From Pseudarthrobacter oxydans (GTDB lineage Bacteria > Actinomycetota > Actinomycetes > Actinomycetales > Micrococcaceae), in contig NZ_CP139438.1 of assembly GCF_034258515.1 (NCBI RefSeq), positions 2,480,001-2,544,000 on the forward strand: a stretch of 64,000 bases of DNA. The letters run 5' to 3'. Within the stretch, counting starts at the first letter, position 1; the number at the start of each line of letters is the position of its first letter. Below the pieces are notes generated by a model. That model made no database searches and was not told where the DNA came from. It was given only the letters and a program-made list of their open reading frames with translations. The position numbers were made by a program, and so were the translations under genes. Below, in pieces: positions 1-64,000 of this stretch.

Positions 1-496
1 CCTGAACAACAAGAGCGCCATCGTCTACACCGGTTCATGGGCTGCGGACAAGGCCAAGGCCGCGCTCGGTGACGACCTGGTGGTTATGCCCCCTGTTGAC
101 CTGGGTGAAGGCCCCAAGATCGGCGGCGCCTCCTGGCAGTGGGGCGTCACCAGCGGCTGCAGCAATTCCGAGGCCGCCATGGACTACCTCTCCTACTCCC
201 TGAAGCCGGAGAACATCGCCGCCGTCGCCAAAGCCACCGGAGCCATCCCCGCCAGCAATGAGGCGGCAGCCCTGATCCCGGCCTTCGCCGACGGCGGCGC
301 CAACCGGATCTTCATGGACTTCTCACGTGAATACGCCGTCATGCGCCCCGAGACACCCGCCTACCCGTTCATCGCCACTGAATACGGCAAGGCCGTCCAG
401 GACATCCTGAACGGTGCAGACCCGAAGTCCACCCTGGACAGCGCCGTGAAGGCGATAGACGCCAACATCAAGTCCAACGGCGGCTACAAGAAATAG
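1..496 (+). CDS. Sugar ABC transporter substrate-binding protein, C-terminal part (partial)
   Basis: The reading frame is open from base 2, so the N terminus lies outside the window. What remains is about 164 residues typical of the C-terminal lobe of family-1 carbohydrate-binding lipoproteins: a glycine/serine-rich stretch around 'TGSWAADKAKAAL', then a helical tail ending in a segment where a helix presses on the domain ('PETPAYPFIATEYGKAV'). It would bind the imported sugar outside the cell and hand it to the two permeases that follow at once. The downstream GH32 enzyme suggests a sucrose or fructo-oligosaccharide substrate. The family assignment rests on context as well as sequence, and the substrate is inference. 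Confidence 0.85.
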   Translation, partial: LNNKSAIVYTGSWAADKAKAALGDDLVVMPPVDLGEGPKIGGASWQWGVTSGCSNSEAAMDYLSYSLKPENIAAVAKATGAIPASNEAAALIPAFADGGANRIFMDFSREYAVMRPETPAYPFIATEYGKAVQDILNGADPKSTLDSAVKAIDANIKSNGGYKK

Positions 497-567
497 CCGG
501 AGCACGCCGGAGGGATGCGCCGCAGCGCGCCGCATCCCTCCGGCAGCCCGACCTACGGAGACCCCTC

Positions 568-1536
568 ATGGCAACTTCCCACCTTCCCACCCGCCCACGT
601 CCGGCCACCCCCGCAACTGCCGTGCCGCCGTCGAACGCTAAACCCGCCGCGCACCGCCGGCCCGGCTTCCGCCGGGACCAGCTCAGCGGCTGGGGCATGA
701 TCGCCCCCGCGGCGGTGCTCCTGCTGGCCTTCATCTTCATTCCGGCCATCCTGGGCTTCGGCCTGGCCTTCACCAACGCCCGGCTCATCTCGCCGCGGCC
801 GGTGGAATTCGTGGGCGTGGACAACTTCGCCCGGCTCTTCACCGACCCCACGTTCTACCGCGCCCTGCTCAACGTCGCCTACTTCACCGTGGTCATCGTT
901 CCGGTGCAGTCCGGCCTTGCCCTGGTGATGGCGCTGCTGATCAACAAGAAATTCCGCGGAGTGAACTTCTTCCGCACCGTGTACTTCCTGCCTGTGGTCA
1001 CCTCCATGGTGGTGGTCTCGCTGCTGTGGCTGTTTATGTACCGCAAGGACGGCCTGATCAACGAGATCCTCGCCGCCGTCAGCTTCGGCCTGATCGACGG
1101 GCCGGACTGGCTGGGCGATCCCAACACTGCGATGCCGGCCATCATCATCCTGTCCATCTGGCAGGCCGCCGGCTTCCACATGATCATCTGGCTGGCCGGA
1201 CTGCAGGGCATCTCCGGCGAGCTCTACGAGGCGGCGCAGCTGGACGGCACCAGCCGGTGGCAGCAGTTCCGCTACGTCACCTGGCCCGGCCTCTTCCACA
1301 CCCGGAGCCTGGTGCTCGTGACCATCACCATCCAGGCCCTTGGCCTCTTCGACCAGATCAGCGTAATGACCCAGGGCGGGCCCATGGATTCCACCACAAC
1401 CATCATTTACGAGGCAGTCCAGTCCGGCTACCGGCAGCAGGAAACCTCCTACGCCTCCGCCATCTCACTGGTGTTCTTCGTCCTCGTCCTGATCGTCTCC
1501 GTGGTGCAGCGCCACCTCACGCGGGAGAAAGACTGA
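568..1536 (+). CDS. Carbohydrate ABC transporter permease, MalF/UgpA type
   Basis: This 322-residue protein has an alanine/proline-rich cytoplasmic N terminus followed by six hydrophobic segments; the first is near residues 45-70. The conserved EAA-type loop that docks the ATPase is visible as 'ELYEAAQLDGTSRWQQF' (about residues 220-236). The ATG at 568 has a GGAG ribosome site 7 bases upstream. It would form the importer channel with the next gene, which starts one base after this stop codon. No ATP-binding subunit is encoded nearby, so a shared MsmK/MsmX-type ATPase from elsewhere probably energises it (inference from the family). Confidence 0.93.
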   Translation: MATSHLPTRPRPATPATAVPPSNAKPAAHRRPGFRRDQLSGWGMIAPAAVLLLAFIFIPAILGFGLAFTNARLISPRPVEFVGVDNFARLFTDPTFYRALLNVAYFTVVIVPVQSGLALVMALLINKKFRGVNFFRTVYFLPVVTSMVVVSLLWLFMYRKDGLINEILAAVSFGLIDGPDWLGDPNTAMPAIIILSIWQAAGFHMIIWLAGLQGISGELYEAAQLDGTSRWQQFRYVTWPGLFHTRSLVLVTITIQALGLFDQISVMTQGGPMDSTTTIIYEAVQSGYRQQETSYASAISLVFFVLVLIVSVVQRHLTREKD

Positions 1537-1537
1537 C

Positions 1538-2416
1538 ATGAAAAACCAACTGCTCCTCAGAAGCGCCGGCACCATGCTGGTGCGCATCCTCTTCGCGGTC
1601 GTCGCTGCGTTCCCCATCGTCTTCATGCTGGTGTCCTCGCTGAAGCCGGACCAGCAGATCTTCGGCGACATGTCCTCGCTGGCCGCGTTCCTGCCCATCG
1701 GCAACATCTCCTTCGACAACTACGCAGCCGTGTTCGACCGCGTCCCGGCAGCCCGCTTCCTGCTCAACTCGGTGGGCGTCTCCGCCGTCACCGTTGTCCT
1801 GGGCATCTTCGTCAACAGCCTCTGCGCCTTCGCACTGTCCCGGATGCAGGTCCGCGGCAAGAAGATCGTGTTCACCGCCATCCTGGCCACGCTGATCGTG
1901 CCCTTCCAGACCCTCGCCCTGCCGCTGGTGTGGTGGGTCAACCAGCTCCCCTACTTTGAACTGAACGGCTTCAGCCTTGAATTCTCCAAGGGCTGGCTGG
2001 ACACCTACCAGGTGCAGATCATCCCGTTCATCGCCAACGCCTTTTCCATCTACCTGTTCCACCAGTACTTCGAGTCCATCCCCAAGGAACTCGACGAGGC
2101 CGCCCGCATTGACGGGGCCGGCTGGTTCAAGATCTACCGCCAGGTGGTCATGCCGCTCTCCGGACCGGCGACGGCCACGGTGGCGATCCTGACCTTCCTG
2201 CCGGCCTGGAACTCCTACCTCTGGCCGCTGATGGTGGTCCAGTCCGAGGAACTGCGCCCGGTGATGATCGGCATCCAGTACTTCTTCCAGCTGAACGTTT
2301 CGTGGGGCGAGGTGATGGCATACGCTTCCCTGATCACCGTTCCGGTGGTGGTGCTTTTCATCGCCTTCCAGCGTTCGTTCGTCAACAGCATCGCCTCCAG
2401 CGGCGTAAAGGGCTAA
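1538..2416 (+). CDS. Carbohydrate ABC transporter permease, MalG/UgpE type
   Basis: This 292-residue membrane protein is the second channel subunit. An N-terminal transmembrane segment (about residues 12-32) is followed by five more hydrophobic segments. The EAA loop reads 'IPKELDEAARIDGAGWFKIY' (about residues 180-199), which is typical of MalG-like subunits. It starts one base after the preceding permease stops, and the GH32 gene starts two bases after its own stop, so the genes are one operon. The sugar imported is probably a fructoside, judged from that enzyme. Confidence 0.94.
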   Translation: MKNQLLLRSAGTMLVRILFAVVAAFPIVFMLVSSLKPDQQIFGDMSSLAAFLPIGNISFDNYAAVFDRVPAARFLLNSVGVSAVTVVLGIFVNSLCAFALSRMQVRGKKIVFTAILATLIVPFQTLALPLVWWVNQLPYFELNGFSLEFSKGWLDTYQVQIIPFIANAFSIYLFHQYFESIPKELDEAARIDGAGWFKIYRQVVMPLSGPATATVAILTFLPAWNSYLWPLMVVQSEELRPVMIGIQYFFQLNVSWGEVMAYASLITVPVVVLFIAFQRSFVNSIASSGVKG

Positions 2417-2418
2417 CC

Positions 2419-3936
2419 ATGAATTCATTGACGACGGCGGCGGGCGCCACGTTGGCTGCCACCGACCAGTACCGGCCCGCGTTCCACTACACCGCCGAAC
2501 GGAACTGGTTGAACGATCCGAACGGGCTGGTGTACCTCAACGGCACCTACCACCTCTTCTACCAGCACAACCCGTTCGGCGCTGACTGGGGCAACATGTC
2601 CTGGGGGCACGCCACCTCGCGGGACCTGCTGCACTGGGACGAGCAGCCCGTGGCCATTCCGTGCGACGAACACGAGGCCATCTTCTCCGGCTCGGCGGTA
2701 TTCGATCAGCACAACACCAGCGGCCTCGGCACAGCGGCCAATCCCCCGCTGGTGGCCATTTACACCAGTGCCTACAGTGACGCCGCGCCGCTTCCGGGCC
2801 GGCAGGCGCAGTCGCTCGCCTACAGCCTCGACGAAGGCCGGACCTGGACCAAGTACCACGGCAATCCCGTGCTGGACCGCGCGTCCGCTGACTTCCGCGA
2901 TCCAAAGGTTTTTTGGTACGACGGCGGCGCCGGAAGTTACTGGGTGATGGTCGCCGTCGAGGCGGTGCAGCGCCAGGTAGTGCTGTACAAGTCGGCCGAC
3001 CTGAAGGCGTGGGAACACCTGAGCACCTTTGGCCCTGCCAACGCCACCGGCGGCGTCTGGGAATGCCCGGACCTGTTTGAGCTGCCCGTGGACGGGAATC
3101 CGGAGGACAACCGGTGGGTCCTCATTGTGAACATCAACCCGGGCGGCATTGCCGGCGGCTCCGCGGGACAGTACTTCGTGGGAGAGTTCGACGGCGTGGC
3201 GTTCCATTCCGGATCGACGGTCACCGAGGGCCTCCAGAAGGACAGCAGCCGGATGCGGGAGTACGGCTGGCTGGACTGGGGGCGGGACTACTACGCCGCC
3301 GTTTCGTTCAGCAACGTGCCGGACGGGCGCCGGATCATGATCGGCTGGATGAACAACTGGGACTACGCCCGCGAGACGCCCACCGGCGGCTGGCGCAGCG
3401 CCATGTCCCTGCCGCGGGAGGTGTCGCTGACCCGGGTAGACGGGAAAGTGATGCTTCGGCAGCAAGCCATTGATCCGTTGCCGGAGCGGGAAACAGGGCA
3501 CGTCCGGCTGGGGCCGCAGCCCTTGGCGTCCGGCGTTCTGGACGTCCCGGCCGCCGCATCCGTGGCGCGGATCGACGTTGAGCTGGAGCCGGGCGCCGCC
3601 GCGGGAGTGGGACTGGTGCTTCGGGCGGGGGACGATGAGCGGACGGTCCTCCGCTACGACACTTCGGACGGGATGCTGCGGCTGGACCGCCGCGAATCCG
3701 GGCAGGTTGCCTTCCACGAAACCTTCCCGTCGATTGAAGCCGTGGCCGTGCCCTTGCAGGGAGGCCGGCTGCGCCTGCGGGTCTACCTGGACCGCTGCTC
3801 GGTGGAGGTTTTCGCCCAGGACGGGCTCGCCACGCTCACTGACCTGGTGTTCCCCGGGGAGGCGAGCACGGGCCTGGCCATCTTCGCCGAAGGTGAGGGG
3901 GCGCACCTCGTGGTGCTCGACGTCGTCGGCCGTTGA
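2419..3936 (+). CDS. GH32 glycoside hydrolase (beta-fructosidase / levanase / sucrose hydrolase)
   Basis: The 505-residue enzyme hydrolyses beta-fructosidic bonds in sucrose or fructo-oligosaccharides. All GH32 signatures are visible: 'WLNDPNG' at residues 30-36 with the nucleophile Asp33, the 'FRDPK' stabiliser near residue 160, and the 'ECPD' acid/base motif near residue 215. A C-terminal beta-sandwich (about 345-505) follows the five-bladed propeller. No signal peptide is seen, so it acts in the cytoplasm on sugar brought in by the preceding importer. A longer reading frame opens at 2302, but the ATG at 2419 sits two bases after the permease stop and gives a normal-length family member. 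Substrate preference among sucrose, inulin and levan cannot be read from sequence. Confidence 0.94.
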   Translation: MNSLTTAAGATLAATDQYRPAFHYTAERNWLNDPNGLVYLNGTYHLFYQHNPFGADWGNMSWGHATSRDLLHWDEQPVAIPCDEHEAIFSGSAVFDQHNTSGLGTAANPPLVAIYTSAYSDAAPLPGRQAQSLAYSLDEGRTWTKYHGNPVLDRASADFRDPKVFWYDGGAGSYWVMVAVEAVQRQVVLYKSADLKAWEHLSTFGPANATGGVWECPDLFELPVDGNPEDNRWVLIVNINPGGIAGGSAGQYFVGEFDGVAFHSGSTVTEGLQKDSSRMREYGWLDWGRDYYAAVSFSNVPDGRRIMIGWMNNWDYARETPTGGWRSAMSLPREVSLTRVDGKVMLRQQAIDPLPERETGHVRLGPQPLASGVLDVPAAASVARIDVELEPGAAAGVGLVLRAGDDERTVLRYDTSDGMLRLDRRESGQVAFHETFPSIEAVAVPLQGGRLRLRVYLDRCSVEVFAQDGLATLTDLVFPGEASTGLAIFAEGEGAHLVVLDVVGR

Positions 3937-4069
3937 ACCTTCCGGGAGTACGGTCTTAGTTCATGCCTGCGTAACGTCCACGCCACCTGTTCGCTGTTCT
4001 TGGTTTCATCTGGATCCCGAGACTTGGTGTGCCCTTTCACCGGGCACCCCCCAACTTGGAGATTGACAG

Positions 4070-5149
4070 ATGAAATACGCAAAGCTGCTGACCGCTGCGG
4101 CCATATGCACAGGAATGGCGCTGGGAACATCCCTTCCGGCCCAGGCCGCCGACACCAACCCCAACGGCACGGACAACCACTTTGACCTCCAGGCGCACCG
4201 CGGCGGGCTGGGACTGACCGTGGAGTCCACCCTGGCGTCCTTCGCCAAGGGCATCGAAACAGGTGTCTCCACCCTTGAACTGGACCTGCAGATCACCAAG
4301 GACGGCCGCGAAGTCGTCACGCATGACCGGAAGATCAGCGACAAGAAGTGCGCCGACACCGCCCCCGTCACCCCCGGAGACCCGCAGTTCCCGTACGTTG
4401 GCAAGTACATCAAGGACCTCACCTTCGACCAGGTCCGCAGCCTGGACTGCGGCTCAAAGACCCTGCCGCAGTTCCCGGGCCAGCAAGCGTCCCCAGGCGC
4501 CAAGATGCCTACCCTCGCCGAAGTTTTTGCCCTGGTGGACTCCTACCGGGCAAGCCAGGTGAAGTTCAACATCGAGACGAAGGTGGAGGCCGGCGCGCCC
4601 GAGCAGACCGCTCCCCGGGAACAGTTCGTAAACGTGGCACTGAAGGAAATCAAGGCTGCCAACATGCAGTCCCGCGTTTCCATCCAAAGCTTCGACTGGG
4701 GCGCACTCCGGCTCGTCCAGGAGATGGACCCGCAGATCCGCACCGTAGCCCTGACCAACAAGGACTTCCTGCAGGCCGGCAAGCCCGGCAGCTCACCCTG
4801 GTTGGGCGGCATTGACTCAGACGACTTCGGCGGTGACCTGGTGGACGCGGCCGCGTCCCTGGGCTTCGACGCCGTTTCCCCCGTCCACGGCACGCCCCAG
4901 AACGGAACCGTCACCGACCCCGGCTACGTCCCGTATGTCACGGCGGACATGGTGAGCCGGGCACACGCCAAGGGCATGCAGGTCATTCCCTGGACGGTGG
5001 ACGACAAGCCCACCATGCGTGCACTCATCGACACCGGAGTGGACGGCATCATCACTGACTACCCGGACCGCCTTCGCGACGTCATGGCCGAGTACTCCAT
5101 GAAGCTTCCGAAGAAGTCCTCGCTGGAACCCGGAGCTGCCCGGCCGTAA
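4070..5149 (+). CDS. glpQ: Secreted glycerophosphodiester phosphodiesterase
   Basis: The 359-residue protein cleaves glycerophosphodiesters to glycerol-3-phosphate and an alcohol. Residues 1-26 form a Sec signal peptide with a likely cut after 'AQA'. The GDPD fold is shown by 'LQAHRGG' (catalytic His), 'VEST', the acidic metal ligands in 'LELDLQ' and 'THDRK' near residues 60-86, and a C-terminal 'GVDGIITDYPDRL'. A ribosome site (TTGGAG) precedes the start. The gene stands alone between the fructoside operon and a strong terminator at 5170. It probably scavenges phosphate or glycerol from phospholipids or teichoic acids (inference). Confidence 0.93.
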   Translation: MKYAKLLTAAAICTGMALGTSLPAQAADTNPNGTDNHFDLQAHRGGLGLTVESTLASFAKGIETGVSTLELDLQITKDGREVVTHDRKISDKKCADTAPVTPGDPQFPYVGKYIKDLTFDQVRSLDCGSKTLPQFPGQQASPGAKMPTLAEVFALVDSYRASQVKFNIETKVEAGAPEQTAPREQFVNVALKEIKAANMQSRVSIQSFDWGALRLVQEMDPQIRTVALTNKDFLQAGKPGSSPWLGGIDSDDFGGDLVDAAASLGFDAVSPVHGTPQNGTVTDPGYVPYVTADMVSRAHAKGMQVIPWTVDDKPTMRALIDTGVDGIITDYPDRLRDVMAEYSMKLPKKSSLEPGAARP

Positions 5150-5169
5150 AGCCGGTGCCAGCACCAAGC

Positions 5170-5206
5170 GGGCCCTGCACGGTATTCCGTGCAGGGCCCT
5201 TTTCTT
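5170..5206 (+). terminator. Rho-independent terminator after glpQ
   Basis: A perfect 13-bp stem (arms 5170-5182 and 5187-5199) with a 4-base TATT loop is followed by TTTTCTT. It lies 20 bases after the phosphodiesterase stop codon and should end that transcript. Confidence 0.93.
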
Positions 5207-5384
5207 GGCAAAAATGTGAATCACAACGCTCAGTTCGCGCCCGCCGGGGTTATCCTCAAAGTGCGTCTCCGGTTGCGGGGGCATTCGGGCGGGGGCTAGG
5301 CGCAATCGCGGTTTCACGGCCGCGGGTCGGTTTCATGTTTGTATTCACACCGGGGAAACCCGGCGGAAGCCAAAGGAAACGTGC

Positions 5385-7241
5385 ATGGGCCGCCGACGCG
5401 CAGCAACTGACCCGATTTATCCACGCTGGATCTGGACTGCCGCAGCGGCAGCCGTGGCACTCCTGATCGTAGGCGCCGCATTCGTGCTGCGGGCGGTGAT
5501 TTTTCCCGCCGATTCAGGAGAGGGCGGCGCATATGGGACACCTCCAGTAAGTGAATCCCTGGCGCAGGACAGCCCTCCCGCTGCCGCCGGGAGCGCTCCC
5601 TGCATCCCCTTGAATATCCTCACTTCGCTGGAAAACGCGGACATGGTCCGTGCCCTGGCCGGCGAGTACACGGCGAAACCCCGGAGCGTGGACGGCAAAT
5701 GCGTGGCTCCTGCAGTGATGCAGGAAAAATCGGGTGTCGCTGCCGGCAAGGTTGCTGCACAATTCCCCGGTGTGCCGGCAGGTGACAGGCCCGCCATCTG
5801 GCTGCCGGACTCCTCCGCGTGGTTAAGAATCGCACGGGAAGGTGCCGGTGGGAGCCTTGTCCCTGAGGAAGGAACCAGCCTCGCCCGGAGTGCCATTGTG
5901 GTGGCTATGCCGGAGACCATGACCGCCGCGCTCGGCTGGGACAGCAACCCGCCGTCGTGGTCTGAGGTCTTCCGGATGGCCGGGGAACAGGATGTGTGGG
6001 AACGCCAGGGCCATGGCGACTGGGGAAAGTTCAAGTTCGGCAAGGCCAGCCCGCTCGTCTCGACGTCGGGCTTGATGGCCCTCGCAGCTTCCTACGGTGC
6101 CGCCGGCGGCAGCGTGGGAGGTTTGGAGGGCATGGATCTGAACGCACCATCGCTGGTGGAGAAGGTGCGCGACGTGGAGCTCGGCACCAGCCACTACATG
6201 GCCACTCCCGAGCATTTCCTGTGGCACGCCAGGCAGGCTGACGACGCCGGGCGGGTCTCGGAGTTCCTTTCCGCGGTGATCGTGGATGAAAAGTCTGTTT
6301 GGGACTACAACCGGGGAGTCGTCAGCGAGGACGGCAAAACGAAGCAATCCGGTCCCGCGCCGAAGGAACCCCTTCGCGCCATTTATCCGGACGACGGCGT
6401 GCACGTAGCGGACAACCCCGCAGTAATCCTTAACGGTGATTGGGTGGGGCGCCAGCAGCGCATGGCGGCCGAGGACTTTCTCGCGTTCGCAGTAACGGAA
6501 CAGGGCCAACACGTTGTGAAGGCATCCGGGTACCGCAGCATCCAGGGGAAGCTGGATGCCGGCGTGGCCGCGACCGGACGGTACGCTGAGACGCTCCAGC
6601 CGCTGCCGCTTCCCAAGGGCAAGGTGCTCAACGACATCAAGGACAGCTTCGCCGATGTCCGGAAGCGGGCCAGGGCCCTGTTCCTGCTGGACGTCTCGGA
6701 GTCCATGGTGCAGGAAACCGGAGTGACCAAGCTGCAACGGGCCAAGGACGCCGTACTCAAGGCGCTGGACCACTTCGTCGGCGAAGATGAGATTGGGCTT
6801 GCGGCCTTCTCCCACGTGGGCGACGGTCCCCTGACACCGGGCATCGTAAGCCCCGTAGCTCCCTTTGCAACCAACAAGGACGACCTCAAGGCCAAGCTCG
6901 CTGAACTTAAGGCCGTAGATGCTACGCCTCTTTTTGAAGCGGTGAGCCGCTTCGCGGGCGAACAAGCGAAGGAATACAAGGACAGCTTCATCAACACCAT
7001 CGTGCTTTTGAGCGACGGAAAAAACGACACCACCCATCCGGGGGACCTGAAGGGTCTCTCGGAACAGTTGAGCCGTCAGAACCACTCCACGCCGGTCCTG
7101 GTTTTTACCCTCGCTTACGGTCCCGACGCCGATGTCCCCACCCTTAGGGAGATCGCTAAGGCCAGCGGGGCCCACTACTATGACGCCACCGATCCAAACA
7201 GGCTCGAAGAGGTGCTCAGCGAACTGGTGACCAGTTTCTAG
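5385..7241 (+). CDS. Membrane-anchored solute-binding-like / von Willebrand factor A domain protein
   Basis: The 618-residue protein has one transmembrane segment (about residues 17-40) that would anchor an extracellular body. Residues 65-390 resemble a bacterial solute-binding domain ('CIPLNILTSLENADMV', 'PAIWLPDSSAWLRIA', 'GDWVG...AAEDFLAF'). A VWA domain starts near 425 with an intact MIDAS metal site: 'DVSES' at about 436, a Thr in 'DATPLFEAV' and the Asp of 'LLSDGKND'. Family members of this layout are known in actinobacteria but lack a defined role. Adhesion or assembly of a surface complex is a guess. It is flanked by the glpQ terminator upstream and a convergent metallophosphoesterase downstream. 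Confidence 0.85.
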   Translation: MGRRRAATDPIYPRWIWTAAAAAVALLIVGAAFVLRAVIFPADSGEGGAYGTPPVSESLAQDSPPAAAGSAPCIPLNILTSLENADMVRALAGEYTAKPRSVDGKCVAPAVMQEKSGVAAGKVAAQFPGVPAGDRPAIWLPDSSAWLRIAREGAGGSLVPEEGTSLARSAIVVAMPETMTAALGWDSNPPSWSEVFRMAGEQDVWERQGHGDWGKFKFGKASPLVSTSGLMALAASYGAAGGSVGGLEGMDLNAPSLVEKVRDVELGTSHYMATPEHFLWHARQADDAGRVSEFLSAVIVDEKSVWDYNRGVVSEDGKTKQSGPAPKEPLRAIYPDDGVHVADNPAVILNGDWVGRQQRMAAEDFLAFAVTEQGQHVVKASGYRSIQGKLDAGVAATGRYAETLQPLPLPKGKVLNDIKDSFADVRKRARALFLLDVSESMVQETGVTKLQRAKDAVLKALDHFVGEDEIGLAAFSHVGDGPLTPGIVSPVAPFATNKDDLKAKLAELKAVDATPLFEAVSRFAGEQAKEYKDSFINTIVLLSDGKNDTTHPGDLKGLSEQLSRQNHSTPVLVFTLAYGPDADVPTLREIAKASGAHYYDATDPNRLEEVLSELVTSF

Positions 7242-7323
7242 GGCCGCCCGCCACGAGATCTGGCGACTGCTACGCGCAATCCATCGGCACACAACCGGGG
7301 CGCGTCAACGGCGAAAGCCTCCC

Positions 7324-8292
7324 TCAGACCTCGTATGCAGGCGCGCCTATTGGGACGATCCGGTTCGGCTCGCGTCCGAAGCCCTCAACCACCAGGCGGT
7401 CGTCGTAAGCCTGGACAGTCGCATATGAATTCACCGTCGTGTCGAGCATGCCCTTGAAAGTCATGAAGTGGGTGCCACCGGCGAAGCCGTAGTTGCCTGC
7501 ATGGTTGTGGCCGTTGAACCAGGCGACCACATTGTCGTACGAGGTCACCAGGTCCACCAGTGTGGTGTCGTTGTAGGCATTGTGCTGGTCAAGGGGGAAG
7601 ACAGGGTGGTGCGCGTTGAGCACAACCTTTTCGCCGTTGTGGCGAGCGAGTTCAAGGGTCTGCTCAATCCAGGCGAGCTGCTCCGGACCAACACCGCCGT
7701 TCCAGGTCTGTCCGTTCGGCTTGCCAGCCGCCTGCAGTTCGGCCCGCATCTTTTCGGCCAGTACGTAGTTGGCGGAACCTTCGGGGTTGCCGTAGGTGCT
7801 GACGTCGTTCGTGTCCACGATGATGAATCGCCAACCGTTGCGGCGAAACTGGTGGTACGACGCCGGCATGTTCATGGTGCGCAGCACCTCCTCGCGGGGC
7901 ATCTGGAAGTCATGGTTGCCGAGTACGTGGTACTTCGACATCCGCAGCTGCTCCCAGATGGGCATCACGGCATCGAAGCTCTCCGGAAACTCGTCGACGA
8001 AGTCGCCGAGGTGCAGCGCGAAGCGGAGGTCTTCCTCATTGAGGGTGGCCACCGCCTCCTGCAGCTTGCTGATGGACTGCCGGTAGAGCCGGACACCGCG
8101 GTCGGGCTTGTCAGCGTACTGGCAGTCGGCGATGACTCCGAACCGCAATGGCGGCTCGGCGCCGCGGGTAGTTGCGGCTGCTGCTGGGGCCCCGGCGACG
8201 GCGAAAGCGGCGGCCGCACCGGCACTCATGCCCAGGAAGCTGCGGCGGCTCTGGCCATGGCTGATGTGGGATGCGGGGAACTGGATCGGCAT
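7324..8292 (-). CDS. Tat-exported calcineurin-like metallophosphoesterase
   Basis: The protein is 322 residues when started at the ATG at 8292, which has an AGGAG ribosome site; a longer frame to 8334 lacks one. A twin-arginine signal ('SRRSFLGMSAG', residues 13-23, then a hydrophobic alanine stretch) predicts folded export. Metallophosphoesterase motifs follow in order: 'IADCQY', 'LHLGDFVDE', 'VLGNHDF', 'LNAHHPVFP' and 'WFNGHNHAGNY', which supply the two-metal ligands. It resembles ADP-ribose/CDP-alcohol phosphohydrolase-like enzymes, but the substrate is unknown. It converges on the VWA gene and diverges from the histidine phosphatase gene. Confidence 0.9.
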   Translation of the reverse strand: MPIQFPASHISHGQSRRSFLGMSAGAAAAFAVAGAPAAAATTRGAEPPLRFGVIADCQYADKPDRGVRLYRQSISKLQEAVATLNEEDLRFALHLGDFVDEFPESFDAVMPIWEQLRMSKYHVLGNHDFQMPREEVLRTMNMPASYHQFRRNGWRFIIVDTNDVSTYGNPEGSANYVLAEKMRAELQAAGKPNGQTWNGGVGPEQLAWIEQTLELARHNGEKVVLNAHHPVFPLDQHNAYNDTTLVDLVTSYDNVVAWFNGHNHAGNYGFAGGTHFMTFKGMLDTTVNSYATVQAYDDRLVVEGFGREPNRIVPIGAPAYEV

Positions 8293-8654
8293 CGTGAGCT
8301 CCTGGGTGATAGGGAAAGGAACAGCACGAGCCAAGCAGCGCCAGGTGACGCTGCGGCAACGCAGCAGGGGCTACACCGTAAACTTCGGCCAAAGTCCCAA
8401 GGGACAACAAAAAATGGTGCCGTGGCAGTTCGGCGGGCCGCGATGCTGTGTCTTGACCAAATGAAAGGGTGGCCGACGGCGGCAGCGCGTGCCATCCACC
8501 AGCGACTCCACCCGCACCGTCATGGTGCGGGCTATTGCCTACCCAGGTCCCCGACGGGCACGCCTACTCCCTTCCGAAGGGCCGATGCCAGCGCCGGACA
8601 AAATCTTCATGGGTCCGGGGACACCGCCGTCGAACGGGTAGATAGGCTGGGTGG
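8293..8654. other. Divergent intergenic region
   Basis: These 362 bases separate two divergent genes and should hold both promoters. A TAGATA-like element lies about 10 bases before the phosphatase ATG. No convincing gene, repeat or strong hairpin was seen. Confidence 0.6.
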
Positions 8655-9347
8655 ATGGCGACAGTTATTCTCGTGCGGCACGGCCGCACCACAGCCAATG
8701 CCACTGGACTGCTGGCCGGGCGGGCCGCCGGTGTCAGCCTGGACCAGATCGGGCGCGAGCAGGCGGCCTTGACCGGAGAACGGCTCGCGGCAGTGCCCGT
8801 AGTTGGGGTGGTGTCGAGCCCTCTCGAGCGTTGCCAGCAAACTGCCCAGCTCATCCTCGACCGCCAGACCGGCAATCCGTACGCGCCGGTGGAACCCGAT
8901 CTCACCGAGTGCGATTACGGCCAGTGGCAGGGCCGCATGCTCAGTGATCTCGCAACCGAAGACCTGTGGTCCGCTGTGCAGTCGCAGCCGTCCGCCGTCG
9001 TCTTTCCCGGCGGTGAATCCATGGCCGGGATGCAGGCTCGGGCGGTAGCAGCGATTCGGCGCCACGATGCAGCCTTCGAAGCCGAGTACGGGCCGGGAGC
9101 CGTTTGGGTGGCGGTGAGTCACGGTGACGTCATCAAATCAATTGTTGCCGACGCGCTTGGCATGCACCTCGACCTGTTCCAGCGCATTAACGTGGGCCCT
9201 GCCTCGGTATCGATCGTGCGCTACGGCGCCACACGACCAAGCGTCTACGCGACCAACACCGATGGCGGGGATCTGTCCTGGCTGTCGAACGGCATCCAGT
9301 CCGTCGACGCGCCGGTGGGCGGCGGTGCAGGGCAAGGGGCGCCATGA
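8655..9347 (+). CDS. Histidine phosphatase family protein (MSMEG_4193-type)
   Basis: This 230-residue phosphoglycerate-mutase-like protein carries the phospho-acceptor motif 'LVRHGRT' at residues 6-12, an acidic 'PDLTECDYGQWQG' segment and the second catalytic His in 'WVAVSHGDVIK' (about residues 155-165). In actinobacteria this subfamily is a recurrent neighbour of the next two genes (DUF3090 and the SCO1664 family), and the same trio is present here. The natural substrate is not known to me. The C-terminal tail is glycine-rich and probably disordered. Confidence 0.9.
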   Translation: MATVILVRHGRTTANATGLLAGRAAGVSLDQIGREQAALTGERLAAVPVVGVVSSPLERCQQTAQLILDRQTGNPYAPVEPDLTECDYGQWQGRMLSDLATEDLWSAVQSQPSAVVFPGGESMAGMQARAVAAIRRHDAAFEAEYGPGAVWVAVSHGDVIKSIVADALGMHLDLFQRINVGPASVSIVRYGATRPSVYATNTDGGDLSWLSNGIQSVDAPVGGGAGQGAP

Positions 9348-9371
9348 AGCGCCTGTGCCTAGAATGCTCTT

Positions 9372-9926
9372 ATGCCTACACGTGTTCATGAGTTCGACTG
9401 GCCTGATCGGGTCGTCGTTGGCACCATTGGCCTTCCGGGGGCACGAACGTTCTACCTGCAGGTGCGGGCAGGGACTCAGATCGTGAGTATCGCCATGGAG
9501 AAACAGCAGTCGGCCCTGCTTGCGGAGAAGATCGACGAAATCCTCGACCAGCTTCTCAACATCGAGGGCAACCCCCACAGCGTTCCCACCAGCACTCCCG
9601 TTGAACTGGTTGACAATGACCAGCTCGAGGCCGTTCAGGAGCAGTTCCGGACGGGCGCCATGAGTTTGGGCTGGGACCCGACGACGGCGCAGGTCGTGAT
9701 CGAGGCCTACCCGATCACCGATGTCGACGCTGATAACGACGACGAATTGCTTGATGAGGATGACGCCGACGTGCCCGAAATGCTACTGGTGCGGATGCCG
9801 GTTGGCACCGCCCGCGCATTTGCCAAGCGCACGCGGGAGGTTGTGGGCGCCGGGCGTCCTGCGTGCCCGCTCTGCGGTTACCCCGTAGACGCGGACGGGC
9901 ATGTCTGCACTTTGCCCGAGGCCTGA
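9372..9926 (+). CDS. DUF3090 family protein
   Basis: The 184-residue protein has a conserved N-terminal half ('VVGTIGLPGARTFYLQVRAG') and an acidic linker. Its C-terminal rubredoxin-like knuckle has two visible cysteines in 'CPLCGYP' (about residues 165-171) and one in 'GHVCTLP'. A TAGAAT -10-like box ends six bases before the ATG, so the mRNA may be leaderless. Its stop overlaps the next start (TGATG). The function is unknown; membership in the actinobacterial phosphatase - DUF3090 - SCO1664 trio is the main clue. Confidence 0.88.
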   Translation: MPTRVHEFDWPDRVVVGTIGLPGARTFYLQVRAGTQIVSIAMEKQQSALLAEKIDEILDQLLNIEGNPHSVPTSTPVELVDNDQLEAVQEQFRTGAMSLGWDPTTAQVVIEAYPITDVDADNDDELLDEDDADVPEMLLVRMPVGTARAFAKRTREVVGAGRPACPLCGYPVDADGHVCTLPEA

Positions 9927-10693
9927 TGCCGGCGCCTGACCTGGTGACGGCCGAACTGACGCTCACCGGGCGCATTACGACGGCGTCGAACGCCACCTTC
10001 GTGGGCAGCATCGGCAACACGACAGTTGTCTATAAGCCCATAGCCGGGGAGAAACCGCTGTGGGATTTTCCCGACGGCGTCCTTGCCCACCGGGAGGTTG
10101 CCGCCTACCTGGTCTCGGAGGTCCTCGGCTGGAACGTGGTGCCTCGCACCTGGCTGCGCGATGGCCCGTTCGGCGAAGGGATGGTGCAGCTGTGGCAGGA
10201 GACAGACGCCGGCCAGAACGCCGTGGACCTCATTGCGTCGGACGACGTACCGGAGGTCGGTTGGAAACACGTCCTTGAGGGGCAGGATGAGAACGGACGG
10301 ATGGTCGCCCTCATCCATGAGGACTCTCCGGCGCTCAGACGCATGGCGGTGTTCGACGTCGTCGTAAACAATGCCGACCGCAAAGGCGACCACATCCTTG
10401 CCATGGCGGGCGGCCACCGGCACGGCGTGGACCACGGGCTTACCTTTCACCGTGACAACAAGCTGCGCACGGTGCTGTGGGGGTGGCTGGGAGATGCCCT
10501 GACCGTCGAGGAACTTGAGGGCATCGACCGTGTCAGCGAAGGACTGGACGGTGAGCTGGGCCGAAACCTGGCGGACCTGCTCAGCGCCGAAGAAGTCGCC
10601 TCGCTCGCCGCGCGCTGCGCCCGGTTACGCTCGGCGGGTAGGTTCCCGGCTCCGAGCGGTGAGATGTCGGCGGTGCCCTGGCCGCTGTTCTGA
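9926..10693 (+). CDS. SCO1664 family protein, PI3/PI4-kinase-like fold
   Basis: The 255-residue protein starts at the ATG sharing one base with the previous stop. Upstream in-frame starts would overlap DUF3090 by 60 bases and add a non-conserved arginine-rich stretch. Motifs recall a distant phosphatidylinositol-kinase fold: 'VYKPIAGEKPLWDFP' (putative ATP lysine, about residue 35), 'VFDVVVNNADRKGDH' (catalytic-loop-like, about residues 143-157) and 'HGVDHGLTF' (metal site). The family was described from Streptomyces SCO1664. The substrate is unknown, and translational coupling suggests it works with DUF3090. Confidence 0.88.
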   Translation: MPAPDLVTAELTLTGRITTASNATFVGSIGNTTVVYKPIAGEKPLWDFPDGVLAHREVAAYLVSEVLGWNVVPRTWLRDGPFGEGMVQLWQETDAGQNAVDLIASDDVPEVGWKHVLEGQDENGRMVALIHEDSPALRRMAVFDVVVNNADRKGDHILAMAGGHRHGVDHGLTFHRDNKLRTVLWGWLGDALTVEELEGIDRVSEGLDGELGRNLADLLSAEEVASLAARCARLRSAGRFPAPSGEMSAVPWPLF

Positions 10694-10762
10694 GGGAATC
10701 ACGCTACGGGCTTCGCAAACTGGTGCACAAAAAATGTCACACCCTCCTTCAATAATGGCTAC

Positions 10763-12301
10763 ATGGCAAGCGAAGCGGTGGAAAAGGCTTTTGGGGCGAT
10801 CGACGACGCGATTGCCATAATTCGCGCCGAAGTCGCCCGGCCCCATTGCGGGCCGGCGTCGGACACCGACCCTCTGGCCGCCGTGGCTGATGAGTGCTTG
10901 GACGTCCTTGCCGGGAGCGCACGGGCTGAGGCCCAAATCGCGGGATTGAAGGCGGAGGCAGCGGCCACCTATGCGGACTCGGCGCGGGCGGCAGCGCCTC
11001 TGGACATGCCGGTCCAGGCCCAGGAAATGGCGATAGCGGCCGAGGTGGGCTGCGTCCTGGCCATCGGCGATCGGGCCGCAGGCATGCTGCTGGTACAATC
11101 CCATGCTCTGGCTACGTCCCTACCCCGGACCCTGTCAGCCCTGCAGGCGGGAACCGTTTCGTGGCAACACGCCAAGGTAATGGTGGACGAAACCGCCACC
11201 CTCGACCGCGACGCAGCGCGGGCACTTGAAGCCCACTTCCTCGGGGATGATGCGGCCACTCCTGCCCGCGGCTGTCCGGCCGGCGAGATGCCCGCCTTCA
11301 GGTTCCGGCGGAAGGCCAGGACCTGGCGCGAACGGCACCACCCCGACAGCATCGAAAAACGCCATGCTAAAGGAGTGCAGGACAGATGCCTGGAATACAC
11401 CCCGGAGCAGGACGGCATGGCGCGGGTGTCTGCCTACCTGCCGGCGGACCAGGGGGCTGCGATCTGGAACCGCATTACCGCCATCGCCCGGGGCCTGCAG
11501 GGGCCTAACGACGCCCGGACGCTCACCCAGTTGCGGGCAGACGTATTCGCAACGGCAGCCCTGCGCAGCGACAACGGCTGCACCCGCTGCAGCAACGGCG
11601 TCAGCGCCGCGACCGGGGCTGGGCCGGATGCAGGGGCCAGCGGTCTTGCCGATGTACCTACGCCCCGGGCCGAAATCCTGGTTACCGTTCCTGTCTTCTC
11701 CCTGCTCGGGGCGACGGAGGAGCCGGCCATGCTCGACGGGTTTGGACCCATTCCTGCCTCCATGGCACGGAATCTGGTGGCCAACGGAGCGGACTCGTTC
11801 CACCGGGTGCTCGTGGATCCACGGGACGGGGCACCCCTGGAAATCGGCCGCACCAGTTACCGGCTCACGAAGGCCATGCGGAACTGGCTACGGATGCGCG
11901 ACGGCAAATGCCCGTTCCCAGGGTGCAGCAACCATTCCCTGGACAACGAGGCAGACCACCTCCTGGCCTGGCATCACGGCGGAACCACCGGGATCAGCAA
12001 CCTGGGACAGCCCTGTCCACGGCACCACAGACTCAAACACGCCAGCGGCTGGAGACCGACGCCGGCAACAAAAAATGAGCCGCCCGGCTGGGTCTCACCA
12101 TCAGGACGGAACTACAAAAGCGAACACCAGGACTGGGAGCCGCCCCACTGGCCGCGCACGCTCGCGCCGGAAGCCGGCGAATGGAAACCACAACGGCCCT
12201 ACCCGCCTATGCCCACCGCCCTGGGCGGGACCGCGGACTACCTTAAGGTACCGCCGTCTGCCGCAGAACAGTTCCTGCGCGCCTACCTCGATGCCAACTA
12301 A
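10763..12301 (+). CDS. DUF222 / HNH endonuclease-signature protein (13E12-repeat type)
   Basis: The 512-residue protein has an N-terminal helical DUF222 domain (about residues 30-330) followed by an HNH fold. The fold is seen as 'LRMRDGKCPFPGCSNHSLD', then 'EADHLLAWHHGG' and 'CPRHHRLKH' (about residues 373-432), with paired cysteines and the ADH/H-N-H residues. Such proteins occur in many copies in Arthrobacter and mycobacteria and are often linked to mobile DNA; their real activity is not settled. The tail (430-512) is proline/tryptophan-rich. It marks the last clearly chromosomal gene before the accessory island. Confidence 0.92.
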   Translation: MASEAVEKAFGAIDDAIAIIRAEVARPHCGPASDTDPLAAVADECLDVLAGSARAEAQIAGLKAEAAATYADSARAAAPLDMPVQAQEMAIAAEVGCVLAIGDRAAGMLLVQSHALATSLPRTLSALQAGTVSWQHAKVMVDETATLDRDAARALEAHFLGDDAATPARGCPAGEMPAFRFRRKARTWRERHHPDSIEKRHAKGVQDRCLEYTPEQDGMARVSAYLPADQGAAIWNRITAIARGLQGPNDARTLTQLRADVFATAALRSDNGCTRCSNGVSAATGAGPDAGASGLADVPTPRAEILVTVPVFSLLGATEEPAMLDGFGPIPASMARNLVANGADSFHRVLVDPRDGAPLEIGRTSYRLTKAMRNWLRMRDGKCPFPGCSNHSLDNEADHLLAWHHGGTTGISNLGQPCPRHHRLKHASGWRPTPATKNEPPGWVSPSGRNYKSEHQDWEPPHWPRTLAPEAGEWKPQRPYPPMPTALGGTADYLKVPPSAAEQFLRAYLDAN

Positions 12302-12647
12302 CTGCCGGCAAAGCACAAGGGACCACGCACAAATCGTGCGGAGTTGTGAGATTCCGATCTACTTGACCCATTCCTCATAGCTGACCCCATTATTTCCGCA
12401 AGTGTTCCTAGGACTCGTGATGGCGACGTTCCACCCTAGTTGACCTTTTCTGCTGCACGGCAGCAAACTATCGCGTAGGCCCGCTGCTGGGCGGCCACCC
12501 AGAATGGGGTGCGCACCGGCGACCGGACCACGGATCGGCACGCAGATGGGCCGCACCCTTGCCTAGGCCGATGTGCCCGAGCCCTACCCGCGGCTGCACC
12601 CAATGTCGGAACAAGGTTCAATCCGAAGTCGTCTAGTCAACTGCGAT
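12302..12647. other. Intergenic stretch at the left edge of the island
   Basis: No gene is supported in these 346 bases. Two direct TGACCC(C)ATT copies lie near 12365 and 12382, and an inverted copy of CCCCATT lies near 12503. They may be remnants of a mobile element but are too short to classify. Confidence 0.4.
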
Positions 12648-13334
12648 TCATTCATCTGCCAATAGACGCGCGACTGGCTGCCCCGCGTTTCCCTTCCAGC
12701 GGGTCCCCCATACATCGGTGAAAGCGAAGTTGACCACGTCAAAACCATCGAGTGATCCTCGTTTAGCAATGCATTGTGAGCTGCTTCCATCCGCAGATCC
12801 TCCCGGAAGAACATTACCCATAGAAAATTGCTTATGCTGCCCGCTCGCTTCTCCCGATACGGCAAGATGCGGAACGAAGACGATTAGTTGAAATATGGGG
12901 AAGGGGCCGGCGTTCTGGACAGTCCACTGAAATCTTGTTGTCCAACTTTTTGATGGCGGCTGATCAGTCGAACCAGTTACCGGATCATCGTCCGGAGTGG
13001 AGGAGGCTGTCGATACAACTGCCACTGCTTGGGCGTGTCGAAGGCGCTCGACCTGTTCTTGCTCATACCTTAGTCGCTGGTCGTTTTTGAAGGTGAAAAC
13101 GGCCCAGGCGAACCCAAGGCCCGTTACAATGACGCCCGCCCACGTACCCATGGCATCCCAGGCCGGACCGGCTGGTCGGGCCCCCGAGATCCACCCAATT
13201 GTCGTGAAAAGGAAGAGACCGAAGAGCACCAAGGAAATGACGACAAGAGTTTTCCTTTCAGGATCCCAGCCGCGGAGTCTGGCCCGCCACTCATGGACAA
13301 TGGAATTTCCAGAATCTGGCGTGCGATGACTCAA
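12648..13334 (-). CDS. Small membrane protein of unknown function
   Basis: I do not recognise this 228-residue protein. Two hydrophobic segments (about residues 29-50 and 62-82) are followed by a short charged coiled stretch ('RLRYEQEQVERLRHAQ') and a soluble C-terminal domain of about 120 residues. The start is a TTG, chosen because AGGAG lies 10 bases upstream and the alternatives lack one. It lies 366 bases downstream of, and in the same direction as, the Hsp70 operon, so co-expression by read-through is possible but not shown. Base composition is lower in GC than region 1. Confidence 0.65.
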   Translation of the reverse strand: MSHRTPDSGNSIVHEWRARLRGWDPERKTLVVISLVLFGLFLFTTIGWISGARPAGPAWDAMGTWAGVIVTGLGFAWAVFTFKNDQRLRYEQEQVERLRHAQAVAVVSTASSTPDDDPVTGSTDQPPSKSWTTRFQWTVQNAGPFPIFQLIVFVPHLAVSGEASGQHKQFSMGNVLPGGSADGSSSQCIAKRGSLDGFDVVNFAFTDVWGTRWKGNAGQPVARLLADE

Positions 13335-13700
13335 TGAAAAGAAACTCCTTCAAAAATTCGACAAGCAAACCTGGTGTTTACTACATAATGGCAGGCTCTA
13401 GGCCAACTGGTGGGCTCTTGGGACTAGACGTCGCCGTGACTCCATACACGCGCTATGCACCGGTATCTACATCTGCAATGCTCAAATACAAACCCCTAGA
13501 CCATATCCGGCCTGTGAGGTGGGCATCGTACAGCGACTTTGAACGACTGACTTACTTGGTCTCAAGGAGCACCCCTGATGTAGTTTCCACTGAGTCAGTA
13601 GCCGCTCGGAGCTGGCAAATACTCGTCCGTCCGTTACCCGGATGCGATTTCATTAAGTCAGACGCGGCAGCTGTTTTGCAGGCTGGCCGGGGGTCCTTTT
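13335..13700. other. AT-richer intergenic gap after the Hsp70 operon
   Basis: No convincing gene is present. A plus-strand reading frame starts at 13334 but begins inside the ribosome site of the minus-strand membrane-protein gene and has no codon pattern typical of this genome. It may hold the promoter of the membrane-protein gene. Confidence 0.5.
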
Positions 13701-15044
13701 TCAAATCGAGCGAAGTCGCTCAAGGTGGCGGCGCTGTTCCTTGTCGTCCTGCTTGACGTGAACACTGACCAGGACCTGGGCACCATCAGGCTTGTAGTAA
13801 ATGCGGCCCATGTCCTCGCTGCCAGCAACGCCCGTTGCAAGCTTGGAGACTTCTCGCCAGCCACGTAGGCCTTCGAGGTCTTTCCCCACGTTCTCGCCCA
13901 TATCGATCTGCACCAGCGAACGCAGCAGCGACGCGGGTGCGTCGAGGTTGGCCAGTACCTCCATGCTGTCCAGAACGAAGGTAAGCCGCGAAAAGGCCGT
14001 GTCAAGAAAGCCCAGCACGCCTCGGCGAGGCGCTACAGGAGCGGCAGCAGCGCGGCGCCGCTCTCGTTCCTGGTGCCCTACCTCTTCGAGCCTCTCGCGT
14101 AGGCCTAGCACCATTGCTTCCAAGGACAAGACCCGTGCATCGCCTTGCTCTGCCTGCGCCCGTAAGCTCCCGACGCTGCTGTAGAGTTCGGCGTTCTCAG
14201 CCAGTGCGAATTCAAGAAGTTCCTCGGTCTCTGTCTGCTTGACCAAGAACGCCCTGGTGTCAAAGGGTTGCTCCGGCGCACGGCCCAGCTCGGCGATCTG
14301 ACCGAGCAGAGACTTTTGGTGTTCCAAAGCGCGATTCAACTCGCTGGCGAGTTTGGACTCCCGGTCAGTCGCTGCCGCGAGCCGCTGGCGCAGAAGTGTA
14401 ACCTGGCTCTCCGACCCATCGAGACGCTCCCTGAGTTCGACAGTCTGATCCAGCAGTTGCTCGACCTGGGCTGCAAGGTCCTCGAAGCGAGTATCTGTTT
14501 GAGTCGGCGAAGGTTCAACCACCAAGTCAGCCGATACGGGCGAGAACACCGCCGCAACGCGAGACAGGGCGTCGGTGTGAGTGCCCTTTACGCGGAGGCG
14601 AGCGAACCAGTCGTAGAACTTGCCATCTGCGGCAGTGCGGTGACTGACATCCCACCGCTGAACTGAGAGGCCTCCCGCCTCCAGTGCAGCGACGACTTCA
14701 GCCGCAAGCCGCTCTGAGGCGTTGAAGACGACGTAGTGGCCGAACCTGGTCGTTTCAACGTTCCACTCGTCGGGAAACTCTATGAACGACTGCTGCGCTA
14801 AGGCATTATCGGCCTTCCGCGCAAACGGCACACTAGCGCCCGCCAAGAGAAAGCGATTACAGTCCTCGATTTCCCAAGATGGTCCAGCCATGTCGATGAC
14901 ATTGTCGGCAAAGAGCGGGAAAACCGCGCCAGCATAAACGATGCCAGCGTACCCGTCCGGCGTCAGCCGAACTGGCCGTCGAACGGATTCCTCAACTACA
15001 GACGCGCCATCCACCACCCGGACAACAACCTGTTGTGACGCCAT
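13701..15044 (-). CDS. Coiled-coil protein with RelE-like C-terminal tail; fourth gene of Hsp70 operon
   Basis: This 447-residue protein is of unknown function. Residues about 5-165 form a mixed alpha/beta N-terminal part. Residues 175-345 are a long heptad-rich coiled coil ('LAAQVEQLLDQTVELRERLDG' region onward). The last 80 residues ('GLRGWREVSKLATG', 'DMGRIYYKPDGAQVLVSVH', 'KQDDKEQRRHLERLR') recall the RelE/ParE toxin barrel, including the basic tail; this is my reading by eye. The ATG at 15044 follows the Hsp70 stop by two bases and has a GGTGG ribosome site; a GTG at 15065 would overlap it. Tight coupling suggests it acts with the Hsp70. Confidence 0.75.
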   Translation of the reverse strand: MASQQVVVRVVDGASVVEESVRRPVRLTPDGYAGIVYAGAVFPLFADNVIDMAGPSWEIEDCNRFLLAGASVPFARKADNALAQQSFIEFPDEWNVETTRFGHYVVFNASERLAAEVVAALEAGGLSVQRWDVSHRTAADGKFYDWFARLRVKGTHTDALSRVAAVFSPVSADLVVEPSPTQTDTRFEDLAAQVEQLLDQTVELRERLDGSESQVTLLRQRLAAATDRESKLASELNRALEHQKSLLGQIAELGRAPEQPFDTRAFLVKQTETEELLEFALAENAELYSSVGSLRAQAEQGDARVLSLEAMVLGLRERLEEVGHQERERRRAAAAPVAPRRGVLGFLDTAFSRLTFVLDSMEVLANLDAPASLLRSLVQIDMGENVGKDLEGLRGWREVSKLATGVAGSEDMGRIYYKPDGAQVLVSVHVKQDDKEQRRHLERLRSI

Positions 15045-15046
15045 CG

Positions 15047-16813
15047 TCAAGCCACCGAGGCACACCTACACGCCGGGTCGCCCCACTGGCGTTTACAGAC
15101 CGCGCATGGCTGGTAGTAGAGATGCTCAAGGATTTGCTCGTCGGTGGCCTGGTCTGGCCCAGGAAGCCTCGAGAACGCCCAGCGCTTGTGCTGATATAGC
15201 ACGTCCCCGGGGACAAGGCGGGTGTCCTCCCGGTCAGCTACGTTCGCACGGACAACGAGTCCGCCGATCGGCACCCAAACGTCAGCATCAGTAACATCAA
15301 GATCCCGTAGGTCGCTGCTCCCCGGAAGACCTATGCCGAACTCCAGATCAAAGTAAGAGGCACTCGCCCGGTCAGCTCGCCTGCTGGACGTTGCGCTGAC
15401 AGACAAAATCAGATTGTCGTCGACCTCAACGTCAAGTTCTAGACGCTCGACCAATGGTGGCGCCGTCTTGTCCACAGCGACGGCTACCATGCCGATCGAT
15501 GTCCGCGGGTCACTCGCTTGCGGCTGCTCGGAGAGCTCGGAGGGTGCCACGATGGCGAACTTCGCGACACCATCAGTCGGGTCCGTGCAGTACAGGTGGA
15601 ATCGGTCACGACATATTTCGCCATTGCTCGGCATGGCCGTTCCGGCCCGCAGAAGGGGAAGCCTCAAGCCCCGTGCCATCTCCAGTTCAATTTGCTTTGC
15701 TAGCACCAAGCGCTGTGCGTCGTGCGCGATCCAAGCTGCTCCCTGAGAAACTAGCGTTGCGCTGTTCTCTGGAATAAGAACGCGCTCGGGCCCGAACATT
15801 TCGTGCAGTCGGCCGCGGATGCTCGGCATAGCAGCCATACCGCCAGCCACGAGGCAAAGCGAGATCTGGGCTGGCGCCATGTCGACACTCTCTAGAAGCG
15901 ACTCGATCTCACGAATGCCAGCGGCCACAAGCGGTCGCGTGATTCCGTCCAGCTCCTGCCGGCTCAGGGAATACTCTAGGGTAGTGCCTGACTCCGCAAA
16001 GTAGCTCGCATGATAAATCGTGACGCTTGGCCGGTCTGAGAGCTCGATCTTGCTGCTTTCCGCTTCTTGCAGCAGGCTTAGGCGCGCGTCGCGAGTCGGA
16101 TGATCGAACCCGGAAATTCCATGCTTGTTCGAAAACCTCGCGACCACCTCGTCACGGATTACTCGGTCAAATTTGTCTCCGCCTACCTGGTCGGTACCAC
16201 CGTTGCGGAGTTGAAGGATGCGGCCTGGCTCTATGCGGCAGAGTGTAAGGTCCAATGTTCCGCCACCCCAGTCCACAACGAGGACGTTGCGTTTCATGAG
16301 CCTGCGGATCTCGGCCTGAGGGTCCGTCGCCCCGCGCAGGTGGCCGTATAAGGCGGCGAGCGGTTCGTGTACAAACTGGGTCACCGAAATTTCCGACTGG
16401 GCGAAAGCCTCCCGAAGAGCCGCGCGCCGCGGTCCGTTCATGTTCACAGGGATGGTGACCACGGCGCGGTCCAACTCTCCCAGCACCTTACGATGACCGC
16501 TCCGGCGCGACTCCGTCCGAACGTGCCGGATGACATCCGCAACGATGTCAATCGGGCTGCGCTCGACCCCACCAACGCTGACGATCTCCTGTCCTAGAAG
16601 GAACTTCGGCGAGCGTACGGTGTTGCCGTACACCCCAAGCCCGACTTCCTCTAATGCATGTCGCGCCTCGCGCCCGACGATAACGTCCTCGCCTTCATAG
16701 CGGACAACGGAAGCGTGGGGCAGGCCTTCCGCATCAAGAACGTCGACGACTCGGTCGCCTGCCACCACAGAAACCAAGCTGTTGGTGGTGCCGAAGTCGA
16801 AACCTACCGTCAT
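15047..16813 (-). CDS. Hsp70-family ATPase (DnaK-like) with C-terminal cysteine cluster
   Basis: The 588-residue protein has a full actin/Hsp70 nucleotide-binding domain: phosphate loop 1 'GFDFGTTNS' (residues 4-12), 'VVTIPVNMNGPRRAALREA' with 'FVHEPLAALYG', phosphate loop 2 'VVDWGGGTLDLT' and adenosine motif 'LVAGGMAAMPSIRG'. A short beta-rich region (about 440-520) replaces the usual substrate-binding half, and no long lid is seen. It ends with C570, C573, C582 and C584, a probable zinc site absent from housekeeping DnaK. The start overlaps the preceding stop by four bases (ATGA). It is an accessory Hsp70, not the housekeeping chaperone, since no dnaJ or canonical grpE is next to it. Confidence 0.88.
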   Translation of the reverse strand: MTVGFDFGTTNSLVSVVAGDRVVDVLDAEGLPHASVVRYEGEDVIVGREARHALEEVGLGVYGNTVRSPKFLLGQEIVSVGGVERSPIDIVADVIRHVRTESRRSGHRKVLGELDRAVVTIPVNMNGPRRAALREAFAQSEISVTQFVHEPLAALYGHLRGATDPQAEIRRLMKRNVLVVDWGGGTLDLTLCRIEPGRILQLRNGGTDQVGGDKFDRVIRDEVVARFSNKHGISGFDHPTRDARLSLLQEAESSKIELSDRPSVTIYHASYFAESGTTLEYSLSRQELDGITRPLVAAGIREIESLLESVDMAPAQISLCLVAGGMAAMPSIRGRLHEMFGPERVLIPENSATLVSQGAAWIAHDAQRLVLAKQIELEMARGLRLPLLRAGTAMPSNGEICRDRFHLYCTDPTDGVAKFAIVAPSELSEQPQASDPRTSIGMVAVAVDKTAPPLVERLELDVEVDDNLILSVSATSSRRADRASASYFDLEFGIGLPGSSDLRDLDVTDADVWVPIGGLVVRANVADREDTRLVPGDVLYQHKRWAFSRLPGPDQATDEQILEHLYYQPCAVCKRQWGDPACRCASVA

Positions 16814-17955
16814 TGCCTTCCTTCCTCCAGGTCCTTAAGTCGCGCAATCTCGCTATCAATGGCACTCATTGCCCGGTCAACGAACTCGTCAGCGACGTTT
16901 GCGCTGCCATTACGAAGCGCATGAAGTCCTTTGCTCAAAAGCTCGGCCTGCCTTGTCAATCGTCGAATCACTTGCGTTCGGAGCGCCTCGTAGTCATCAA
17001 CGTGGTGGCTCTGATCCACGACCCTGTTGCTCTGCTCTGCCGAAAGTCGTCGTTTCAAAGTCTCGGCCTCTGCACCCAGCTCAGCAGTGCGAGCGATCGC
17101 ATCCTCAAGCTCAGCAGACAGCCGCTTGGCGGAAGCCTCAGCCGTTACAGCACGGAGCTCCTCCCGTCGGGCTTGAGCAAGCGCCTTCTCGGTCGCCATC
17201 GTCGACTCTTGGAGACGAACCTCCGAGTGCCTCGATAGTTGACTAAGCGCATCGCTGTTCTTTGCAGTTGCCAGGAGCGCGGCGACCCTAGGGACGCTTC
17301 GGTCCCTAGGGGCGTTCCAAATCCAAGCGGCCATATCCCCAATGAACTGGTCCGCTGTCCAGTGATCGTGGAGGACGCGGAAGAGTCCGAAGGCCGTGAC
17401 AGCGTTCACACGCAACCGCTCCCGGGCGCCTTCATTGAAGTCTGACGCCGTGTGAAGGCCTAGCGTATCGAACGTGATTCGCTTGGCCGCTTCATTCATT
17501 TCTTGGGCAGTCAATACCGGACTGCCCGGCACACCAGTCAACCGTTCAAGTCGATTCTCGAAGACTTTGTGACTCGCAAACGCCACCAAAACTAAGTCTA
17601 GGATGCGGCGACGAACAGGCAACTCCGGACCAAGCTCCGCCACGGCCGCCAATAAGCTGGGCGGCACCGCAAGACATGGGTCGCCAACCGCCAAACGTCG
17701 CACAGCATCGGTCTCGGCTTGCGCTGCGTCTGGTTGCAGTGAAAGTTCGCGCAAATCTCTCCGCGCAAGGTTTAACTTGCGTCCCTCTTCGCCATACGCG
17801 AACTCAATGAGGGCAAGGATGGACTTTGGCCGCTCCTTCTTCTTAGCCCCTTCCTGATTGCCCAGCTGTCCATTGATGGGGTTGGACTCCTGTCTCAGGG
17901 TCACATCAGTGCTTTTGTCGGAAGCTACCGCATTCGGTCCCGCGTCTGATGTCAC
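16810..17955 (-). CDS. Coiled-coil protein, possible Hsp70 partner; second gene of Hsp70 operon
   Basis: I do not recognise this 381-residue protein by family. A disordered N terminus (1-40) leads to an alpha-helical domain (about 40-235, with 'AAKRITFDTLGLHTASDF' and 'HDHWTADQFIGDMAAWIWN'), then a long coiled coil (about 240-375). Nucleotide-exchange factors such as GrpE are also coiled coils, so a co-chaperone role is conceivable, but no GrpE beta domain is visible. Its start lies three bases after the upstream stop, and its own stop overlaps the Hsp70 start by four bases, which argues for a shared complex. Confidence 0.75.
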   Translation of the reverse strand: MTSDAGPNAVASDKSTDVTLRQESNPINGQLGNQEGAKKKERPKSILALIEFAYGEEGRKLNLARRDLRELSLQPDAAQAETDAVRRLAVGDPCLAVPPSLLAAVAELGPELPVRRRILDLVLVAFASHKVFENRLERLTGVPGSPVLTAQEMNEAAKRITFDTLGLHTASDFNEGARERLRVNAVTAFGLFRVLHDHWTADQFIGDMAAWIWNAPRDRSVPRVAALLATAKNSDALSQLSRHSEVRLQESTMATEKALAQARREELRAVTAEASAKRLSAELEDAIARTAELGAEAETLKRRLSAEQSNRVVDQSHHVDDYEALRTQVIRRLTRQAELLSKGLHALRNGSANVADEFVDRAMSAIDSEIARLKDLEEGRQ

Positions 17956-17958
17956 TTT

Positions 17959-19080
17959 TTATACTCCTTGAACTCGAGTGCGAAAGCCTGCATACCAGCC
18001 CTCCGCGAGACGGCTGTAACGAAGACGTTCTGCATGCTGGCCGGCTGTCGCAATGTCCCCTTCAGCCAAAGCGTGCTCGGCCGCGACCAAATGCAGTTTG
18101 AAAGCATCGTACGGTCGCTGCTGGTGAATACTGGCCGACAGCTCGGCAATCTCCGCCGCCGCGGTGCCATCGAGCGGCAAGGCGCTCCACCCAAGCACCT
18201 GTTCGATCACTGAGTCGCTGAGCGCAACATCCAAGCTGGCGTGTGGCGATGGCGCTAGATCACCGACGAAGTAGGTTTCCCTCTTGAGGAGCGACTGAAA
18301 GCGCAGAGAGACTTCGGCGACGCGTTGGCTCTTGGTCTTTGTCATGGCACGCTCGAAGTGGTTGTAGTGGAAAGCAACGATGCCGCAAATGGCCTCAGCT
18401 GCAGGTCGATCGAAGGTACCTAGAATTCCCACCGCCTGGTCGTACTTGCCCTGATAGCCACCGCCGTCCTGCAGGTCATCGCGAACGCCGGACTCGGCGA
18501 GCCCCTCGCGTGCCAGGACGCCGTACAGGTAGTTCGCGAGACCATACAGATACCTGCCGGCAGAGAGGTAGCCCTTGGAGCGCATGATGAAGTCGTCAAT
18601 AGCCCGAAGGCTCAGCTCACCTCCGTCGATTAGGCGTTTCAGAGCATCATCCACGCTTTCAAGATGGTCGACGTCGGCAAGAGCAAACTCGAATTGGAAC
18701 GCCTGCACCACATCGCTCTTTGTGAGCGTTACGTCGACAACGCCACCGCGTTGCGCCGCCAAAAACTCAACAGCATTTGCGATCGAGGTCCCAGTGCCAT
18801 TAATGGCCACCGCGTCAGTATTGCGAATTACCCAATCTTCAGGCGAGGTAGCGCTGGTGAGAGTCAGCCGGGTCCTGCCACACTCCCGTCCCTTCAACAC
18901 AAGAACCGGCCTTCGCGTTGGATGTCCCTCGAATGCATGCACGCGGAGATCACGGTCGGTAAAAAAATCCACCCCGCACGTTGCGCAAGGGAACGTCGCT
19001 GGCAGCGGTTCTGCCACCGTGCCCGTACCTTCTTCAGTTGGCTCATGAAATTCCAAGTAACCGGTGTGCCAGAAACCCAT
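17959..19080 (-). CDS. C2H2 zinc-finger-containing protein, first gene of Hsp70 operon
   Basis: The 373-residue protein carries an N-terminal classic C2H2 finger: C32-x2-C35-x12-H48-x5-H53, with the hydrophobic Phe and Leu at the usual places ('CATCGVDFFTDRDLRVHAF'). A beta-rich middle (60-130) and a helical, TPR-like C-terminal half ('YLSAGRYLYGLANYLYGVLA', 'EHALAEGDIATAGQHAERL') follow. Genuine C2H2 fingers are uncommon in bacteria. It leads the four-gene operon with three bases to the next start. The ATG at 19080 is the only good start; no strong ribosome site is seen. The function is unknown; nucleic-acid or protein recognition is a guess. Confidence 0.78.
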   Translation of the reverse strand: MGFWHTGYLEFHEPTEEGTGTVAEPLPATFPCATCGVDFFTDRDLRVHAFEGHPTRRPVLVLKGRECGRTRLTLTSATSPEDWVIRNTDAVAINGTGTSIANAVEFLAAQRGGVVDVTLTKSDVVQAFQFEFALADVDHLESVDDALKRLIDGGELSLRAIDDFIMRSKGYLSAGRYLYGLANYLYGVLAREGLAESGVRDDLQDGGGYQGKYDQAVGILGTFDRPAAEAICGIVAFHYNHFERAMTKTKSQRVAEVSLRFQSLLKRETYFVGDLAPSPHASLDVALSDSVIEQVLGWSALPLDGTAAAEIAELSASIHQQRPYDAFKLHLVAAEHALAEGDIATAGQHAERLRYSRLAEGWYAGFRTRVQGV

Positions 19081-19526
19081 GACGCATCTACCTGCCGTCG
19101 GCCGAGATCGAATTTATGAGTCGGGCTGGCCGGTTAGAGGTTACGGGCACACGGCTACATGTAACAGCAGGTTCATTTCCATGAAGTTCCCTAATTCGCC
19201 CCAACGTTGAGCGCGCCCTTGCGGCGGATGTGCTAACCATCGTGTTTCCTTCCGACGAACCCCAAAACGTCGACCGGTCAAGGTTGGGCCGCTTGAGTTT
19301 TGCCGTGATCATATCGCTGTTCTGGGCCGCGTCGCGGAAGTGACGCCCCGTGTACGGTCCGGCCGTCAGGAGCGTTGCCTCCCGTCGGCGCGACCGCGTT
19401 TCGCATAACCTTAGACGCGCGGTTTAATTACGTAACGATTCATCGGCTGTAGACCTTCTCAAGACGGGATGGTGTCGACACGCGTCGTCAAGAAGTCCTG
19501 AAACTCAGCGGTGTCAACTGCCGGCT
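19081..19526. other. Promoter-side gap upstream of the Hsp70 operon
   Basis: This 446-base stretch has no supported gene. It should contain the promoter for the minus-strand operon and is bounded by the IS3 left end at 19527. Confidence 0.5.
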
Positions 19527-19580
19527 TGGGACTGCCCCCGGTTTTGTTGACTCCTTGACCTGCCCCAGGGATTGGTTACC
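19527..19580. repeat. IS3 element left terminal inverted repeat
   Basis: Near-perfect inverse of 20783-20835 over about 52 bases, with a few mismatches around the GGTTTTGTTGACT part. Confidence 0.9.
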
Positions 19581-19596
19581 ACGTGAAGAATGAGTC

Positions 19597-20736
19597 TCAG
19601 GCTGTTTGGGATGGGTTCTGGCAGTGTAGCTCGTGCTCGATCGGAGTCCGATAGTCGATCCCCGAATGGCGGCGCTGGCGGTTGTAGAGAATCTCGATGT
19701 AGTCGAAGATCGCGTTGGCCAGATCGGTACGGGTCTTCCAGCGTTTCCTGTTCAACAGCTCGATCTGCATGCTGGACCAAAAGGATTCCATCATCGCGTT
19801 GTCATAGCCGTCTCCGATCGTCCCAAACGAGGGCATCAGGCCGGCTGAGCGGATCTTGTTGGTGAAGGCCCAGGACGTGAACTGCACGCCGTGGTCGGCA
19901 TGGACAATACCGCCCGGGACGGGCCGCCGGTTTCTGATGGCCATGTCCAGGGCGTTGACGACCAGGGCAGAGTCCTGGCTGCTGTCGATCGACCAGCCCA
20001 AGATCCTGCGGCTGAAGGTGTCCATCAGTAGACCTTACCTTCCCTGGTGGGATGCTCGGTGATGTCCGTGACCCAGAGCTCGTTCGGCGACAGGCGGTGG
20101 AATTTGCGGCGCACAGGGTCATCGCTGGTTGCTATGCCTAGCAGCCGCTTGACCTTCGCCGGCCCGGGTAGGCCGGCAATTCCGGCCAGGCTCATCAGCT
20201 CCGCGACCAGATGCTCGCTAACGGTAACGTCCATGCCGCGTGTCAGCTCGGCATGGATCCGCCGGGAACCGTAGGTGCCGCGGCTGGCGGTGTGGACTTC
20301 CCGTATGAGCCCGGTCAGCCATTGCCGGCGCATCCGCGTCGGTGAGATAGGCCGGTTCCGGTACTTGTAGTATCCGGGACTGCTCACGCCCAGAAGCCGG
20401 CAACAGACCTTCGCGGGGAACCCGGCACCGGTAAGTTCTCCGATCACCGGGTGGATCCTTTTGGGTCCGGCCGGTCCTCACCGAGCAGCTTCGCTGCACG
20501 CTTGAGGATCTCCACTTCCGTTTCCAGCTGCCGGATCCGCTTCCGCGCTTTGGCCAGCTCGGTGCTCTCCGGCGTCGTCAGCCCTTGGCGTTCGCCACGG
20601 CCGATCTGGTCCTGACGGACCCAGTAGCAGGCCCCCTTCGCTGATGCCCAGTTCGATGGCAACCCGGCTTAGGGGTTTGCCGCCCGGACCAGGGCGACTG
20701 CCCGTGCACGGAATTCCGGTGGATAGGGTCTTGGCA
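19597..20736 (-). pseudogene. IS3-family transposase, orfA and orfB both frameshifted
   Basis: orfA starts at the ATG at 20736 ('MPRPYPPEFRARAVALVRA') and hits a stop after about 22 codons through loss of one base near 20678. A further shift near 20645 restores the coiled 'RQLETEVEILKRAAKLLGED' tail. orfB (from about 20489) keeps its HTH and first DDE aspartate ('WVTDITEHPTREGKVY'), then stops at 20025 where roughly ten bases appear lost. The remaining half carries 'HADHGVQFTS' (second Asp) and 'NAMMESFWSSMQIEL' (Glu). With all frames joined the protein would be an ordinary IS3 transposase. Confidence 0.88.
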
Positions 20737-20782
20737 TGTCTGAAAGCCTCTCAGCGAGAGCCGGAAACTCAAACCCTTTCGG

Positions 20783-20835
20783 GTAACCAATCCCTGGGGC
20801 AGGTCACGAAGTCAACAAAAGCCGGGGCAGTCCCA
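20783..20835. repeat. IS3 element right terminal inverted repeat
   Basis: Mate of the repeat at 19527-19580; it ends in GGGGCAGTCCCA. Confidence 0.9.
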
Positions 20836-21105
20836 TTCGGCCGCTCACGCATCTGGAACACGCTATACATCTACGACGGAGCCTGGCGACCCATGCACTT
20901 GGCGCTTTTGCCGTTGAGAACACTAAAAATCTCACGGCCCACGGCCCACGACGGCGAACTCGTCGTTTGCTGTCCAGAGTCTCGCAGGACATTATGGTGA
21001 GCGCACCAACAGCTTTCACGATCGCCTGCCGAGGAGACCAAATCCGATGCCACATACCTGCAAGCCATTTTCATCTTGCATTTCAGCGGTTGGCAGGCGT
21101 ATTAG

Positions 21106-23469
21106 ATGACTCGCTCGAATTTTGACGGCGCCCAGCCTGGCTCGCGGACAATCTCTCGCTCGATCCGAAAAGCGCCGCTAGATGTACTTTGGCACATGGG
21201 ACAAAGGGACCATAACGACCAGCAGTCGCGTGACGCGAACGAATGGTATTGGATAAATCGATTCGGTCACTCGCTAGTCGATCACTACAGTTCTGGGCTC
21301 ATGGGCCAGACCTCCTACTATGCGGGACCTCTGACAGAAGAGGAGATCGATCGCCTGACATCGGAGGACCTGGCAATGCTCGCTGGCTCCGCAAGCGTGG
21401 TGGCGCGCACGACAGCCGCAGGCAGCGCGGCGACTCCTTCAAGCTCGCTCGAAAAGCTAGTCTTCGACTCCGAACGAGACGTCCGCAGGGCAGCGGGTCA
21501 CAACCCCTCAACCCCCGCAGCGGTGATTCTGCGAATGCCTAGCCAAAACTCAGATGGCACGCAAAATGGTGAGGTCAGCGAGCATCGTCTTGAGTTTCTA
21601 TGGGCCGAACTCGAGTCTGTCCCAGTCGATCGAGAACTCGCTCTAAAAGTCGCAGACGGCCGCTACGAGGATTTGCATCGCGTTGCACTTGCCCGAAAGA
21701 AGTCAGTTTCTGTGGATATTCTTACGAGGCTTGCTGCCAGTTACAGTTTGCCACCAGAAGCGGCATTAGAACTTGCTGAGAACAATCACATACAAGTTCG
21801 CAGCTCATTGGCGGCGAATAACTTGGCTACGATTCCAACGGAAGTTCTCGTGGATCTTGCAGACGACGCCGCACCCGAAGTACGGGCAGCCGCAGCGACA
21901 AACTACAAACTGCCGGACGACGTGCTCCTGCGCCTGCTCGATGACGAAAGCGCCGAGGTCCGTCATGCGGTGATTGTTCACGGTCATTTAAGCTACGACG
22001 TTCAGCATGACCTGGACGGTGAGGATGAATCGCGCCGTAGTCTTCAAGAGCGTCTGCGGTCACACAAATGGTCCGGGTACGGGCGCTACCCGGAGGATGA
22101 TGGGGAGGAATCTCCTCGTGCAGCGTTCCTGCGCAAACTAGCTGGATCACCGTACGCGCTAACGCGTGCTGCAGTGGCCCAGAGTCCTGAAACACCTATC
22201 GACGTTCTCGAAGAACTCGCAGGCGACACCGAAGAAGAAGTCACTCGTGCCATTTCGTATGGGCTCGGATACGACACGGCCAACCGCTTCGTCGATGGGG
22301 GCTACAATTTCACCACGATTTGGTGGTACCGCCGGCGGTTGAGCAGGACAGAGTTTTCAAAACTTCTGAACTCTCCTATGGCTCTTCTCCGAGCCCTGGG
22401 AGCCGCTCGACATGAAGCCTTCCTTCAAGACGACCCCGAGGCGATGTCCAGGCTGGCACGAGACTCAGCTCCCATTGTCCGGGCTGCGGCGGCGACAAGC
22501 CCTTTCATTTCGTTTCTAGACCTCGTCGAATTGGCGAGTGACACGGAAGAAACCGTGCAGCAGGCCGCTTCGTCATCCATCATTGACTGGCTTAGACGGC
22601 AGCAGGAGCCGCATATCCCTTATGAACAGAGGGAACACTTCGAAAACAACTGGCTTGTCCGAATGGAATCGGTTCCAGATGGAGTTCCTGAGTTGCTTGG
22701 GAAGCCGAATTGGAACGAGTTACACATTGACCGTATTCCCGTAGGCTGGTTCGGGTGGTCTGTAGGAGACGAGGAGCTTGAGCTTCTGGCGAACTCCGGA
22801 AGCAGTGCCGTGCGCGCCGCGGTTGCCTCCTACCCTGGACCTCACGAGTCACGTTGCAGTTCGGCTCGCCTGACTCCGAAGGTGCTTGCTCTCCTGTTGA
22901 GGGACGAAGACAGCACTGTTCGCGAGCGCGCGCTCGGCAACACAGGCACGGCTGCTGTCAGCTTGGCTGCCTCCAGCGAAGCGCCAGCGGAAGCGCTGGT
23001 TCACTATGCGCGTTCGAGGAACCCTGACTTGCGCCGCGCGGTCGCGGCCAACCCGCTGACGCCGGGCCGTATTTTGGCGAACCTCGTGCGCGACACAGAG
23101 GACTCCGTCCGTGCGGCCGTTGCCGCAAACCTTGCTTCGCCGGGCGAAGCCCTCGTCGTCCTCGCTGGTGACCAGAGCGAGGAAGTTCTACTTGGGTTGC
23201 TGGCCAACGAGAATACTCCTCAGGCAATCCTTGAGCAGCTAGCCATCCGCCCGGCAGACTACGGGGAAGCCGAGCGGCATAGAAGGCTCGCCATAAACGC
23301 AAGTTCGCCCGCGCATGTCCTTGCCAGGATTGCATACAGTTGGTCGGGCGAAATTCGTGAACTAGTTGCAGGGAACCCGAACACGGCCGTCGGTACTCTG
23401 GAGATCCTGGCGTTCGATGAGAACCCGCGTGTGCGTGCTGCTGCGGAGCGTCGCCGCCAAAGAGATTGA
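21106..23469 (+). CDS. Leucine-rich-repeat-variant (LRV/HEAT-like) solenoid protein
   Basis: The 787-residue protein is built of repeating 24-30-residue helical units with the pattern 'AAN..TP...L..LA.D....VR.AVA', for example 'AAATNYKLPDDVLLRLLDD', 'AVAANPLTPGRILANLVRD' and 'VAGNPNTAVGTLEILAFDE'. These span about residues 95-780 and match the LRV family first seen beside nitrogen-fixation genes; I see no N-terminal four-cysteine cluster of the Azotobacter type. No enzymatic or membrane domain is present, so it is probably a protein-binding scaffold. The ATG at 21106 has no good ribosome site, and a later Met at 21196 is possible. Isolated between insertion sequences, its partners are unknown. 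Confidence 0.85.
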   Translation: MTRSNFDGAQPGSRTISRSIRKAPLDVLWHMGQRDHNDQQSRDANEWYWINRFGHSLVDHYSSGLMGQTSYYAGPLTEEEIDRLTSEDLAMLAGSASVVARTTAAGSAATPSSSLEKLVFDSERDVRRAAGHNPSTPAAVILRMPSQNSDGTQNGEVSEHRLEFLWAELESVPVDRELALKVADGRYEDLHRVALARKKSVSVDILTRLAASYSLPPEAALELAENNHIQVRSSLAANNLATIPTEVLVDLADDAAPEVRAAAATNYKLPDDVLLRLLDDESAEVRHAVIVHGHLSYDVQHDLDGEDESRRSLQERLRSHKWSGYGRYPEDDGEESPRAAFLRKLAGSPYALTRAAVAQSPETPIDVLEELAGDTEEEVTRAISYGLGYDTANRFVDGGYNFTTIWWYRRRLSRTEFSKLLNSPMALLRALGAARHEAFLQDDPEAMSRLARDSAPIVRAAAATSPFISFLDLVELASDTEETVQQAASSSIIDWLRRQQEPHIPYEQREHFENNWLVRMESVPDGVPELLGKPNWNELHIDRIPVGWFGWSVGDEELELLANSGSSAVRAAVASYPGPHESRCSSARLTPKVLALLLRDEDSTVRERALGNTGTAAVSLAASSEAPAEALVHYARSRNPDLRRAVAANPLTPGRILANLVRDTEDSVRAAVAANLASPGEALVVLAGDQSEEVLLGLLANENTPQAILEQLAIRPADYGEAERHRRLAINASSPAHVLARIAYSWSGEIRELVAGNPNTAVGTLEILAFDENPRVRAAAERRRQRD

Positions 23470-23668
23470 AGGTGTTTGAGACCTGGTCAATGCCATGTGA
23501 TTTACTTGCTTCATTCGCGGAACCCTACCCAGTAACCGGCGAAGCGCAGCGACCGATCAGGAACACGGAATGCTATCGGTCATCTCGAGCGGGTTCACGA
23601 CGCTCCCAATAAGCTCAGGTTGTGCCCGTGAAGGCTAGACCTGCTTTCGAGAACCGCTGTCTGCGGTG

Positions 23669-23676
23669 TCCAAAGG
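23669..23676. repeat. 8-bp target-site duplication, left copy (ISL3)
   Basis: TCCAAAGG, identical to 25124-25131, directly flanks the ISL3 inverted repeats. Confidence 0.95.
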
Positions 23677-25123
23677 GGCTCTTCACGGTTCGTGGTGAAC
23701 GTTCTGCCGTGAGGGATGTTCATGCCGCTGTTCTGGCGGCACTGCGCAACAGGATACGCGTTTTGTAGTTGCGTGCGTTGGTGAATCCCCGGCCAGTCCT
23801 TTTTATGTGTTTGATCGCGGTGTTGTTGGCTTCCACTTTCGCGGTTGTCGCACCGGTGACAATGAGGACTTCGATCTCTTTCCACCACCTGCAGACCGTG
23901 CGCCAGAGCCGGTTCGTCTCCGGCTGCGCGGCTCGCTCGACCAGGACCTGCAACCGGTCTTTCGCGGCGGCTGCGTCGGCAAGAGAGCCGGTAGTCAGCA
24001 GGGCCCGGAGCTGTTCCTTGACAAGCCACGCTGCCTGCAATTTCCCGGTGGCATCGTCGGTTGCGAACACGGTGCTGAGCCTGTCCCGTGCCCGGTCCGA
24101 GAGTGTGTCCCCGGCGCGCAGGAGCAGTCGCCGGTTGGCCCAGACCGGGTCAACGGAGCGCCCCCGCCGACCATGGGTCTGCTGGGTGAGTCGTTGACGG
24201 ACTTCGGTGAGCATGTCGTTGCCGAGCTTGACCAGGTGGAACGCGTCGACCGAGACAGCGGTGCGTGGCAGCCACATCCGCAGGGCCTTGCGGAACGCCG
24301 CCGAGGGGTCGATGGCAACGACCTGCACGCCCAGGCGCCACTGAAGCGGACGGGCGAACAGCCAGTCCCCGACGCCCTCACTGTCGCGGCCATCCACGAT
24401 GCCAAGGACTTGTCCGGTGTCGAGATCGACAATGGTGGTCATCCAGGGTTCGTAGCGTTTCCAGGCCTTGGTGGCGGGGTCGCGGAAGAACCGCACGGAC
24501 CGGTAGCGGTGTTCATCGATGCCGAGCATCCGCGGGGCCAGGGCATCTACATCAGGCAGCGTCAGCGCCGCCGAATCCAGAGCCCGCTGGACCAGCCACC
24601 ACGAGACACCGAACGAAGCGGCGGCCTCCGCGGCGGCCCTGCCGGAGCCGATGACGGCAGCCACCAGGGCCTCACGGAGCCGGCGGGTGGACCGTGCCCG
24701 GCGCGGGACCTGGGTGGTCTCTTCAGTGAATGTCCGGCGGGGGCACAGGTACTCATCGCAGAAGAATCTCCGCTTGGCCCAGACTACTTCGACCGGCCCG
24801 GCGACAGGAATGTCCCGCAACCGTTGTGGCCGACGGGAATGAGCCCGGGTGCTGATCACGCCACACGACGGGCAACCGGCCTCTGTGGTGGCCACGACCC
24901 GGATCCGCCGCTGGCCGAAGGAGAGGACCTCGGTGCCGGTGACTCGGTAGTCGGGCAGGTTGAAAATGGCGGTGGCAGCATCGGGGCGCGGCGAAGTAGG
25001 CTCGATCAAGGCTCGTAGCTCCTGACTCTTGATGAATGCGTAGAGAACATCCATCACAGCAGGGCTACGAGCCCTTCAGCTTTCAAGACACGGAACCCGT
25101 TTCACCACCAACCGCGAAGAGCC
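23677..25123 (-). mobile_element. Intact ISL3-family insertion sequence
   Basis: This 1447-bp element is bounded by inverted repeats of about 24 bp (23677-23700, GGCTCTTCACGGTTCGTGG, against 25100-25123) and by a perfect 8-bp duplication TCCAAAGG on both sides, the length ISL3 elements make. With the intact transposase this indicates a relatively recent insertion. Confidence 0.96.
23720..25057 (-). CDS. ISL3-family transposase
   Basis: The 445-residue transposase has an N-terminal zinc-binding/HTH region ('CPSCGVISTRAHS' near residue 60, 'CDEYLCPRRTF' near 100) and a DDE catalytic core: 'LGIDEHRYRSVRFFRD' (first Asp, about 199), 'VVAIDPSAAFRKAL' (second Asp, about 250) and a C-terminal acidic residue in 'AKVEANNTAIKHIKRTGRGF' (about 415). 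No frameshift or truncation is seen, and it fills the element between the inverted repeats, so it is presumably active. It moves the element by cut-and-paste and leaves 8-bp duplications. Confidence 0.96.
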   Translation of the reverse strand: MMDVLYAFIKSQELRALIEPTSPRPDAATAIFNLPDYRVTGTEVLSFGQRRIRVVATTEAGCPSCGVISTRAHSRRPQRLRDIPVAGPVEVVWAKRRFFCDEYLCPRRTFTEETTQVPRRARSTRRLREALVAAVIGSGRAAAEAAASFGVSWWLVQRALDSAALTLPDVDALAPRMLGIDEHRYRSVRFFRDPATKAWKRYEPWMTTIVDLDTGQVLGIVDGRDSEGVGDWLFARPLQWRLGVQVVAIDPSAAFRKALRMWLPRTAVSVDAFHLVKLGNDMLTEVRQRLTQQTHGRRGRSVDPVWANRRLLLRAGDTLSDRARDRLSTVFATDDATGKLQAAWLVKEQLRALLTTGSLADAAAAKDRLQVLVERAAQPETNRLWRTVCRWWKEIEVLIVTGATTAKVEANNTAIKHIKRTGRGFTNARNYKTRILLRSAARTAA

Positions 25124-25131
25124 TCCAAAGG
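25124..25131. repeat. 8-bp target-site duplication, right copy (ISL3)
   Basis: TCCAAAGG, the match of 23669-23676. Confidence 0.95.
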
Positions 25132-25186
25132 CTCGATTGAGGGGCGCCACGTACTCGCGCAGCTTCGACCTCAGCGAGCATGAGGA

Positions 25187-25510
25187 GGGGACTGCCCCGG
25201 CTTTTGTTGACTCGGGGTCGTAGGCCGCTTTGAGCGCGGTCCGGTTGATTGTTTCATATTCGATGGGCGTGAGTTTTCCCAGCCGTCTTTGCCGTCGCCG
25301 GCGGTGGTAAGTCCGCTCGATCCACGTTGTGATGGACAGCCGGAGGTCCTGCCTGGTGAGCCACCGCTGACGGTCCAAAACGTTCTTCTGCAGCAGCGAG
25401 AAGAACGATTCCACTGCGGCGTTGTCCGCGCATGCACCGACCCTTCCCATGGATCCGGTGAGGCCTCGGTAGCGGAGCGTTTGGACGAAGCGGCGGGACC
25501 GGAACTGTCA
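25187..25510 (-). pseudogene. IS3-family transposase fragment (C-terminal end plus terminal repeat)
   Basis: The minus strand encodes about 100 residues of an IS3 orfB end: 'FVQTLRYRGLTGSMGRV', 'GACADNAAVESFFSLLQKNV' (with the catalytic Glu) and 'RRRRQRRLGKLTPIEYETIN'. It opens abruptly after a stop near 25506 and ends at a terminal repeat GGGACTGCCCCGGCTTTTG (from 25188) that matches the ends of the IS3 element at 19527. The 5' part of the element is missing. It lies 56 bases right of the ISL3 duplication. Confidence 0.85.
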
Positions 25511-25588
25511 ATCAGATCTTCCGTACTCGGTCAGTTTAAAGTTGCCGCTTACAAACGGTGGACTTGGCCATCCTGCTCAGGTGTCGTC

Positions 25589-28500
25589 CTAGGCTAACGC
25601 GTCTTCCTCGTGTCGCAACTCCAGGGTGAGTTGATCGGCAGCGGCGAACTCGCGTACTCGTAGTTGAACGGTCCGCTTGCGTATGACGTCTTCCGATTTT
25701 GATGAGGCAAGTGTCCCGAATGGGTCTTGAACGGCTCTCACGAAGGGTGGGGCGTTTTCGAGATCCGCGCGAAGGTTGCCGACGAGGTAGAGCCAGAAGT
25801 GACTTCTTAGTTCGCCCCCGGCCGTCTTCCACTCGTTCCAACTCATGGCTTGAACTTGCGCGTCGACTCCGGACGACTTCAGCTCAATCATTCGATCGAT
25901 GGAACCACCCTTGACGGTCAGAACGTCGAAGCCGGGGTAGAGCTCGCTGATGCCCTGCTCAGCGAGCTGGTCAAACACTTGCTCGACCACGGTGGACTGT
26001 TCGATAGCGGCTACGATCATCTCCGGCGAGCTGACGTCGACGATGAGCACGTCCGCATTCTCAGAGGACGTCTCTCCTGGGAGTACGACGGTCTTCTGCC
26101 CGACGAATCGTCGCTCCTCAAATGCGAAGGTTATACGCATGCCAAGTCGGTCAAGTTCGTTCAGGTCGGTGCCGGCGGCTGCCCTGGGCGTGCCTGAAGA
26201 ATCACCCCCTTGGTCGCCATGTCCGTGACCTGCGGCTCCGAATTGACCGTTCCTTCCTGTGGTCTCGTGTTTGGGACCTGCTCCCTCGATGCGGATGACT
26301 TCTCCATCTATAAGGAGGTCCTCATAGCGGTGCAGCGGAATACGCGGAGCGGCACGGGTCGCAGCGGGAGGGGTTCGGTCTGGGTTCCCGGTGGCCGCTT
26401 CTGTTGACTCGCCGTCTGTCGTGTCGAGCTCGTTCCCTTCTGTGCGGTTTGCCAGTTGATCGACCTGATAAGCGGCGCGTCCGAGATCGACAAGGTCTTG
26501 CTGCACCTCCTCCAGCTTCTCCGCGGCGCCGGCCAGATCGAGTAGTTGCTGTCGCTGCGCAGGGTTCGCGTTGATGAACGATAAGAAGGTCTCTACAGTG
26601 TTGACCTCCAAGGTCTCTGCGAGCGCCATAGCCAAGGTATGAGCGTCCTCCGCTATTGGAGGCCACGCAGGGCCTGACCACACGGCGAATCCCTTGAATC
26701 CCGAGTCCTCCGAGCGGCGCACGTAGTACGTCCGCTGCGGAATCTGACCGAGGTTCTGACCGCGGAATGAACAGCTCAGACTGAGCGAATCCACGGGTTC
26801 CAACTTCTCAGCGAATTCGGTCAAAGCCCGACGGTCGGCCCCACTCCGGTCAGCTCGATCGGCACTGAGGCGAGCGAGTAGCGGTGCGACCAAGTCTCGG
26901 AGTCCCTGGCGCAAAGTACCGAGGTCGGATGCTTCAAGAGCCGTCTCGCCCGGCATCACCGACCACTCCAACGCGCTCTCAAGGAGCGGGGTTCCGAAGA
27001 GCTCGCGGAGCGGACGAAGCGCTCCCGGCTCGGCCTCAAGAACGAACAACGGTACCTTGTCCTGCACACCGCTCCGTTCTCGGCTGCCAGACACCGATGC
27101 GTACACGACGTCTCGGGCGGCGAGGAACTCGTACCCGGCCGCGGTGCGCGCGGCAAGCGGGGTGCCACTGAGTGGCGCCCCGCTATTCACCGTGCTGCCG
27201 ACCAGGAGTTCGAACATTTGGCGGTAGATCGGCCGCAATTCCGAGCGCAGTGCCTGGTCGGTGATGCCCGACGGGTAGATGTGCGAAATGCGTACGCAGA
27301 GATCGTGTGCATCCTCGACGGTGAACGCGGCCGGAGTCAGCTCGCCGCGGACTTGTAGTTCGTCGAGGCAAGCGCGGAGTGTCGAGTTCGGCACCCCCGT
27401 CGGTTGTTTGAGGACAGGAAGGTAGTCGTCGGCGTCGCGCCCACTGCGGCCCAGGCGACGAACGAGCTCCTCGGATCGACGCCACGTTTGGTTTGGACGC
27501 CGCGGGCCATGGCTTGTGGGGCAAATCGCGTGGTGACGAAGTCGGTAGAGCCATAGGTCCGGGCCAGCATTGACGAGTTCTTCCGACGTTGCTCGCGAAG
27601 GAGGCGTCCTTGACGACGGCTGTTTGCCGGCTCGGACGAATGCCAACTCAGCCTGGGTGTGGCGGGCGTAGGTGGTCCAGTTGCGAACGAGGTGGTCGAG
27701 CAGTTCCTCGGCCACGTCGTTGTCCCTGCGGAGGGCGACCCTGGCGATCTCGTCGAGCCGATCAAGGTTGTGAACCTGGTAGAGATAGTGGTCCGTCGGC
27801 TCCCACCGTGGATCAGACGAGAGTTCGCCGATGAGATCTGCTTGGTATTCGGACCATACGTTGTCCAGGCCTGAGAATGCCCAGCCACCGGGGAGGCCGA
27901 GACCCTTCGTGTTCGTCCACCCGGTCCCGCTGTCATCGACGTCGTGAAAGTGGATCAGTCTCAAGCCTCGACTGACTCCGAGCCAGGCGAAAAAGTTGCG
28001 CCACCGATCGTCGACGGTTGTCTCCAGGGCTTCGTCGGTGTCGTCATCGAGGTCGACTTCTCCCTCGTCGGGATCGACTGTTGCATCACTCGCGTCGTCT
28101 TCCACGTTGACGCCGATGGTGGACGAGAACTCGGCGAACACGTCAGGCGATGCAAGGAATCGGATTTGCATGACCTCGCCCGCAGCGGCCATCGCTTCAA
28201 CGATGGTCTCGACCGAGTCATCTCCAACCCAGTCGCTTCCGAAGTAGACCTGATGGGCCGGTGCCCAGGTCAGCTCGCCGGTGGCATCGGCTCGACACGG
28301 AACGTCAAGGCGGCTGAGATTGAAGAACGCTCGGTCCGAGCCAAGCCGCCCCATGGGGAGGGGCTGGTCGGGTTTGGTGGTTTTTCCGGCCAACCGACAG
28401 ATCGTGGCGAGTGCTTCGATGGTGCGGTTTGACTCCCGCAACTCGGCATCGGCGGCCGTGCGCGTGAGTCCGGGGAGGACTGCGGCGCGCATGACTTCCT

Positions 28501-30400
28501 CGAAGCGGAACTCTTTGATGTCGAAGAGCGCATCCCAAGCCTTCACCTGGCGCTCCAGGACCGACCTCTGTTCGGTCCTGCCGAGGGTGCCCCAGCAGAC
28601 CGCATGTGCGAGGAACTGCAACTTACGAAGGGGAAGTTCCTCTGCCGAAGAGCGCGGCGGGTAAAACGCACTTTCACTTTCCAGGGTTATCCGCCTGACG
28701 GTGCCATCGTCGTTCTCGCCGACAGGGAAGACCGGTTCCAGCCGGGCGCTTTTCTCCAAGGCCTGTCGATCCGCCGCGCCAGATCGTTCCCAGAGGAGCG
28801 CGCAGAGGTCAAGTACGGGGTCAACCCGATAACGAGAGTCGGGGCCTGGTCTTAACGCTGTCTTCCCTGTATCGAGGTTGTGCGCAAGGGCACGTAGTGA
28901 GTCAATCGGGCTGAGTGCCACCGACCCGTAGGCCGCACACACCCTGGCAAGCGATCCTTCACAGAACTCGGGATCAGGGAATTGTCTGCCGTTCACAACG
29001 CAGTCCGCCTTGAGCAGGTCAGCGAAGACGGACCCCTCCGCGTCGAGAACGGGCGATGGAAAAACCGCCTCATTGAGGGCGAGTTCATTCGGTCCTGATG
29101 GCAGGAAGCGGGCACCTTTCATTGCGCCGGCAATGGCGTCGGCGAGGAGTCCGCCGGCCGACCCGGAGTCGCTTTCGTCTCGATCCAGAACTCGCAGTAC
29201 GTAACGTGGGCCACCCTCGGCAAGGAGGTGTGGCATGAGCGTCTGCACGAATGTCTCGGCTGCGCGGCGTACGAGATACCCGTTGTAGTTCGACGGGGTG
29301 TGCGCAATTTGAATGTGCTGGCGTGAAAGGTCGGTCGTGAAGGCCCCGTTGACCAGTAGCGAGCAGGGCGAAGGCTCCTGCGTAGGCAGGAAGACGTGAA
29401 AACGGCGGTCCTCTGTGTTAACCCGCGGGTCGTCGGCATCCCGGACTGCGACGGACACTTCGGTCACGTCCACGCCCTCCCATGCGGGCCCGGTCAAGCC
29501 ATCGCGGTGGTCGCCGATTCGCACGTTGCCGTCGTGAGCTACCCAGTAGCGGTCACCCTCACCTTCACGGTTGACCAAGTCGACTCTGAAGAGGCCAGAT
29601 TCGGTCAGGCCGACACACCGCTCGACGCCGGCGGAGGTCACTCGGTGCCTCTCCAAGAGCCACTGACGGTCTGACTTCTCGGTGGAGGTCGCAACCTCAA
29701 TGACCACTTCTTCAAGGTGCTTGAGGAAGAGCACGCTGGTCATCGGAAGGTTCAACAATTGATGCGCGAGTGCGGCCTTCTGTTCGGAGCTGACGCGTTC
29801 GTGGAACGGGAATCGAAACGCGCTGTGATAGCCGGCTGCTCGGAGTTGGTCCCAAGTCTTGTGCACCTCGGTGATCGCCCATGGGAAGCGCATCGCTGGC
29901 ACCGCTCGGACCTTGCCGCGATCAAACTCCTTCCATAGCAGAGACACCTGCGCTTCCGCTTGCTCCCGTCCCAGTCGGAAACTCACCGTCTCGGAGTAGG
30001 CCTCGGGGCTGTCGGTGATTTCGAGGACAGACTTGAAGCCCAACCCCTTGTGACCGATGCTGGCACGCTTGGGGCCGTCTGACTGGGCCTTGGAACTGGC
30101 TCCCAGGCCGCACAGTCCCCGAATATCGGCGTCGGTGAAGGGGCGCCCCGTGTTGGCAACCCAAAGCTCCGTGTCGGTGAGTCGAAACAACGCCCTGTCC
30201 TCGGTCTTGGCAACGCCAACCAGTGCGTCATCCGCGTTCTGAAGGAGCTCGTACACGAGACGTCCGCGATAGTCATGGGCAACTTGCGACTCCTGACTAA
30301 CGTCCTCTTGGAGCCGGCCCTGTGACTCTCGGTAAACAGCGAGGTTCTCGCGGCAAATGCGCTCCAGGACGTCATCAGGCAAGGTCGTCGTCGCAGTCAT
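25589..30400 (-). CDS. Giant sacsin/NOV-type HATPase protein with DUF3883-like C terminus
   Basis: The 1603-residue protein begins with a GHKL/Hsp90-like ATP-binding domain of the sacsin N-terminal (NOV) type: 'VYELLQNADDAL' with the metal-binding Asn (about residues 49-60) and the G-box 'SIGHKGLGFKSVLEI' (about 120-134). A long middle of unknown fold follows, with an acidic run near 840. Residues about 1480-1560 look like the DUF3883 nuclease-like domain ('GFDVLTVKGGSIDRMIELKS', 'HFWLYLVGNLR'). Such giants recur in bacterial defence islands. The start at 30400 is chosen over 30409 because GGTGGA is better spaced. The ATPase residues are intact; the target is unknown. Confidence 0.85.
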   Translation of the reverse strand: MTATTTLPDDVLERICRENLAVYRESQGRLQEDVSQESQVAHDYRGRLVYELLQNADDALVGVAKTEDRALFRLTDTELWVANTGRPFTDADIRGLCGLGASSKAQSDGPKRASIGHKGLGFKSVLEITDSPEAYSETVSFRLGREQAEAQVSLLWKEFDRGKVRAVPAMRFPWAITEVHKTWDQLRAAGYHSAFRFPFHERVSSEQKAALAHQLLNLPMTSVLFLKHLEEVVIEVATSTEKSDRQWLLERHRVTSAGVERCVGLTESGLFRVDLVNREGEGDRYWVAHDGNVRIGDHRDGLTGPAWEGVDVTEVSVAVRDADDPRVNTEDRRFHVFLPTQEPSPCSLLVNGAFTTDLSRQHIQIAHTPSNYNGYLVRRAAETFVQTLMPHLLAEGGPRYVLRVLDRDESDSGSAGGLLADAIAGAMKGARFLPSGPNELALNEAVFPSPVLDAEGSVFADLLKADCVVNGRQFPDPEFCEGSLARVCAAYGSVALSPIDSLRALAHNLDTGKTALRPGPDSRYRVDPVLDLCALLWERSGAADRQALEKSARLEPVFPVGENDDGTVRRITLESESAFYPPRSSAEELPLRKLQFLAHAVCWGTLGRTEQRSVLERQVKAWDALFDIKEFRFEEVMRAAVLPGLTRTAADAELRESNRTIEALATICRLAGKTTKPDQPLPMGRLGSDRAFFNLSRLDVPCRADATGELTWAPAHQVYFGSDWVGDDSVETIVEAMAAAGEVMQIRFLASPDVFAEFSSTIGVNVEDDASDATVDPDEGEVDLDDDTDEALETTVDDRWRNFFAWLGVSRGLRLIHFHDVDDSGTGWTNTKGLGLPGGWAFSGLDNVWSEYQADLIGELSSDPRWEPTDHYLYQVHNLDRLDEIARVALRRDNDVAEELLDHLVRNWTTYARHTQAELAFVRAGKQPSSRTPPSRATSEELVNAGPDLWLYRLRHHAICPTSHGPRRPNQTWRRSEELVRRLGRSGRDADDYLPVLKQPTGVPNSTLRACLDELQVRGELTPAAFTVEDAHDLCVRISHIYPSGITDQALRSELRPIYRQMFELLVGSTVNSGAPLSGTPLAARTAAGYEFLAARDVVYASVSGSRERSGVQDKVPLFVLEAEPGALRPLRELFGTPLLESALEWSVMPGETALEASDLGTLRQGLRDLVAPLLARLSADRADRSGADRRALTEFAEKLEPVDSLSLSCSFRGQNLGQIPQRTYYVRRSEDSGFKGFAVWSGPAWPPIAEDAHTLAMALAETLEVNTVETFLSFINANPAQRQQLLDLAGAAEKLEEVQQDLVDLGRAAYQVDQLANRTEGNELDTTDGESTEAATGNPDRTPPAATRAAPRIPLHRYEDLLIDGEVIRIEGAGPKHETTGRNGQFGAAGHGHGDQGGDSSGTPRAAAGTDLNELDRLGMRITFAFEERRFVGQKTVVLPGETSSENADVLIVDVSSPEMIVAAIEQSTVVEQVFDQLAEQGISELYPGFDVLTVKGGSIDRMIELKSSGVDAQVQAMSWNEWKTAGGELRSHFWLYLVGNLRADLENAPPFVRAVQDPFGTLASSKSEDVIRKRTVQLRVREFAAADQLTLELRHEEDALA

Positions 30401-30431
30401 GTACGCCATTCCACCACATGGTTCCGACAAA

Positions 30432-30450
30432 GGGGACTGCCCCCCGGCTT
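30432..30450. repeat. IS3-type terminal repeat remnant
   Basis: About 19 bases (GGGGACTGCCCCCCGGCTT) repeat the terminal sequence of the IS3 elements at 19527 and 25187 with one or two extra Cs, in the same orientation as 25187. No transposase sequence adjoins it. Confidence 0.55.
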
Positions 30451-30945
30451 CTTCCGCCTCCGCTCGCACTATCCAGCCCCGACACTAGAGCCGCACGTAC
30501 CCAAAGCCCCTGCCCGGACGAACGCGTCGGAAGGCGGAGTGGCAGGCGCCCCGTACCGGTCAGATAGCTTCGCTGGACCACTCCGGGGAGACTGGGAGCA
30601 GTATCGCGACCCGGACATTATAGAGCCCGGCCTTAAAGCACATTCGGCGACCCAGGACAAGCTGGCCGACGCGCTGGGCCTGCATGGGCTCACACTGCTG
30701 TCGCCATTCGCCAGCAGTGCAATTTCGACTTGGCCTGGCAATTGGACGACGGCACAATCGGCATCGCTGAGGTGAAGAGCAACACCGAGGACAACGAAGT
30801 CCTCCAGATTCGGCACGGTCTGGGTCAGGTGCTTGACTACGGCTACCGAATGAAAGACCGCGGCTTCCGTCCGAAGCTCTTCCTCGTTCTGGAGCGGAAA
30901 CCCAAGGGCAGTCACTGGCGGGACTTATGTGCCGCTCATGAGTGA
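30451..30945 (+). pseudogene. 5'-truncated, frameshifted PD-(D/E)XK-type nuclease gene
   Basis: The frame is open from the IS-repeat remnant through 'DIIEPGLKAHSATQDKLADA' and 'SPFAS'. It then needs a shift near 30712 to continue as 'CNFDLAWQLDDGTIGIAEVK' and 'QIRHGLGQVLDYGYRMKDRG' to the stop at 30945. The second part holds the D-x(8-15)-E-x-K core of a restriction-like nuclease (FDLAW...IAEVKS). The N terminus appears cut by the old IS end at 30432. A GTG at 30539 could start the first piece. It is probably not functional. Confidence 0.65.
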
Positions 30946-31161
30946 CCCTCACGTGGGGCCATCTCTTCCCTGGCATCTTGTGACCACGGTAGGCCAAAAG
31001 GAAGAAACCGCTCCTCTAACGGGAGTTGACGAAACGGAGCATTGCGGCGTCGGTTCTTCATGTCATCTTTAATTTGTTCCGAATGAGTACCTGCCTGAGG
31101 TCTGAGCGGCGCAGGAATGAACCGCTACAAAACGCCGCCGGGGGCCCAACCAGTTAAAGAA

Positions 31162-31187
31162 AAAAGGCCATCGGGAGATGGCCTTTT
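31162..31187. terminator. Bidirectional hairpin terminator
   Basis: Arms AAAAGGCCATC and GATGGCCTTTT around a GGGA loop give a stem with A-tract and T-tract, able to stop transcription from either side. Confidence 0.8.
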
Positions 31188-31229
31188 AGCGCCTTGTAGG
31201 GCCGGGTAAATGACGTTCAAGCAATAAGG

Positions 31230-31257
31230 AAGGCCCCCGAAAAGTTACGGGGGCCTT
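31230..31257. terminator. Second hairpin, possible terminator
   Basis: A perfect 10-bp stem (AAGGCCCCCG / CGGGGGCCTT) with an 8-base loop, 42 bases after the first terminator. The T-tract is short. Confidence 0.65.
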
Positions 31258-31509
31258 CGATATTTATTGTCGTTTTGGTTGCGTTACAGATTCAAGACGG
31301 TCTGGAGTGGCTTCCGTTGCGGACTTGTCCAACCTCATCGGGGTAGTCAACCGTATCGTGCATCAGGTGTATGCGGTCTCATTAGGCGGCCACTTCCGTT
31401 ACAGATGCAAATCCGTGTGCAAACTACGGAATGGGAATCCGCGCAGCTTCCTGCACCAGCGGATCGGAGATCATCATTGTGGGGCACTAAGTGACTTTGA
31501 TGCCTGGCT

Positions 31510-32082
31510 TCAGCACCCCTTTGCCGCTATAAGTTTGAAGAGACCTTGATTCGGAAACTTTTTGGGCGCGTCAATATTGGCGAACGGGGGAAAATGTCGG
31601 ACGTTGGACTTTCTGAATTCGGCAATCATGAGACTTTCTATATCCGCAGCGGTTCCTTCGGGGAGGCATTTCCAGCAGATCAGCAAGCTGTCCCTATCGG
31701 CAATGCGCCACACCAGACGTCCTCCGAAGTGATTCGCCCCGCCGCTAAACCCGCAGCTTTGGAACTCTCGTACACGGTTGGCCAACCCGTTTCGCCGCTC
31801 CCCTTCTTCACCCCTGAGGGGAGCCTTGCCGATGTAGAGAATTTCGGGGTTCTCCTCGGGCCATCGGCCAGCTACAGCTTCCGTGCTCATGACCGGTAGA
31901 CGGGGATTGGGGTGGTCGTCTTCGATGAAAATCGGCCTGGTTCTGCTGGGCCGCACCACCACGTACACGCCCTCAACGTCAGCGCTCCCCCGGGGGCCGA
32001 GGACGTCAACACGAGTCAGAGTCTTTAGCCCGATGAAACCCTGGAAGTGAGCCGCCTCAAGGCCAGCACGTGAGTAATCCAT
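31510..32082 (-). CDS. GIY-YIG-like domain protein
   Basis: In this 190-residue protein, 'EGVYVVVR' (about residues 37-44) and 'ILYIGKAPLRG' (about 81-91) fit the two halves of a GIY-YIG nuclease core. 'NGLANRVREF' follows where the catalytic Arg is expected, and 'ADIESLMIAEFRKSN' plus 'PPFAN' fit the helix with the metal-binding Glu and the terminal Asn. The spacing between the motifs is longer than usual, so the call is tentative. AGGGG lies six bases before the ATG at 32082. It is AT-richer than region 1 and stands alone, facing the terminators. Confidence 0.65.
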   Translation of the reverse strand: MDYSRAGLEAAHFQGFIGLKTLTRVDVLGPRGSADVEGVYVVVRPSRTRPIFIEDDHPNPRLPVMSTEAVAGRWPEENPEILYIGKAPLRGEEGERRNGLANRVREFQSCGFSGGANHFGGRLVWRIADRDSLLICWKCLPEGTAADIESLMIAEFRKSNVRHFPPFANIDAPKKFPNQGLFKLIAAKGC

Positions 32083-32123
32083 AGAATCCCCTCATTCATT
32101 TGCACCGGCTGAGTCAACCAGGT

Positions 32124-32555
32124 CTAGAACTCGAAGGTGGTGTTCGGGTCGGCCATGGCCCGCTGCAGTTCGCCAATATTGCCGATGTCCGCCAGTGGCG
32201 ATGTCCGGGCAACTTCGACGATGCCCCCGAGGACTGCCTGCATGGCTGGCACGTCGCCGGCCGCAACCGCCACGTCAAGACTCTCGAAGAGTCGTTTATG
32301 CGTCTCGTGGCGCTCCTCGTAGGTCCGGTCCAGGTAGTATCGAAGGGCGTTCTCGGATGCTTTGATCCTCGCGACCTCGGTCTCCCGATATGTCTTGAGC
32401 TTCTCGCGTTTCGTGCTCTCCGTCTCGTGGATGTGGATCGCCTCGCGCAAAAATCCCACGATCTCGTTGAACGCGCCGAGCGCATCAGCGGAGCTGACCC
32501 GATCCACCGCCGGCGGCAGCACTTTGCCCTCGTGTACGCGTTTCTGATCAGTCAT
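32124..32555 (-). CDS. Small coiled-coil protein coupled to the membrane protein
   Basis: The protein has 143 residues starting at 'MTDQKRV'; a longer frame upstream would lie over the preceding gene. It is almost wholly helical and charged: residues 25-100 form a coiled coil ('ETESTKREKLKTYRETEVAR') and the tail 'LQRAMADPNTTFEF' is distinctive. Its start overlaps the end of the membrane-protein gene by 8 bases, so the two are translationally coupled and likely partners. No known domain is recognised. Confidence 0.75.
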   Translation of the reverse strand: MTDQKRVHEGKVLPPAVDRVSSADALGAFNEIVGFLREAIHIHETESTKREKLKTYRETEVARIKASENALRYYLDRTYEERHETHKRLFESLDVAVAAGDVPAMQAVLGGIVEVARTSPLADIGNIGELQRAMADPNTTFEF

Positions 32556-33543
32556 CCGTGGCCTCCGTGGTTGTATCGCGGTATCTAAACGTGAGTTGTT
32601 CGGTAGTCCCATCGAGGCTGCCGTCCTCGCCAACGGCTGGCACGCTGATAACTTGTCCCACCGCCTTAACGAGCGTAAAGGCGACAAGGAGCCGCTTGGC
32701 GTGAAGCTCGCTGGTGGAGTCGAACGGCTCGGACTCGAGAACGTCAATCGCCTCCGTCGCCTGGGATACCAGATGGCTGAGGACTCCGTCCTGCTCCCGC
32801 CCCCACTCCTGCACCCCGCGGTGGAGCTCGTCCTGCACATCGAGCTGCGCTATCGCGACGTCGACATTTGTTCGGTGCTCCTCAGCCTGGCTTAGTGCTT
32901 TGGTTCCATGCATCTTCACCGTGACACCGGCGCCGAGGAGACTCACTCCCGCACCTGCGACATTGAGCATGAGCCCGCCCAATTCCATGCCGCCACCGCC
33001 TGAAACGTAGCTTCCGCCGCCGAAGAATGCCAGTATGGCCCGCTCTGCCGCGGCCCCGTTGAGGGTTTTTATTCGGGTCCCGGTACTGGCGCGCGCAAAC
33101 TCTTTCGCCGCGGCAAGCAGGGCAACCCGTGTTGCGGCGCTGGCGGCTACAGGGCCGCCGAGGCTACCGACCCATCCCACGACGTCAGGGTAGATCGTGG
33201 GCCTTTCTCGGACGTGAGTGTTCGATCCGTCGACTCCGTCGAGGATAGGGCGCTCTTTCGTTCGAACCTGCATGCCCTGCCTCACGAGGAAGTCTTCCAT
33301 CCGGACGATGACATCGCGCTCAGCCCGTTCCTGCGTCTGCCCAAAGGCCTGCAGCACTGCATCCGTGCGATCGGCCTGGGCGAGGTGGAGGACCTTGCGC
33401 TTCTCGTAGCGTGCCGAGTGTAGCCCGATCTGCTTATTAGCATCCCGGATCTGCACGCCGCCCTGGGCGCCGAAAAAGAGGCCGGCGCTACCAGTGAGAG
33501 AGCTCGTTATGACGATCGCGAGCGGGACAATCGGTAGAACCAC
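32548..33543 (-). CDS. Glycine-rich membrane protein of unknown function
   Basis: The 331-residue protein starts at GTG 33543, placed 8 bases after GGAGG; the frame further upstream reads through non-coding relic DNA. An N-terminal transmembrane segment (about residues 2-24) is followed by a coiled stretch. Next comes the striking block 'ASTGTRIKTLNGAAAERAIL', 'AFFGGGSYVSGGGGMELGG' and a hydrophobic 'NVAGAGVSLLGAGVTV' (about 165-220), then a second helical part. From memory, the ST-G-T...GAAA...GGG...GGGGM pattern recurs in many bacterial proteins of unknown role. The glycines could pack as a membrane helix bundle. Coupled to the following small coiled-coil gene. Confidence 0.72.
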   Translation of the reverse strand: MVLPIVPLAIVITSSLTGSAGLFFGAQGGVQIRDANKQIGLHSARYEKRKVLHLAQADRTDAVLQAFGQTQERAERDVIVRMEDFLVRQGMQVRTKERPILDGVDGSNTHVRERPTIYPDVVGWVGSLGGPVAASAATRVALLAAAKEFARASTGTRIKTLNGAAAERAILAFFGGGSYVSGGGGMELGGLMLNVAGAGVSLLGAGVTVKMHGTKALSQAEEHRTNVDVAIAQLDVQDELHRGVQEWGREQDGVLSHLVSQATEAIDVLESEPFDSTSELHAKRLLVAFTLVKAVGQVISVPAVGEDGSLDGTTEQLTFRYRDTTTEATDD

Positions 33544-33554
33544 AGCGGGCACCT

Positions 33555-33722
33555 CCAGGACGGGACTACGAAGCGATCGCAGGCTCTGTGATCGTACAAC
33601 AGCAGGACGAACTGGGCCTGTCGCCGGGTGCTTATGCGCATCGAAGCTGGAAGAACTACGCGGGCACCGGCACCGGGCCGCCCTGCGACATCGCGAGAAA
33701 GATACTTGGATCGACCAGCTCT
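33555..33722 (+). pseudogene. Decayed copy of the small gene preceding BREX
   Basis: Read beside 35445-35617, this stretch shows the same landmarks in order: a 'SCVI'-like start, CGCC(A/G)GGTGCT with CGCAT(T/C)GA(A/G), a Gly/Ser part, and an end reading 'REKDTWIDQLW' against 'REEDTWIDKL' plus stop. Small indels break the frame and the TAG stop has become TGG. I infer a duplicate or an older version of the 35297 gene that has degenerated. Confidence 0.6.
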
Positions 33723-33737
33723 GGTCGATCCAAGTAT
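33702..33737. repeat. Perfect 36-bp palindrome (17-bp arms, 2-bp spacer)
   Basis: Left arm ATACTTGGATCGACCAG is the exact reverse complement of the right arm at 33721-33737, around CT. On the minus strand it is followed by CTTTCTC, so it could act as a terminator for the nuclease gene ending at 33869. It could equally be a protein-binding site. Confidence 0.8.
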
Positions 33738-33868
33738 GTAGCGTCCAGGCTGTTAGAACCCTATCCAGAATGGGGGCTACAACGCTTAATGAGAAACGAG
33801 GTTCGCTTCTCTCTAGGCGGATCAGAATCCAGCCAGGGGTTGAAGCCCTCGGCGCCTGCATCAAACAT

Positions 33869-34807
33869 CTACCCCATAAGGTCGCATTCCTGCAGGAATT
33901 CCTGCCACAGTGACTCGCTGACGCTTTCACTGGCATAGCGCACGCGCAACTCGTCGCAGATCTTGAGCGCAGCCGCGCTTGGGGCTGTCGAAGCCATTGC
34001 CGAAACGAAGTCACTGAGTTGGAAGCCAGCCAAGCCACTAGGATTGTCCAAGCTCTCCCCGTATTCATCGAGAATTGAGGTGGCAGCGAGATCTGCGGCG
34101 TGGTGCACCACGACCAAGGCAGATTCGTACTTCGATCCTTGACTCTGCCGAGCGTACGCCATACCCAGGGCGTGACACCGCGCCAACCGATTCATTGTTG
34201 TCGAGTTGAGCACACCCTCTTGATCGGTCCATAGCGAGGTTGACACGCCCAACTCGATGTATCGCTCGTTCCGGTGTATCGCGATTTTGCGACTGTTCAT
34301 TCGGTCCGTGTACTTGACTTCGACGACGACGGCAAGAATCCCCGCTTCTGTCTCGAACTCAATCAGGGTATCGACCCTCGTCCTGTCGCCAAGCAGCGCG
34401 GCGGGACTTGCCGGCGCATACTCGATGGCACAAGCACGTACCGTTAGCAGGTCATCACGATGCAGCAGCTTAGAGAAGCAGGCAAGCAGCCACGTCGGAT
34501 TGGCTTTCAACGAGGCTAGCAGGTTAATCGTCAGCGTCTGACTGGAGGTCAGGTACTGCAGGCAACGAACTGGATCCACACCCCAGCCTTGCTTGCGACG
34601 AGCCAAATACTCCACATGTGCCAGGTTCCCAACAAAGTTTCGGCCCTCTTTGGCCTCTCTTTCTGGCAACACGCTGCCAAGAGGTTTCGGCGAGCGGCTT
34701 TCTAAAATCCCATAGCCCTCAATGCCCATGATGTTTAGGCGCAACCATGACTGGTGGAAACGAACACGGCGGGCAAATCCTCGTTCTCCCGGTAGCAAGG
34801 GACCCAA
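33869..34807 (-). CDS. PD-(D/E)XK nuclease-like protein (PGN_0703-like)
   Basis: The 312-residue protein has 'RTRVDTLIEFETEAGILAVV' followed by 'VEVKYTD' (about residues 142-168), the D-x(n)-E-x-K core of restriction-like nucleases. An N-terminal 'ERGFARRVRFHQSWLRL' and the downstream 'RNERYIELG' agree with PGN_0703-type putative restriction endonucleases, judged from memory. The start is a TTG at 34807; a TAA lies 16 codons upstream, so little extension is possible. It has no methylase beside it, so it is either a stand-alone defence nuclease or an accessory to BREX. Confidence 0.72.
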   Translation of the reverse strand: MGPLLPGERGFARRVRFHQSWLRLNIMGIEGYGILESRSPKPLGSVLPEREAKEGRNFVGNLAHVEYLARRKQGWGVDPVRCLQYLTSSQTLTINLLASLKANPTWLLACFSKLLHRDDLLTVRACAIEYAPASPAALLGDRTRVDTLIEFETEAGILAVVVEVKYTDRMNSRKIAIHRNERYIELGVSTSLWTDQEGVLNSTTMNRLARCHALGMAYARQSQGSKYESALVVVHHAADLAATSILDEYGESLDNPSGLAGFQLSDFVSAMASTAPSAAALKICDELRVRYASESVSESLWQEFLQECDLMG

Positions 34808-35296
34808 GCCCTGATCCAGGAGCCAACTGTCTTCAGCGTTGGCTTACTTCAAGGACGTCGCCCCCATCAATGACAAGCTGGGACTAGGGCCGATCGCGCC
34901 AAGGCAAAATTGCTGGCCTCTCACTCACCCGACAAACGGTTGTCATATCAGTTCCCGCTCACTTCTGCGTCGGTCTACTTGCGGACTCAGATACAGGGGC
35001 TGATCTCCAAGCCGGCGTTCAGGGCCAGCCGTGCGGCTGCACCTCTCCGGATTCGACTGTAGTAGTCGCAAAGTAACTCGGCAGAATCGGCCCTCATAGG
35101 CATTCCCGGGCCATGGCACACAGTTGCCACCCCTGAGCTGAACGGGAACGCCGGCTAGGTGCCTGCAGCAGGAGGTGGTTACTAGGAACACCAGGCCGGG
35201 TGCCGACTGCGCCGGAAATCTGGCTATGGCGGCACCGCCGACCCGGATAAAATAGCGTTTCCCCCGCCCCAGCCGCACTAAGGATCTCCCGCACAA
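34808..35296. other. Upstream region of the BREX locus
   Basis: In these 489 bases minus-strand frames (for example 34943-35305) are open but cysteine/arginine-rich and without recognisable domains, so I do not call them. A TAAAAT element near 35248 could be the -10 box for the small gene at 35297. Confidence 0.45.
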
Positions 35297-35617
35297 ATGA
35301 CTCATGAGGAACCAGGGCTCTTCGACCTGCCCGCGGCAGCACCCCCTTCTCTAGTCATCGAAGACGTTCCGATCTCTCCCGAACAGATCGCGAGCATCCG
35401 AAGTGCCTTTGACACTGCCGGAATCGCCGATATGGCTGAACGCCAGGAGGTCATTCAAAGCTGCGTCATCCGAAGGATCTCGAACATCCGGGAACTGTAT
35501 TCACGCGACGTTCGCCAGGTGCTGGCACGCATTGAGGGATGGGGTAGCAAGTCCGAACCTACCTCCGGCTCGGCTTGGGACAACCGGGAAGAAGACACCT
35601 GGATCGACAAGCTCTAG
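35297..35617 (+). CDS. Small conserved-looking protein preceding the BREX operon
   Basis: The 106-residue protein has an acidic N-terminal tail, a helical middle ('ISPEQIASIRSAFDTAGIAD', 'ERQEVIQSCVIRRISNIREL') and the end 'WDNREEDTWIDKL'. No known domain is recognised. It reads in the direction of pglW and stops 130 bases before it. A decayed second copy lies at 33555, which suggests the gene family travels with this locus. It might be a regulator or an accessory subunit of BREX; this is inference from position only. Confidence 0.72.
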   Translation: MTHEEPGLFDLPAAAPPSLVIEDVPISPEQIASIRSAFDTAGIADMAERQEVIQSCVIRRISNIRELYSRDVRQVLARIEGWGSKSEPTSGSAWDNREEDTWIDKL

Positions 35618-35747
35618 GCTCCCCTGACCGAAACCCCGCAACTCGCCGGCCACGGGCGAGCCAGGACCGTAAACACACCTCGCAAGGTTGGTAATGTAAG
35701 CCAGTGGTGTCTATATGTACGGAAGCATGTCTCGTGGGGGAACTGGT

Positions 35748-38700
35748 GTGGAGCAAGACCGCTGGATCGAAGTAAGCGATTCGCAGTTCCCGCATGAGAT
35801 CGAGGGCCTTGCCTACCTCAGGAACAAGATCCCAGCGCAGAGCCCCTACCGAGTATGGAGCAACTTCGAGTTCCGGGACGGCCGCGGCGGCTGGCATGAA
35901 GTCGACGCTCTCTTACTCGGCCGTGGCGGCCTCCACCTCTTGGAGCTCAAGTATTATTCCGGCCGGCTGACCGGCAATGACACTCAGTGGCTCCGTGACG
36001 GTAGACGCGCTGAACCTTCTCCCCTTCTGCTAGCAAGGCGCAAGGCGCAGTACCTGGCCTCAAAGCTCAAAGACGCCCTCGCTGACTGGGCACGCGAAAA
36101 GGGCATTGGGTTCGACGAGGTGCGCGGCCTTGTCCCCTTCGTCAATCAGGCCGTATTCCTTCACCACCCGCGGTTTGTCAGCGAACTCCCCCCTTCCTCG
36201 GCGCTCGGTCTCTATGGACTCGATGAAGCGGAAGCTATCAGCCATCTTCCTGGCATCAGCGATCTCATTGGCCAGGAACCTCGTGCCAACGCTGCCATCG
36301 GTCAGAACCAGGAAGCGATCCTCGTAGATCTCATGGCGCGCATCGGCCTGGTCCAGCGCCGCGAACGCGAGGCGGGGTCGTGGATCATTGCAGACGGAGC
36401 CCTTGACGAGGGCCCGGGATGGCAAGACTGGAGCGGCTATCACAAGGTCTCCAAGCAGGAAACGGTCCGGATCCGTTTCCAGGTCACGCCGCCGGGAACA
36501 TCGCAGTCCGTAGCCAGCCGCAACTACAAGATCGCCGAACACGAGTTCCGGCTCATGAGTCGGCTTTCACATGACGGGCTCTTGAGGCCCCGCGATCTGG
36601 TCGACTCTGAGCTCGGGGTCGGATTGGTTTACGACTATTCCGATGGCATGCAGCGACTGGATCTCTGGCTCGCGGGGCAGCCTAACGGGCTGCCCTTGGA
36701 TCAGCGCTTGTCCATCATCCGTCAGCTGGCAGAAGCCCTAGACTACGCGCACCGTAACCAAGTGGTCCACCGTGGATTGAGTCCGAAGGCCGTCTGGGTC
36801 AAGACTGTTCACGGACAGCCCAAGGTCCTTATCGGCGACTGGCAAAGCGCTGGCCTAGCCTCAGGTCAGGTCCTCACCGGGCACGCCGCCGACGGCGTCA
36901 CTTCCTTGCTGGACCGCAGGCCGGACCCCAATCAGGCAGACGCGTGGCTGACCGAAGCTTTTGAAGCCCCAGAGGGACGCTGGCAACCGGAATCAGCAGA
37001 TCGTATCCGGGTGGACGTCTTTTCTCTTGGAGCCTTGGCTTACTTCATCCTCGCATCGCAACGTCCCGCTGATTCGTCGCTGGTCCTTGCGGAGCGCCTC
37101 CGGAACCAGCGTGGCCTGGACCTGTCCCTCGAGCTGCCCTCTATCTCGCCAAGCATCCGCGAAGCCGTGCTGGGTGCCACCAGGCCCGCCCCCGGCGAGC
37201 GGTTCGACGGCGTTGGTAAGTTCGTGGACGCCTTGTTCGATTCCTCCTCGCCCTCCGCCTTAGCAAGTGAGGACGTCGACGCCGTCGAGGCTGCTCCGGG
37301 CACGGTTTTGGCTGACGGACGATTTACTGTCGTTCGCCGGCTCGGGCGCGGCTCGACTGCGGTCGGGCTGCTGGTTAAAGACGCGGACGACGACGGCGCG
37401 CAGCGGGTGTTGAAGGTTGCGGTGGACGCGAAGGCGGCGCAACGGCTCCACGAAGAGGCCGCAGTGTTGCGTGCGCTGTCCGGTCCGCGCTTGGTCAAGA
37501 TTGTCGATGGGCCGCTCTCCCTCGGCGACCGCTCAGCCTTGCTGCTGGAGAGCGCTGGCGAGCAAACGCTCAGCGAGCTGCTGCGCGAGCGTAAACGTCT
37601 CTCCCTGGACCTGCTGGAAAGACTCGGCCGGGACCTCCTTGAGGCACTTGTCCAGCTGGACAAGGACGGTGTTGATCACCGCGACATCAAGCCAGGCAAC
37701 TTGGGCGTTCGGACGGAGCGCAGCGGCAAACACCTCGTACTGTTCGACTTCTCCCTGTCCCGTGCTGCGGCATCGGACATAGCTGCAGGCACCCCTCCCT
37801 ATCTGGATCCATTCCTCGGTGGCCTCCGCTCGCGGTTCGATTCCGCGGCGGAACGGTACGCCGCCGCCGTCGTACTGTTTGAAATGGCAACCGGCCACAC
37901 GCCGTTCTATGGTGACCCGCTTGCCAACCCCGCGTCCGTACCGGACGAAGCCACCATCGAGGCCCACGACTTCGACCGGGCCGTTGCCCCGCGCCTCGTC
38001 TCCTTCTTCCGCACGGCGCTGGCCCGCGAAGCCAAGCGACGCTATGACACCGCTACGGAGATGCTGGAAAACTGGCGGGCTGCGTTCCCGACAGATGCCA
38101 CCACCGCCCCGGAGAACTCGGATGAACTCGCGGCTGTGGCCACACCGGCCACCCCGCTGGAGCAGTCCGGCCTTTCGGCGCGCGCCCTCTCCGCCCTGGA
38201 ACCGCTCGGAGTCACCACGGTTGGGGAGCTCACGGCCGTCGACCCAATCCGGCTCAACGCCCTTCGGGGCGTTGCACTCGCCACCCGCCGGGAGGCTTCC
38301 GCGCGAGCAAGCCTCTGGCGGGAAAAGTTCGGAGAGAAGAAGCAGGGAAACCAGACGACCGCTCCGCTTCCCTCGGTGCTGGCCCTTGCCGAACAGCTCA
38401 TCGAGGCAGCTGGAACACGGAAGGCAGTGCAGTCCCGAGCTGCCGCCGGCCTGATCCTTGGCACCTACGGCGATGTGGACGCGTTTGCCACCCAGGCGCA
38501 GCTGGGTGCAAACCTGCCCAACCCTGTCACTGCGGCCGGCGCGAACCAGCTCGTCGGGAAACTCCAGACTTCCTGGGCCGAGGAACCACGCGTGCTGGGC
38601 TACCTGCGTCACCTGACCAGCGTGGTAAACCAACGCCTTGCTGCCCTTGGCGGGACGGCAACGGTCGACGAACTGGCCGCAGAAGTGCTCGCCCAGACCA

Positions 38701-39968
38701 CGATCGAGTCCGAGCGAACCGGCGAGAACGAACGCATCGCCCGAGGTCTCCTGCGGATCGTCATTGACCGTCAGCGGGCCCTCAAGCGCGCAGATGTCAA
38801 CGACGAACCCCTTGAACTGCGCCGGCGGGAGGGCAGCGCGCTGTTGATCGCCAGCGAGGCACCGTTGCTAGATGTGGCAGAACGACTGGGCCGTGAAGGC
38901 GATGCGCTGCTTGCGGAGTCGACGGCGCAGCCCGCCCTTGTTCCTGCCGAACGGGTCCAGCAGCGGCTGTCGGCGATACTCGACGCTGCAGGCATCGAAG
39001 AGCCTTTGCTGCGCGATAGGGTCCGGCTGGCCCGCTTGGCCGCCGCGCTGTCCCGTCATGCCGCAGCGTCCGGTTCCGGCGAGCTGCACCACCGGGATCT
39101 GTCCCAGGTCGAGGCGCTGGGGCTTGCCCTGCGCGGAGTGGCGGGGCCGCAGCGACTTTCGCCCCGCGAAATCGTGGACCGCGTGCGCGTCCGCTTCCCG
39201 GCCGTGCAGGGTCTTCCGACGTCAGGACGTCTCGCCGAGCTTCTCCGTGAGGCTGGCCTGGACCTGGTCCACGACCCCGATTCCGGGACATACGGTGCGC
39301 CCACCATTGTGGAACCATCACAGAGCAGTTCCTCACGTCTAGGCACAGGAACGCATGTCGGCGGCCTTGGGTCCGGCGCATACACCCCGGAGCAAAGGCT
39401 TACCGAAAGTGTCACCCTGCGGTCCTTCCTGGCGTTGGGTGCCCGCGCCGACCGCTGCGGCGCGCTGGCCGACCGGCTGGAAGCGGAGTTCAACGCGCAA
39501 CGGATCGATGTCACTGCACTGCTGCTGGACGAGCTGAAGTCCCTGAGCCTCCGGGAGGGTTTCCCGTCCTGGGAGGCGCTGGTGCGCGCGGACGCGCAGC
39601 CCGAGAATGACCGGGCTTCCCGCGGTGTGTCCGCAGCAGTGAAGCTGGCCGTGCCCGTTGTCGAGACGGCCATCGCGCAGGCGACTGCCGACGTTCCCGA
39701 ACAGGAATCCCGACCGGTCCTCATCGTCGAAGCTTCCCCCTTGGTCCGCTATGGACATGCCGATCTCATCCGGCGTTGGAGCGATCTGGCCACCCCCCGC
39801 GGCCAGGCGGTGTGGGTGATTCTGCCCCAGGTCGGAGCGAACCAAGGACCGCTGCTCGACGGCGCCTCGGTTCAGACCTCCCCTAACCAGTATCTCCGTG
39901 TCGAAACCGCCTGGATTGACGCCCAGACAGACCTCATCCCGGCAGCCGTCGAAGGAGCCACCGCATGA
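35748..39968 (+). CDS. pglW: BREX type 2 serine/threonine kinase PglW
   Basis: The 1406-residue protein begins with a NERD nuclease-related domain (about residues 20-130: 'WHEVDALLLGRGGLHLLELK'). Two kinase-like domains follow. In the first the loops are degenerate ('HRGLSPKA' near 340, 'GDW' instead of DFG). The second is intact: glycine loop 'LGRGSTAVGL', 'VLKVAVD' lysine, 'HRDIKPGN' near 644, 'DFS', 'GTPPYLDPF'. A helix-hairpin-helix segment ('LSALEPLGVTTVGELTAVD') and a long helical tail complete it. Known PglW is a self-phosphorylating kinase needed for Pgl phage defence. GTG 35748 is preferred (GGGGGA five bases upstream) over ATGs at 35715 and 35727. The stop overlaps pglX by four bases. 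Confidence 0.94.
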   Translation: MEQDRWIEVSDSQFPHEIEGLAYLRNKIPAQSPYRVWSNFEFRDGRGGWHEVDALLLGRGGLHLLELKYYSGRLTGNDTQWLRDGRRAEPSPLLLARRKAQYLASKLKDALADWAREKGIGFDEVRGLVPFVNQAVFLHHPRFVSELPPSSALGLYGLDEAEAISHLPGISDLIGQEPRANAAIGQNQEAILVDLMARIGLVQRREREAGSWIIADGALDEGPGWQDWSGYHKVSKQETVRIRFQVTPPGTSQSVASRNYKIAEHEFRLMSRLSHDGLLRPRDLVDSELGVGLVYDYSDGMQRLDLWLAGQPNGLPLDQRLSIIRQLAEALDYAHRNQVVHRGLSPKAVWVKTVHGQPKVLIGDWQSAGLASGQVLTGHAADGVTSLLDRRPDPNQADAWLTEAFEAPEGRWQPESADRIRVDVFSLGALAYFILASQRPADSSLVLAERLRNQRGLDLSLELPSISPSIREAVLGATRPAPGERFDGVGKFVDALFDSSSPSALASEDVDAVEAAPGTVLADGRFTVVRRLGRGSTAVGLLVKDADDDGAQRVLKVAVDAKAAQRLHEEAAVLRALSGPRLVKIVDGPLSLGDRSALLLESAGEQTLSELLRERKRLSLDLLERLGRDLLEALVQLDKDGVDHRDIKPGNLGVRTERSGKHLVLFDFSLSRAAASDIAAGTPPYLDPFLGGLRSRFDSAAERYAAAVVLFEMATGHTPFYGDPLANPASVPDEATIEAHDFDRAVAPRLVSFFRTALAREAKRRYDTATEMLENWRAAFPTDATTAPENSDELAAVATPATPLEQSGLSARALSALEPLGVTTVGELTAVDPIRLNALRGVALATRREASARASLWREKFGEKKQGNQTTAPLPSVLALAEQLIEAAGTRKAVQSRAAAGLILGTYGDVDAFATQAQLGANLPNPVTAAGANQLVGKLQTSWAEEPRVLGYLRHLTSVVNQRLAALGGTATVDELAAEVLAQTTIESERTGENERIARGLLRIVIDRQRALKRADVNDEPLELRRREGSALLIASEAPLLDVAERLGREGDALLAESTAQPALVPAERVQQRLSAILDAAGIEEPLLRDRVRLARLAAALSRHAAASGSGELHHRDLSQVEALGLALRGVAGPQRLSPREIVDRVRVRFPAVQGLPTSGRLAELLREAGLDLVHDPDSGTYGAPTIVEPSQSSSSRLGTGTHVGGLGSGAYTPEQRLTESVTLRSFLALGARADRCGALADRLEAEFNAQRIDVTALLLDELKSLSLREGFPSWEALVRADAQPENDRASRGVSAAVKLAVPVVETAIAQATADVPEQESRPVLIVEASPLVRYGHADLIRRWSDLATPRGQAVWVILPQVGANQGPLLDGASVQTSPNQYLRVETAWIDAQTDLIPAAVEGATA

Positions 39969-42900
39969 CCATTGGCAAGGAACTCACCCCCAAGCTGCAG
40001 AAGCTGGTACTCCGGGTCGAAGACGACCTGCGCGCCAGGCTGGAAGAAGATCGGGAGCTCAAAGCCAAGTGGCAGTCCGAGCATGCGGAGGCCCTGCGCG
40101 CCGAGCGCACCTCCTCCGCCTGGGTCAGCTGGCGTGACGACCGCATCACCCAGGCTGCCGTCGGCTGGGTCCTCACCACGGTTTTCCTGCGCTTCTGCGA
40201 GGACAATGCATTGCTCTCCAAGGTCTGGATCTCCGGTCCCGGCGCCCGCCGCCAGGAAGCGTTCGACGCCGAAAACGCCTACTTCCGCGCCCACCCCGAA
40301 AACACGTGGCGCGAATGGATTCTGGAAGGCATTACCCACCTGCGGTCCTTCCCGGCCACCGCTGCCCTGGTCGACGAACACGCCGCACTCTGGCAGGTCT
40401 CCCCGTCCGGTGCCATGGCCAAGGAAATCCTGGACTTCTGGCGCGCCACCGACGAGGCAGGCGTCCCGGTCTACGACTTCCAGGATGGCGAACTTTCCAC
40501 CCGCTTCCTGGGCGACCTTTACCAGGACCTCTCTGAATACGCGAAGAAGACCTTCGCACTGCTCCAGACCCCCGAGTTCGTCGAGGAATTCATCCTCGAC
40601 CAAACCCTTACCCCTGCGTTGGCCGAGCGCCCGCTGGAAGGGTTCAAGCTCATCGACCCCACCTGCGGCTCCGGGCACTTCCTTCTTGGCGGATTCCAGC
40701 GGCTGCTATCAGCGTGGGACTCCAAGGCACCGAACCTGGAAGCCCGCGACCGCGTTCAAAAGGCACTCAACGCGATCCACGGCGTGGACCTCAATCCCTT
40801 TGCGGTGGCCATCGCCCGCTTCCGGCTCACCATCGCCGCACTTCAGGCTACGGACGAGCTCGATCTGGAGCGGGCTCCCGACTTCAGCTTCCACTTGGCC
40901 GTCGGCGACTCGCTGCTGCATGGACGGGCGCAGCGCGAGTTCCGATTTGAGGGCTTCGACGCCGATGCGGAGTTATCCGGATTCGCATACGCCACCGAGG
41001 ACCTCGAACAGCTCAAGCGGATCCTAAGGCCAGGTCAGTACGACGTGGTGGTAGGCAATCCGCCCTACATCACGGTTAAGGACAAGACCCTTAACGCGGC
41101 TTACCGCAAGCTGTACAAGACGTGTAAGGGAACTTATGCCTTGTCCGTGCCGTTCATGGAGCGGTTCTTTGGTTTGGCCAAACACGGTACCGATTCCCAG
41201 CCCGCGGGCTGGACGGGCCAGATCACCTCGAACTCCTTCATGAAACGAGAGTTCGGGTCCAAGATCATCGAGGAGTACCTCACTCGGCAGGACCTGCGTC
41301 TGGTCGTGGACACTTCCGGCGCTTACATCCCCGGCCACGGCACCCCGACGGTCATCCTTGTTGGCCGGCACCAACACCCCGTCAGCCAGACAGTGCGTGC
41401 CGTCCTAGGCGTGCAGGGGGAACCGGGGCAGCCCTCGGACCCGGCCAACGGGATAGTATGGCGAGCAATCACAGACCACATCGATATGCCCGGACACAAT
41501 GACCAATGGATTTCCGTTGCCGACCTTCCCCGTCGTAGCTTCGCCACCCATCCGTGGAGCTTAACGGGCGGTGGGGCCACGGCCCTGATGGATGCGATTT
41601 CGCTATCTGCCAACCAGGCCCTGGGAGATGTGAGCAAAGAGATCGGCTTTGCTGCCGTAACTCGTGAAGATGAAGCCTACTTAGTAGGGGAGGCGACCCT
41701 TCGCCGAAAAAGGATCGCAAAAGAGAATATGCTGCCGCTTGTCGCCGGGGAGGTAGTTCGTGATTGGCGAGTTAGTGATGCTGTTGTAGCACTTTGGCCC
41801 TACGACGCCTCAACGCTGAAGGGCCACGCCGATTCGCACATATTGAAGTTTCTTTGGCCCTACAGATCCATGCTGGCGTCCCGAGTTGCGTACGGCTTGA
41901 CGCAGATCGAACGTGGGCTTGAGTGGTACGAGTACTCGATGTTTTTCGACAAGCGTTATCGAATCCCCCTCTCCATTACGTTCGCGTTCGTCGCGACGCA
42001 TAACCATTTTGTACTCGACCGCGGGGGGAAAGTTTTCAAACAGTCCGCCCCCGTGATCAAGCTGCCAGAGGGAGCCTCGGAGGATGAACACCTTGCCCTA
42101 CTCGGCGTCCTCAATTCCTCGACCGCTTGCTTCTGGCTAAAACAGAACAGCTACCCAAAAGGCGGCGATCCTGTTGGAAACGATGGCGCGCGCGTCTCGC
42201 AGCAGCCATGGTCGGACCGTTACGAATTCACGGGCACAACACTGCAGGACTTTCCGCTGCCTTCATCGATGCCGCTGAGCCGGGGTCGGCACCTCGATGA
42301 GCTCGCGCAATCTATAGCAGCAGTATCTCCCTCCTCTTGCGTGGAGACCGCGCATCCGACAGCTTCTGCACTGTCGGATGCCCGGAAGTTGGCCCAGAAT
42401 CTCCTTGGTCAGATGGTGGCGGCCCAGGAGGAATTGGACTGGGAGACGTACCGCCTTTATGGACTGATCGATGAGGACCTGACCTACAAGTGTGAATCGT
42501 TGCCGGCGCTCGAGCTTGGACAGCGGGTCTTCGAAATCGTGCTGGCACGACAGATCGCCAACGGCACCACTTCGTCCGCATGGTTCTCCCGCCACGGCTC
42601 CACACAGGTCACCGAGATCCCTCCCGAATGGCCGGCAGACTACCGAGAACTTGTAGAGCGCCGGCTCGGTGTCATCGAAACCAACCCCAACATTCGGTTC
42701 CTCGAGAAGCCCGAGTTCAAGCGGCGCTGGGCAACCGAGCCGTGGGACAAGCAGCAGGAACAGGCCCTGCGCGGCTGGCTTCTGGACAGGCTGGAAGTTC
42801 CCTCCTTCTGGTTCGACGCGCAGGACCGCCCGACGGCGCGCAGCCTCTCCCAGCTGGCCGACATGGTATCCCGCGACGCTGACCTAGTCAGCGTTTTGGC

Positions 42901-43528
42901 GCTGTGGGACGGAACTATCGACGTCGACGTCTCCAAGGCCCTCACCAGGCTGCTGACCGACGAAGCTGTCCCTTATCTGGCCGCCCAGCGGCTCAAGGAA
43001 CCCGGCTTGCGCAAGCGCGAAGCGTGGGGGGAAACCTGGGAGCTGCAGCGGCGGGAAGACAATGGCGAAAAAGTCGGCAAGATCCCAGTTCCGCCTAAAT
43101 ACACCACTGCAGACTTTCGGAACACGTCCTGGTGGCAAGCCCGCGGAAAACTCGACCTGCCCAAGGAACGGTTCATCCTGTACCCGGACGCGGGACGTTC
43201 TACTGACCCGACGTTGCTGCTCGGCTGGGCGGGGTGGGACCACGTCCAGCAGTTCCTCGTTCTGGCCACCATCATGGATGAACGGATCGCCGAAGGTTCG
43301 GAAGATGCTCAGCTGATCCCACTGATAGCCGGTATGGCGGAAGTACTGCCATGGGTGGAGCAGTGGCATGGCGATCTGGATCCGAACTTCGGCATGAGCA
43401 TGGCCGAGTTCTGTTCCGGACAATTGGAGGAACGGATGACCCAGCTCAATGTCTCGAACACCGATCTGAAGGCATGGCGTCCTGCCACGGCCACCCGCGG
43501 CCGCCGTGCCGTCAAGGAGAACGCATGA
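39965..43528 (+). CDS. pglX: BREX type 2 adenine-specific DNA methyltransferase PglX
   Basis: The 1187-residue protein is the site-specific N6-adenine methylase that marks host DNA so the BREX machinery spares it. The SAM-binding motif 'DPTCGSGHF' is at residues 231-239, followed by the catalytic 'NPPYIT' near residue 364. A large C-terminal target-recognition/accessory region runs from about 450 to 1187. It begins within the pglW stop (ATGA) and ends within the pglY start (ATGA). No frameshift or homopolymer phase-variation tract was noticed. Confidence 0.96.
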   Translation: MTIGKELTPKLQKLVLRVEDDLRARLEEDRELKAKWQSEHAEALRAERTSSAWVSWRDDRITQAAVGWVLTTVFLRFCEDNALLSKVWISGPGARRQEAFDAENAYFRAHPENTWREWILEGITHLRSFPATAALVDEHAALWQVSPSGAMAKEILDFWRATDEAGVPVYDFQDGELSTRFLGDLYQDLSEYAKKTFALLQTPEFVEEFILDQTLTPALAERPLEGFKLIDPTCGSGHFLLGGFQRLLSAWDSKAPNLEARDRVQKALNAIHGVDLNPFAVAIARFRLTIAALQATDELDLERAPDFSFHLAVGDSLLHGRAQREFRFEGFDADAELSGFAYATEDLEQLKRILRPGQYDVVVGNPPYITVKDKTLNAAYRKLYKTCKGTYALSVPFMERFFGLAKHGTDSQPAGWTGQITSNSFMKREFGSKIIEEYLTRQDLRLVVDTSGAYIPGHGTPTVILVGRHQHPVSQTVRAVLGVQGEPGQPSDPANGIVWRAITDHIDMPGHNDQWISVADLPRRSFATHPWSLTGGGATALMDAISLSANQALGDVSKEIGFAAVTREDEAYLVGEATLRRKRIAKENMLPLVAGEVVRDWRVSDAVVALWPYDASTLKGHADSHILKFLWPYRSMLASRVAYGLTQIERGLEWYEYSMFFDKRYRIPLSITFAFVATHNHFVLDRGGKVFKQSAPVIKLPEGASEDEHLALLGVLNSSTACFWLKQNSYPKGGDPVGNDGARVSQQPWSDRYEFTGTTLQDFPLPSSMPLSRGRHLDELAQSIAAVSPSSCVETAHPTASALSDARKLAQNLLGQMVAAQEELDWETYRLYGLIDEDLTYKCESLPALELGQRVFEIVLARQIANGTTSSAWFSRHGSTQVTEIPPEWPADYRELVERRLGVIETNPNIRFLEKPEFKRRWATEPWDKQQEQALRGWLLDRLEVPSFWFDAQDRPTARSLSQLADMVSRDADLVSVLALWDGTIDVDVSKALTRLLTDEAVPYLAAQRLKEPGLRKREAWGETWELQRREDNGEKVGKIPVPPKYTTADFRNTSWWQARGKLDLPKERFILYPDAGRSTDPTLLLGWAGWDHVQQFLVLATIMDERIAEGSEDAQLIPLIAGMAEVLPWVEQWHGDLDPNFGMSMAEFCSGQLEERMTQLNVSNTDLKAWRPATATRGRRAVKENA

Positions 43529-46500
43529 CCATCCTGCTTCGCAACGTCTTCGACATTCCTGAACGCGCGGGCGTGGAGGACTATGTCCTCCGCCTCACCG
43601 ACGCCGTCAGCGGCGACGGCGCCCGGCACGCCCTCGACGACTATGTAGTCACGCCATCTTTGGTCGAGGCGTTCGATTCCGCAATGGGACTAGTGTCCAA
43701 CGCGCTCACCACGGGCATCAACCGCGGGGCGTTCCTGACCGGGTCCTTCGGCTCTGGTAAGTCCCACTTCATGGCTGTCCTTCACGCGCTGCTGCGTCAT
43801 GATCCGAAGGCACGTTCAGTAGCGGAGCTGCAGGAAACCGTGGCCCGCCATGACTCCGTCTTGTCCGGCCGGAATATTCTGCCGCTGGCCTTCCATTTCT
43901 TGGACGGCAAGTCGATGGAACAAGTCATCTTCGACGCCTACGTCCGCCATATCCAAGTCGCGCACAATGGTACATCCTTGCCCGCCCTCTTCGCGTCCGA
44001 CGCACTCCTTGAGGACGCCGAGAATCTGCGACAGCAGATCGGAGACGATGCGTTCCTTCAGGGCCTGGGCGGCGGGCAGGTCGACGATGAGTTCGATGAA
44101 TTTTCCGGCTTACTCGGCTCAAGCGGCTGGGGGCTCGACCGCTATAAGACTGCTCTCACCGCGCCGGCTCAGAGCGTAGAGCGACAGTCGCTTGTCAGCG
44201 CCCTGGTCGGGACGTACTTCAAGGCCTACGTACGCTCCGGTGAGTACGTGGATCTGGACACAGGCCTCGCCGCCATGTCTGCACACGCCAAGTCGCTGGG
44301 GTACGACGCCGTCGTCCTGTTCCTCGATGAACTGGTCCTCTGGCTTGCCTTCGGCATGCATGAACCGGAGTTTTTCCGCCGGGAATCGCAGAAGCTGACT
44401 AAATTAGTGGAGGGCTCCTACGGGAGCCTTGAGGCCCCGCTGGTCTCCTTTGTGGCCAGGCAGATGGACCTGCGTAAGTGGTTCGCCGACGCCGGTGCCA
44501 ACGGTGTCCAGCAGGAGGCGCTCGAATCCGCGTTCCGGCACCAGGAGGGACGCTTCGCAAAGATCGAACTGGGCGATGACAACCTCCCGTTCGTCGCCAG
44601 CAAGCGCCTCCTGAAGCCCACGGACGACTCCGCCAGACAGTCCGTAGACGATGCCTTCACCCGGCTGGACCGCAACCCTAAAGTCTGGGACGTGCTGCTT
44701 GACGGGGTCAATTCCGATGACCAGCACCGTGGTTCGGATGAGAAAGCCTTCCGGCTCACCTACCCGTTTGCCCCCGCCTTGGTCTCCACCTTGCGTTCCC
44801 TGGCCAGCGTCATGCAGCGCGACCGCACCGCACTGAAAGTCATGCAGCAGATGCTGGTTGACCGTCGGAACACGATGAGCATCGAGGAGGTCATACCCGT
44901 AGGCGACAGTTTCGATTACATCGTCAAGGGTCAGGCCGGGGCCGCCCTCGACGCGCAGGCTGCGGCGCTCTTCCGATCCGCCACCCAGCTGTACCAGGAC
45001 AAGCTGCTGCCCAAGCTTCTCTCGACCCACCACCTTGCCGCTGCCGACCTGCAGGACCAGTCCCGGCTGACTCCGGCATTTCGCGCGGACGACCGACTCG
45101 CCAAGACGCTACTGCTCTCCGCTGTCGCTCCCAACGTCCCCGCCCTGAAGGCGCTGACGGCGGCCCGGCTCGCTTCGCTGAACCACGGATCCATCGCTTC
45201 CCCGCTGCCCGGCGGAGAGGCCAACATTGTGCTGGCCAAGGTCAAGAACTGGTCCCGTGAGGTGCCCGAAATCCATGTGGGCTCGGAACCGCTGAACCCC
45301 ATCATCCGGGTCCAACTGTCTAATGTGGACTACGAGTCAATCGTGGAGAAAGCCAAAGGCGAAGACAACCCCGGGCGCCAGCGTGAGCTTATCCGCAAGC
45401 TGGTAGCCGAAGGGCTCGGCCTGGAACTCGGCGACCCCGATGCATGGAACGTTTACCGGCACCCGGTGGTTTGGCGCGGCTCCAAACGCGAGGTCGAACT
45501 GGTCTTCGGCAATGTGCGCGATGCAGGCTGGCTCACAGACGAGCATTTCCGTGCAGGGGCCGGCGCCTGGCGCTTCGTCGTCGACCACCCCTTCGATGAA
45601 CAACAGCACACCGCCACCGAGGACATCGAGCGCATCGAAAACTTGCGCGCCCGCAATTTCACCTCGCGAACGGTCGTCTGGCTACCCCGCTTCCTCTCGT
45701 CAGATTCGATGCGTGACTTGCGCCGGCTCGTGGTTCTCGACTGGTTGTTGGAAGGCACCGGAGACCGGTGGAACAGCCACGCCAATCACCTCAGTGAAGT
45801 CGACCGCCAACAGGCCCGCGGCATCCTCGAATCTCAGCAAGCGGCCCTGCGCGAGGGCTTGCTACGTATCATCCAGCAGGCTTACGGAGCAGCGACCCCC
45901 GCACCCGGGGCCCTGCTCGAAGATCCCGCGCACGTGGAGGTCCTGTACTCCCTGGACCCGGAGTACGTGCCGCAGCCCCCTGTCGGGGCCACCCTCGGGG
46001 CAGGTTTCAGGCAGTTAGTGAATCGTGCTTTCGAATCCGCTTACCCGGGCCACCCTCGCTTCGAGCCGGAGGACACCGAGGTCAGGGTTGCCGACCTCAA
46101 GGCGGTTGCCGCCGCGCTTGAGGCCGCCGCTGCCGATCCTGAAGGCCGCGCCCCCTACCCGGGAGATGCCCGGACAGTCCGCAGGATCGCCAACCCTTTA
46201 GAAGTCGGGCTCGCAGGAGAAACTCATTTCCTCTTCGGTGACGGCCGCTTCGGACCGTGGGGTGCCGCGCTTGAGCGAGGGCTCTCCCGCGCCGGCATAG
46301 GCAATGACGACCCCGTCACCGTTTCGAAGCTGCGCGAAATCATCGCCGGAGTCGAACCGGCACATGGGCTGCGCAACGAGGTCTCGGACCTGATCGTCAT
46401 CGCGTGGGGTTTGTTGCGCCAGCGTGCCTGGTTCAACCATGGCGGAGCCTTATCCGCCACCCCACCGCCTGGTTCGCTCCAGCCCAGCATGGAGCTGCGC

Positions 46501-47316
46501 CCGCAGCCGATGCCCACTGAAGAGGAATGGGAGGCCGCCCGGGCCACCACGGGCCGCGTCTTGGGTATCGAGGCTCCAAAGTACCGCACCCCGGCCGCCG
46601 TGGCCACCCTTGCCGACGCGACCCGAACGCTCGCACGCCGCACTGTTACTGATGCTGATGTGCTCGTCAACGCCTTGGAGTCCGCCGCAACAAGACTCGG
46701 GATCGACGGCGGGCCACGCCTTCAACTTGCCCGCGGGATTGCATCTACTCTGGGAGCGCTGCAGCACCAGAACGGTGTCACGCTGATCCAGACCCTGGCT
46801 GGCCTTGATCTCCCGGCTTCGCCAGAGGAAGCGGCAGCATCCCTGGCCCGCGCCAAGGAAGTTGCCGCAGCCGTATCGACCTTCGCGTGGAACCGGCTGG
46901 CTCCCGTCCGTGAAGCTGCCAAGGGGCAAGATACTCGCGCGGATGCCGCCCAAAACATCCTCGACCAGCTCACGACCGCCCTGAGCGGCCATGAGCACGC
47001 CTACGCATGCGCGAAGGCGCTCAAGACCGCCGAAGACGGAATATTTGATTGGCTCGCCACGGCGTCGCCCCCACCTGTCATGCCTCCCATTCCTGTCTCT
47101 CCACCTGTTCCACCGGTGGTTACACCCGAACCTACCGAAGGTAAACCCGAACGTCCGGACGATGTCGACCTTCCGCTCACGCCGCCGCAGTCAGTAACTC
47201 CAGGTGGTGAGTGGCGCACAGCCCGTGGCGGAGACAACGTGGTAGCCGAACTGCAGGAGTTCATCCTTGAAAACCCTGGTCGCCGTGTCGAGGTGCAATG
47301 GAGGATCGTCGGGTGA
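43525..47316 (+). CDS. pglY: BREX type 2 ATPase PglY
   Basis: The 1263-residue protein starts at the ATG overlapping the pglX stop ('MTILLRNVFDIPER'). A P-loop is clear: 'GSFGSGKSH' (about residues 74-82), with 'VVLFLDELVLWLA' as Walker B (about 260-272). PglY belongs to the DUF6079-type large ATPases, homologous in role to BrxC of type 1 systems. A proline-rich linker ('PPPVMPPIPVSPPVPPVV') precedes the C-terminal 70 residues. It overlaps pglZ. Confidence 0.94.
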   Translation: MTILLRNVFDIPERAGVEDYVLRLTDAVSGDGARHALDDYVVTPSLVEAFDSAMGLVSNALTTGINRGAFLTGSFGSGKSHFMAVLHALLRHDPKARSVAELQETVARHDSVLSGRNILPLAFHFLDGKSMEQVIFDAYVRHIQVAHNGTSLPALFASDALLEDAENLRQQIGDDAFLQGLGGGQVDDEFDEFSGLLGSSGWGLDRYKTALTAPAQSVERQSLVSALVGTYFKAYVRSGEYVDLDTGLAAMSAHAKSLGYDAVVLFLDELVLWLAFGMHEPEFFRRESQKLTKLVEGSYGSLEAPLVSFVARQMDLRKWFADAGANGVQQEALESAFRHQEGRFAKIELGDDNLPFVASKRLLKPTDDSARQSVDDAFTRLDRNPKVWDVLLDGVNSDDQHRGSDEKAFRLTYPFAPALVSTLRSLASVMQRDRTALKVMQQMLVDRRNTMSIEEVIPVGDSFDYIVKGQAGAALDAQAAALFRSATQLYQDKLLPKLLSTHHLAAADLQDQSRLTPAFRADDRLAKTLLLSAVAPNVPALKALTAARLASLNHGSIASPLPGGEANIVLAKVKNWSREVPEIHVGSEPLNPIIRVQLSNVDYESIVEKAKGEDNPGRQRELIRKLVAEGLGLELGDPDAWNVYRHPVVWRGSKREVELVFGNVRDAGWLTDEHFRAGAGAWRFVVDHPFDEQQHTATEDIERIENLRARNFTSRTVVWLPRFLSSDSMRDLRRLVVLDWLLEGTGDRWNSHANHLSEVDRQQARGILESQQAALREGLLRIIQQAYGAATPAPGALLEDPAHVEVLYSLDPEYVPQPPVGATLGAGFRQLVNRAFESAYPGHPRFEPEDTEVRVADLKAVAAALEAAAADPEGRAPYPGDARTVRRIANPLEVGLAGETHFLFGDGRFGPWGAALERGLSRAGIGNDDPVTVSKLREIIAGVEPAHGLRNEVSDLIVIAWGLLRQRAWFNHGGALSATPPPGSLQPSMELRPQPMPTEEEWEAARATTGRVLGIEAPKYRTPAAVATLADATRTLARRTVTDADVLVNALESAATRLGIDGGPRLQLARGIASTLGALQHQNGVTLIQTLAGLDLPASPEEAAASLARAKEVAAAVSTFAWNRLAPVREAAKGQDTRADAAQNILDQLTTALSGHEHAYACAKALKTAEDGIFDWLATASPPPVMPPIPVSPPVPPVVTPEPTEGKPERPDDVDLPLTPPQSVTPGGEWRTARGGDNVVAELQEFILENPGRRVEVQWRIVG

Positions 47317-50069
47317 ACGGCCAGGCAGTCGTTCAGGGCACGGTGAGCACCGCAGTTGTCCGTTCCCTTATTTCCGCGGCCCGCAAGCACGGCACTCAGC
47401 GCGTGATCGGTCTCCGTGCAGTCCCGGACGCCGATGCTGAACGACGCTTTGCGGATTCCGGGGAACGAGTACACGTACTGCCGTGTGTTTCGTCGCTGGC
47501 CATCCGAGACGCGTTGCGCAACCGTGCCGGTAATGAATGGCTCGTGATCCTGACGGACCGGCCGGAAGAGGATCTGGGGGCCGGAATCCTTGGGCACTTT
47601 GCGAACCAGAGGCTTCAGACACCAGGTGCGTGGGAAGCACTCAAGGAACGTTTCGGTGCTGATCGAATCGACCGCCCGCTGTCCACTCTCAAGCAGCGGC
47701 TGCCAGTGGCACAAGGCCTATTGCGCATCACCCCGGATGAAGGATGGCCTGCAGCTCCCGGAGCAGTCCTGACCATCGACCATGCCTTCGCTTCAGTCGC
47801 GGAGCGGCAGCTGGCACTGCAGCGTGGTCCGGTAGATGGCCTCAGCGTCCTCGAATGGACCATGCGGACCGATGCCACAGATCGTATGGCAGACCTGCGC
47901 GAGTTTGGCGGTGACGAACTTGCTGACGCAGTTCTTCAATGGCTGACCGACCGCGCAGGGCTGGCAGGGAAGCCGCTCCTGAGGTTTCTTCTCACCGGCC
48001 GCGCCGCCGAAGCAGTGCCGGTCGGCATCGCCTTGAACGTGCTTACCGAGACTGGGGGGCGGACAGCCCAGGACCGGCAGCTCAGCGAGCTTGCGCTGGC
48101 ACGGCTCGAGCACCTCTGGGCCGGTTCCGCGGAACCCATTACCCCCTCCATGCTGGCGGCACTCGGTAAGTCAGCCCGCAACGTTGTCGAAGCGCAACTG
48201 GAGGATCCGGCTCGCTGGCAGGAGGCCCACGCGGCCTTGCAGGCGGCCGACAGATTACTCACTAAGATCCAGGCTTCCAGCTTGGGCCGAGATTCGCAGC
48301 TGCTCCCCGCGGGACTCACCGCGATGCTACAACGGCTCGCGGAAATGCTACGTTCTTTCCCTGAGTCCGGGATCGACGCCGTGGAAAAGGCCTGGGCAGC
48401 GGCCGAAGACCACCGTCTGGCATATCCGCTACGAGGCAACGCCCAGGATCCGCGCGTGGCCCCATTCCACGCTGCCGTCAGATTGGCCCGCTGGCTCACC
48501 GGCAAAAACACTCTTCCCAACGGTTTCATCGATGCCGTGCATTTGCATGCTCACGTCCACGCTTGGGTCGACGCCGCCTACAACGACGTGGCTGCCGGCG
48601 TCAGCGACCAACTCTTGGGCGAAGGTCTCGCCACCATCCTGCGACTCACTGAGCAACGGCGCCACGGCCATGACCGAGAATTTGCGCGGCTGCTGGCCAC
48701 GTCGACCTCCTTGGACGAAGGCAGAGCGACAGGCCACTTGGACGGCGCAGGAGACCCCGTGTGGCATCTGGAGCGCTTGCTGCCCTCAGTGGTTCTGCCG
48801 CTCGCCCGAGCAAAGAACACACTCCTCCTGGTTCTCGACGGCATGAGCGCCGCCAGCGCCGCGGAACTCTCCTCCACCGTGCTCCACGGGAACGAGGGCT
48901 GGGCCGAGGTTATTCCGGCTGCATCGGAACGCCGTGGGTCCGCCGTGGCCGTGCTGCCAACGCTCACGAACCTCAGCCGAGCTTCCTTGTTCAGCGGCGA
49001 GTTGACGTCGGGAGGGCAGTCCCGCGAATTGTCCGGCTTCGCCGCAGTGACAAAGGCCGGCGGGATCGCCCAATCACAGCTCTTCCACAAGGCGCCCCTG
49101 GATTCGTCACGTCCTGGATTGGCCCTGCAGGACGACATTTCCGTTGCCATCGCCGACCAACGGACCCCGCTCGTGGCCTGCGTTCTGAACACCATTGATG
49201 ACGCCCTGGACAAGAGCGACCCGGCCGGAACCACGTGGACGCCTGACACCGTCCGGCACCTGCGACCGTTGCTATCCGCCGCGATGGCCGCCGGACGCAC
49301 CGTGGTCATGACGTCCGATCACGGGCACATCGTGGAGCGTCGCCGCGGGGAACTGCGCGCGTTCGGTGAAGCGAGCAGCGCACGGTCCCGGCTGCCGGAG
49401 ACCCCTATTGGTGAAGATGAGGTTCTTGTCCAAGGACGCCGGGTTCTCGCCGAGGGAGGGCGCGCAGTACTCGCCGTCGATGAAACCCTGCGCTACGGAC
49501 CGATCAAGGCCGGATACCACGGGGGCGCTTCCCCCGCAGAGGTTGTCATTCCGGTCGTTGTCTTAATTCCAGGCGACAACGTCCCCGGCGGGTGGAAGCT
49601 GGCGCCGTCACAGGAACCGCTGTGGTGGTCGGTTGTGGCCACCGGCGCCGCGGTGCGCCCGGCGATCCCGGGTGCCGGGCTGACGAAGACCGCCAAGGAC
49701 AACACTCCATCGATGCTCGACATCCTCGACTCCCCAGACCAGATGCCCGCTGCGCCGCGGTTGGGCGCCGCCGTGGTGTCCTCAAGCATGTACAAGGCGC
49801 AGAAAGGGATCGCGGGCCGACTCGCAGTCTCCGATAACCAAGTCGCTTCGCTGCTCGATGCGCTGGCCGCCGGGCCCGGGACCCGCTTGGCCAAGGAGGC
49901 TGCCGCCGTCGTCCTCCAGGTCGCACCCGCGCGCATGGATGGCGCGGTGGCCCAACTGCAGAAGCTGCTCAACGTCGAAGGCTACGGGGTGTTGCGTGTC
50001 GACGGTTCCATGCTGGTCCTGGACGCACGGCTGCTCCGCGAACAGTTCGGGGTGACAGATCGTGGCTGA
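47313..50069 (+). CDS. pglZ: BREX type 2 alkaline-phosphatase-fold protein PglZ
   Basis: The 918-residue protein contains a PglZ domain of the alkaline phosphatase superfamily: 'LLLVLDGMSAASAAELS' (about residues 508-524, metal Asp), 'VVMTSDHGHIVERR' (about 664-677) and 'IKAGYHGGASPAEVVIPVVV' (about 730-749). PglZ is one of the two hallmark proteins of every BREX type. The GTG at 47313 overlaps the pglY stop (GTGA) and has GGAGG eight bases upstream, which beats an ATG at 47298. The stop overlaps brxD by eight bases. Confidence 0.95.
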   Translation: MNGQAVVQGTVSTAVVRSLISAARKHGTQRVIGLRAVPDADAERRFADSGERVHVLPCVSSLAIRDALRNRAGNEWLVILTDRPEEDLGAGILGHFANQRLQTPGAWEALKERFGADRIDRPLSTLKQRLPVAQGLLRITPDEGWPAAPGAVLTIDHAFASVAERQLALQRGPVDGLSVLEWTMRTDATDRMADLREFGGDELADAVLQWLTDRAGLAGKPLLRFLLTGRAAEAVPVGIALNVLTETGGRTAQDRQLSELALARLEHLWAGSAEPITPSMLAALGKSARNVVEAQLEDPARWQEAHAALQAADRLLTKIQASSLGRDSQLLPAGLTAMLQRLAEMLRSFPESGIDAVEKAWAAAEDHRLAYPLRGNAQDPRVAPFHAAVRLARWLTGKNTLPNGFIDAVHLHAHVHAWVDAAYNDVAAGVSDQLLGEGLATILRLTEQRRHGHDREFARLLATSTSLDEGRATGHLDGAGDPVWHLERLLPSVVLPLARAKNTLLLVLDGMSAASAAELSSTVLHGNEGWAEVIPAASERRGSAVAVLPTLTNLSRASLFSGELTSGGQSRELSGFAAVTKAGGIAQSQLFHKAPLDSSRPGLALQDDISVAIADQRTPLVACVLNTIDDALDKSDPAGTTWTPDTVRHLRPLLSAAMAAGRTVVMTSDHGHIVERRRGELRAFGEASSARSRLPETPIGEDEVLVQGRRVLAEGGRAVLAVDETLRYGPIKAGYHGGASPAEVVIPVVVLIPGDNVPGGWKLAPSQEPLWWSVVATGAAVRPAIPGAGLTKTAKDNTPSMLDILDSPDQMPAAPRLGAAVVSSSMYKAQKGIAGRLAVSDNQVASLLDALAAGPGTRLAKEAAAVVLQVAPARMDGAVAQLQKLLNVEGYGVLRVDGSMLVLDARLLREQFGVTDRG

Positions 50070-51414
50070 CGTCTCGCCTCGCAGGCGCCGTGAAGTGATC
50101 GACGCGTTGCGGCGCGGCACGGTTCCTTCCAACGGGCTCGATCTGCTGGCCGTCGGTCTGGAGCGTTTCCAGCGCGCCGTCGACGAGGAACTCGAGACGG
50201 TCGCAGGTAGTGGTGCCGTGGTCAAGGCTGTCCGTGGTGAGTACGGCACGGGTAAGACGTTCTACACCCGGCATCTTGCGGAGAAGGCGCTCAAGAAGGG
50301 TTTCGCCGCCGCCGAAGTGCAGATTTCCGAGACTGAGTCCCCGCTGCATAAGCTTGAAACCGTCTACCGGCGGATCACCGAATCGCTGCGCACTGCTTCG
50401 GTGGCGCCCAGCGCGTTCCGTTCCGTCCTGGATGCTTGGCTGTTCACCCTTGAGGACGATGCCATCGCCGCAGACCCCGCGCTGGCTACCGCTTCAGCGG
50501 CTGAGTTAGCGGCTGCCGCGGATGAGTTGCTGGACCGGCGATTGGCCGAGGTCAGTGCGAAGACACCTGCCTTTGCCCAGGCACTCCGCGGTTACCGTGC
50601 GGCCGTAGCCGCTGGAGATGCTGTGGTCGCGGACGGGCTTGCCGCATGGCTCGGTGGGCAGCCTCATGTGGGCGCTGCGGCCAAGCGCGGGGCCGGCATC
50701 CGTGGCGATCTCGATCACTTCGGTGCCTTGGGATTCCTGCAGGGTCTGCTGCTGATCCTGCGCGACGCCGGGCATCCCGGCCTGCTGGTGGTTTTGGACG
50801 AGGTCGAGACCCTGCAACGAATGCGCTCGGATGTGCGGGACAAAGCCCTCAACGCGCTGCGCCAGCTCATGGACGAAGTGGATTCCGGTCGGTTCCCAGG
50901 GCTGTATCTGGTTCTGACTGGAACACCGGCTTTCTTCACTGGCCCATCGGGAGTGCCCCGCCTGGCGCCCCTTGCACAGCGCTTGGCGACGGATTTCGGC
51001 ACCGATTCGCGCTTCGACAACCCCCGGGCCGTACAGATCCGTTTGGCCGGCTTTGACCGTGAAGCGCTTGAAGCGTTGGGTATCAAGGTACGGGACCTTT
51101 ACCTTCTCGGTGCCGACGCTCCTGACCGTATCCGCCAGCTCGTCGACGATCCCTACGTCACTGAGCTGGCCGGCGCGGTGACCGGTGGTCTGGGCGGCAA
51201 GGTGGGCATCGCGCCAAGGATCTTCCTCAAAAAGCTCATCAGTGACGTACTAGACCGCGTTGACCAGTTCGCTGACTTCGATCCGCGCCAGCACTACGCT
51301 TTAACCCTGGCCCGCGAGGAACTAAGCCCGGAGGAACGCAACGCCGTTGGCGGCACCGTCGGAGTGGCCGGCGGCTATGTGGCAACCGCGGACGACGTCG
51401 AACTCAACCTATGA
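50062..51414 (+). CDS. brxD: BREX ATP-binding protein BrxD
   Basis: This 450-residue P-loop ATPase has Walker A 'GEYGTGKTF' (about residues 57-65) and Walker B 'GLLVVLDEVETLQRM' (about 239-253), followed by a sensor-like 'LYLVLTGTPAFF'. It matches BrxD, the ATPase paired with a BrxHI helicase in type 2 and some other BREX loci. It starts with GTG inside the end of pglZ, and its stop overlaps the helicase start (ATGA). Its molecular task in defence is not settled in the literature I know. Confidence 0.93.
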   Translation: MADVSPRRRREVIDALRRGTVPSNGLDLLAVGLERFQRAVDEELETVAGSGAVVKAVRGEYGTGKTFYTRHLAEKALKKGFAAAEVQISETESPLHKLETVYRRITESLRTASVAPSAFRSVLDAWLFTLEDDAIAADPALATASAAELAAAADELLDRRLAEVSAKTPAFAQALRGYRAAVAAGDAVVADGLAAWLGGQPHVGAAAKRGAGIRGDLDHFGALGFLQGLLLILRDAGHPGLLVVLDEVETLQRMRSDVRDKALNALRQLMDEVDSGRFPGLYLVLTGTPAFFTGPSGVPRLAPLAQRLATDFGTDSRFDNPRAVQIRLAGFDREALEALGIKVRDLYLLGADAPDRIRQLVDDPYVTELAGAVTGGLGGKVGIAPRIFLKKLISDVLDRVDQFADFDPRQHYALTLAREELSPEERNAVGGTVGVAGGYVATADDVELNL

Positions 51415-53543
51415 CGCAGCGTGTGGGTTTCGAGGCGCTGAACAGCGTGGTCCAGCACCATATCGCCAACACGCTGGGCTGGGGCAGCCTGCGGCCGTTG
51501 CAGTCAGAGTCCATTGGTCCCGTACTGGGCGGCAACGATTGCCTGCTCCTGGCTCCCACAGCTGGCGGTAAGACCGAAGCAGCCTTGTTCCCGTTGCTGA
51601 CCCGCATGGCTGAGGATGGCTGGTCCGGCACCTCCGTGCTCTACGTATGTCCGTTGCGCGCGCTGCTGAATAACTTGGAGCCTCGGATCGCTTCCTACGC
51701 TGGCTGGCTCGGACGCACCGCGGCGGTCCGGCACGGCGACACCACTGCAGGCGCCCGCAAGCGTCAGGTCTTTGACCGACCGGACATCCTGCTGACGACC
51801 CCGGAATCGCTCGAGTCCATGCTGGTCTCCACCCTGGCGGATCCGCGACAACTCTTTGCAGATGTACGTGCCATCGTCGTCGACGAGGTCCATGCCTTTG
51901 CCGGTGACGATCGGGGTTGGCACTTCTTGGGAGTTGTGGAACGCATTTCTAAGCTGTCTGGCCGTCCCCTCCAGAGGATCGGACTGTCCGCGACGGTAGG
52001 CAATGCGCCGGAACTCTTGTCTTGGCTGCAAGGTAGCAATCGGATCTCGGAGAAACCTGCGTCCGTCATTGCTCCGGACGGTGGCTCTGCGGCCTTACCG
52101 GAGATGCAACTCGACTTCGTGGGGAGCGACCTGAATGCCGCCAAAGTGATCGCTGCCCTGCATCGCGGCGAGAAACGCCTCGTCTTCGCAGATTCGCGAC
52201 GAACGGTGGAAAAGGTGTCGCTGGGGCTGCGCGACCTTGAGGTGGAGACTTTCGTTTCGCATTCATCCTTGTCCGTGGACGCGCGCAGGCAGGCTGAAAC
52301 AGCATTCTCGCAGGCCCGCAATTGCGTCATCGTCTCCACTTCTACCTTGGAACTCGGCATCGACGTAGGCGACCTCGATAGGGTCGTCCAGATCGGTGCA
52401 CCGCGCACCGTGGCGTCGGTATTGCAGCGGCTCGGCCGGACCGGCCGCCGACAGGGAACCGAGCGGAACATGCTGTTCCTGTCCACGGACGACGCGCAGT
52501 TCCTTCGCGCCTGTGGCCTACTGTTGCTCTGGTCTGAGGGCTATGTGGAGCCTGTCACTCCCCCGCCGACTCCTTTGCACGTGGCAGCACAACAACTTTT
52601 GGGGCTGACACTCCAGGAACGGCGAATCGGGGCCAATACTTGGGACGAGTGGTTCTCTGGGCTCGAGCTCGCCTCTCCAGTCGAGTGGCAGAAGATTGCC
52701 GCCTGGTTGGTGAAAACGGGACACCTCGATTCCGACCAGGGAATGCTCTTCATGGGTCCTGAGGCTGAGCGTAAGTACGGGGGCATCCACTACCGGGACC
52801 TCATGGCCGTGTTCACGGCTGACCCGCAGGTAGTCATTCTGCACGGGCGCGAGGAAATCGGCTCCGTTGACCCAATGGTCCTCCAGCGCAAAGTCGATGG
52901 TCCACGCCTCCTTACACTCGGAGGCAGGGCTTGGCAAGTGAACTACGTCGATTGGAAACGCCACCGCGCCTACGTTGAACCATCGGCAAACGCCGCGGAC
53001 TCCAAATGGTCAAGCATGCCGCAGCCGGAGTCCTATGCCCTGAGCGATGCAACGCGGCGGGTGCTTCTCGGGGCCACTCCCGCCGGCGTCTTGCTATCCA
53101 AAAGGGCTGCGACCAAGTTGGGCGAGCTGCGGGAGGAGTATTCCCAGCGGGTACTGGATGGTTCCACAGTTTTAGTCCGCGAGCCTAACGGGAGACTTCG
53201 CTGGTGGACTTGGGCCGGCGCCCGCGCGAACGCCGTGCTGGTCGCGGGGTTGCTCGACCTGGCACCTGACTTACTGGACGAATCGCGGGCCCACAACAAC
53301 TGGCAAATCGGATTACGCGGCGACACCACCACTCCGGCTCTGACTGAGGCCATGAGGCAGATCGTGCTATTGCTCAAAGACGAGGCGCCGAGCCTACTTC
53401 CACGGGTTGACGACCGAGCCCTCAGAACGCTGAAGTTTGCTGAACTTCTTCCTGCTTCATTGGCCGTGAGCACCCTTGCTGAGCGAAGCAGCGATCATGC
53501 GGGTGCTTCGACGGTCGCCGCAAGACCCGTTGCCTCCGTCTAG
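51411..53543 (+). CDS. brxHI: BREX Lhr-like DEAD/DEAH helicase BrxHI
   Basis: The 710-residue superfamily-2 helicase has a Q/Walker A region 'LLLAPTAGGKTEAAL' (about residues 43-57), motif Ia 'YVCPLRALLNN', DEAH-type box 'VVDEVHAF' (about 158-165), motif III 'LSAT', and domain 2 with 'VFADSRRTVEK', 'VSTSTLELGIDVGDLD' and 'RLGRTGRR'. A winged-helix/Lhr-type C terminus follows. It ends the six-gene BREX operon. No strong terminator follows directly; a hairpin at 53794 may serve. Confidence 0.94.
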   Translation: MTQRVGFEALNSVVQHHIANTLGWGSLRPLQSESIGPVLGGNDCLLLAPTAGGKTEAALFPLLTRMAEDGWSGTSVLYVCPLRALLNNLEPRIASYAGWLGRTAAVRHGDTTAGARKRQVFDRPDILLTTPESLESMLVSTLADPRQLFADVRAIVVDEVHAFAGDDRGWHFLGVVERISKLSGRPLQRIGLSATVGNAPELLSWLQGSNRISEKPASVIAPDGGSAALPEMQLDFVGSDLNAAKVIAALHRGEKRLVFADSRRTVEKVSLGLRDLEVETFVSHSSLSVDARRQAETAFSQARNCVIVSTSTLELGIDVGDLDRVVQIGAPRTVASVLQRLGRTGRRQGTERNMLFLSTDDAQFLRACGLLLLWSEGYVEPVTPPPTPLHVAAQQLLGLTLQERRIGANTWDEWFSGLELASPVEWQKIAAWLVKTGHLDSDQGMLFMGPEAERKYGGIHYRDLMAVFTADPQVVILHGREEIGSVDPMVLQRKVDGPRLLTLGGRAWQVNYVDWKRHRAYVEPSANAADSKWSSMPQPESYALSDATRRVLLGATPAGVLLSKRAATKLGELREEYSQRVLDGSTVLVREPNGRLRWWTWAGARANAVLVAGLLDLAPDLLDESRAHNNWQIGLRGDTTTPALTEAMRQIVLLLKDEAPSLLPRVDDRALRTLKFAELLPASLAVSTLAERSSDHAGASTVAARPVASV

Positions 53544-53608
53544 TTCCCGAGGCGGCATGCTGGCCACCAGCCATGATGGACGCCTTGCGGCACCTATAGG
53601 CTCGCCGT

Positions 53609-53800
53609 ATGCCACGAGCAATCTCCAACGACTGCGGGCGTTACCTGGTCACGACAGCTACTGGGAGCCAGTACGTGGTCAATCTAGACCACCGAACCAT
53701 CGCCCGGAACATGGCGGCGACTTCAACGCTAGTTGACTTCTTAGAAGCTCGATTCTCACAGCTCCGTCGCGACGGCGAAGAACTTGAACGGGTCTGCTGA
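53609..53800 (+). pseudogene. 3'-truncated paralogue of the gene at 63654
   Basis: The 63-residue frame 'MPRAISNDCGRYLVTTATGS' to 'LRRDGEELERVC' matches the first 60 residues of the 116-codon-frame protein at 63654. About two thirds of residues are identical by eye over 50, then a stop follows at the start of an imperfect palindrome. The second half is missing. CCTATAGGCT lies close before the ATG, so the transcript would be leaderless as in the paralogue. It may still be expressed as a short peptide. Confidence 0.65.
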
Positions 53801-53838
53801 AGGTCTAGTTGACAGCTTGTCAAGCAAACCTTCAGCAG
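53794..53838. repeat. 45-bp nested imperfect palindrome
   Basis: Outer arms CTGCTGAAGGT / ACCTTCAGCAG and inner arms TTGACA / TGTCAA are separated by short unpaired bases. It ends the truncated gene and could terminate BREX transcripts, though no T-tract follows. An insertion scar is another possibility. Confidence 0.7.
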
Positions 53839-53846
53839 TCCCGCCC

Positions 53847-54560
53847 GTGAACGGTACCAACGTCGACAACTACTCCACTGTCTGGGATGACTTCGCCCAT
53901 GACCTGGTTAAGCGAACCGCTCTTTCCCCTCCGGAGCTATTGACCCCCTGGTTCTGGATCACGTCATCGGGCGCAGTCTGCGCCGCATCCATGCCAGGAC
54001 AAGCTTCTACCGCGGACGGATAAGCCCTGATGGAAGCCCCATCCCGCGCGGGAAGAGGGGAACGCCACCACCCAAGAGGGCCACCGGCGGAAGAGGCAAC
54101 CCTACGGGCATTCCCCGCCTCTACTTGGCCTTTGATGAAGACACCTGTATCGCCGAGATCCGCCCGTCCACGCACAGCGCGATCACTGTGGCGCTTTCGA
54201 AACCACTGACGAAATTACCTTCCTGGACCTTTCGGCGATCCAGCCGCTGAATCCGTTCGTCCTCGAAGACGACAAGTTCAGTCAGCTGTACAGCTACAAG
54301 CTTCTCAAGCGGCTCGGCCTCGAACTCTCGAAGCCAGTGCGGCGTTCAGACAACGGCGTGGAGTACGCAGCGAGCCAGTACATCTGTGAATTTGTGAAAT
54401 CTATCGGTATCGAGGGCATCAAGTACGCCAGCTCCGTACATCCAGGAGGACACAATCTCGTCGTGTTCAACGAGAAAAGGTCCGCGTCACGGGGAAGCTG
54501 ACGACCTACGAAATCATCGGAGCCAAGTACACCACCCGGCCGACAACGACAGCCAAATGA
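53847..54560 (+). pseudogene. RES-domain toxin-like gene with three frameshifts
   Basis: Joining three frames gives a complete RES-family protein: 'STVWDDFAHDLVKRTALSPP' (from the GTG at 53847), a shift near 53945, 'FYRGRISPDGSPIPRGKRG' and 'GRGNPTGIPRLYLAFDEDTC', a shift near 54195, 'LSAIQPLNPFVLEDDKF' and 'GIKYASSVHPGGHNLVVFNE', then a shift near 54478 and 'TGKLTTYEIIGAKYTT' to TGA 54560. The Arg, Tyr and Glu region typical of RES NAD-degrading enzymes is recognisable. The breaks make it non-functional. No antitoxin gene is evident beside it. Confidence 0.82.
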
Positions 54561-54612
54561 GGCGACCACGGGCAGAGTCCGGCGGGCCCTCTGTACTGAC
54601 CACGTCGCTTCA

Positions 54613-55005
54613 TTAACTCGGTCTTTCCTCAGTTCCGCGTCTCTCCGAGCTGACGGAGGGGGGACGCCGTACGGCGGCTGCAGCCAACAAGTCACGATCT
54701 TCCTTCCTCAGCCGAAGCCGGGACAGGGAATCTATCGCGCGCCGGCCCATTCTGGCCCTTCGCGGCTCGTCGGACACAGAGGCGTCCAGAGCCCACCGCA
54801 TATGCTCCCAGTCAACTTCACTGCCCTGCCCAGCGTGGAAGCCTCCGCGCCTACGCCGGAAGCTTCGCAGAACCAATAACACGATGAGCACCAATTCAAT
54901 GACAAAAATAAGCATGACTGGCCCCACAGCAGCCACTATCTGCCACCACGGTGCGGGGTCGGCGTATATCACCACGTCGATCGTCTGAGTTGGGCTTGGA
55001 TGCAT
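54613..55005 (-). CDS. Small single-pass membrane protein
   Basis: The 130-residue protein has a short outer N terminus, one strong transmembrane helix (about residues 22-47) ending in a basic 'RSFRRRRGG' stop, and a charged cytoplasmic tail rich in Arg. AGGAG lies nine bases before the ATG. It follows the TniQ-type gene by 100 bases in the same direction, so it may be the last gene of the transposition operon or cargo. The function is unknown. Confidence 0.6.
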   Translation of the reverse strand: MHPSPTQTIDVVIYADPAPWWQIVAAVGPVMLIFVIELVLIVLLVLRSFRRRRGGFHAGQGSEVDWEHMRWALDASVSDEPRRARMGRRAIDSLSRLRLRKEDRDLLAAAAVRRPPSVSSERRGTEERPS

Positions 55006-55105
55006 TTCATATCACTCCTACGTCAATGGGCGCTCGGACTTTCCCCACGCCACTACAAATGCTTGGACTGCCACAAGCTTTGGGAGGAATGGGGGCTGGA
55101 TGCGG

Positions 55106-57208
55106 TCAGCTGTTAGGCCCGTTGCGGGCTGCGCGCTGGTCGACGGGGCAGGCCGTGCATCCCCCGGCTCGGAGCCGGTTGCGGAACATCATGTGTTTTT
55201 CGTGTCCGAAGGGGCACCGCCACCCTCGAAGGCAGCTGCCGGGAAGGACTTCGGAAGCTGTCAGCCCGCCGTTCAGGTCAGGGGCCCAGTCTCGGGCCAG
55301 ACCAGGGTACTGGGTGGCCAAGTCGTTAAATCCCGGCCAGAGTTTACGGTGCGAGCAGTAGGGGCAACCACACTTCTTGGGCCCGGTGCGGTTGTTTATT
55401 GGAGCCGGATAGTCGTGTCCCTTTGGGCAGAGCCAGTAAATTAGATCTTCGCTCCCGAACGTCACCTGTTGGGGCGTTCTTTCTCCGTTCTTAGTAGGAT
55501 GCCATTCCGCTGCGATGTCGGGATGGGTCGTTCCGAGGTCATTGATTCCTGCTTCAAGGCGCCGGCCCGAGCAGATGGAGCATCCTTGGCCGCTTTTTCG
55601 CTTCTGAATCTTTTTCCAGTAGGTGTGGCCGTTGGGGCACAGCCAGGCAAATTTGTAGCCTGAGCCGCTGATGACGTGGTCGGGTCGGACGTCTCCGTTT
55701 AGGTCCGGATGCCATTCCGCGGCCAAGGCAGGGTGGGTCGTTGCTAGATCGTTAGTGCCTGCCAGGACAGCAAAGTTTGCGCACACTGCGCATCCGGAGC
55801 CGTTGCGGGCGCGGTTAGCAACGGTGGCAGGGTACCGGTGCCCCTTGCGGCAGATCCAGTGCACCATCTTGCCGCTACCCGACACCACGTCCCCTGGTTC
55901 TAATACATTGCGCGTCAGGTCCCATTCCACGGCCAGCCAGGGGTGGCTCTCAGCTATCGAGTTATACCCGGCTAAAGCCGTCAGCCCGGAACATACTGAA
56001 CATAAAGGATTACCAAGGGCAAGGGCTTTGACCACCTTCGAGCAAGACCGCCTGATGACATGACCCGCTGCGCAGATGAAAACTGTTGGTTCCTTGGCCC
56101 CTCTGACTGCGGCTCGGCGTTTCGAACAGCTGCCTGCGACAACATACAGCTCCGAAAATTCCGGCCAAGACGTTCCCCTCGACAGTTCAAGCTGGTCCAG
56201 GTAACGGCTGAATGGCTCCAGAGGGCGCTGTGTCAGTCCCTGAGCCGGATTCCACCAGTTGACGTGAATGAGCGGACGAAATTCGTCCCCTAGACGTTCG
56301 CCTTGAACCTCCTGCCGCACCCACAAGAATGTTGGTCGCAGCAAAAGCCAGAGCGCATCTCTGAGAGCGGCGTCGGCAGCGGGTACTGCACGCAGGACAT
56401 GGGTGTCCAAGAAGCTGCGGGCCTGCGCATAGGTTCGGCGGGGATTGAGCAGAGCCTGCAGGAATGCCGGTTGGCTCAGCATCCAGGCAATCGACACCAC
56501 GGCCGCATAGTTTTCCAGGCTAACGCGCCCGGTGCCGGTCCCAGATATTTGATGGGCCACCACGTCAACGAGTTCGGCTACGAGCGCAGGCGGCGCGGCG
56601 CCTCGGCGGAGGAGCTCCCGGTAGCAGCGTTCGGCCGCGAGCACTTCGTCCGAGACGAAAACCAGCGGAGGCGGCAGCCCAGGACCGGTCGTTGCGCTCT
56701 CGGGGCGTCGAAGCTTCGCAGCCTCCGTGCCGGGTCCCGTCCAGAGACGGTGCTTTAGGCAGCAATGTTCCAATGCGTGGGGACTTTGTTCCACAACCCA
56801 GCCGTGGGCGCAGAAAGGACATAGGAATCGCGGGGAGTGGGCGTGGCTACCCGCTAGGTCCCTTTGTCGTTCGAAGAAGCCTGATGGCACGCCGGCGCGA
56901 GTCTCTAGGAAGATCTCAAGTGCGTTTCTTACGTCCCGGCGTCTTATTGTTCTGGCTTGGGTTCGAGGCGCGAAGGACAATGCGAGTTCTCTCAGTGTTC
57001 CGGTGCTGAGGAAGTTCGTTTCCTCCAGTCGAGCCGTATAACTGGCTGCCGTTTCCAGCCGGCGGATCCGTGCGTGGAGAGGCAATCTTCCCCTCATGTC
57101 CCCTATCGTCGGGTGGGTCTTTGCCACATCCGGCGAGGTAAGTATTCCCCAGCGGTCCCTTGCGCCGGTCTTTTGCCGGTTGGTGCCGATTCCCTGGTCC
57201 GGATGCAA
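55106..57208 (-). CDS. TniQ-type target-selection protein fused to five treble-clef zinc units
   Basis: In this 700-residue protein residues about 40-160 look like a TniQ/TnsD N terminus ('LPLHARIRRLETAASYTARL', then zinc ligands 'CPFC' at 130-133 and 'CCLKH' at 149-153). From 379 on, five units with C-x2-GH-x(n)-C-x2-C follow at about 379-406, 453-476, 524-546, 594-618 and 665-687. Each of the last four is preceded by 'HP.LA.EW....NG' spacers; this is the DUF4379 treble-clef pattern. TniQ proteins choose the target site in Tn7-like transposition, so the array may read DNA or a partner. The start is TTG 57208 with a strong AGGAGG six bases upstream. It lies 60 bases after tnsC. Confidence 0.85.
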   Translation of the reverse strand: MHPDQGIGTNRQKTGARDRWGILTSPDVAKTHPTIGDMRGRLPLHARIRRLETAASYTARLEETNFLSTGTLRELALSFAPRTQARTIRRRDVRNALEIFLETRAGVPSGFFERQRDLAGSHAHSPRFLCPFCAHGWVVEQSPHALEHCCLKHRLWTGPGTEAAKLRRPESATTGPGLPPPLVFVSDEVLAAERCYRELLRRGAAPPALVAELVDVVAHQISGTGTGRVSLENYAAVVSIAWMLSQPAFLQALLNPRRTYAQARSFLDTHVLRAVPAADAALRDALWLLLRPTFLWVRQEVQGERLGDEFRPLIHVNWWNPAQGLTQRPLEPFSRYLDQLELSRGTSWPEFSELYVVAGSCSKRRAAVRGAKEPTVFICAAGHVIRRSCSKVVKALALGNPLCSVCSGLTALAGYNSIAESHPWLAVEWDLTRNVLEPGDVVSGSGKMVHWICRKGHRYPATVANRARNGSGCAVCANFAVLAGTNDLATTHPALAAEWHPDLNGDVRPDHVISGSGYKFAWLCPNGHTYWKKIQKRKSGQGCSICSGRRLEAGINDLGTTHPDIAAEWHPTKNGERTPQQVTFGSEDLIYWLCPKGHDYPAPINNRTGPKKCGCPYCSHRKLWPGFNDLATQYPGLARDWAPDLNGGLTASEVLPGSCLRGWRCPFGHEKHMMFRNRLRAGGCTACPVDQRAARNGPNS

Positions 57209-57268
57209 GGTGAGCCTCCTGTACGTGACTGCCGGCGTCCTTCGCGTGCAGGCTTCGTTCGATGGACA

Positions 57269-58321
57269 TCATTTCCCGTCGTCCATGTGGGCGAGATCGG
57301 ACTGAAGCCAGTTTTCGCTTGCATCGATGTCCAGGGGGATACTCTCAAGAACCTCGCGTGTAATTCTTTCGTCGTCCGCTTCGGCATCGCTCGAAATCAG
57401 CCACTGCGCTGCCCCTGTCAGAAGGCGTCCGAGGCTGCCGATGGAGCCGCGTGTCCGATCATGGAGGTATTGCGCGTCGGCGGCCAGGTCCCCTTCGTGG
57501 TGGTTGAAGAGGAGCAATTGGTTTTCAAAGGACTCAATGATCCGCTTCCAGAGCGCCTTCTCGGTCGTTGTGGCCCTCATGTACCTGTGCAGTACCTCGG
57601 CCGTGAACCGTCCTCTTATCTGCTGTCCACGGTCGCCTGTGAGCAACGGCCCCAGATGGATGTTTATGCCGGCGTACAGGAACGTTGCGGGAACCCTGTT
57701 CGAAAGGGATTTCAGAACGTCGACGCTCTCGCCGTTGCCGTTGTTGACAGTGCTGAGGTTGTGAATTTCATCAACGACGACCAGCACCGTTCTGCTCTTT
57801 TGGAGTTGGCCTACAACTGTTGTCAGAAGCGATTCCAGGGTGTCCCGGCTCCTTATGGGCAGCCCCAGGAACTGTGCGAATCGTCCCACGACCGCTTTGC
57901 CAGTGCAGCCTGCAGGTACTTCGATATAGATGACGGGTTTGTGGTCGAGTTCCATGAACTGGGGGTACTGAAGTGCATAACGTCCGTAAATCGTCTTCAT
58001 AGCTGCAAGGCACGCCGTCGTTTTGCCCATGGTCGACTCGCCCGAGACGAGAACACCGAGGCGCCCTGCCACACGGGATCGGTTCTGCAGGACGGCAAGC
58101 TGGGCCTTTCGCACCACGGCTTTAAGCTGAGGCGTCGAAATGACAAGGTCGGCCCCCAGATAATCGAGCCGTCGGTTGTTGAACGGCTCCCGCTCCGTTG
58201 GTCCCATCCCAGCCCACGATGAGGCGTCGGGCAATTCCGGCAATTCCCCGGGCCGACTGAGTATGTTGGTTAGGCCTTCCCACTGATCAAGGACCTCAGG
58301 AGGGCGCTCCGAGAAGAACAT
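57269..58321 (-). CDS. TnsC/TniB-like AAA+ transposition regulator
   Basis: The 350-residue AAA+ ATPase bridges the target selector and the transposase. Walker A 'SGESTMGKTT' is at residues 93-102, Walker B 'VLVVVDEIHNL' near 178-188, a sensor Asn/Thr region is in 'ATFLYAGINIH', and an Arg-rich 'GQQIRGRF' follows. It overlaps the stop of the TnsB-like gene by one base (TGATG). Length and motifs agree with the TniB family found in Tn7- and Tn5053-like elements. Confidence 0.93.
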   Translation of the reverse strand: MFFSERPPEVLDQWEGLTNILSRPGELPELPDASSWAGMGPTEREPFNNRRLDYLGADLVISTPQLKAVVRKAQLAVLQNRSRVAGRLGVLVSGESTMGKTTACLAAMKTIYGRYALQYPQFMELDHKPVIYIEVPAGCTGKAVVGRFAQFLGLPIRSRDTLESLLTTVVGQLQKSRTVLVVVDEIHNLSTVNNGNGESVDVLKSLSNRVPATFLYAGINIHLGPLLTGDRGQQIRGRFTAEVLHRYMRATTTEKALWKRIIESFENQLLLFNHHEGDLAADAQYLHDRTRGSIGSLGRLLTGAAQWLISSDAEADDERITREVLESIPLDIDASENWLQSDLAHMDDGK

Positions 58322-60339
58322 CAGAGGTACTCCTGATTTGGGTCAAAAATACCGACTGTCGGAACTTCGATGTCGGGGCTTTCGGCCGGCGCGAGCAGAT
58401 CAGGCCGCTGTACAACGAGGTCAGGCATCCCGGCGTCGTGGGCAAGCTTTTGCGCCGCCGCCTGCCGTTGCTCGGCAGCCTTTGTTTTCGCCTTTTCAGT
58501 CCGGGTGGCCTTCAGGACATTTTCGATCACACGCCCGGATTGCGGGTCGCCCTTGACGCCCAGTTCCGCGGCGACCTCCCGGGCTTTTTGCCTGAATTCA
58601 GCAGAGAAGGGCTTTCCGAAGGCGTCCTGGTTCATCCAGTCGCACTGAATCCACGACTGGTCCTCGGGGTCCTGGACCCAGACAGCCGCGGGATTGTTCG
58701 GATCCGTCCGCACGGCCCATTTGCGCTTATGGCCAGTCACATAGGACGGCGAAAGACGATAGCGCTGCAGATACGGGGAGTCGTATCTGCGATAATGAAT
58801 CTGGATGCCGTCCATCTGGATGGTCCGGTACTCAATCGGCATCATCGCGATGTAGTCAGCCGCCGTCAACGGGATTGGTACGAATCCCGTGGCGTCGAAC
58901 ATAGCCATGTACATCGAGTTTGGCGTATGGAGCACACCAGGACAGAGAGGGTCCCGGAGTCCATCCTGGGGCCTGTTCTGCCAGACCACCGCGACCCACC
59001 GCTCAAAAAGTTCGGCCAGCGTATAGATGTCCAAAAGTCCGGCATCTTTCTCAGGGGATTTCCCGCGCCGGCTTACCTCTCCCCCGGTGTATCCGGGCAG
59101 GAACTGGGCGAAGAGGGTTTTGATGGCATCGAATGCCCGTTCTACATTCGGCTTGTCCGTTGGTGTCCGAATGGAGCACTCTGTAATGCTGATGCCAAGT
59201 CCTTGGCACGCGGAGCGGAACGTTGTCGAGAGGTAGTCAGAGCCGTTGTCCGTCACGATCCGCGCCGGAACGATGAACGGCCTGGTCGTGTCGTACTTTC
59301 CGACCTCGTCCGCGCTCAGGCCAGCTGCCCATGGCATCTCCGCGAGCTCAAATTCATTGAACGCCGCGTCCGCAGGGCGCAGCGGGCGTGGAACTACGCA
59401 CTGGGCGAGCATGCAGGAGAGGTCGAAGCCTTTGGTCGCAACGCGTCTGATGCCGGTCGAGATGATGCTTCGCGTGGCCTTATCCAGGAAGATGACCAGC
59501 TTCACCCTTTGCGGCTTCCCATCGTCGTCGAGCACAAGGATGTCGAAATCAGACGTGTCGACCTGCACTTCATGGCCAGGCATGATTGGCGGGCGGGAAC
59601 TGTACATGCGGGCAGGAGCATTCGCGGCGCTCCGCCTATTCGCAGCATTGCCGAATGCGTATTTGTTTTTCCCAAGAAACGCCTCATATCGCCACAGACT
59701 TGTGCGCGGCGGGACCTTGACGTCCTGGCCCGGATAGTCCTTGAGGAGACGTTTTTCCAGCCGCAGCGAAAACCGTTCGCGTGAGCCCGTCGACGAGTCC
59801 CGTTCTGCTGCAATAACGCTGATCAGCGCATCTCTGACCCTCGGATCCAGCTTCCTGAATGGGTCATCGTGCCGTGAACCGCGACGGTCGATCAACCCCG
59901 CCTCCCCGGCTTCACGGTAGGCGTCGAGTTTTCGCCGAAGCGTGCGCGCAGAGCAGGACCAGCCAAGGCTGTTCAGTTCCTTAGCTTTCAGATCGATACG
60001 GTCGGCCAGCGAAAATCGTGCGGGATCATACTCGGGGCGGGGTTCCGTGTCGGGGGTCGGGGGCGTGCCGTCTATCAACTCCCGGAGGTGGAGGGCCAGC
60101 AGGTCGATGTGCTTGCGTTCTTTATCGGAGATTGTGTCCAGTATCGCCGGACCGGCGTAGTCCGTGGTGCCTGCTCCCCCGGGGATGTCCGTCATCCTTT
60201 GGACCAGTTCAGTGATGTGGAGTGCGCAGTATTCCTGATCATCCAGATTCTTCAGTTTCAGATTTCCGCGGTTCAGGCCGGTGATGACGTAGTTTCCGTC
60301 GTCGAGTCTGATCTCTTGGCCAATTCGCACGCTATACAT
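58321..60339 (-). CDS. TnsB/TniA-like DDE transposase (Mu-type integrase core)
   Basis: The 672-residue transposase joins the transposon 3' ends to target DNA. N-terminal helix-turn-helix regions ('LGWSCSARTLRRKLDAYREA' near 125-144) bind the ends. The rve/DDE core has D261 in 'VQVDTSDFDILVLDD', D364 in 'IVTDNGSDYLS' and E400 in 'TDKPNVERAFDAIK'. A Mu C-terminal beta barrel and a C-terminal tail that would contact TnsC follow. It overlaps the TnsA-like gene by eight bases. All catalytic residues are present, so it should be active. Confidence 0.95.
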   Translation of the reverse strand: MYSVRIGQEIRLDDGNYVITGLNRGNLKLKNLDDQEYCALHITELVQRMTDIPGGAGTTDYAGPAILDTISDKERKHIDLLALHLRELIDGTPPTPDTEPRPEYDPARFSLADRIDLKAKELNSLGWSCSARTLRRKLDAYREAGEAGLIDRRGSRHDDPFRKLDPRVRDALISVIAAERDSSTGSRERFSLRLEKRLLKDYPGQDVKVPPRTSLWRYEAFLGKNKYAFGNAANRRSAANAPARMYSSRPPIMPGHEVQVDTSDFDILVLDDDGKPQRVKLVIFLDKATRSIISTGIRRVATKGFDLSCMLAQCVVPRPLRPADAAFNEFELAEMPWAAGLSADEVGKYDTTRPFIVPARIVTDNGSDYLSTTFRSACQGLGISITECSIRTPTDKPNVERAFDAIKTLFAQFLPGYTGGEVSRRGKSPEKDAGLLDIYTLAELFERWVAVVWQNRPQDGLRDPLCPGVLHTPNSMYMAMFDATGFVPIPLTAADYIAMMPIEYRTIQMDGIQIHYRRYDSPYLQRYRLSPSYVTGHKRKWAVRTDPNNPAAVWVQDPEDQSWIQCDWMNQDAFGKPFSAEFRQKAREVAAELGVKGDPQSGRVIENVLKATRTEKAKTKAAEQRQAAAQKLAHDAGMPDLVVQRPDLLAPAESPDIEVPTVGIFDPNQEYL

Positions 60340-61120
60340 TTTCGTTCTTTCGGAGAAGGGTGTTCCAGGACAACGGGCGTGCTAAGTCAGCGCGGATCTC
60401 TCGTGTCCATATGAGGTTGTAGACAAAGTGGATGCTGAAGGCAGGAGCTCCTGAACTTAATGCCCGAGCTACGTCCAGCAACCTGGCGGGCTCGGAAACG
60501 AGGTCAACCACGAGTTCCTGAATCTCCTGGGGGGCTTTGTACCGGGGGTTCCGGTAGGCTGCAAGCCACTCCAAGTTGTGGCGTATGGGCAATCCAAGGT
60601 CGCCCAGGATTTGATATGGCCAGCCGATGCGCTGGCAAAGGTCTCTGGTCTTTGTGAATGTTTCCGCTGCTTTGGCGTCGATGAGATTCTGCGGCCGGAC
60701 GTCATAGAGGGTTTGGGTTCCGTCCCATTGAACAGTGAAGAAGTCGGGATAGTGGCTTGTTCCGTCCGCAAAGGAGATGCACATCGGCTGGGTCGATATG
60801 CCTACGATGTCCTGCGAGAAGTCCAACCACATCAGTGCTGAGTACTCCGTGAGGGACTCGTACCACAGGTGCTGACCTGTGCGGGAAAACCAGTAATAGC
60901 CCTCATAATTCCGCCGCCGAGGATACTTGATCCCTTGCCGGAACACTGTCGCCTTATGAAGGTCCAATCCTGTGGCCCTGCTGTCCGCAGGAGCCACGTG
61001 TCCCACACCCTCGGCGTCGATCCAATGGAAGACGTCCCTGCCAAATGTCTTAGGTGGCGCCTGAGCGCGTACGGAAAGCCGCCTATTTCCGGGGAAGCTC
61101 ACGAAGACCACTCTTCGCAT
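60332..61120 (-). CDS. TnsA-like endonuclease subunit
   Basis: The protein has 262 residues from the ATG at 61120; an alternative TTG at 61186 would add 22 residues and also lacks a good ribosome site. In Tn7, TnsA cuts the 5' ends so that transposition is cut-and-paste. The restriction-like core is visible as 'YESLTEYSALMWL' (E88), 'HYPDFF' (D126) and 'TLYDVRP', where the usual catalytic lysine is Arg142. A C-terminal helical part would contact TnsC. It is the first gene of the tnsA-tnsB-tnsC-tniQ operon. Confidence 0.85.
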   Translation of the reverse strand: MRRVVFVSFPGNRRLSVRAQAPPKTFGRDVFHWIDAEGVGHVAPADSRATGLDLHKATVFRQGIKYPRRRNYEGYYWFSRTGQHLWYESLTEYSALMWLDFSQDIVGISTQPMCISFADGTSHYPDFFTVQWDGTQTLYDVRPQNLIDAKAAETFTKTRDLCQRIGWPYQILGDLGLPIRHNLEWLAAYRNPRYKAPQEIQELVVDLVSEPARLLDVARALSSGAPAFSIHFVYNLIWTREIRADLARPLSWNTLLRKNENV

Positions 61121-61543
61121 GAAAACGAAGTCGTCCGGTTCCTGGTTGGGTTCATCCAAACCACCCGCAAATCTTTTTGATCTCAAACGCCCTATGCAAT
61201 GAGAACGGCATGCGCGGCGGGCGAGCGAACCACGGGAGCCGACTTACGCCTACGTCCGCAGGGCGTGCGTCCGCCCGGCCGACGTATCGGATGAATAGTC
61301 GAGAATGGACCGACTGAAAGGGAGTGGGCAACGCAGGAAAGGAATCCTGCCGTCATTCGCGACATCTTGGAAAGGTGGTACGGCTAGCGTGCGACCTTCA
61401 TCACGCTCAGCGACCGCCAAGGGCTGCTGGTTAAGTGCACTGAAATGATTCGCCTACATGTCCATTATACGGCTGGGCAATAAGGTTGTACCGCCTACGT
61501 ACATAACTCTCTCTCTTTGCCTATGGGGAGTATCTTCATTGTC
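61121..61543. promoter_or_regulatory. Divergent control region with three CGCCTAC(G/A)T repeats
   Basis: The 423 bases between tnsA and the HTH gene hold no gene. The 9-mer CGCCTACGT occurs at 61247-61255 and 61492-61500, with a CGCCTACAT variant at 61451-61459; the last two are 41 bases apart. They could be operators for the neighbouring HTH protein or transposase-binding sites at the element end. Confidence 0.55.
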
Positions 61544-62089
61544 ATGGGGAAGCCCAGCCAACAGAGACCCAGGACGGGCCCGAGGTATGAGCCTCGCGCC
61601 ATGCTCATCAACCCCCGAGAGTTTGGCATGAAGCTGCATCCGGAGTTCGTAAAGGAGACCGGGGCGAACGTTACCCAGGTTTCCGGCGCGATGGTTCAGC
61701 ACTTATTTGCCAAGGGGATACGCGACGCCCTAACGGAGCGCGGCATGAGCGTAGTGACGTTGTCGGAAATGACGGGCTTGAACTACCAGAGGCTTACGCG
61801 CATGCTGCGTGGGTCCGTCCTCATGCGCATGGACGACATTGGAATGATTGCGCGCGCAGTGCCGGAGGCATTCGACGCCGTCGTCGGCAGGTACGACCCG
61901 CGAGACCGTTTCACGAGCGGCAAGAAGTCGAGACTGGCACAGATTTACGAAGCAGCTCGGCCTCTGAGCCACTCACCAACCCAGGCACCCATGACGCGGA
62001 AGCCAAGCCAAGCAACAGACCAGAATCACACCGAAGAATCACAACCCCCCAACGCGTCCCGCCCACCAAGCTACTCGCCTATCATCTGA
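61544..62089 (+). CDS. Helix-turn-helix protein, putative regulator beside tnsA
   Basis: This protein has 181 residues from ATG 61544; in-frame ATG 61523 and TTG 61517 are alternatives and none has an ideal ribosome site. A Cro/XRE-like helix-turn-helix is suggested by 'GIRDALTERGMSVVTLSEMT' and 'GLNYQRLTRMLRGSVLMRMD' (about residues 66-106). A proline/serine-rich disordered tail makes up the last 45 residues. It is divergent from tnsA and so well placed to control transposition genes. Confidence 0.72.
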   Translation: MGKPSQQRPRTGPRYEPRAMLINPREFGMKLHPEFVKETGANVTQVSGAMVQHLFAKGIRDALTERGMSVVTLSEMTGLNYQRLTRMLRGSVLMRMDDIGMIARAVPEAFDAVVGRYDPRDRFTSGKKSRLAQIYEAARPLSHSPTQAPMTRKPSQATDQNHTEESQPPNASRPPSYSPII

Positions 62090-62297
62090 CAACCCCTCAA
62101 CGGGCGACTCGCGGACTTCCAAGAAAGCTATCTCCCCAAGGCAAGATGTCCCGCCTAGTTACTGGGCCGACCACGTCCGACCGCTCGAAGACTGAGGACT
62201 TGCCTTGCTGCTCTTCCACACCGGAAGGATTGGATCCGAATGTAGCCATGCCCAACCTGGGCTGAACCCAGTACCCACATCTCCGTATGCTGGACGG

Positions 62298-63068
62298 ATG
62301 TCATCTTCTCCCCTGGCAGTCTTCGGTGACTGGCATGGCAACGCCGGCTGGGCGCTGACCTCCATTAGGTCAGCTGCCCGCGAAGGCGTCCGCACTGCCA
62401 TTCACGTGGGAGACTTTGGATTTGATTGGCCGGGTGCCAAACGGGGACGGTATGAGGCGAAGCTGAACAAGTACCTGATGGATCTGGGAATCACCATTGT
62501 CGTCTCCGGGGGAAATCACGACAACTGGGACACTCTGGAAAAGCTCCTCGTCGAAGACGACGGCTTGGCAACCATCCGATCAAACGTCCGGGTCTTGCCC
62601 AGAGGCAGTCGAACCACGATCGAGGGCCTTGCTGTCGGTGGCTTAGGCGGCGCGTTTAGCGTCGATTACGAGCACAGGACCAACGGGAAGGACTGGTGGC
62701 CCAATGAAGAACCCACTCGCGAGGAAGCCGAAGCACTCATCGCCGGCGGCCCTCTGGACATCCTGATTTCCCACGACGCGCCTGCAGGCGTTCCGCTGAC
62801 AGGAGACTTCCAACTCAGCCCAGAACTGATTGAGAAAGCGAACAAAACTCGCGTCCTGCTCAGAGAGGTCGTCGATTCGTTGGCCGTGCCTCATCTGTTC
62901 TGTGGCCACTGGCATCAGCGGCGCATACACCAGCTGGTACATCCGAATGGAATGGTTACGAGAGTGGACGTGCTCAATATGGAGAACTCCCGTCATGGGA
63001 ACGGCGTCCTCGTGTGGCCTGGCCAAGTTCCTCTGCGTATTGACCCGCTTGAAATCCGGAACGCATAG
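62298..63068 (+). CDS. Calcineurin-like metallophosphoesterase
   Basis: The 256-residue cytoplasmic protein has the full metal-site set: 'VFGDWHGN' (residues 8-15), 'IHVGDFGFDWPG', 'SGGNHDNW' (about 74-81), 'LISHDAPAG' and 'LFCGHWHQRRIH' (about 196-207). The ATG at 62298 is preferred over an upstream start that adds a non-conserved stretch. No signal peptide is seen. Phosphodiesterases of this type are common accessory genes; the substrate is unknown. Confidence 0.9.
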   Translation: MSSSPLAVFGDWHGNAGWALTSIRSAAREGVRTAIHVGDFGFDWPGAKRGRYEAKLNKYLMDLGITIVVSGGNHDNWDTLEKLLVEDDGLATIRSNVRVLPRGSRTTIEGLAVGGLGGAFSVDYEHRTNGKDWWPNEEPTREEAEALIAGGPLDILISHDAPAGVPLTGDFQLSPELIEKANKTRVLLREVVDSLAVPHLFCGHWHQRRIHQLVHPNGMVTRVDVLNMENSRHGNGVLVWPGQVPLRIDPLEIRNA

Positions 63069-63101
63069 TGAAGTGCTTCCCCGCCGTCGCTGATTTAGAG
63101 T

Positions 63102-63518
63102 ATGAGCATGGACGCGGCCGAGTGGGCGACCGAGCTGGCTTACTCCCTTGCCGTTGGGCCAGGAGCACCGTCCTTGCTGACGGTGGCTACTTGTTCCGGA
63201 CCTGCTGCCAGCAGGGAAGTCATAGAAACGGCCAGGCGAGTAGTCGGCGAGGCAGGATGGCCCGTCTACGAGCTGGTCGCCCGCGAAGTGGCCCCGGACC
63301 CGTCTCTTCTGCGTAAGCGCGGCTTCCTGATTCTTCGCGACGTTCGCCAACCGTTGTCCCCGTCGGTGCCAGTTCTCATCGGCGCCCACCAACTGCATAT
63401 CCGTCGAAACCTTCCCGTCGGTCTGCTCATAGTAGGGTCGCCCGCCGGCATCAAAGCTCTGCGTAGACATACCGGCCTGGGCTTTCTCAGCCGCGCCGAG
63501 TGGGTGGTACAGAACTAG
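63102..63518 (+). CDS. Hypothetical protein, resembling the C-terminal part of an AAA-type ATPase
   Basis: This 138-residue protein contains the segment 'LPVGLLIVGSPAGIKALRRH' and 'TGLGFLSRAEW', which recalls the end of some AAA ATPase domains, but no Walker A motif is present. It may be a stand-alone unknown protein or a remnant. A TAGAGT box just before the ATG suggests leaderless expression. The opposite strand is also open here but lacks any recognisable domain. Confidence 0.5.
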   Translation: MSMDAAEWATELAYSLAVGPGAPSLLTVATCSGPAASREVIETARRVVGEAGWPVYELVAREVAPDPSLLRKRGFLILRDVRQPLSPSVPVLIGAHQLHIRRNLPVGLLIVGSPAGIKALRRHTGLGFLSRAEWVVQN

Positions 63519-63653
63519 CGCGAACCAGCCTCCGATAAAGCCAAATCCCTTGTCCTTGGCATTACGAAACCACTCGGCATTAGCTCGGGGCACGGTTTTC
63601 CGCGTCGTCGGTGAGGTACCAGAGCCGTGTCAGGCTGCGGCTACACTCTCACC

Positions 63654-63977
63654 ATGGTGCAGGAGCTACGCAATGACGACGCGGGCCGCTACCTCGTGAC
63701 CACCGCTACAGGCAGCCATTATTTGCTCGATCTGACAGCCAGAACCGTCAAGCGGCAGATGGCCGCAAGCGCGCCTCTCATCGATTATCTGGACGCGGGG
63801 TTCTCGAAGTTGCGCCGCGACGGGGAAGCACTCGAACTGCTCATGCTGGAGTCGTGCGCCGTCGGGGCGTCCGCCCGCTATTGGATCCAGGTCCGCGACG
63901 ACGAGATCCCTACCCTCAGAATGACTTCGCCTGTGGTGCGGATCGATGCTCTCCTAACTCCGGATGTATTAGCATGA
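63654..63977 (+). CDS. Small protein of unknown function, paralogue of 53609
   Basis: The protein has 107 residues from the ATG at 63654, chosen because a TACACT -10-like box ends six bases upstream (leaderless), and the paralogue at 53609 aligns from here. It opens with 'NDDAGRYLVTTATGSHYLLD', continues 'LRRDGEALELLMLESCAVG' and ends 'VRIDALLTPDVLA'. It is probably a compact beta-rich domain; no family is recognised. Its duplication on both sides of the Tn7-like genes is notable. Confidence 0.7.
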   Translation: MVQELRNDDAGRYLVTTATGSHYLLDLTARTVKRQMAASAPLIDYLDAGFSKLRRDGEALELLMLESCAVGASARYWIQVRDDEIPTLRMTSPVVRIDALLTPDVLA

Positions 63978-64000
63978 CCGCTTCGCCAAACTCGTGAGAC

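Follow-up and report, generated by a model that had tools for sequence, protein, structure and literature searches.

The locus examined here raises the question of how a Tn7-like transposon finds its place in the chromosome when the protein in the position of its target selector ends in an array of DUF4379 zinc units. It lies in Pseudarthrobacter oxydans contig NZ_CP139438.1, of which a stretch of 64,000 nucleotides (positions 2,480,001 to 2,544,000), referred to below as the window, was analysed. The answer that we consider probable is that the protein in question, here called Q, is a selector of the TniQ type and that its DUF4379 array recognises the 3' end of nrdF as DNA.

The Q gene occupies positions 55106..57208 of the reverse strand. 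Its frame was described in advance as intact and its ribosome site as strong, and both hold: 700 codons are open from a TTG start with zero internal stops, and AGGAGG stands six bases upstream of the TTG. Close homologues, however, start near an in-frame ATG at 57097 (P0001, 663 aa), and translation of Q may begin at either codon; residue numbers below refer to the 663-aa form. The five-unit DUF4379-type zinc array that had been claimed for the C-terminal half is readily recognised, with a Pfam match of Q to DUF4379 (PF14311) at 182.8 bits (cut-off 24.5), four stretches passing individually, and five C-x2-GH...C-x2-C ligand sets starting at residues 341, 414, 485, 555 and 626, i.e., at spacings of 73, 71, 70 and 71 residues (about 71 is typical). 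The array covers approximately residues 338-657 (55127..56086, reverse strand), and its first unit lacks the stretch that usually precedes the ligands. In a 16-row alignment of proteins that share the architecture of Q (array-Q proteins, about 30% identity) the zinc ligands are mostly invariant, one Cys of unit 4 being missing in several relatives, and zinc binding by the array is predicted from these conserved ligands. The TnsD C-terminal family PF15978 is absent from the Pfam matches of Q at E<=1, PF14311 standing there instead, and the same scan gives no nuclease family.

The N-terminal part, approximately residues 1-270 as judged from alignment and profiles (56288..57097, reverse strand; the boundary is approximate), had been proposed to be TniQ/TnsD-like. 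The Pfam TniQ family gives zero matches to Q at E<=1, and PF06527 matches nothing in the whole genome, in a search in which the control genomes gave no match either. The similarity was found by profile. A profile built from 16 array-Q N-termini detected eight array-less proteins (E 7e-12 to 3e-19), every one of which is placed after tnsA, tnsB and tnsC; six of the eight match Pfam TniQ with E from 1.5e-5 to 0.06, all below the 27-bit cut-off, and the other two have no match to it. When an array-Q profile of seven proteins (six close relatives and P0014) was compared with these eight by hhalign, the probability was 98.6% and E 6e-16, as against 0.1% and 0.2% in controls with TnsC. The alignment of both groups has in common an E...R...N pattern and C-x2-C...C-x2-H-x2-W; the N-terminal part of Q has an invariant C93-x2-C96...C113-x2-H116. 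The structure predicted for the N-terminus is of poor quality (pLDDT 62), and about 70 residues between it and the array (approximately 268-341) are modelled with low confidence. By remote profile homology the N-terminus of Q is TniQ-type, and we use this term in place of PF06527 membership because neither Q nor its array-less relatives reach the Pfam cut-off. The similarity put forward in the preliminary description is thus detectable, remotely and by profile, with Pfam silent.

Upstream of Q and on the same strand lie, as had been anticipated, genes for a tnsC-type AAA+ ATPase (57269..58321; PF05621 TniB, 59.1 bits, cut-off 22.4), a tnsB-type transposase (58321..60339; PF09299, 36.3 bits, cut-off 21.7) and a tnsA-like endonuclease (60332..61186; NF033179, 164 bits, cut-off 110), Q being the fourth gene in the order tnsA-tnsB-tnsC-Q. 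The cargo includes a type 2 BREX system on the forward strand (35715..53543) composed of pglW, a 1187-aa ORF in the pglX position (39965-43528), pglY, pglZ, brxD and a helicase gene. A TmtA-like defence protein is encoded at 25589-30469 (PADLOC, 235 bits). Viewed by eye, several small companion genes recur beside operons of this kind, among them those for a metallophosphoesterase (a frequent companion, here at 62205..63068 on the forward strand), an HTH protein, a WWQIVA membrane protein and two short proteins, MDAAEW... and MVQEL...; these regions are 54613-55005 and 61517-63977 of the window and loci L013, L017, L019, L038 and L042.

The element that carries the operon was delimited by alignment to a genome of the same species without it (G457), in which neither the array-Q protein nor the array-Q alignment has a match. 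It begins at 12345, fills the rest of the window and continues to 70507 outside it (58,163 bp), with the target-site duplication GGAGT at 12340..12344 and again at 70508-70512. Its left end, TGTGAGATTCCG... (12345..12374, forward strand), and its right end, TGTGAGGTTCCG..., form an inverted pair; the tips are TGTGAG, and 15 of 20 end bases are alike between the two ends. The ends of the element and its target gene were not part of the preliminary description, the right end and nrdF being situated 6.5 kb beyond the window; there the flank of the element is the end of nrdF, whose stop codon (70553-70551) is 38 bp from the duplication. The same nrdF gene in G457 is followed by a different insertion of 8,250 bp with the duplication ACCCC, in which no tns gene was seen, a TnsB match being absent across that genome. 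Clustered tnsA, tnsB and tnsC, inverted TGT...ACA ends that contain repeated motifs, a 5-bp duplication, and insertion in one orientation at a fixed site downstream of a conserved gene are the features of a Tn7-like transposon; judged by its sequence the element is one, and its transposition is predicted.

Whether other TniQ-DUF4379 fusions exist, and whether their carriers share a target, were points that the preliminary description left to a comparison of relatives. A search with residues 1-370 of Q, in which the best 7994 word-sharing candidates were scored, gave 14 proteins at E<=1e-3, Q itself included; PF14311 is present in 13, and the remaining one is a 429-aa fragment without it. Q is matched in 8 of 395 family genomes and in 11 of 206 genus genomes, and one match per set was dropped from the array-Q group (G141, array-less; G445, a false hit). 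The alignment A3, with the best five candidates taken per genome, matches 39 of the 206 genus genomes in a mixture of array-Q, array-only and TniQ-only proteins. Array-Q genes are found in 13 family genomes (G000, G190, G296, G311, G344, G366, G388, G410, G424, G427, G466, G484 and G515), the one in G484 being broken into two frames, and outside the family in G848 and G690. With G484 left out, the order tnsB-tnsC-Q is conserved in 12 of 12 family genomes; a tnsA tag is missing in three of these (G296, G311 and G427). The unit model matches each array-Q protein 4 to 7 times. Array-Q genes also occur in close pairs in G296, G466 and G848 (L019, L038, L151-L152).

Within the family the relatives do share a target, and it is the 3' end of nrdF. 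All ten array-Q operons of the family that are on a single contig with nrdF begin 1,989 to 48,926 bp behind its stop codon and are co-oriented. Of 12 array-Q genomes viewed by eye, 11 have a TGT[G/A]A tip, followed by repeats such as CTAGTTGGC, at 5-48 bp behind the nrdF stop, and the other (G366) has repeats without the tip. Paired ends with equal 5-bp duplications enclose the operon in six of the 12, namely in G000, G311 (45,826 bp), G424 (40,377 bp), G515 (67,850 bp, a weak pair at 12/20), and G388 and G410, where the pairs are spread across two contigs; convincing paired ends were not found in G190, G344, G366, G427, G466 and G296. The nrdF 3' end itself is 88-100% conserved per 30-bp block in 14 genomes. 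That nrdF is the insertion site of the family's array-Q elements is well supported. At L057 (G344), L060 (G515) and L063 (G410) ends of differing subtypes follow nrdF in series, as if piled up, and another DUF4379 protein is encoded within an nrdF-inserted element of G515 (contig 1, 999029-999832).

Operons whose Q has no array are located elsewhere: the six measured are all more than 200 kb from nrdF (207,906 bp in G366, 247,781 and 253,151 bp in G427, 262,966 bp in G164, 403,442 bp in G376 and about 254 kb in G141). G366 and G427 contain both kinds, with array-Q operons at nrdF and their own array-less operons far from it. Fisher's exact test on 10:0 versus 0:5 (G141 left out) gives 0.0003, in a table whose rows are related by descent; when 36 Q proteins are arranged in a tree, the presence or absence of the array takes three changes to explain, one also being possible. 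Transposon ends behind nrdF are more widespread than array-Q genes. Of the 206 genus genomes, 56 have TGTGA 1-30 bp past an nrdF-like stop (none at 1-4 bp, 16 at exactly 5 bp) and two have the mirror motif TCACA, and a tip with repeats was recognised in 17 of the 19 TGTGA flanks opened. Only eight of the 56 have an array-Q gene. Among 18 nrdF-tip genomes without it, 14 have no TnsB match (E<=1e-25) and four have one distant from nrdF. Many of these ends are accounted for by remnants, by non-autonomous elements or by another selector, which could also use the nrdF site, since most genomes with a tip lack the array-Q gene. Small elements with paired duplications were seen in the nrdF flanks of G409 (L107, 3,308 bp), G478 (L125, 1,295 bp) and G457 (L051, 8,250 bp), three genomes without a TnsB match. 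G141 has a minimal Tn7-like element without an array (L024, 11565-16644, about 5 kb; ends TGTCCTGTCTC..., duplication GTTGT), which adjoins a second similar end.

DUF4379 arrays also exist apart from TniQ. Six of the ten TniQ-free array proteins scanned reach the cut-off of DUF559, which we take to be a Vsr/PD-(D/E)XK-like family. In the class, 14 of 394 genomes match A3 at E<=1e-20, and of three opened, G848 and G690 encode, respectively, two Q proteins and one with a TniQ part and an array beside tns genes, the third (G735) having an array-only protein. The occurrence of arrays on unrelated proteins far from tnsABC had been named as an observation that would count against a selector; the first half of it is true of the nuclease-like proteins, and the second was seen around the G735 protein, the one case scanned, with no tns genes in 35 kb. 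We take the array to be a portable module, and we do not read its presence on nuclease-like proteins as refuting the role of Q as a selector. Both array-Q modules of G848 are away from nrdF; their target is probably another one, because nrdF sits on another contig and has no transposon end in the first 150 bp behind it.

From these data the following mechanism can be proposed. The TniQ-type domain of Q would serve as an adaptor that touches TnsC, and the treble-clef units of the array would bind double-stranded DNA at the end of the nrdF coding sequence, which is conserved, with neighbouring stretches of it read by several units; the share of each unit in this is inferred. TnsC would thereby be brought to the nrdF 3' end, and TnsA and TnsB would insert the element past the stop codon, at a distance between a few and a few tens of bp, duplicating 5 bp and always turning the same element end towards nrdF, which would leave the essential gene intact. 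It is also conceivable, though we regard it as somewhat doubtful, that DUF4379 arrays in general are modular DNA readers, in which each unit, about 71 residues long, reads a few bp, four to seven units make up a site, and an exchange of arrays gives a Tn7-like element a new home. If this were the case, the array-Q pair of G848 would be an example of natural retargeting.

Q could recognise nrdF by other means, its array being bound to RNA or to a protein landmark (the nrdF transcript or a host protein) and the DNA being read by another factor or by the region that joins the TniQ core to the array. Trypanosome mitoribosome proteins are the closest relatives of the array with a solved structure, and this would suit RNA binding too; the low-confidence residues 268-341 leave room for an extra DNA-binding fold, and the TnsD of Tn7 makes use of host proteins. 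We consider this unlikely, since many genomes have the insertion point fixed at a few bp past the stop, which points to DNA, and since arrays stand beside nuclease domains. Related arrays, of CapR-like domains, on EDxHD/Vsr nucleases of phage group II introns are, in the excerpts of PMC12350094 (2025) that we used, taken to be DNA-binding specificity modules, although a DNA-binding result for DUF4379 arrays was not found in the literature searched.

The link between array and site may, alternatively, be one of descent, the nrdF 3' end being a general hot spot and the array doing something else. The numerous nrdF ends in genomes without a detected array-Q gene, the clustering of array labels on the Q tree, and G141, where nrdF is followed by an end and the array-less Q lies elsewhere, are all compatible with this. 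We find it distinctly improbable, because Q proteins about 30% identical keep both the array and the site in 12 genomes, G366 and G427 hold their array-less operons away from nrdF in the same genomes, and the orphan ends may be remnants. The least probable explanation by far is that the N-terminus is not of the TniQ type and that Q is an independent array protein, nuclease-like or regulatory, which simply follows tnsC. The missing Pfam TniQ match and the PHROGs, which pair the array region with phage endonucleases, could be read in this way; against it are the hhalign result with its near-zero controls, the C-x2-C...C-x2-H-x2-W motif common to both groups, a gene order conserved in the 12 tagged family genomes (tnsA not being found in three) and the lack of a nuclease family among the Pfam matches of Q. 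We thus retain the selector that reads nrdF DNA with its array.

In the open literature we found no work joining TniQ with DUF4379 and none joining nrdF with Tn7-like elements, and a description of this selector C-terminus together with the nrdF home site was not found in the literature searched. The locus thus adds to Tn7-like transposons a selector architecture, the TniQ-type core with a treble-clef array, and an attachment site, the nrdF 3' end, and it provides DUF4379, a domain of unknown function, with a concrete candidate DNA target. Diverged arrays with one common target, together with others that lack it, are material for asking whether there is a readable code, and there is practical interest in inserting 40-68 kb at a specific site.

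Among known systems, the TnsD proteins of Tn7, whose target is glmS, and of CASTs are among the closest: like Q, they are encoded by the fourth gene after tnsABC and have a TniQ-type core, and, as with the Q element, insertion takes place at a fixed site just past an essential gene, with a 5-bp duplication and the same end facing the gene. They differ from Q in the gene that is targeted, nrdF in place of glmS, and in the C-terminus, since the long C-termini of TnsD proteins fold, according to the part of PMC10293859 consulted, into several HTH domains and not into a DUF4379 treble-clef array. The TnsF protein of Tn6022, as presented in the same part of that paper, is likewise a separate route of a Tn7-like element to a fixed target and contains several zinc fingers, but it is a stand-alone protein related to tyrosine recombinases and its target is comM. 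A 2021 survey of cargo genes (PMC8649781), in the sections available to us, reports an uncharacterised TnsB clade, mostly from Actinobacteria, and also reports defence cargo including BREX; the Q element has BREX cargo too and is a candidate member of that clade. The words nrd, nrdF and ribonucleo are absent from the main text of that survey. The EDxHD/Vsr homing endonucleases, finally, contain three to five DUF4379/CapR-like units of about 60 residues, which are thought, in the excerpts of PMC12350094, to confer DNA specificity on a mobile element as we propose for Q, with the difference that their arrays steer a nuclease whereas the array of Q is fused to a TniQ-type adaptor.
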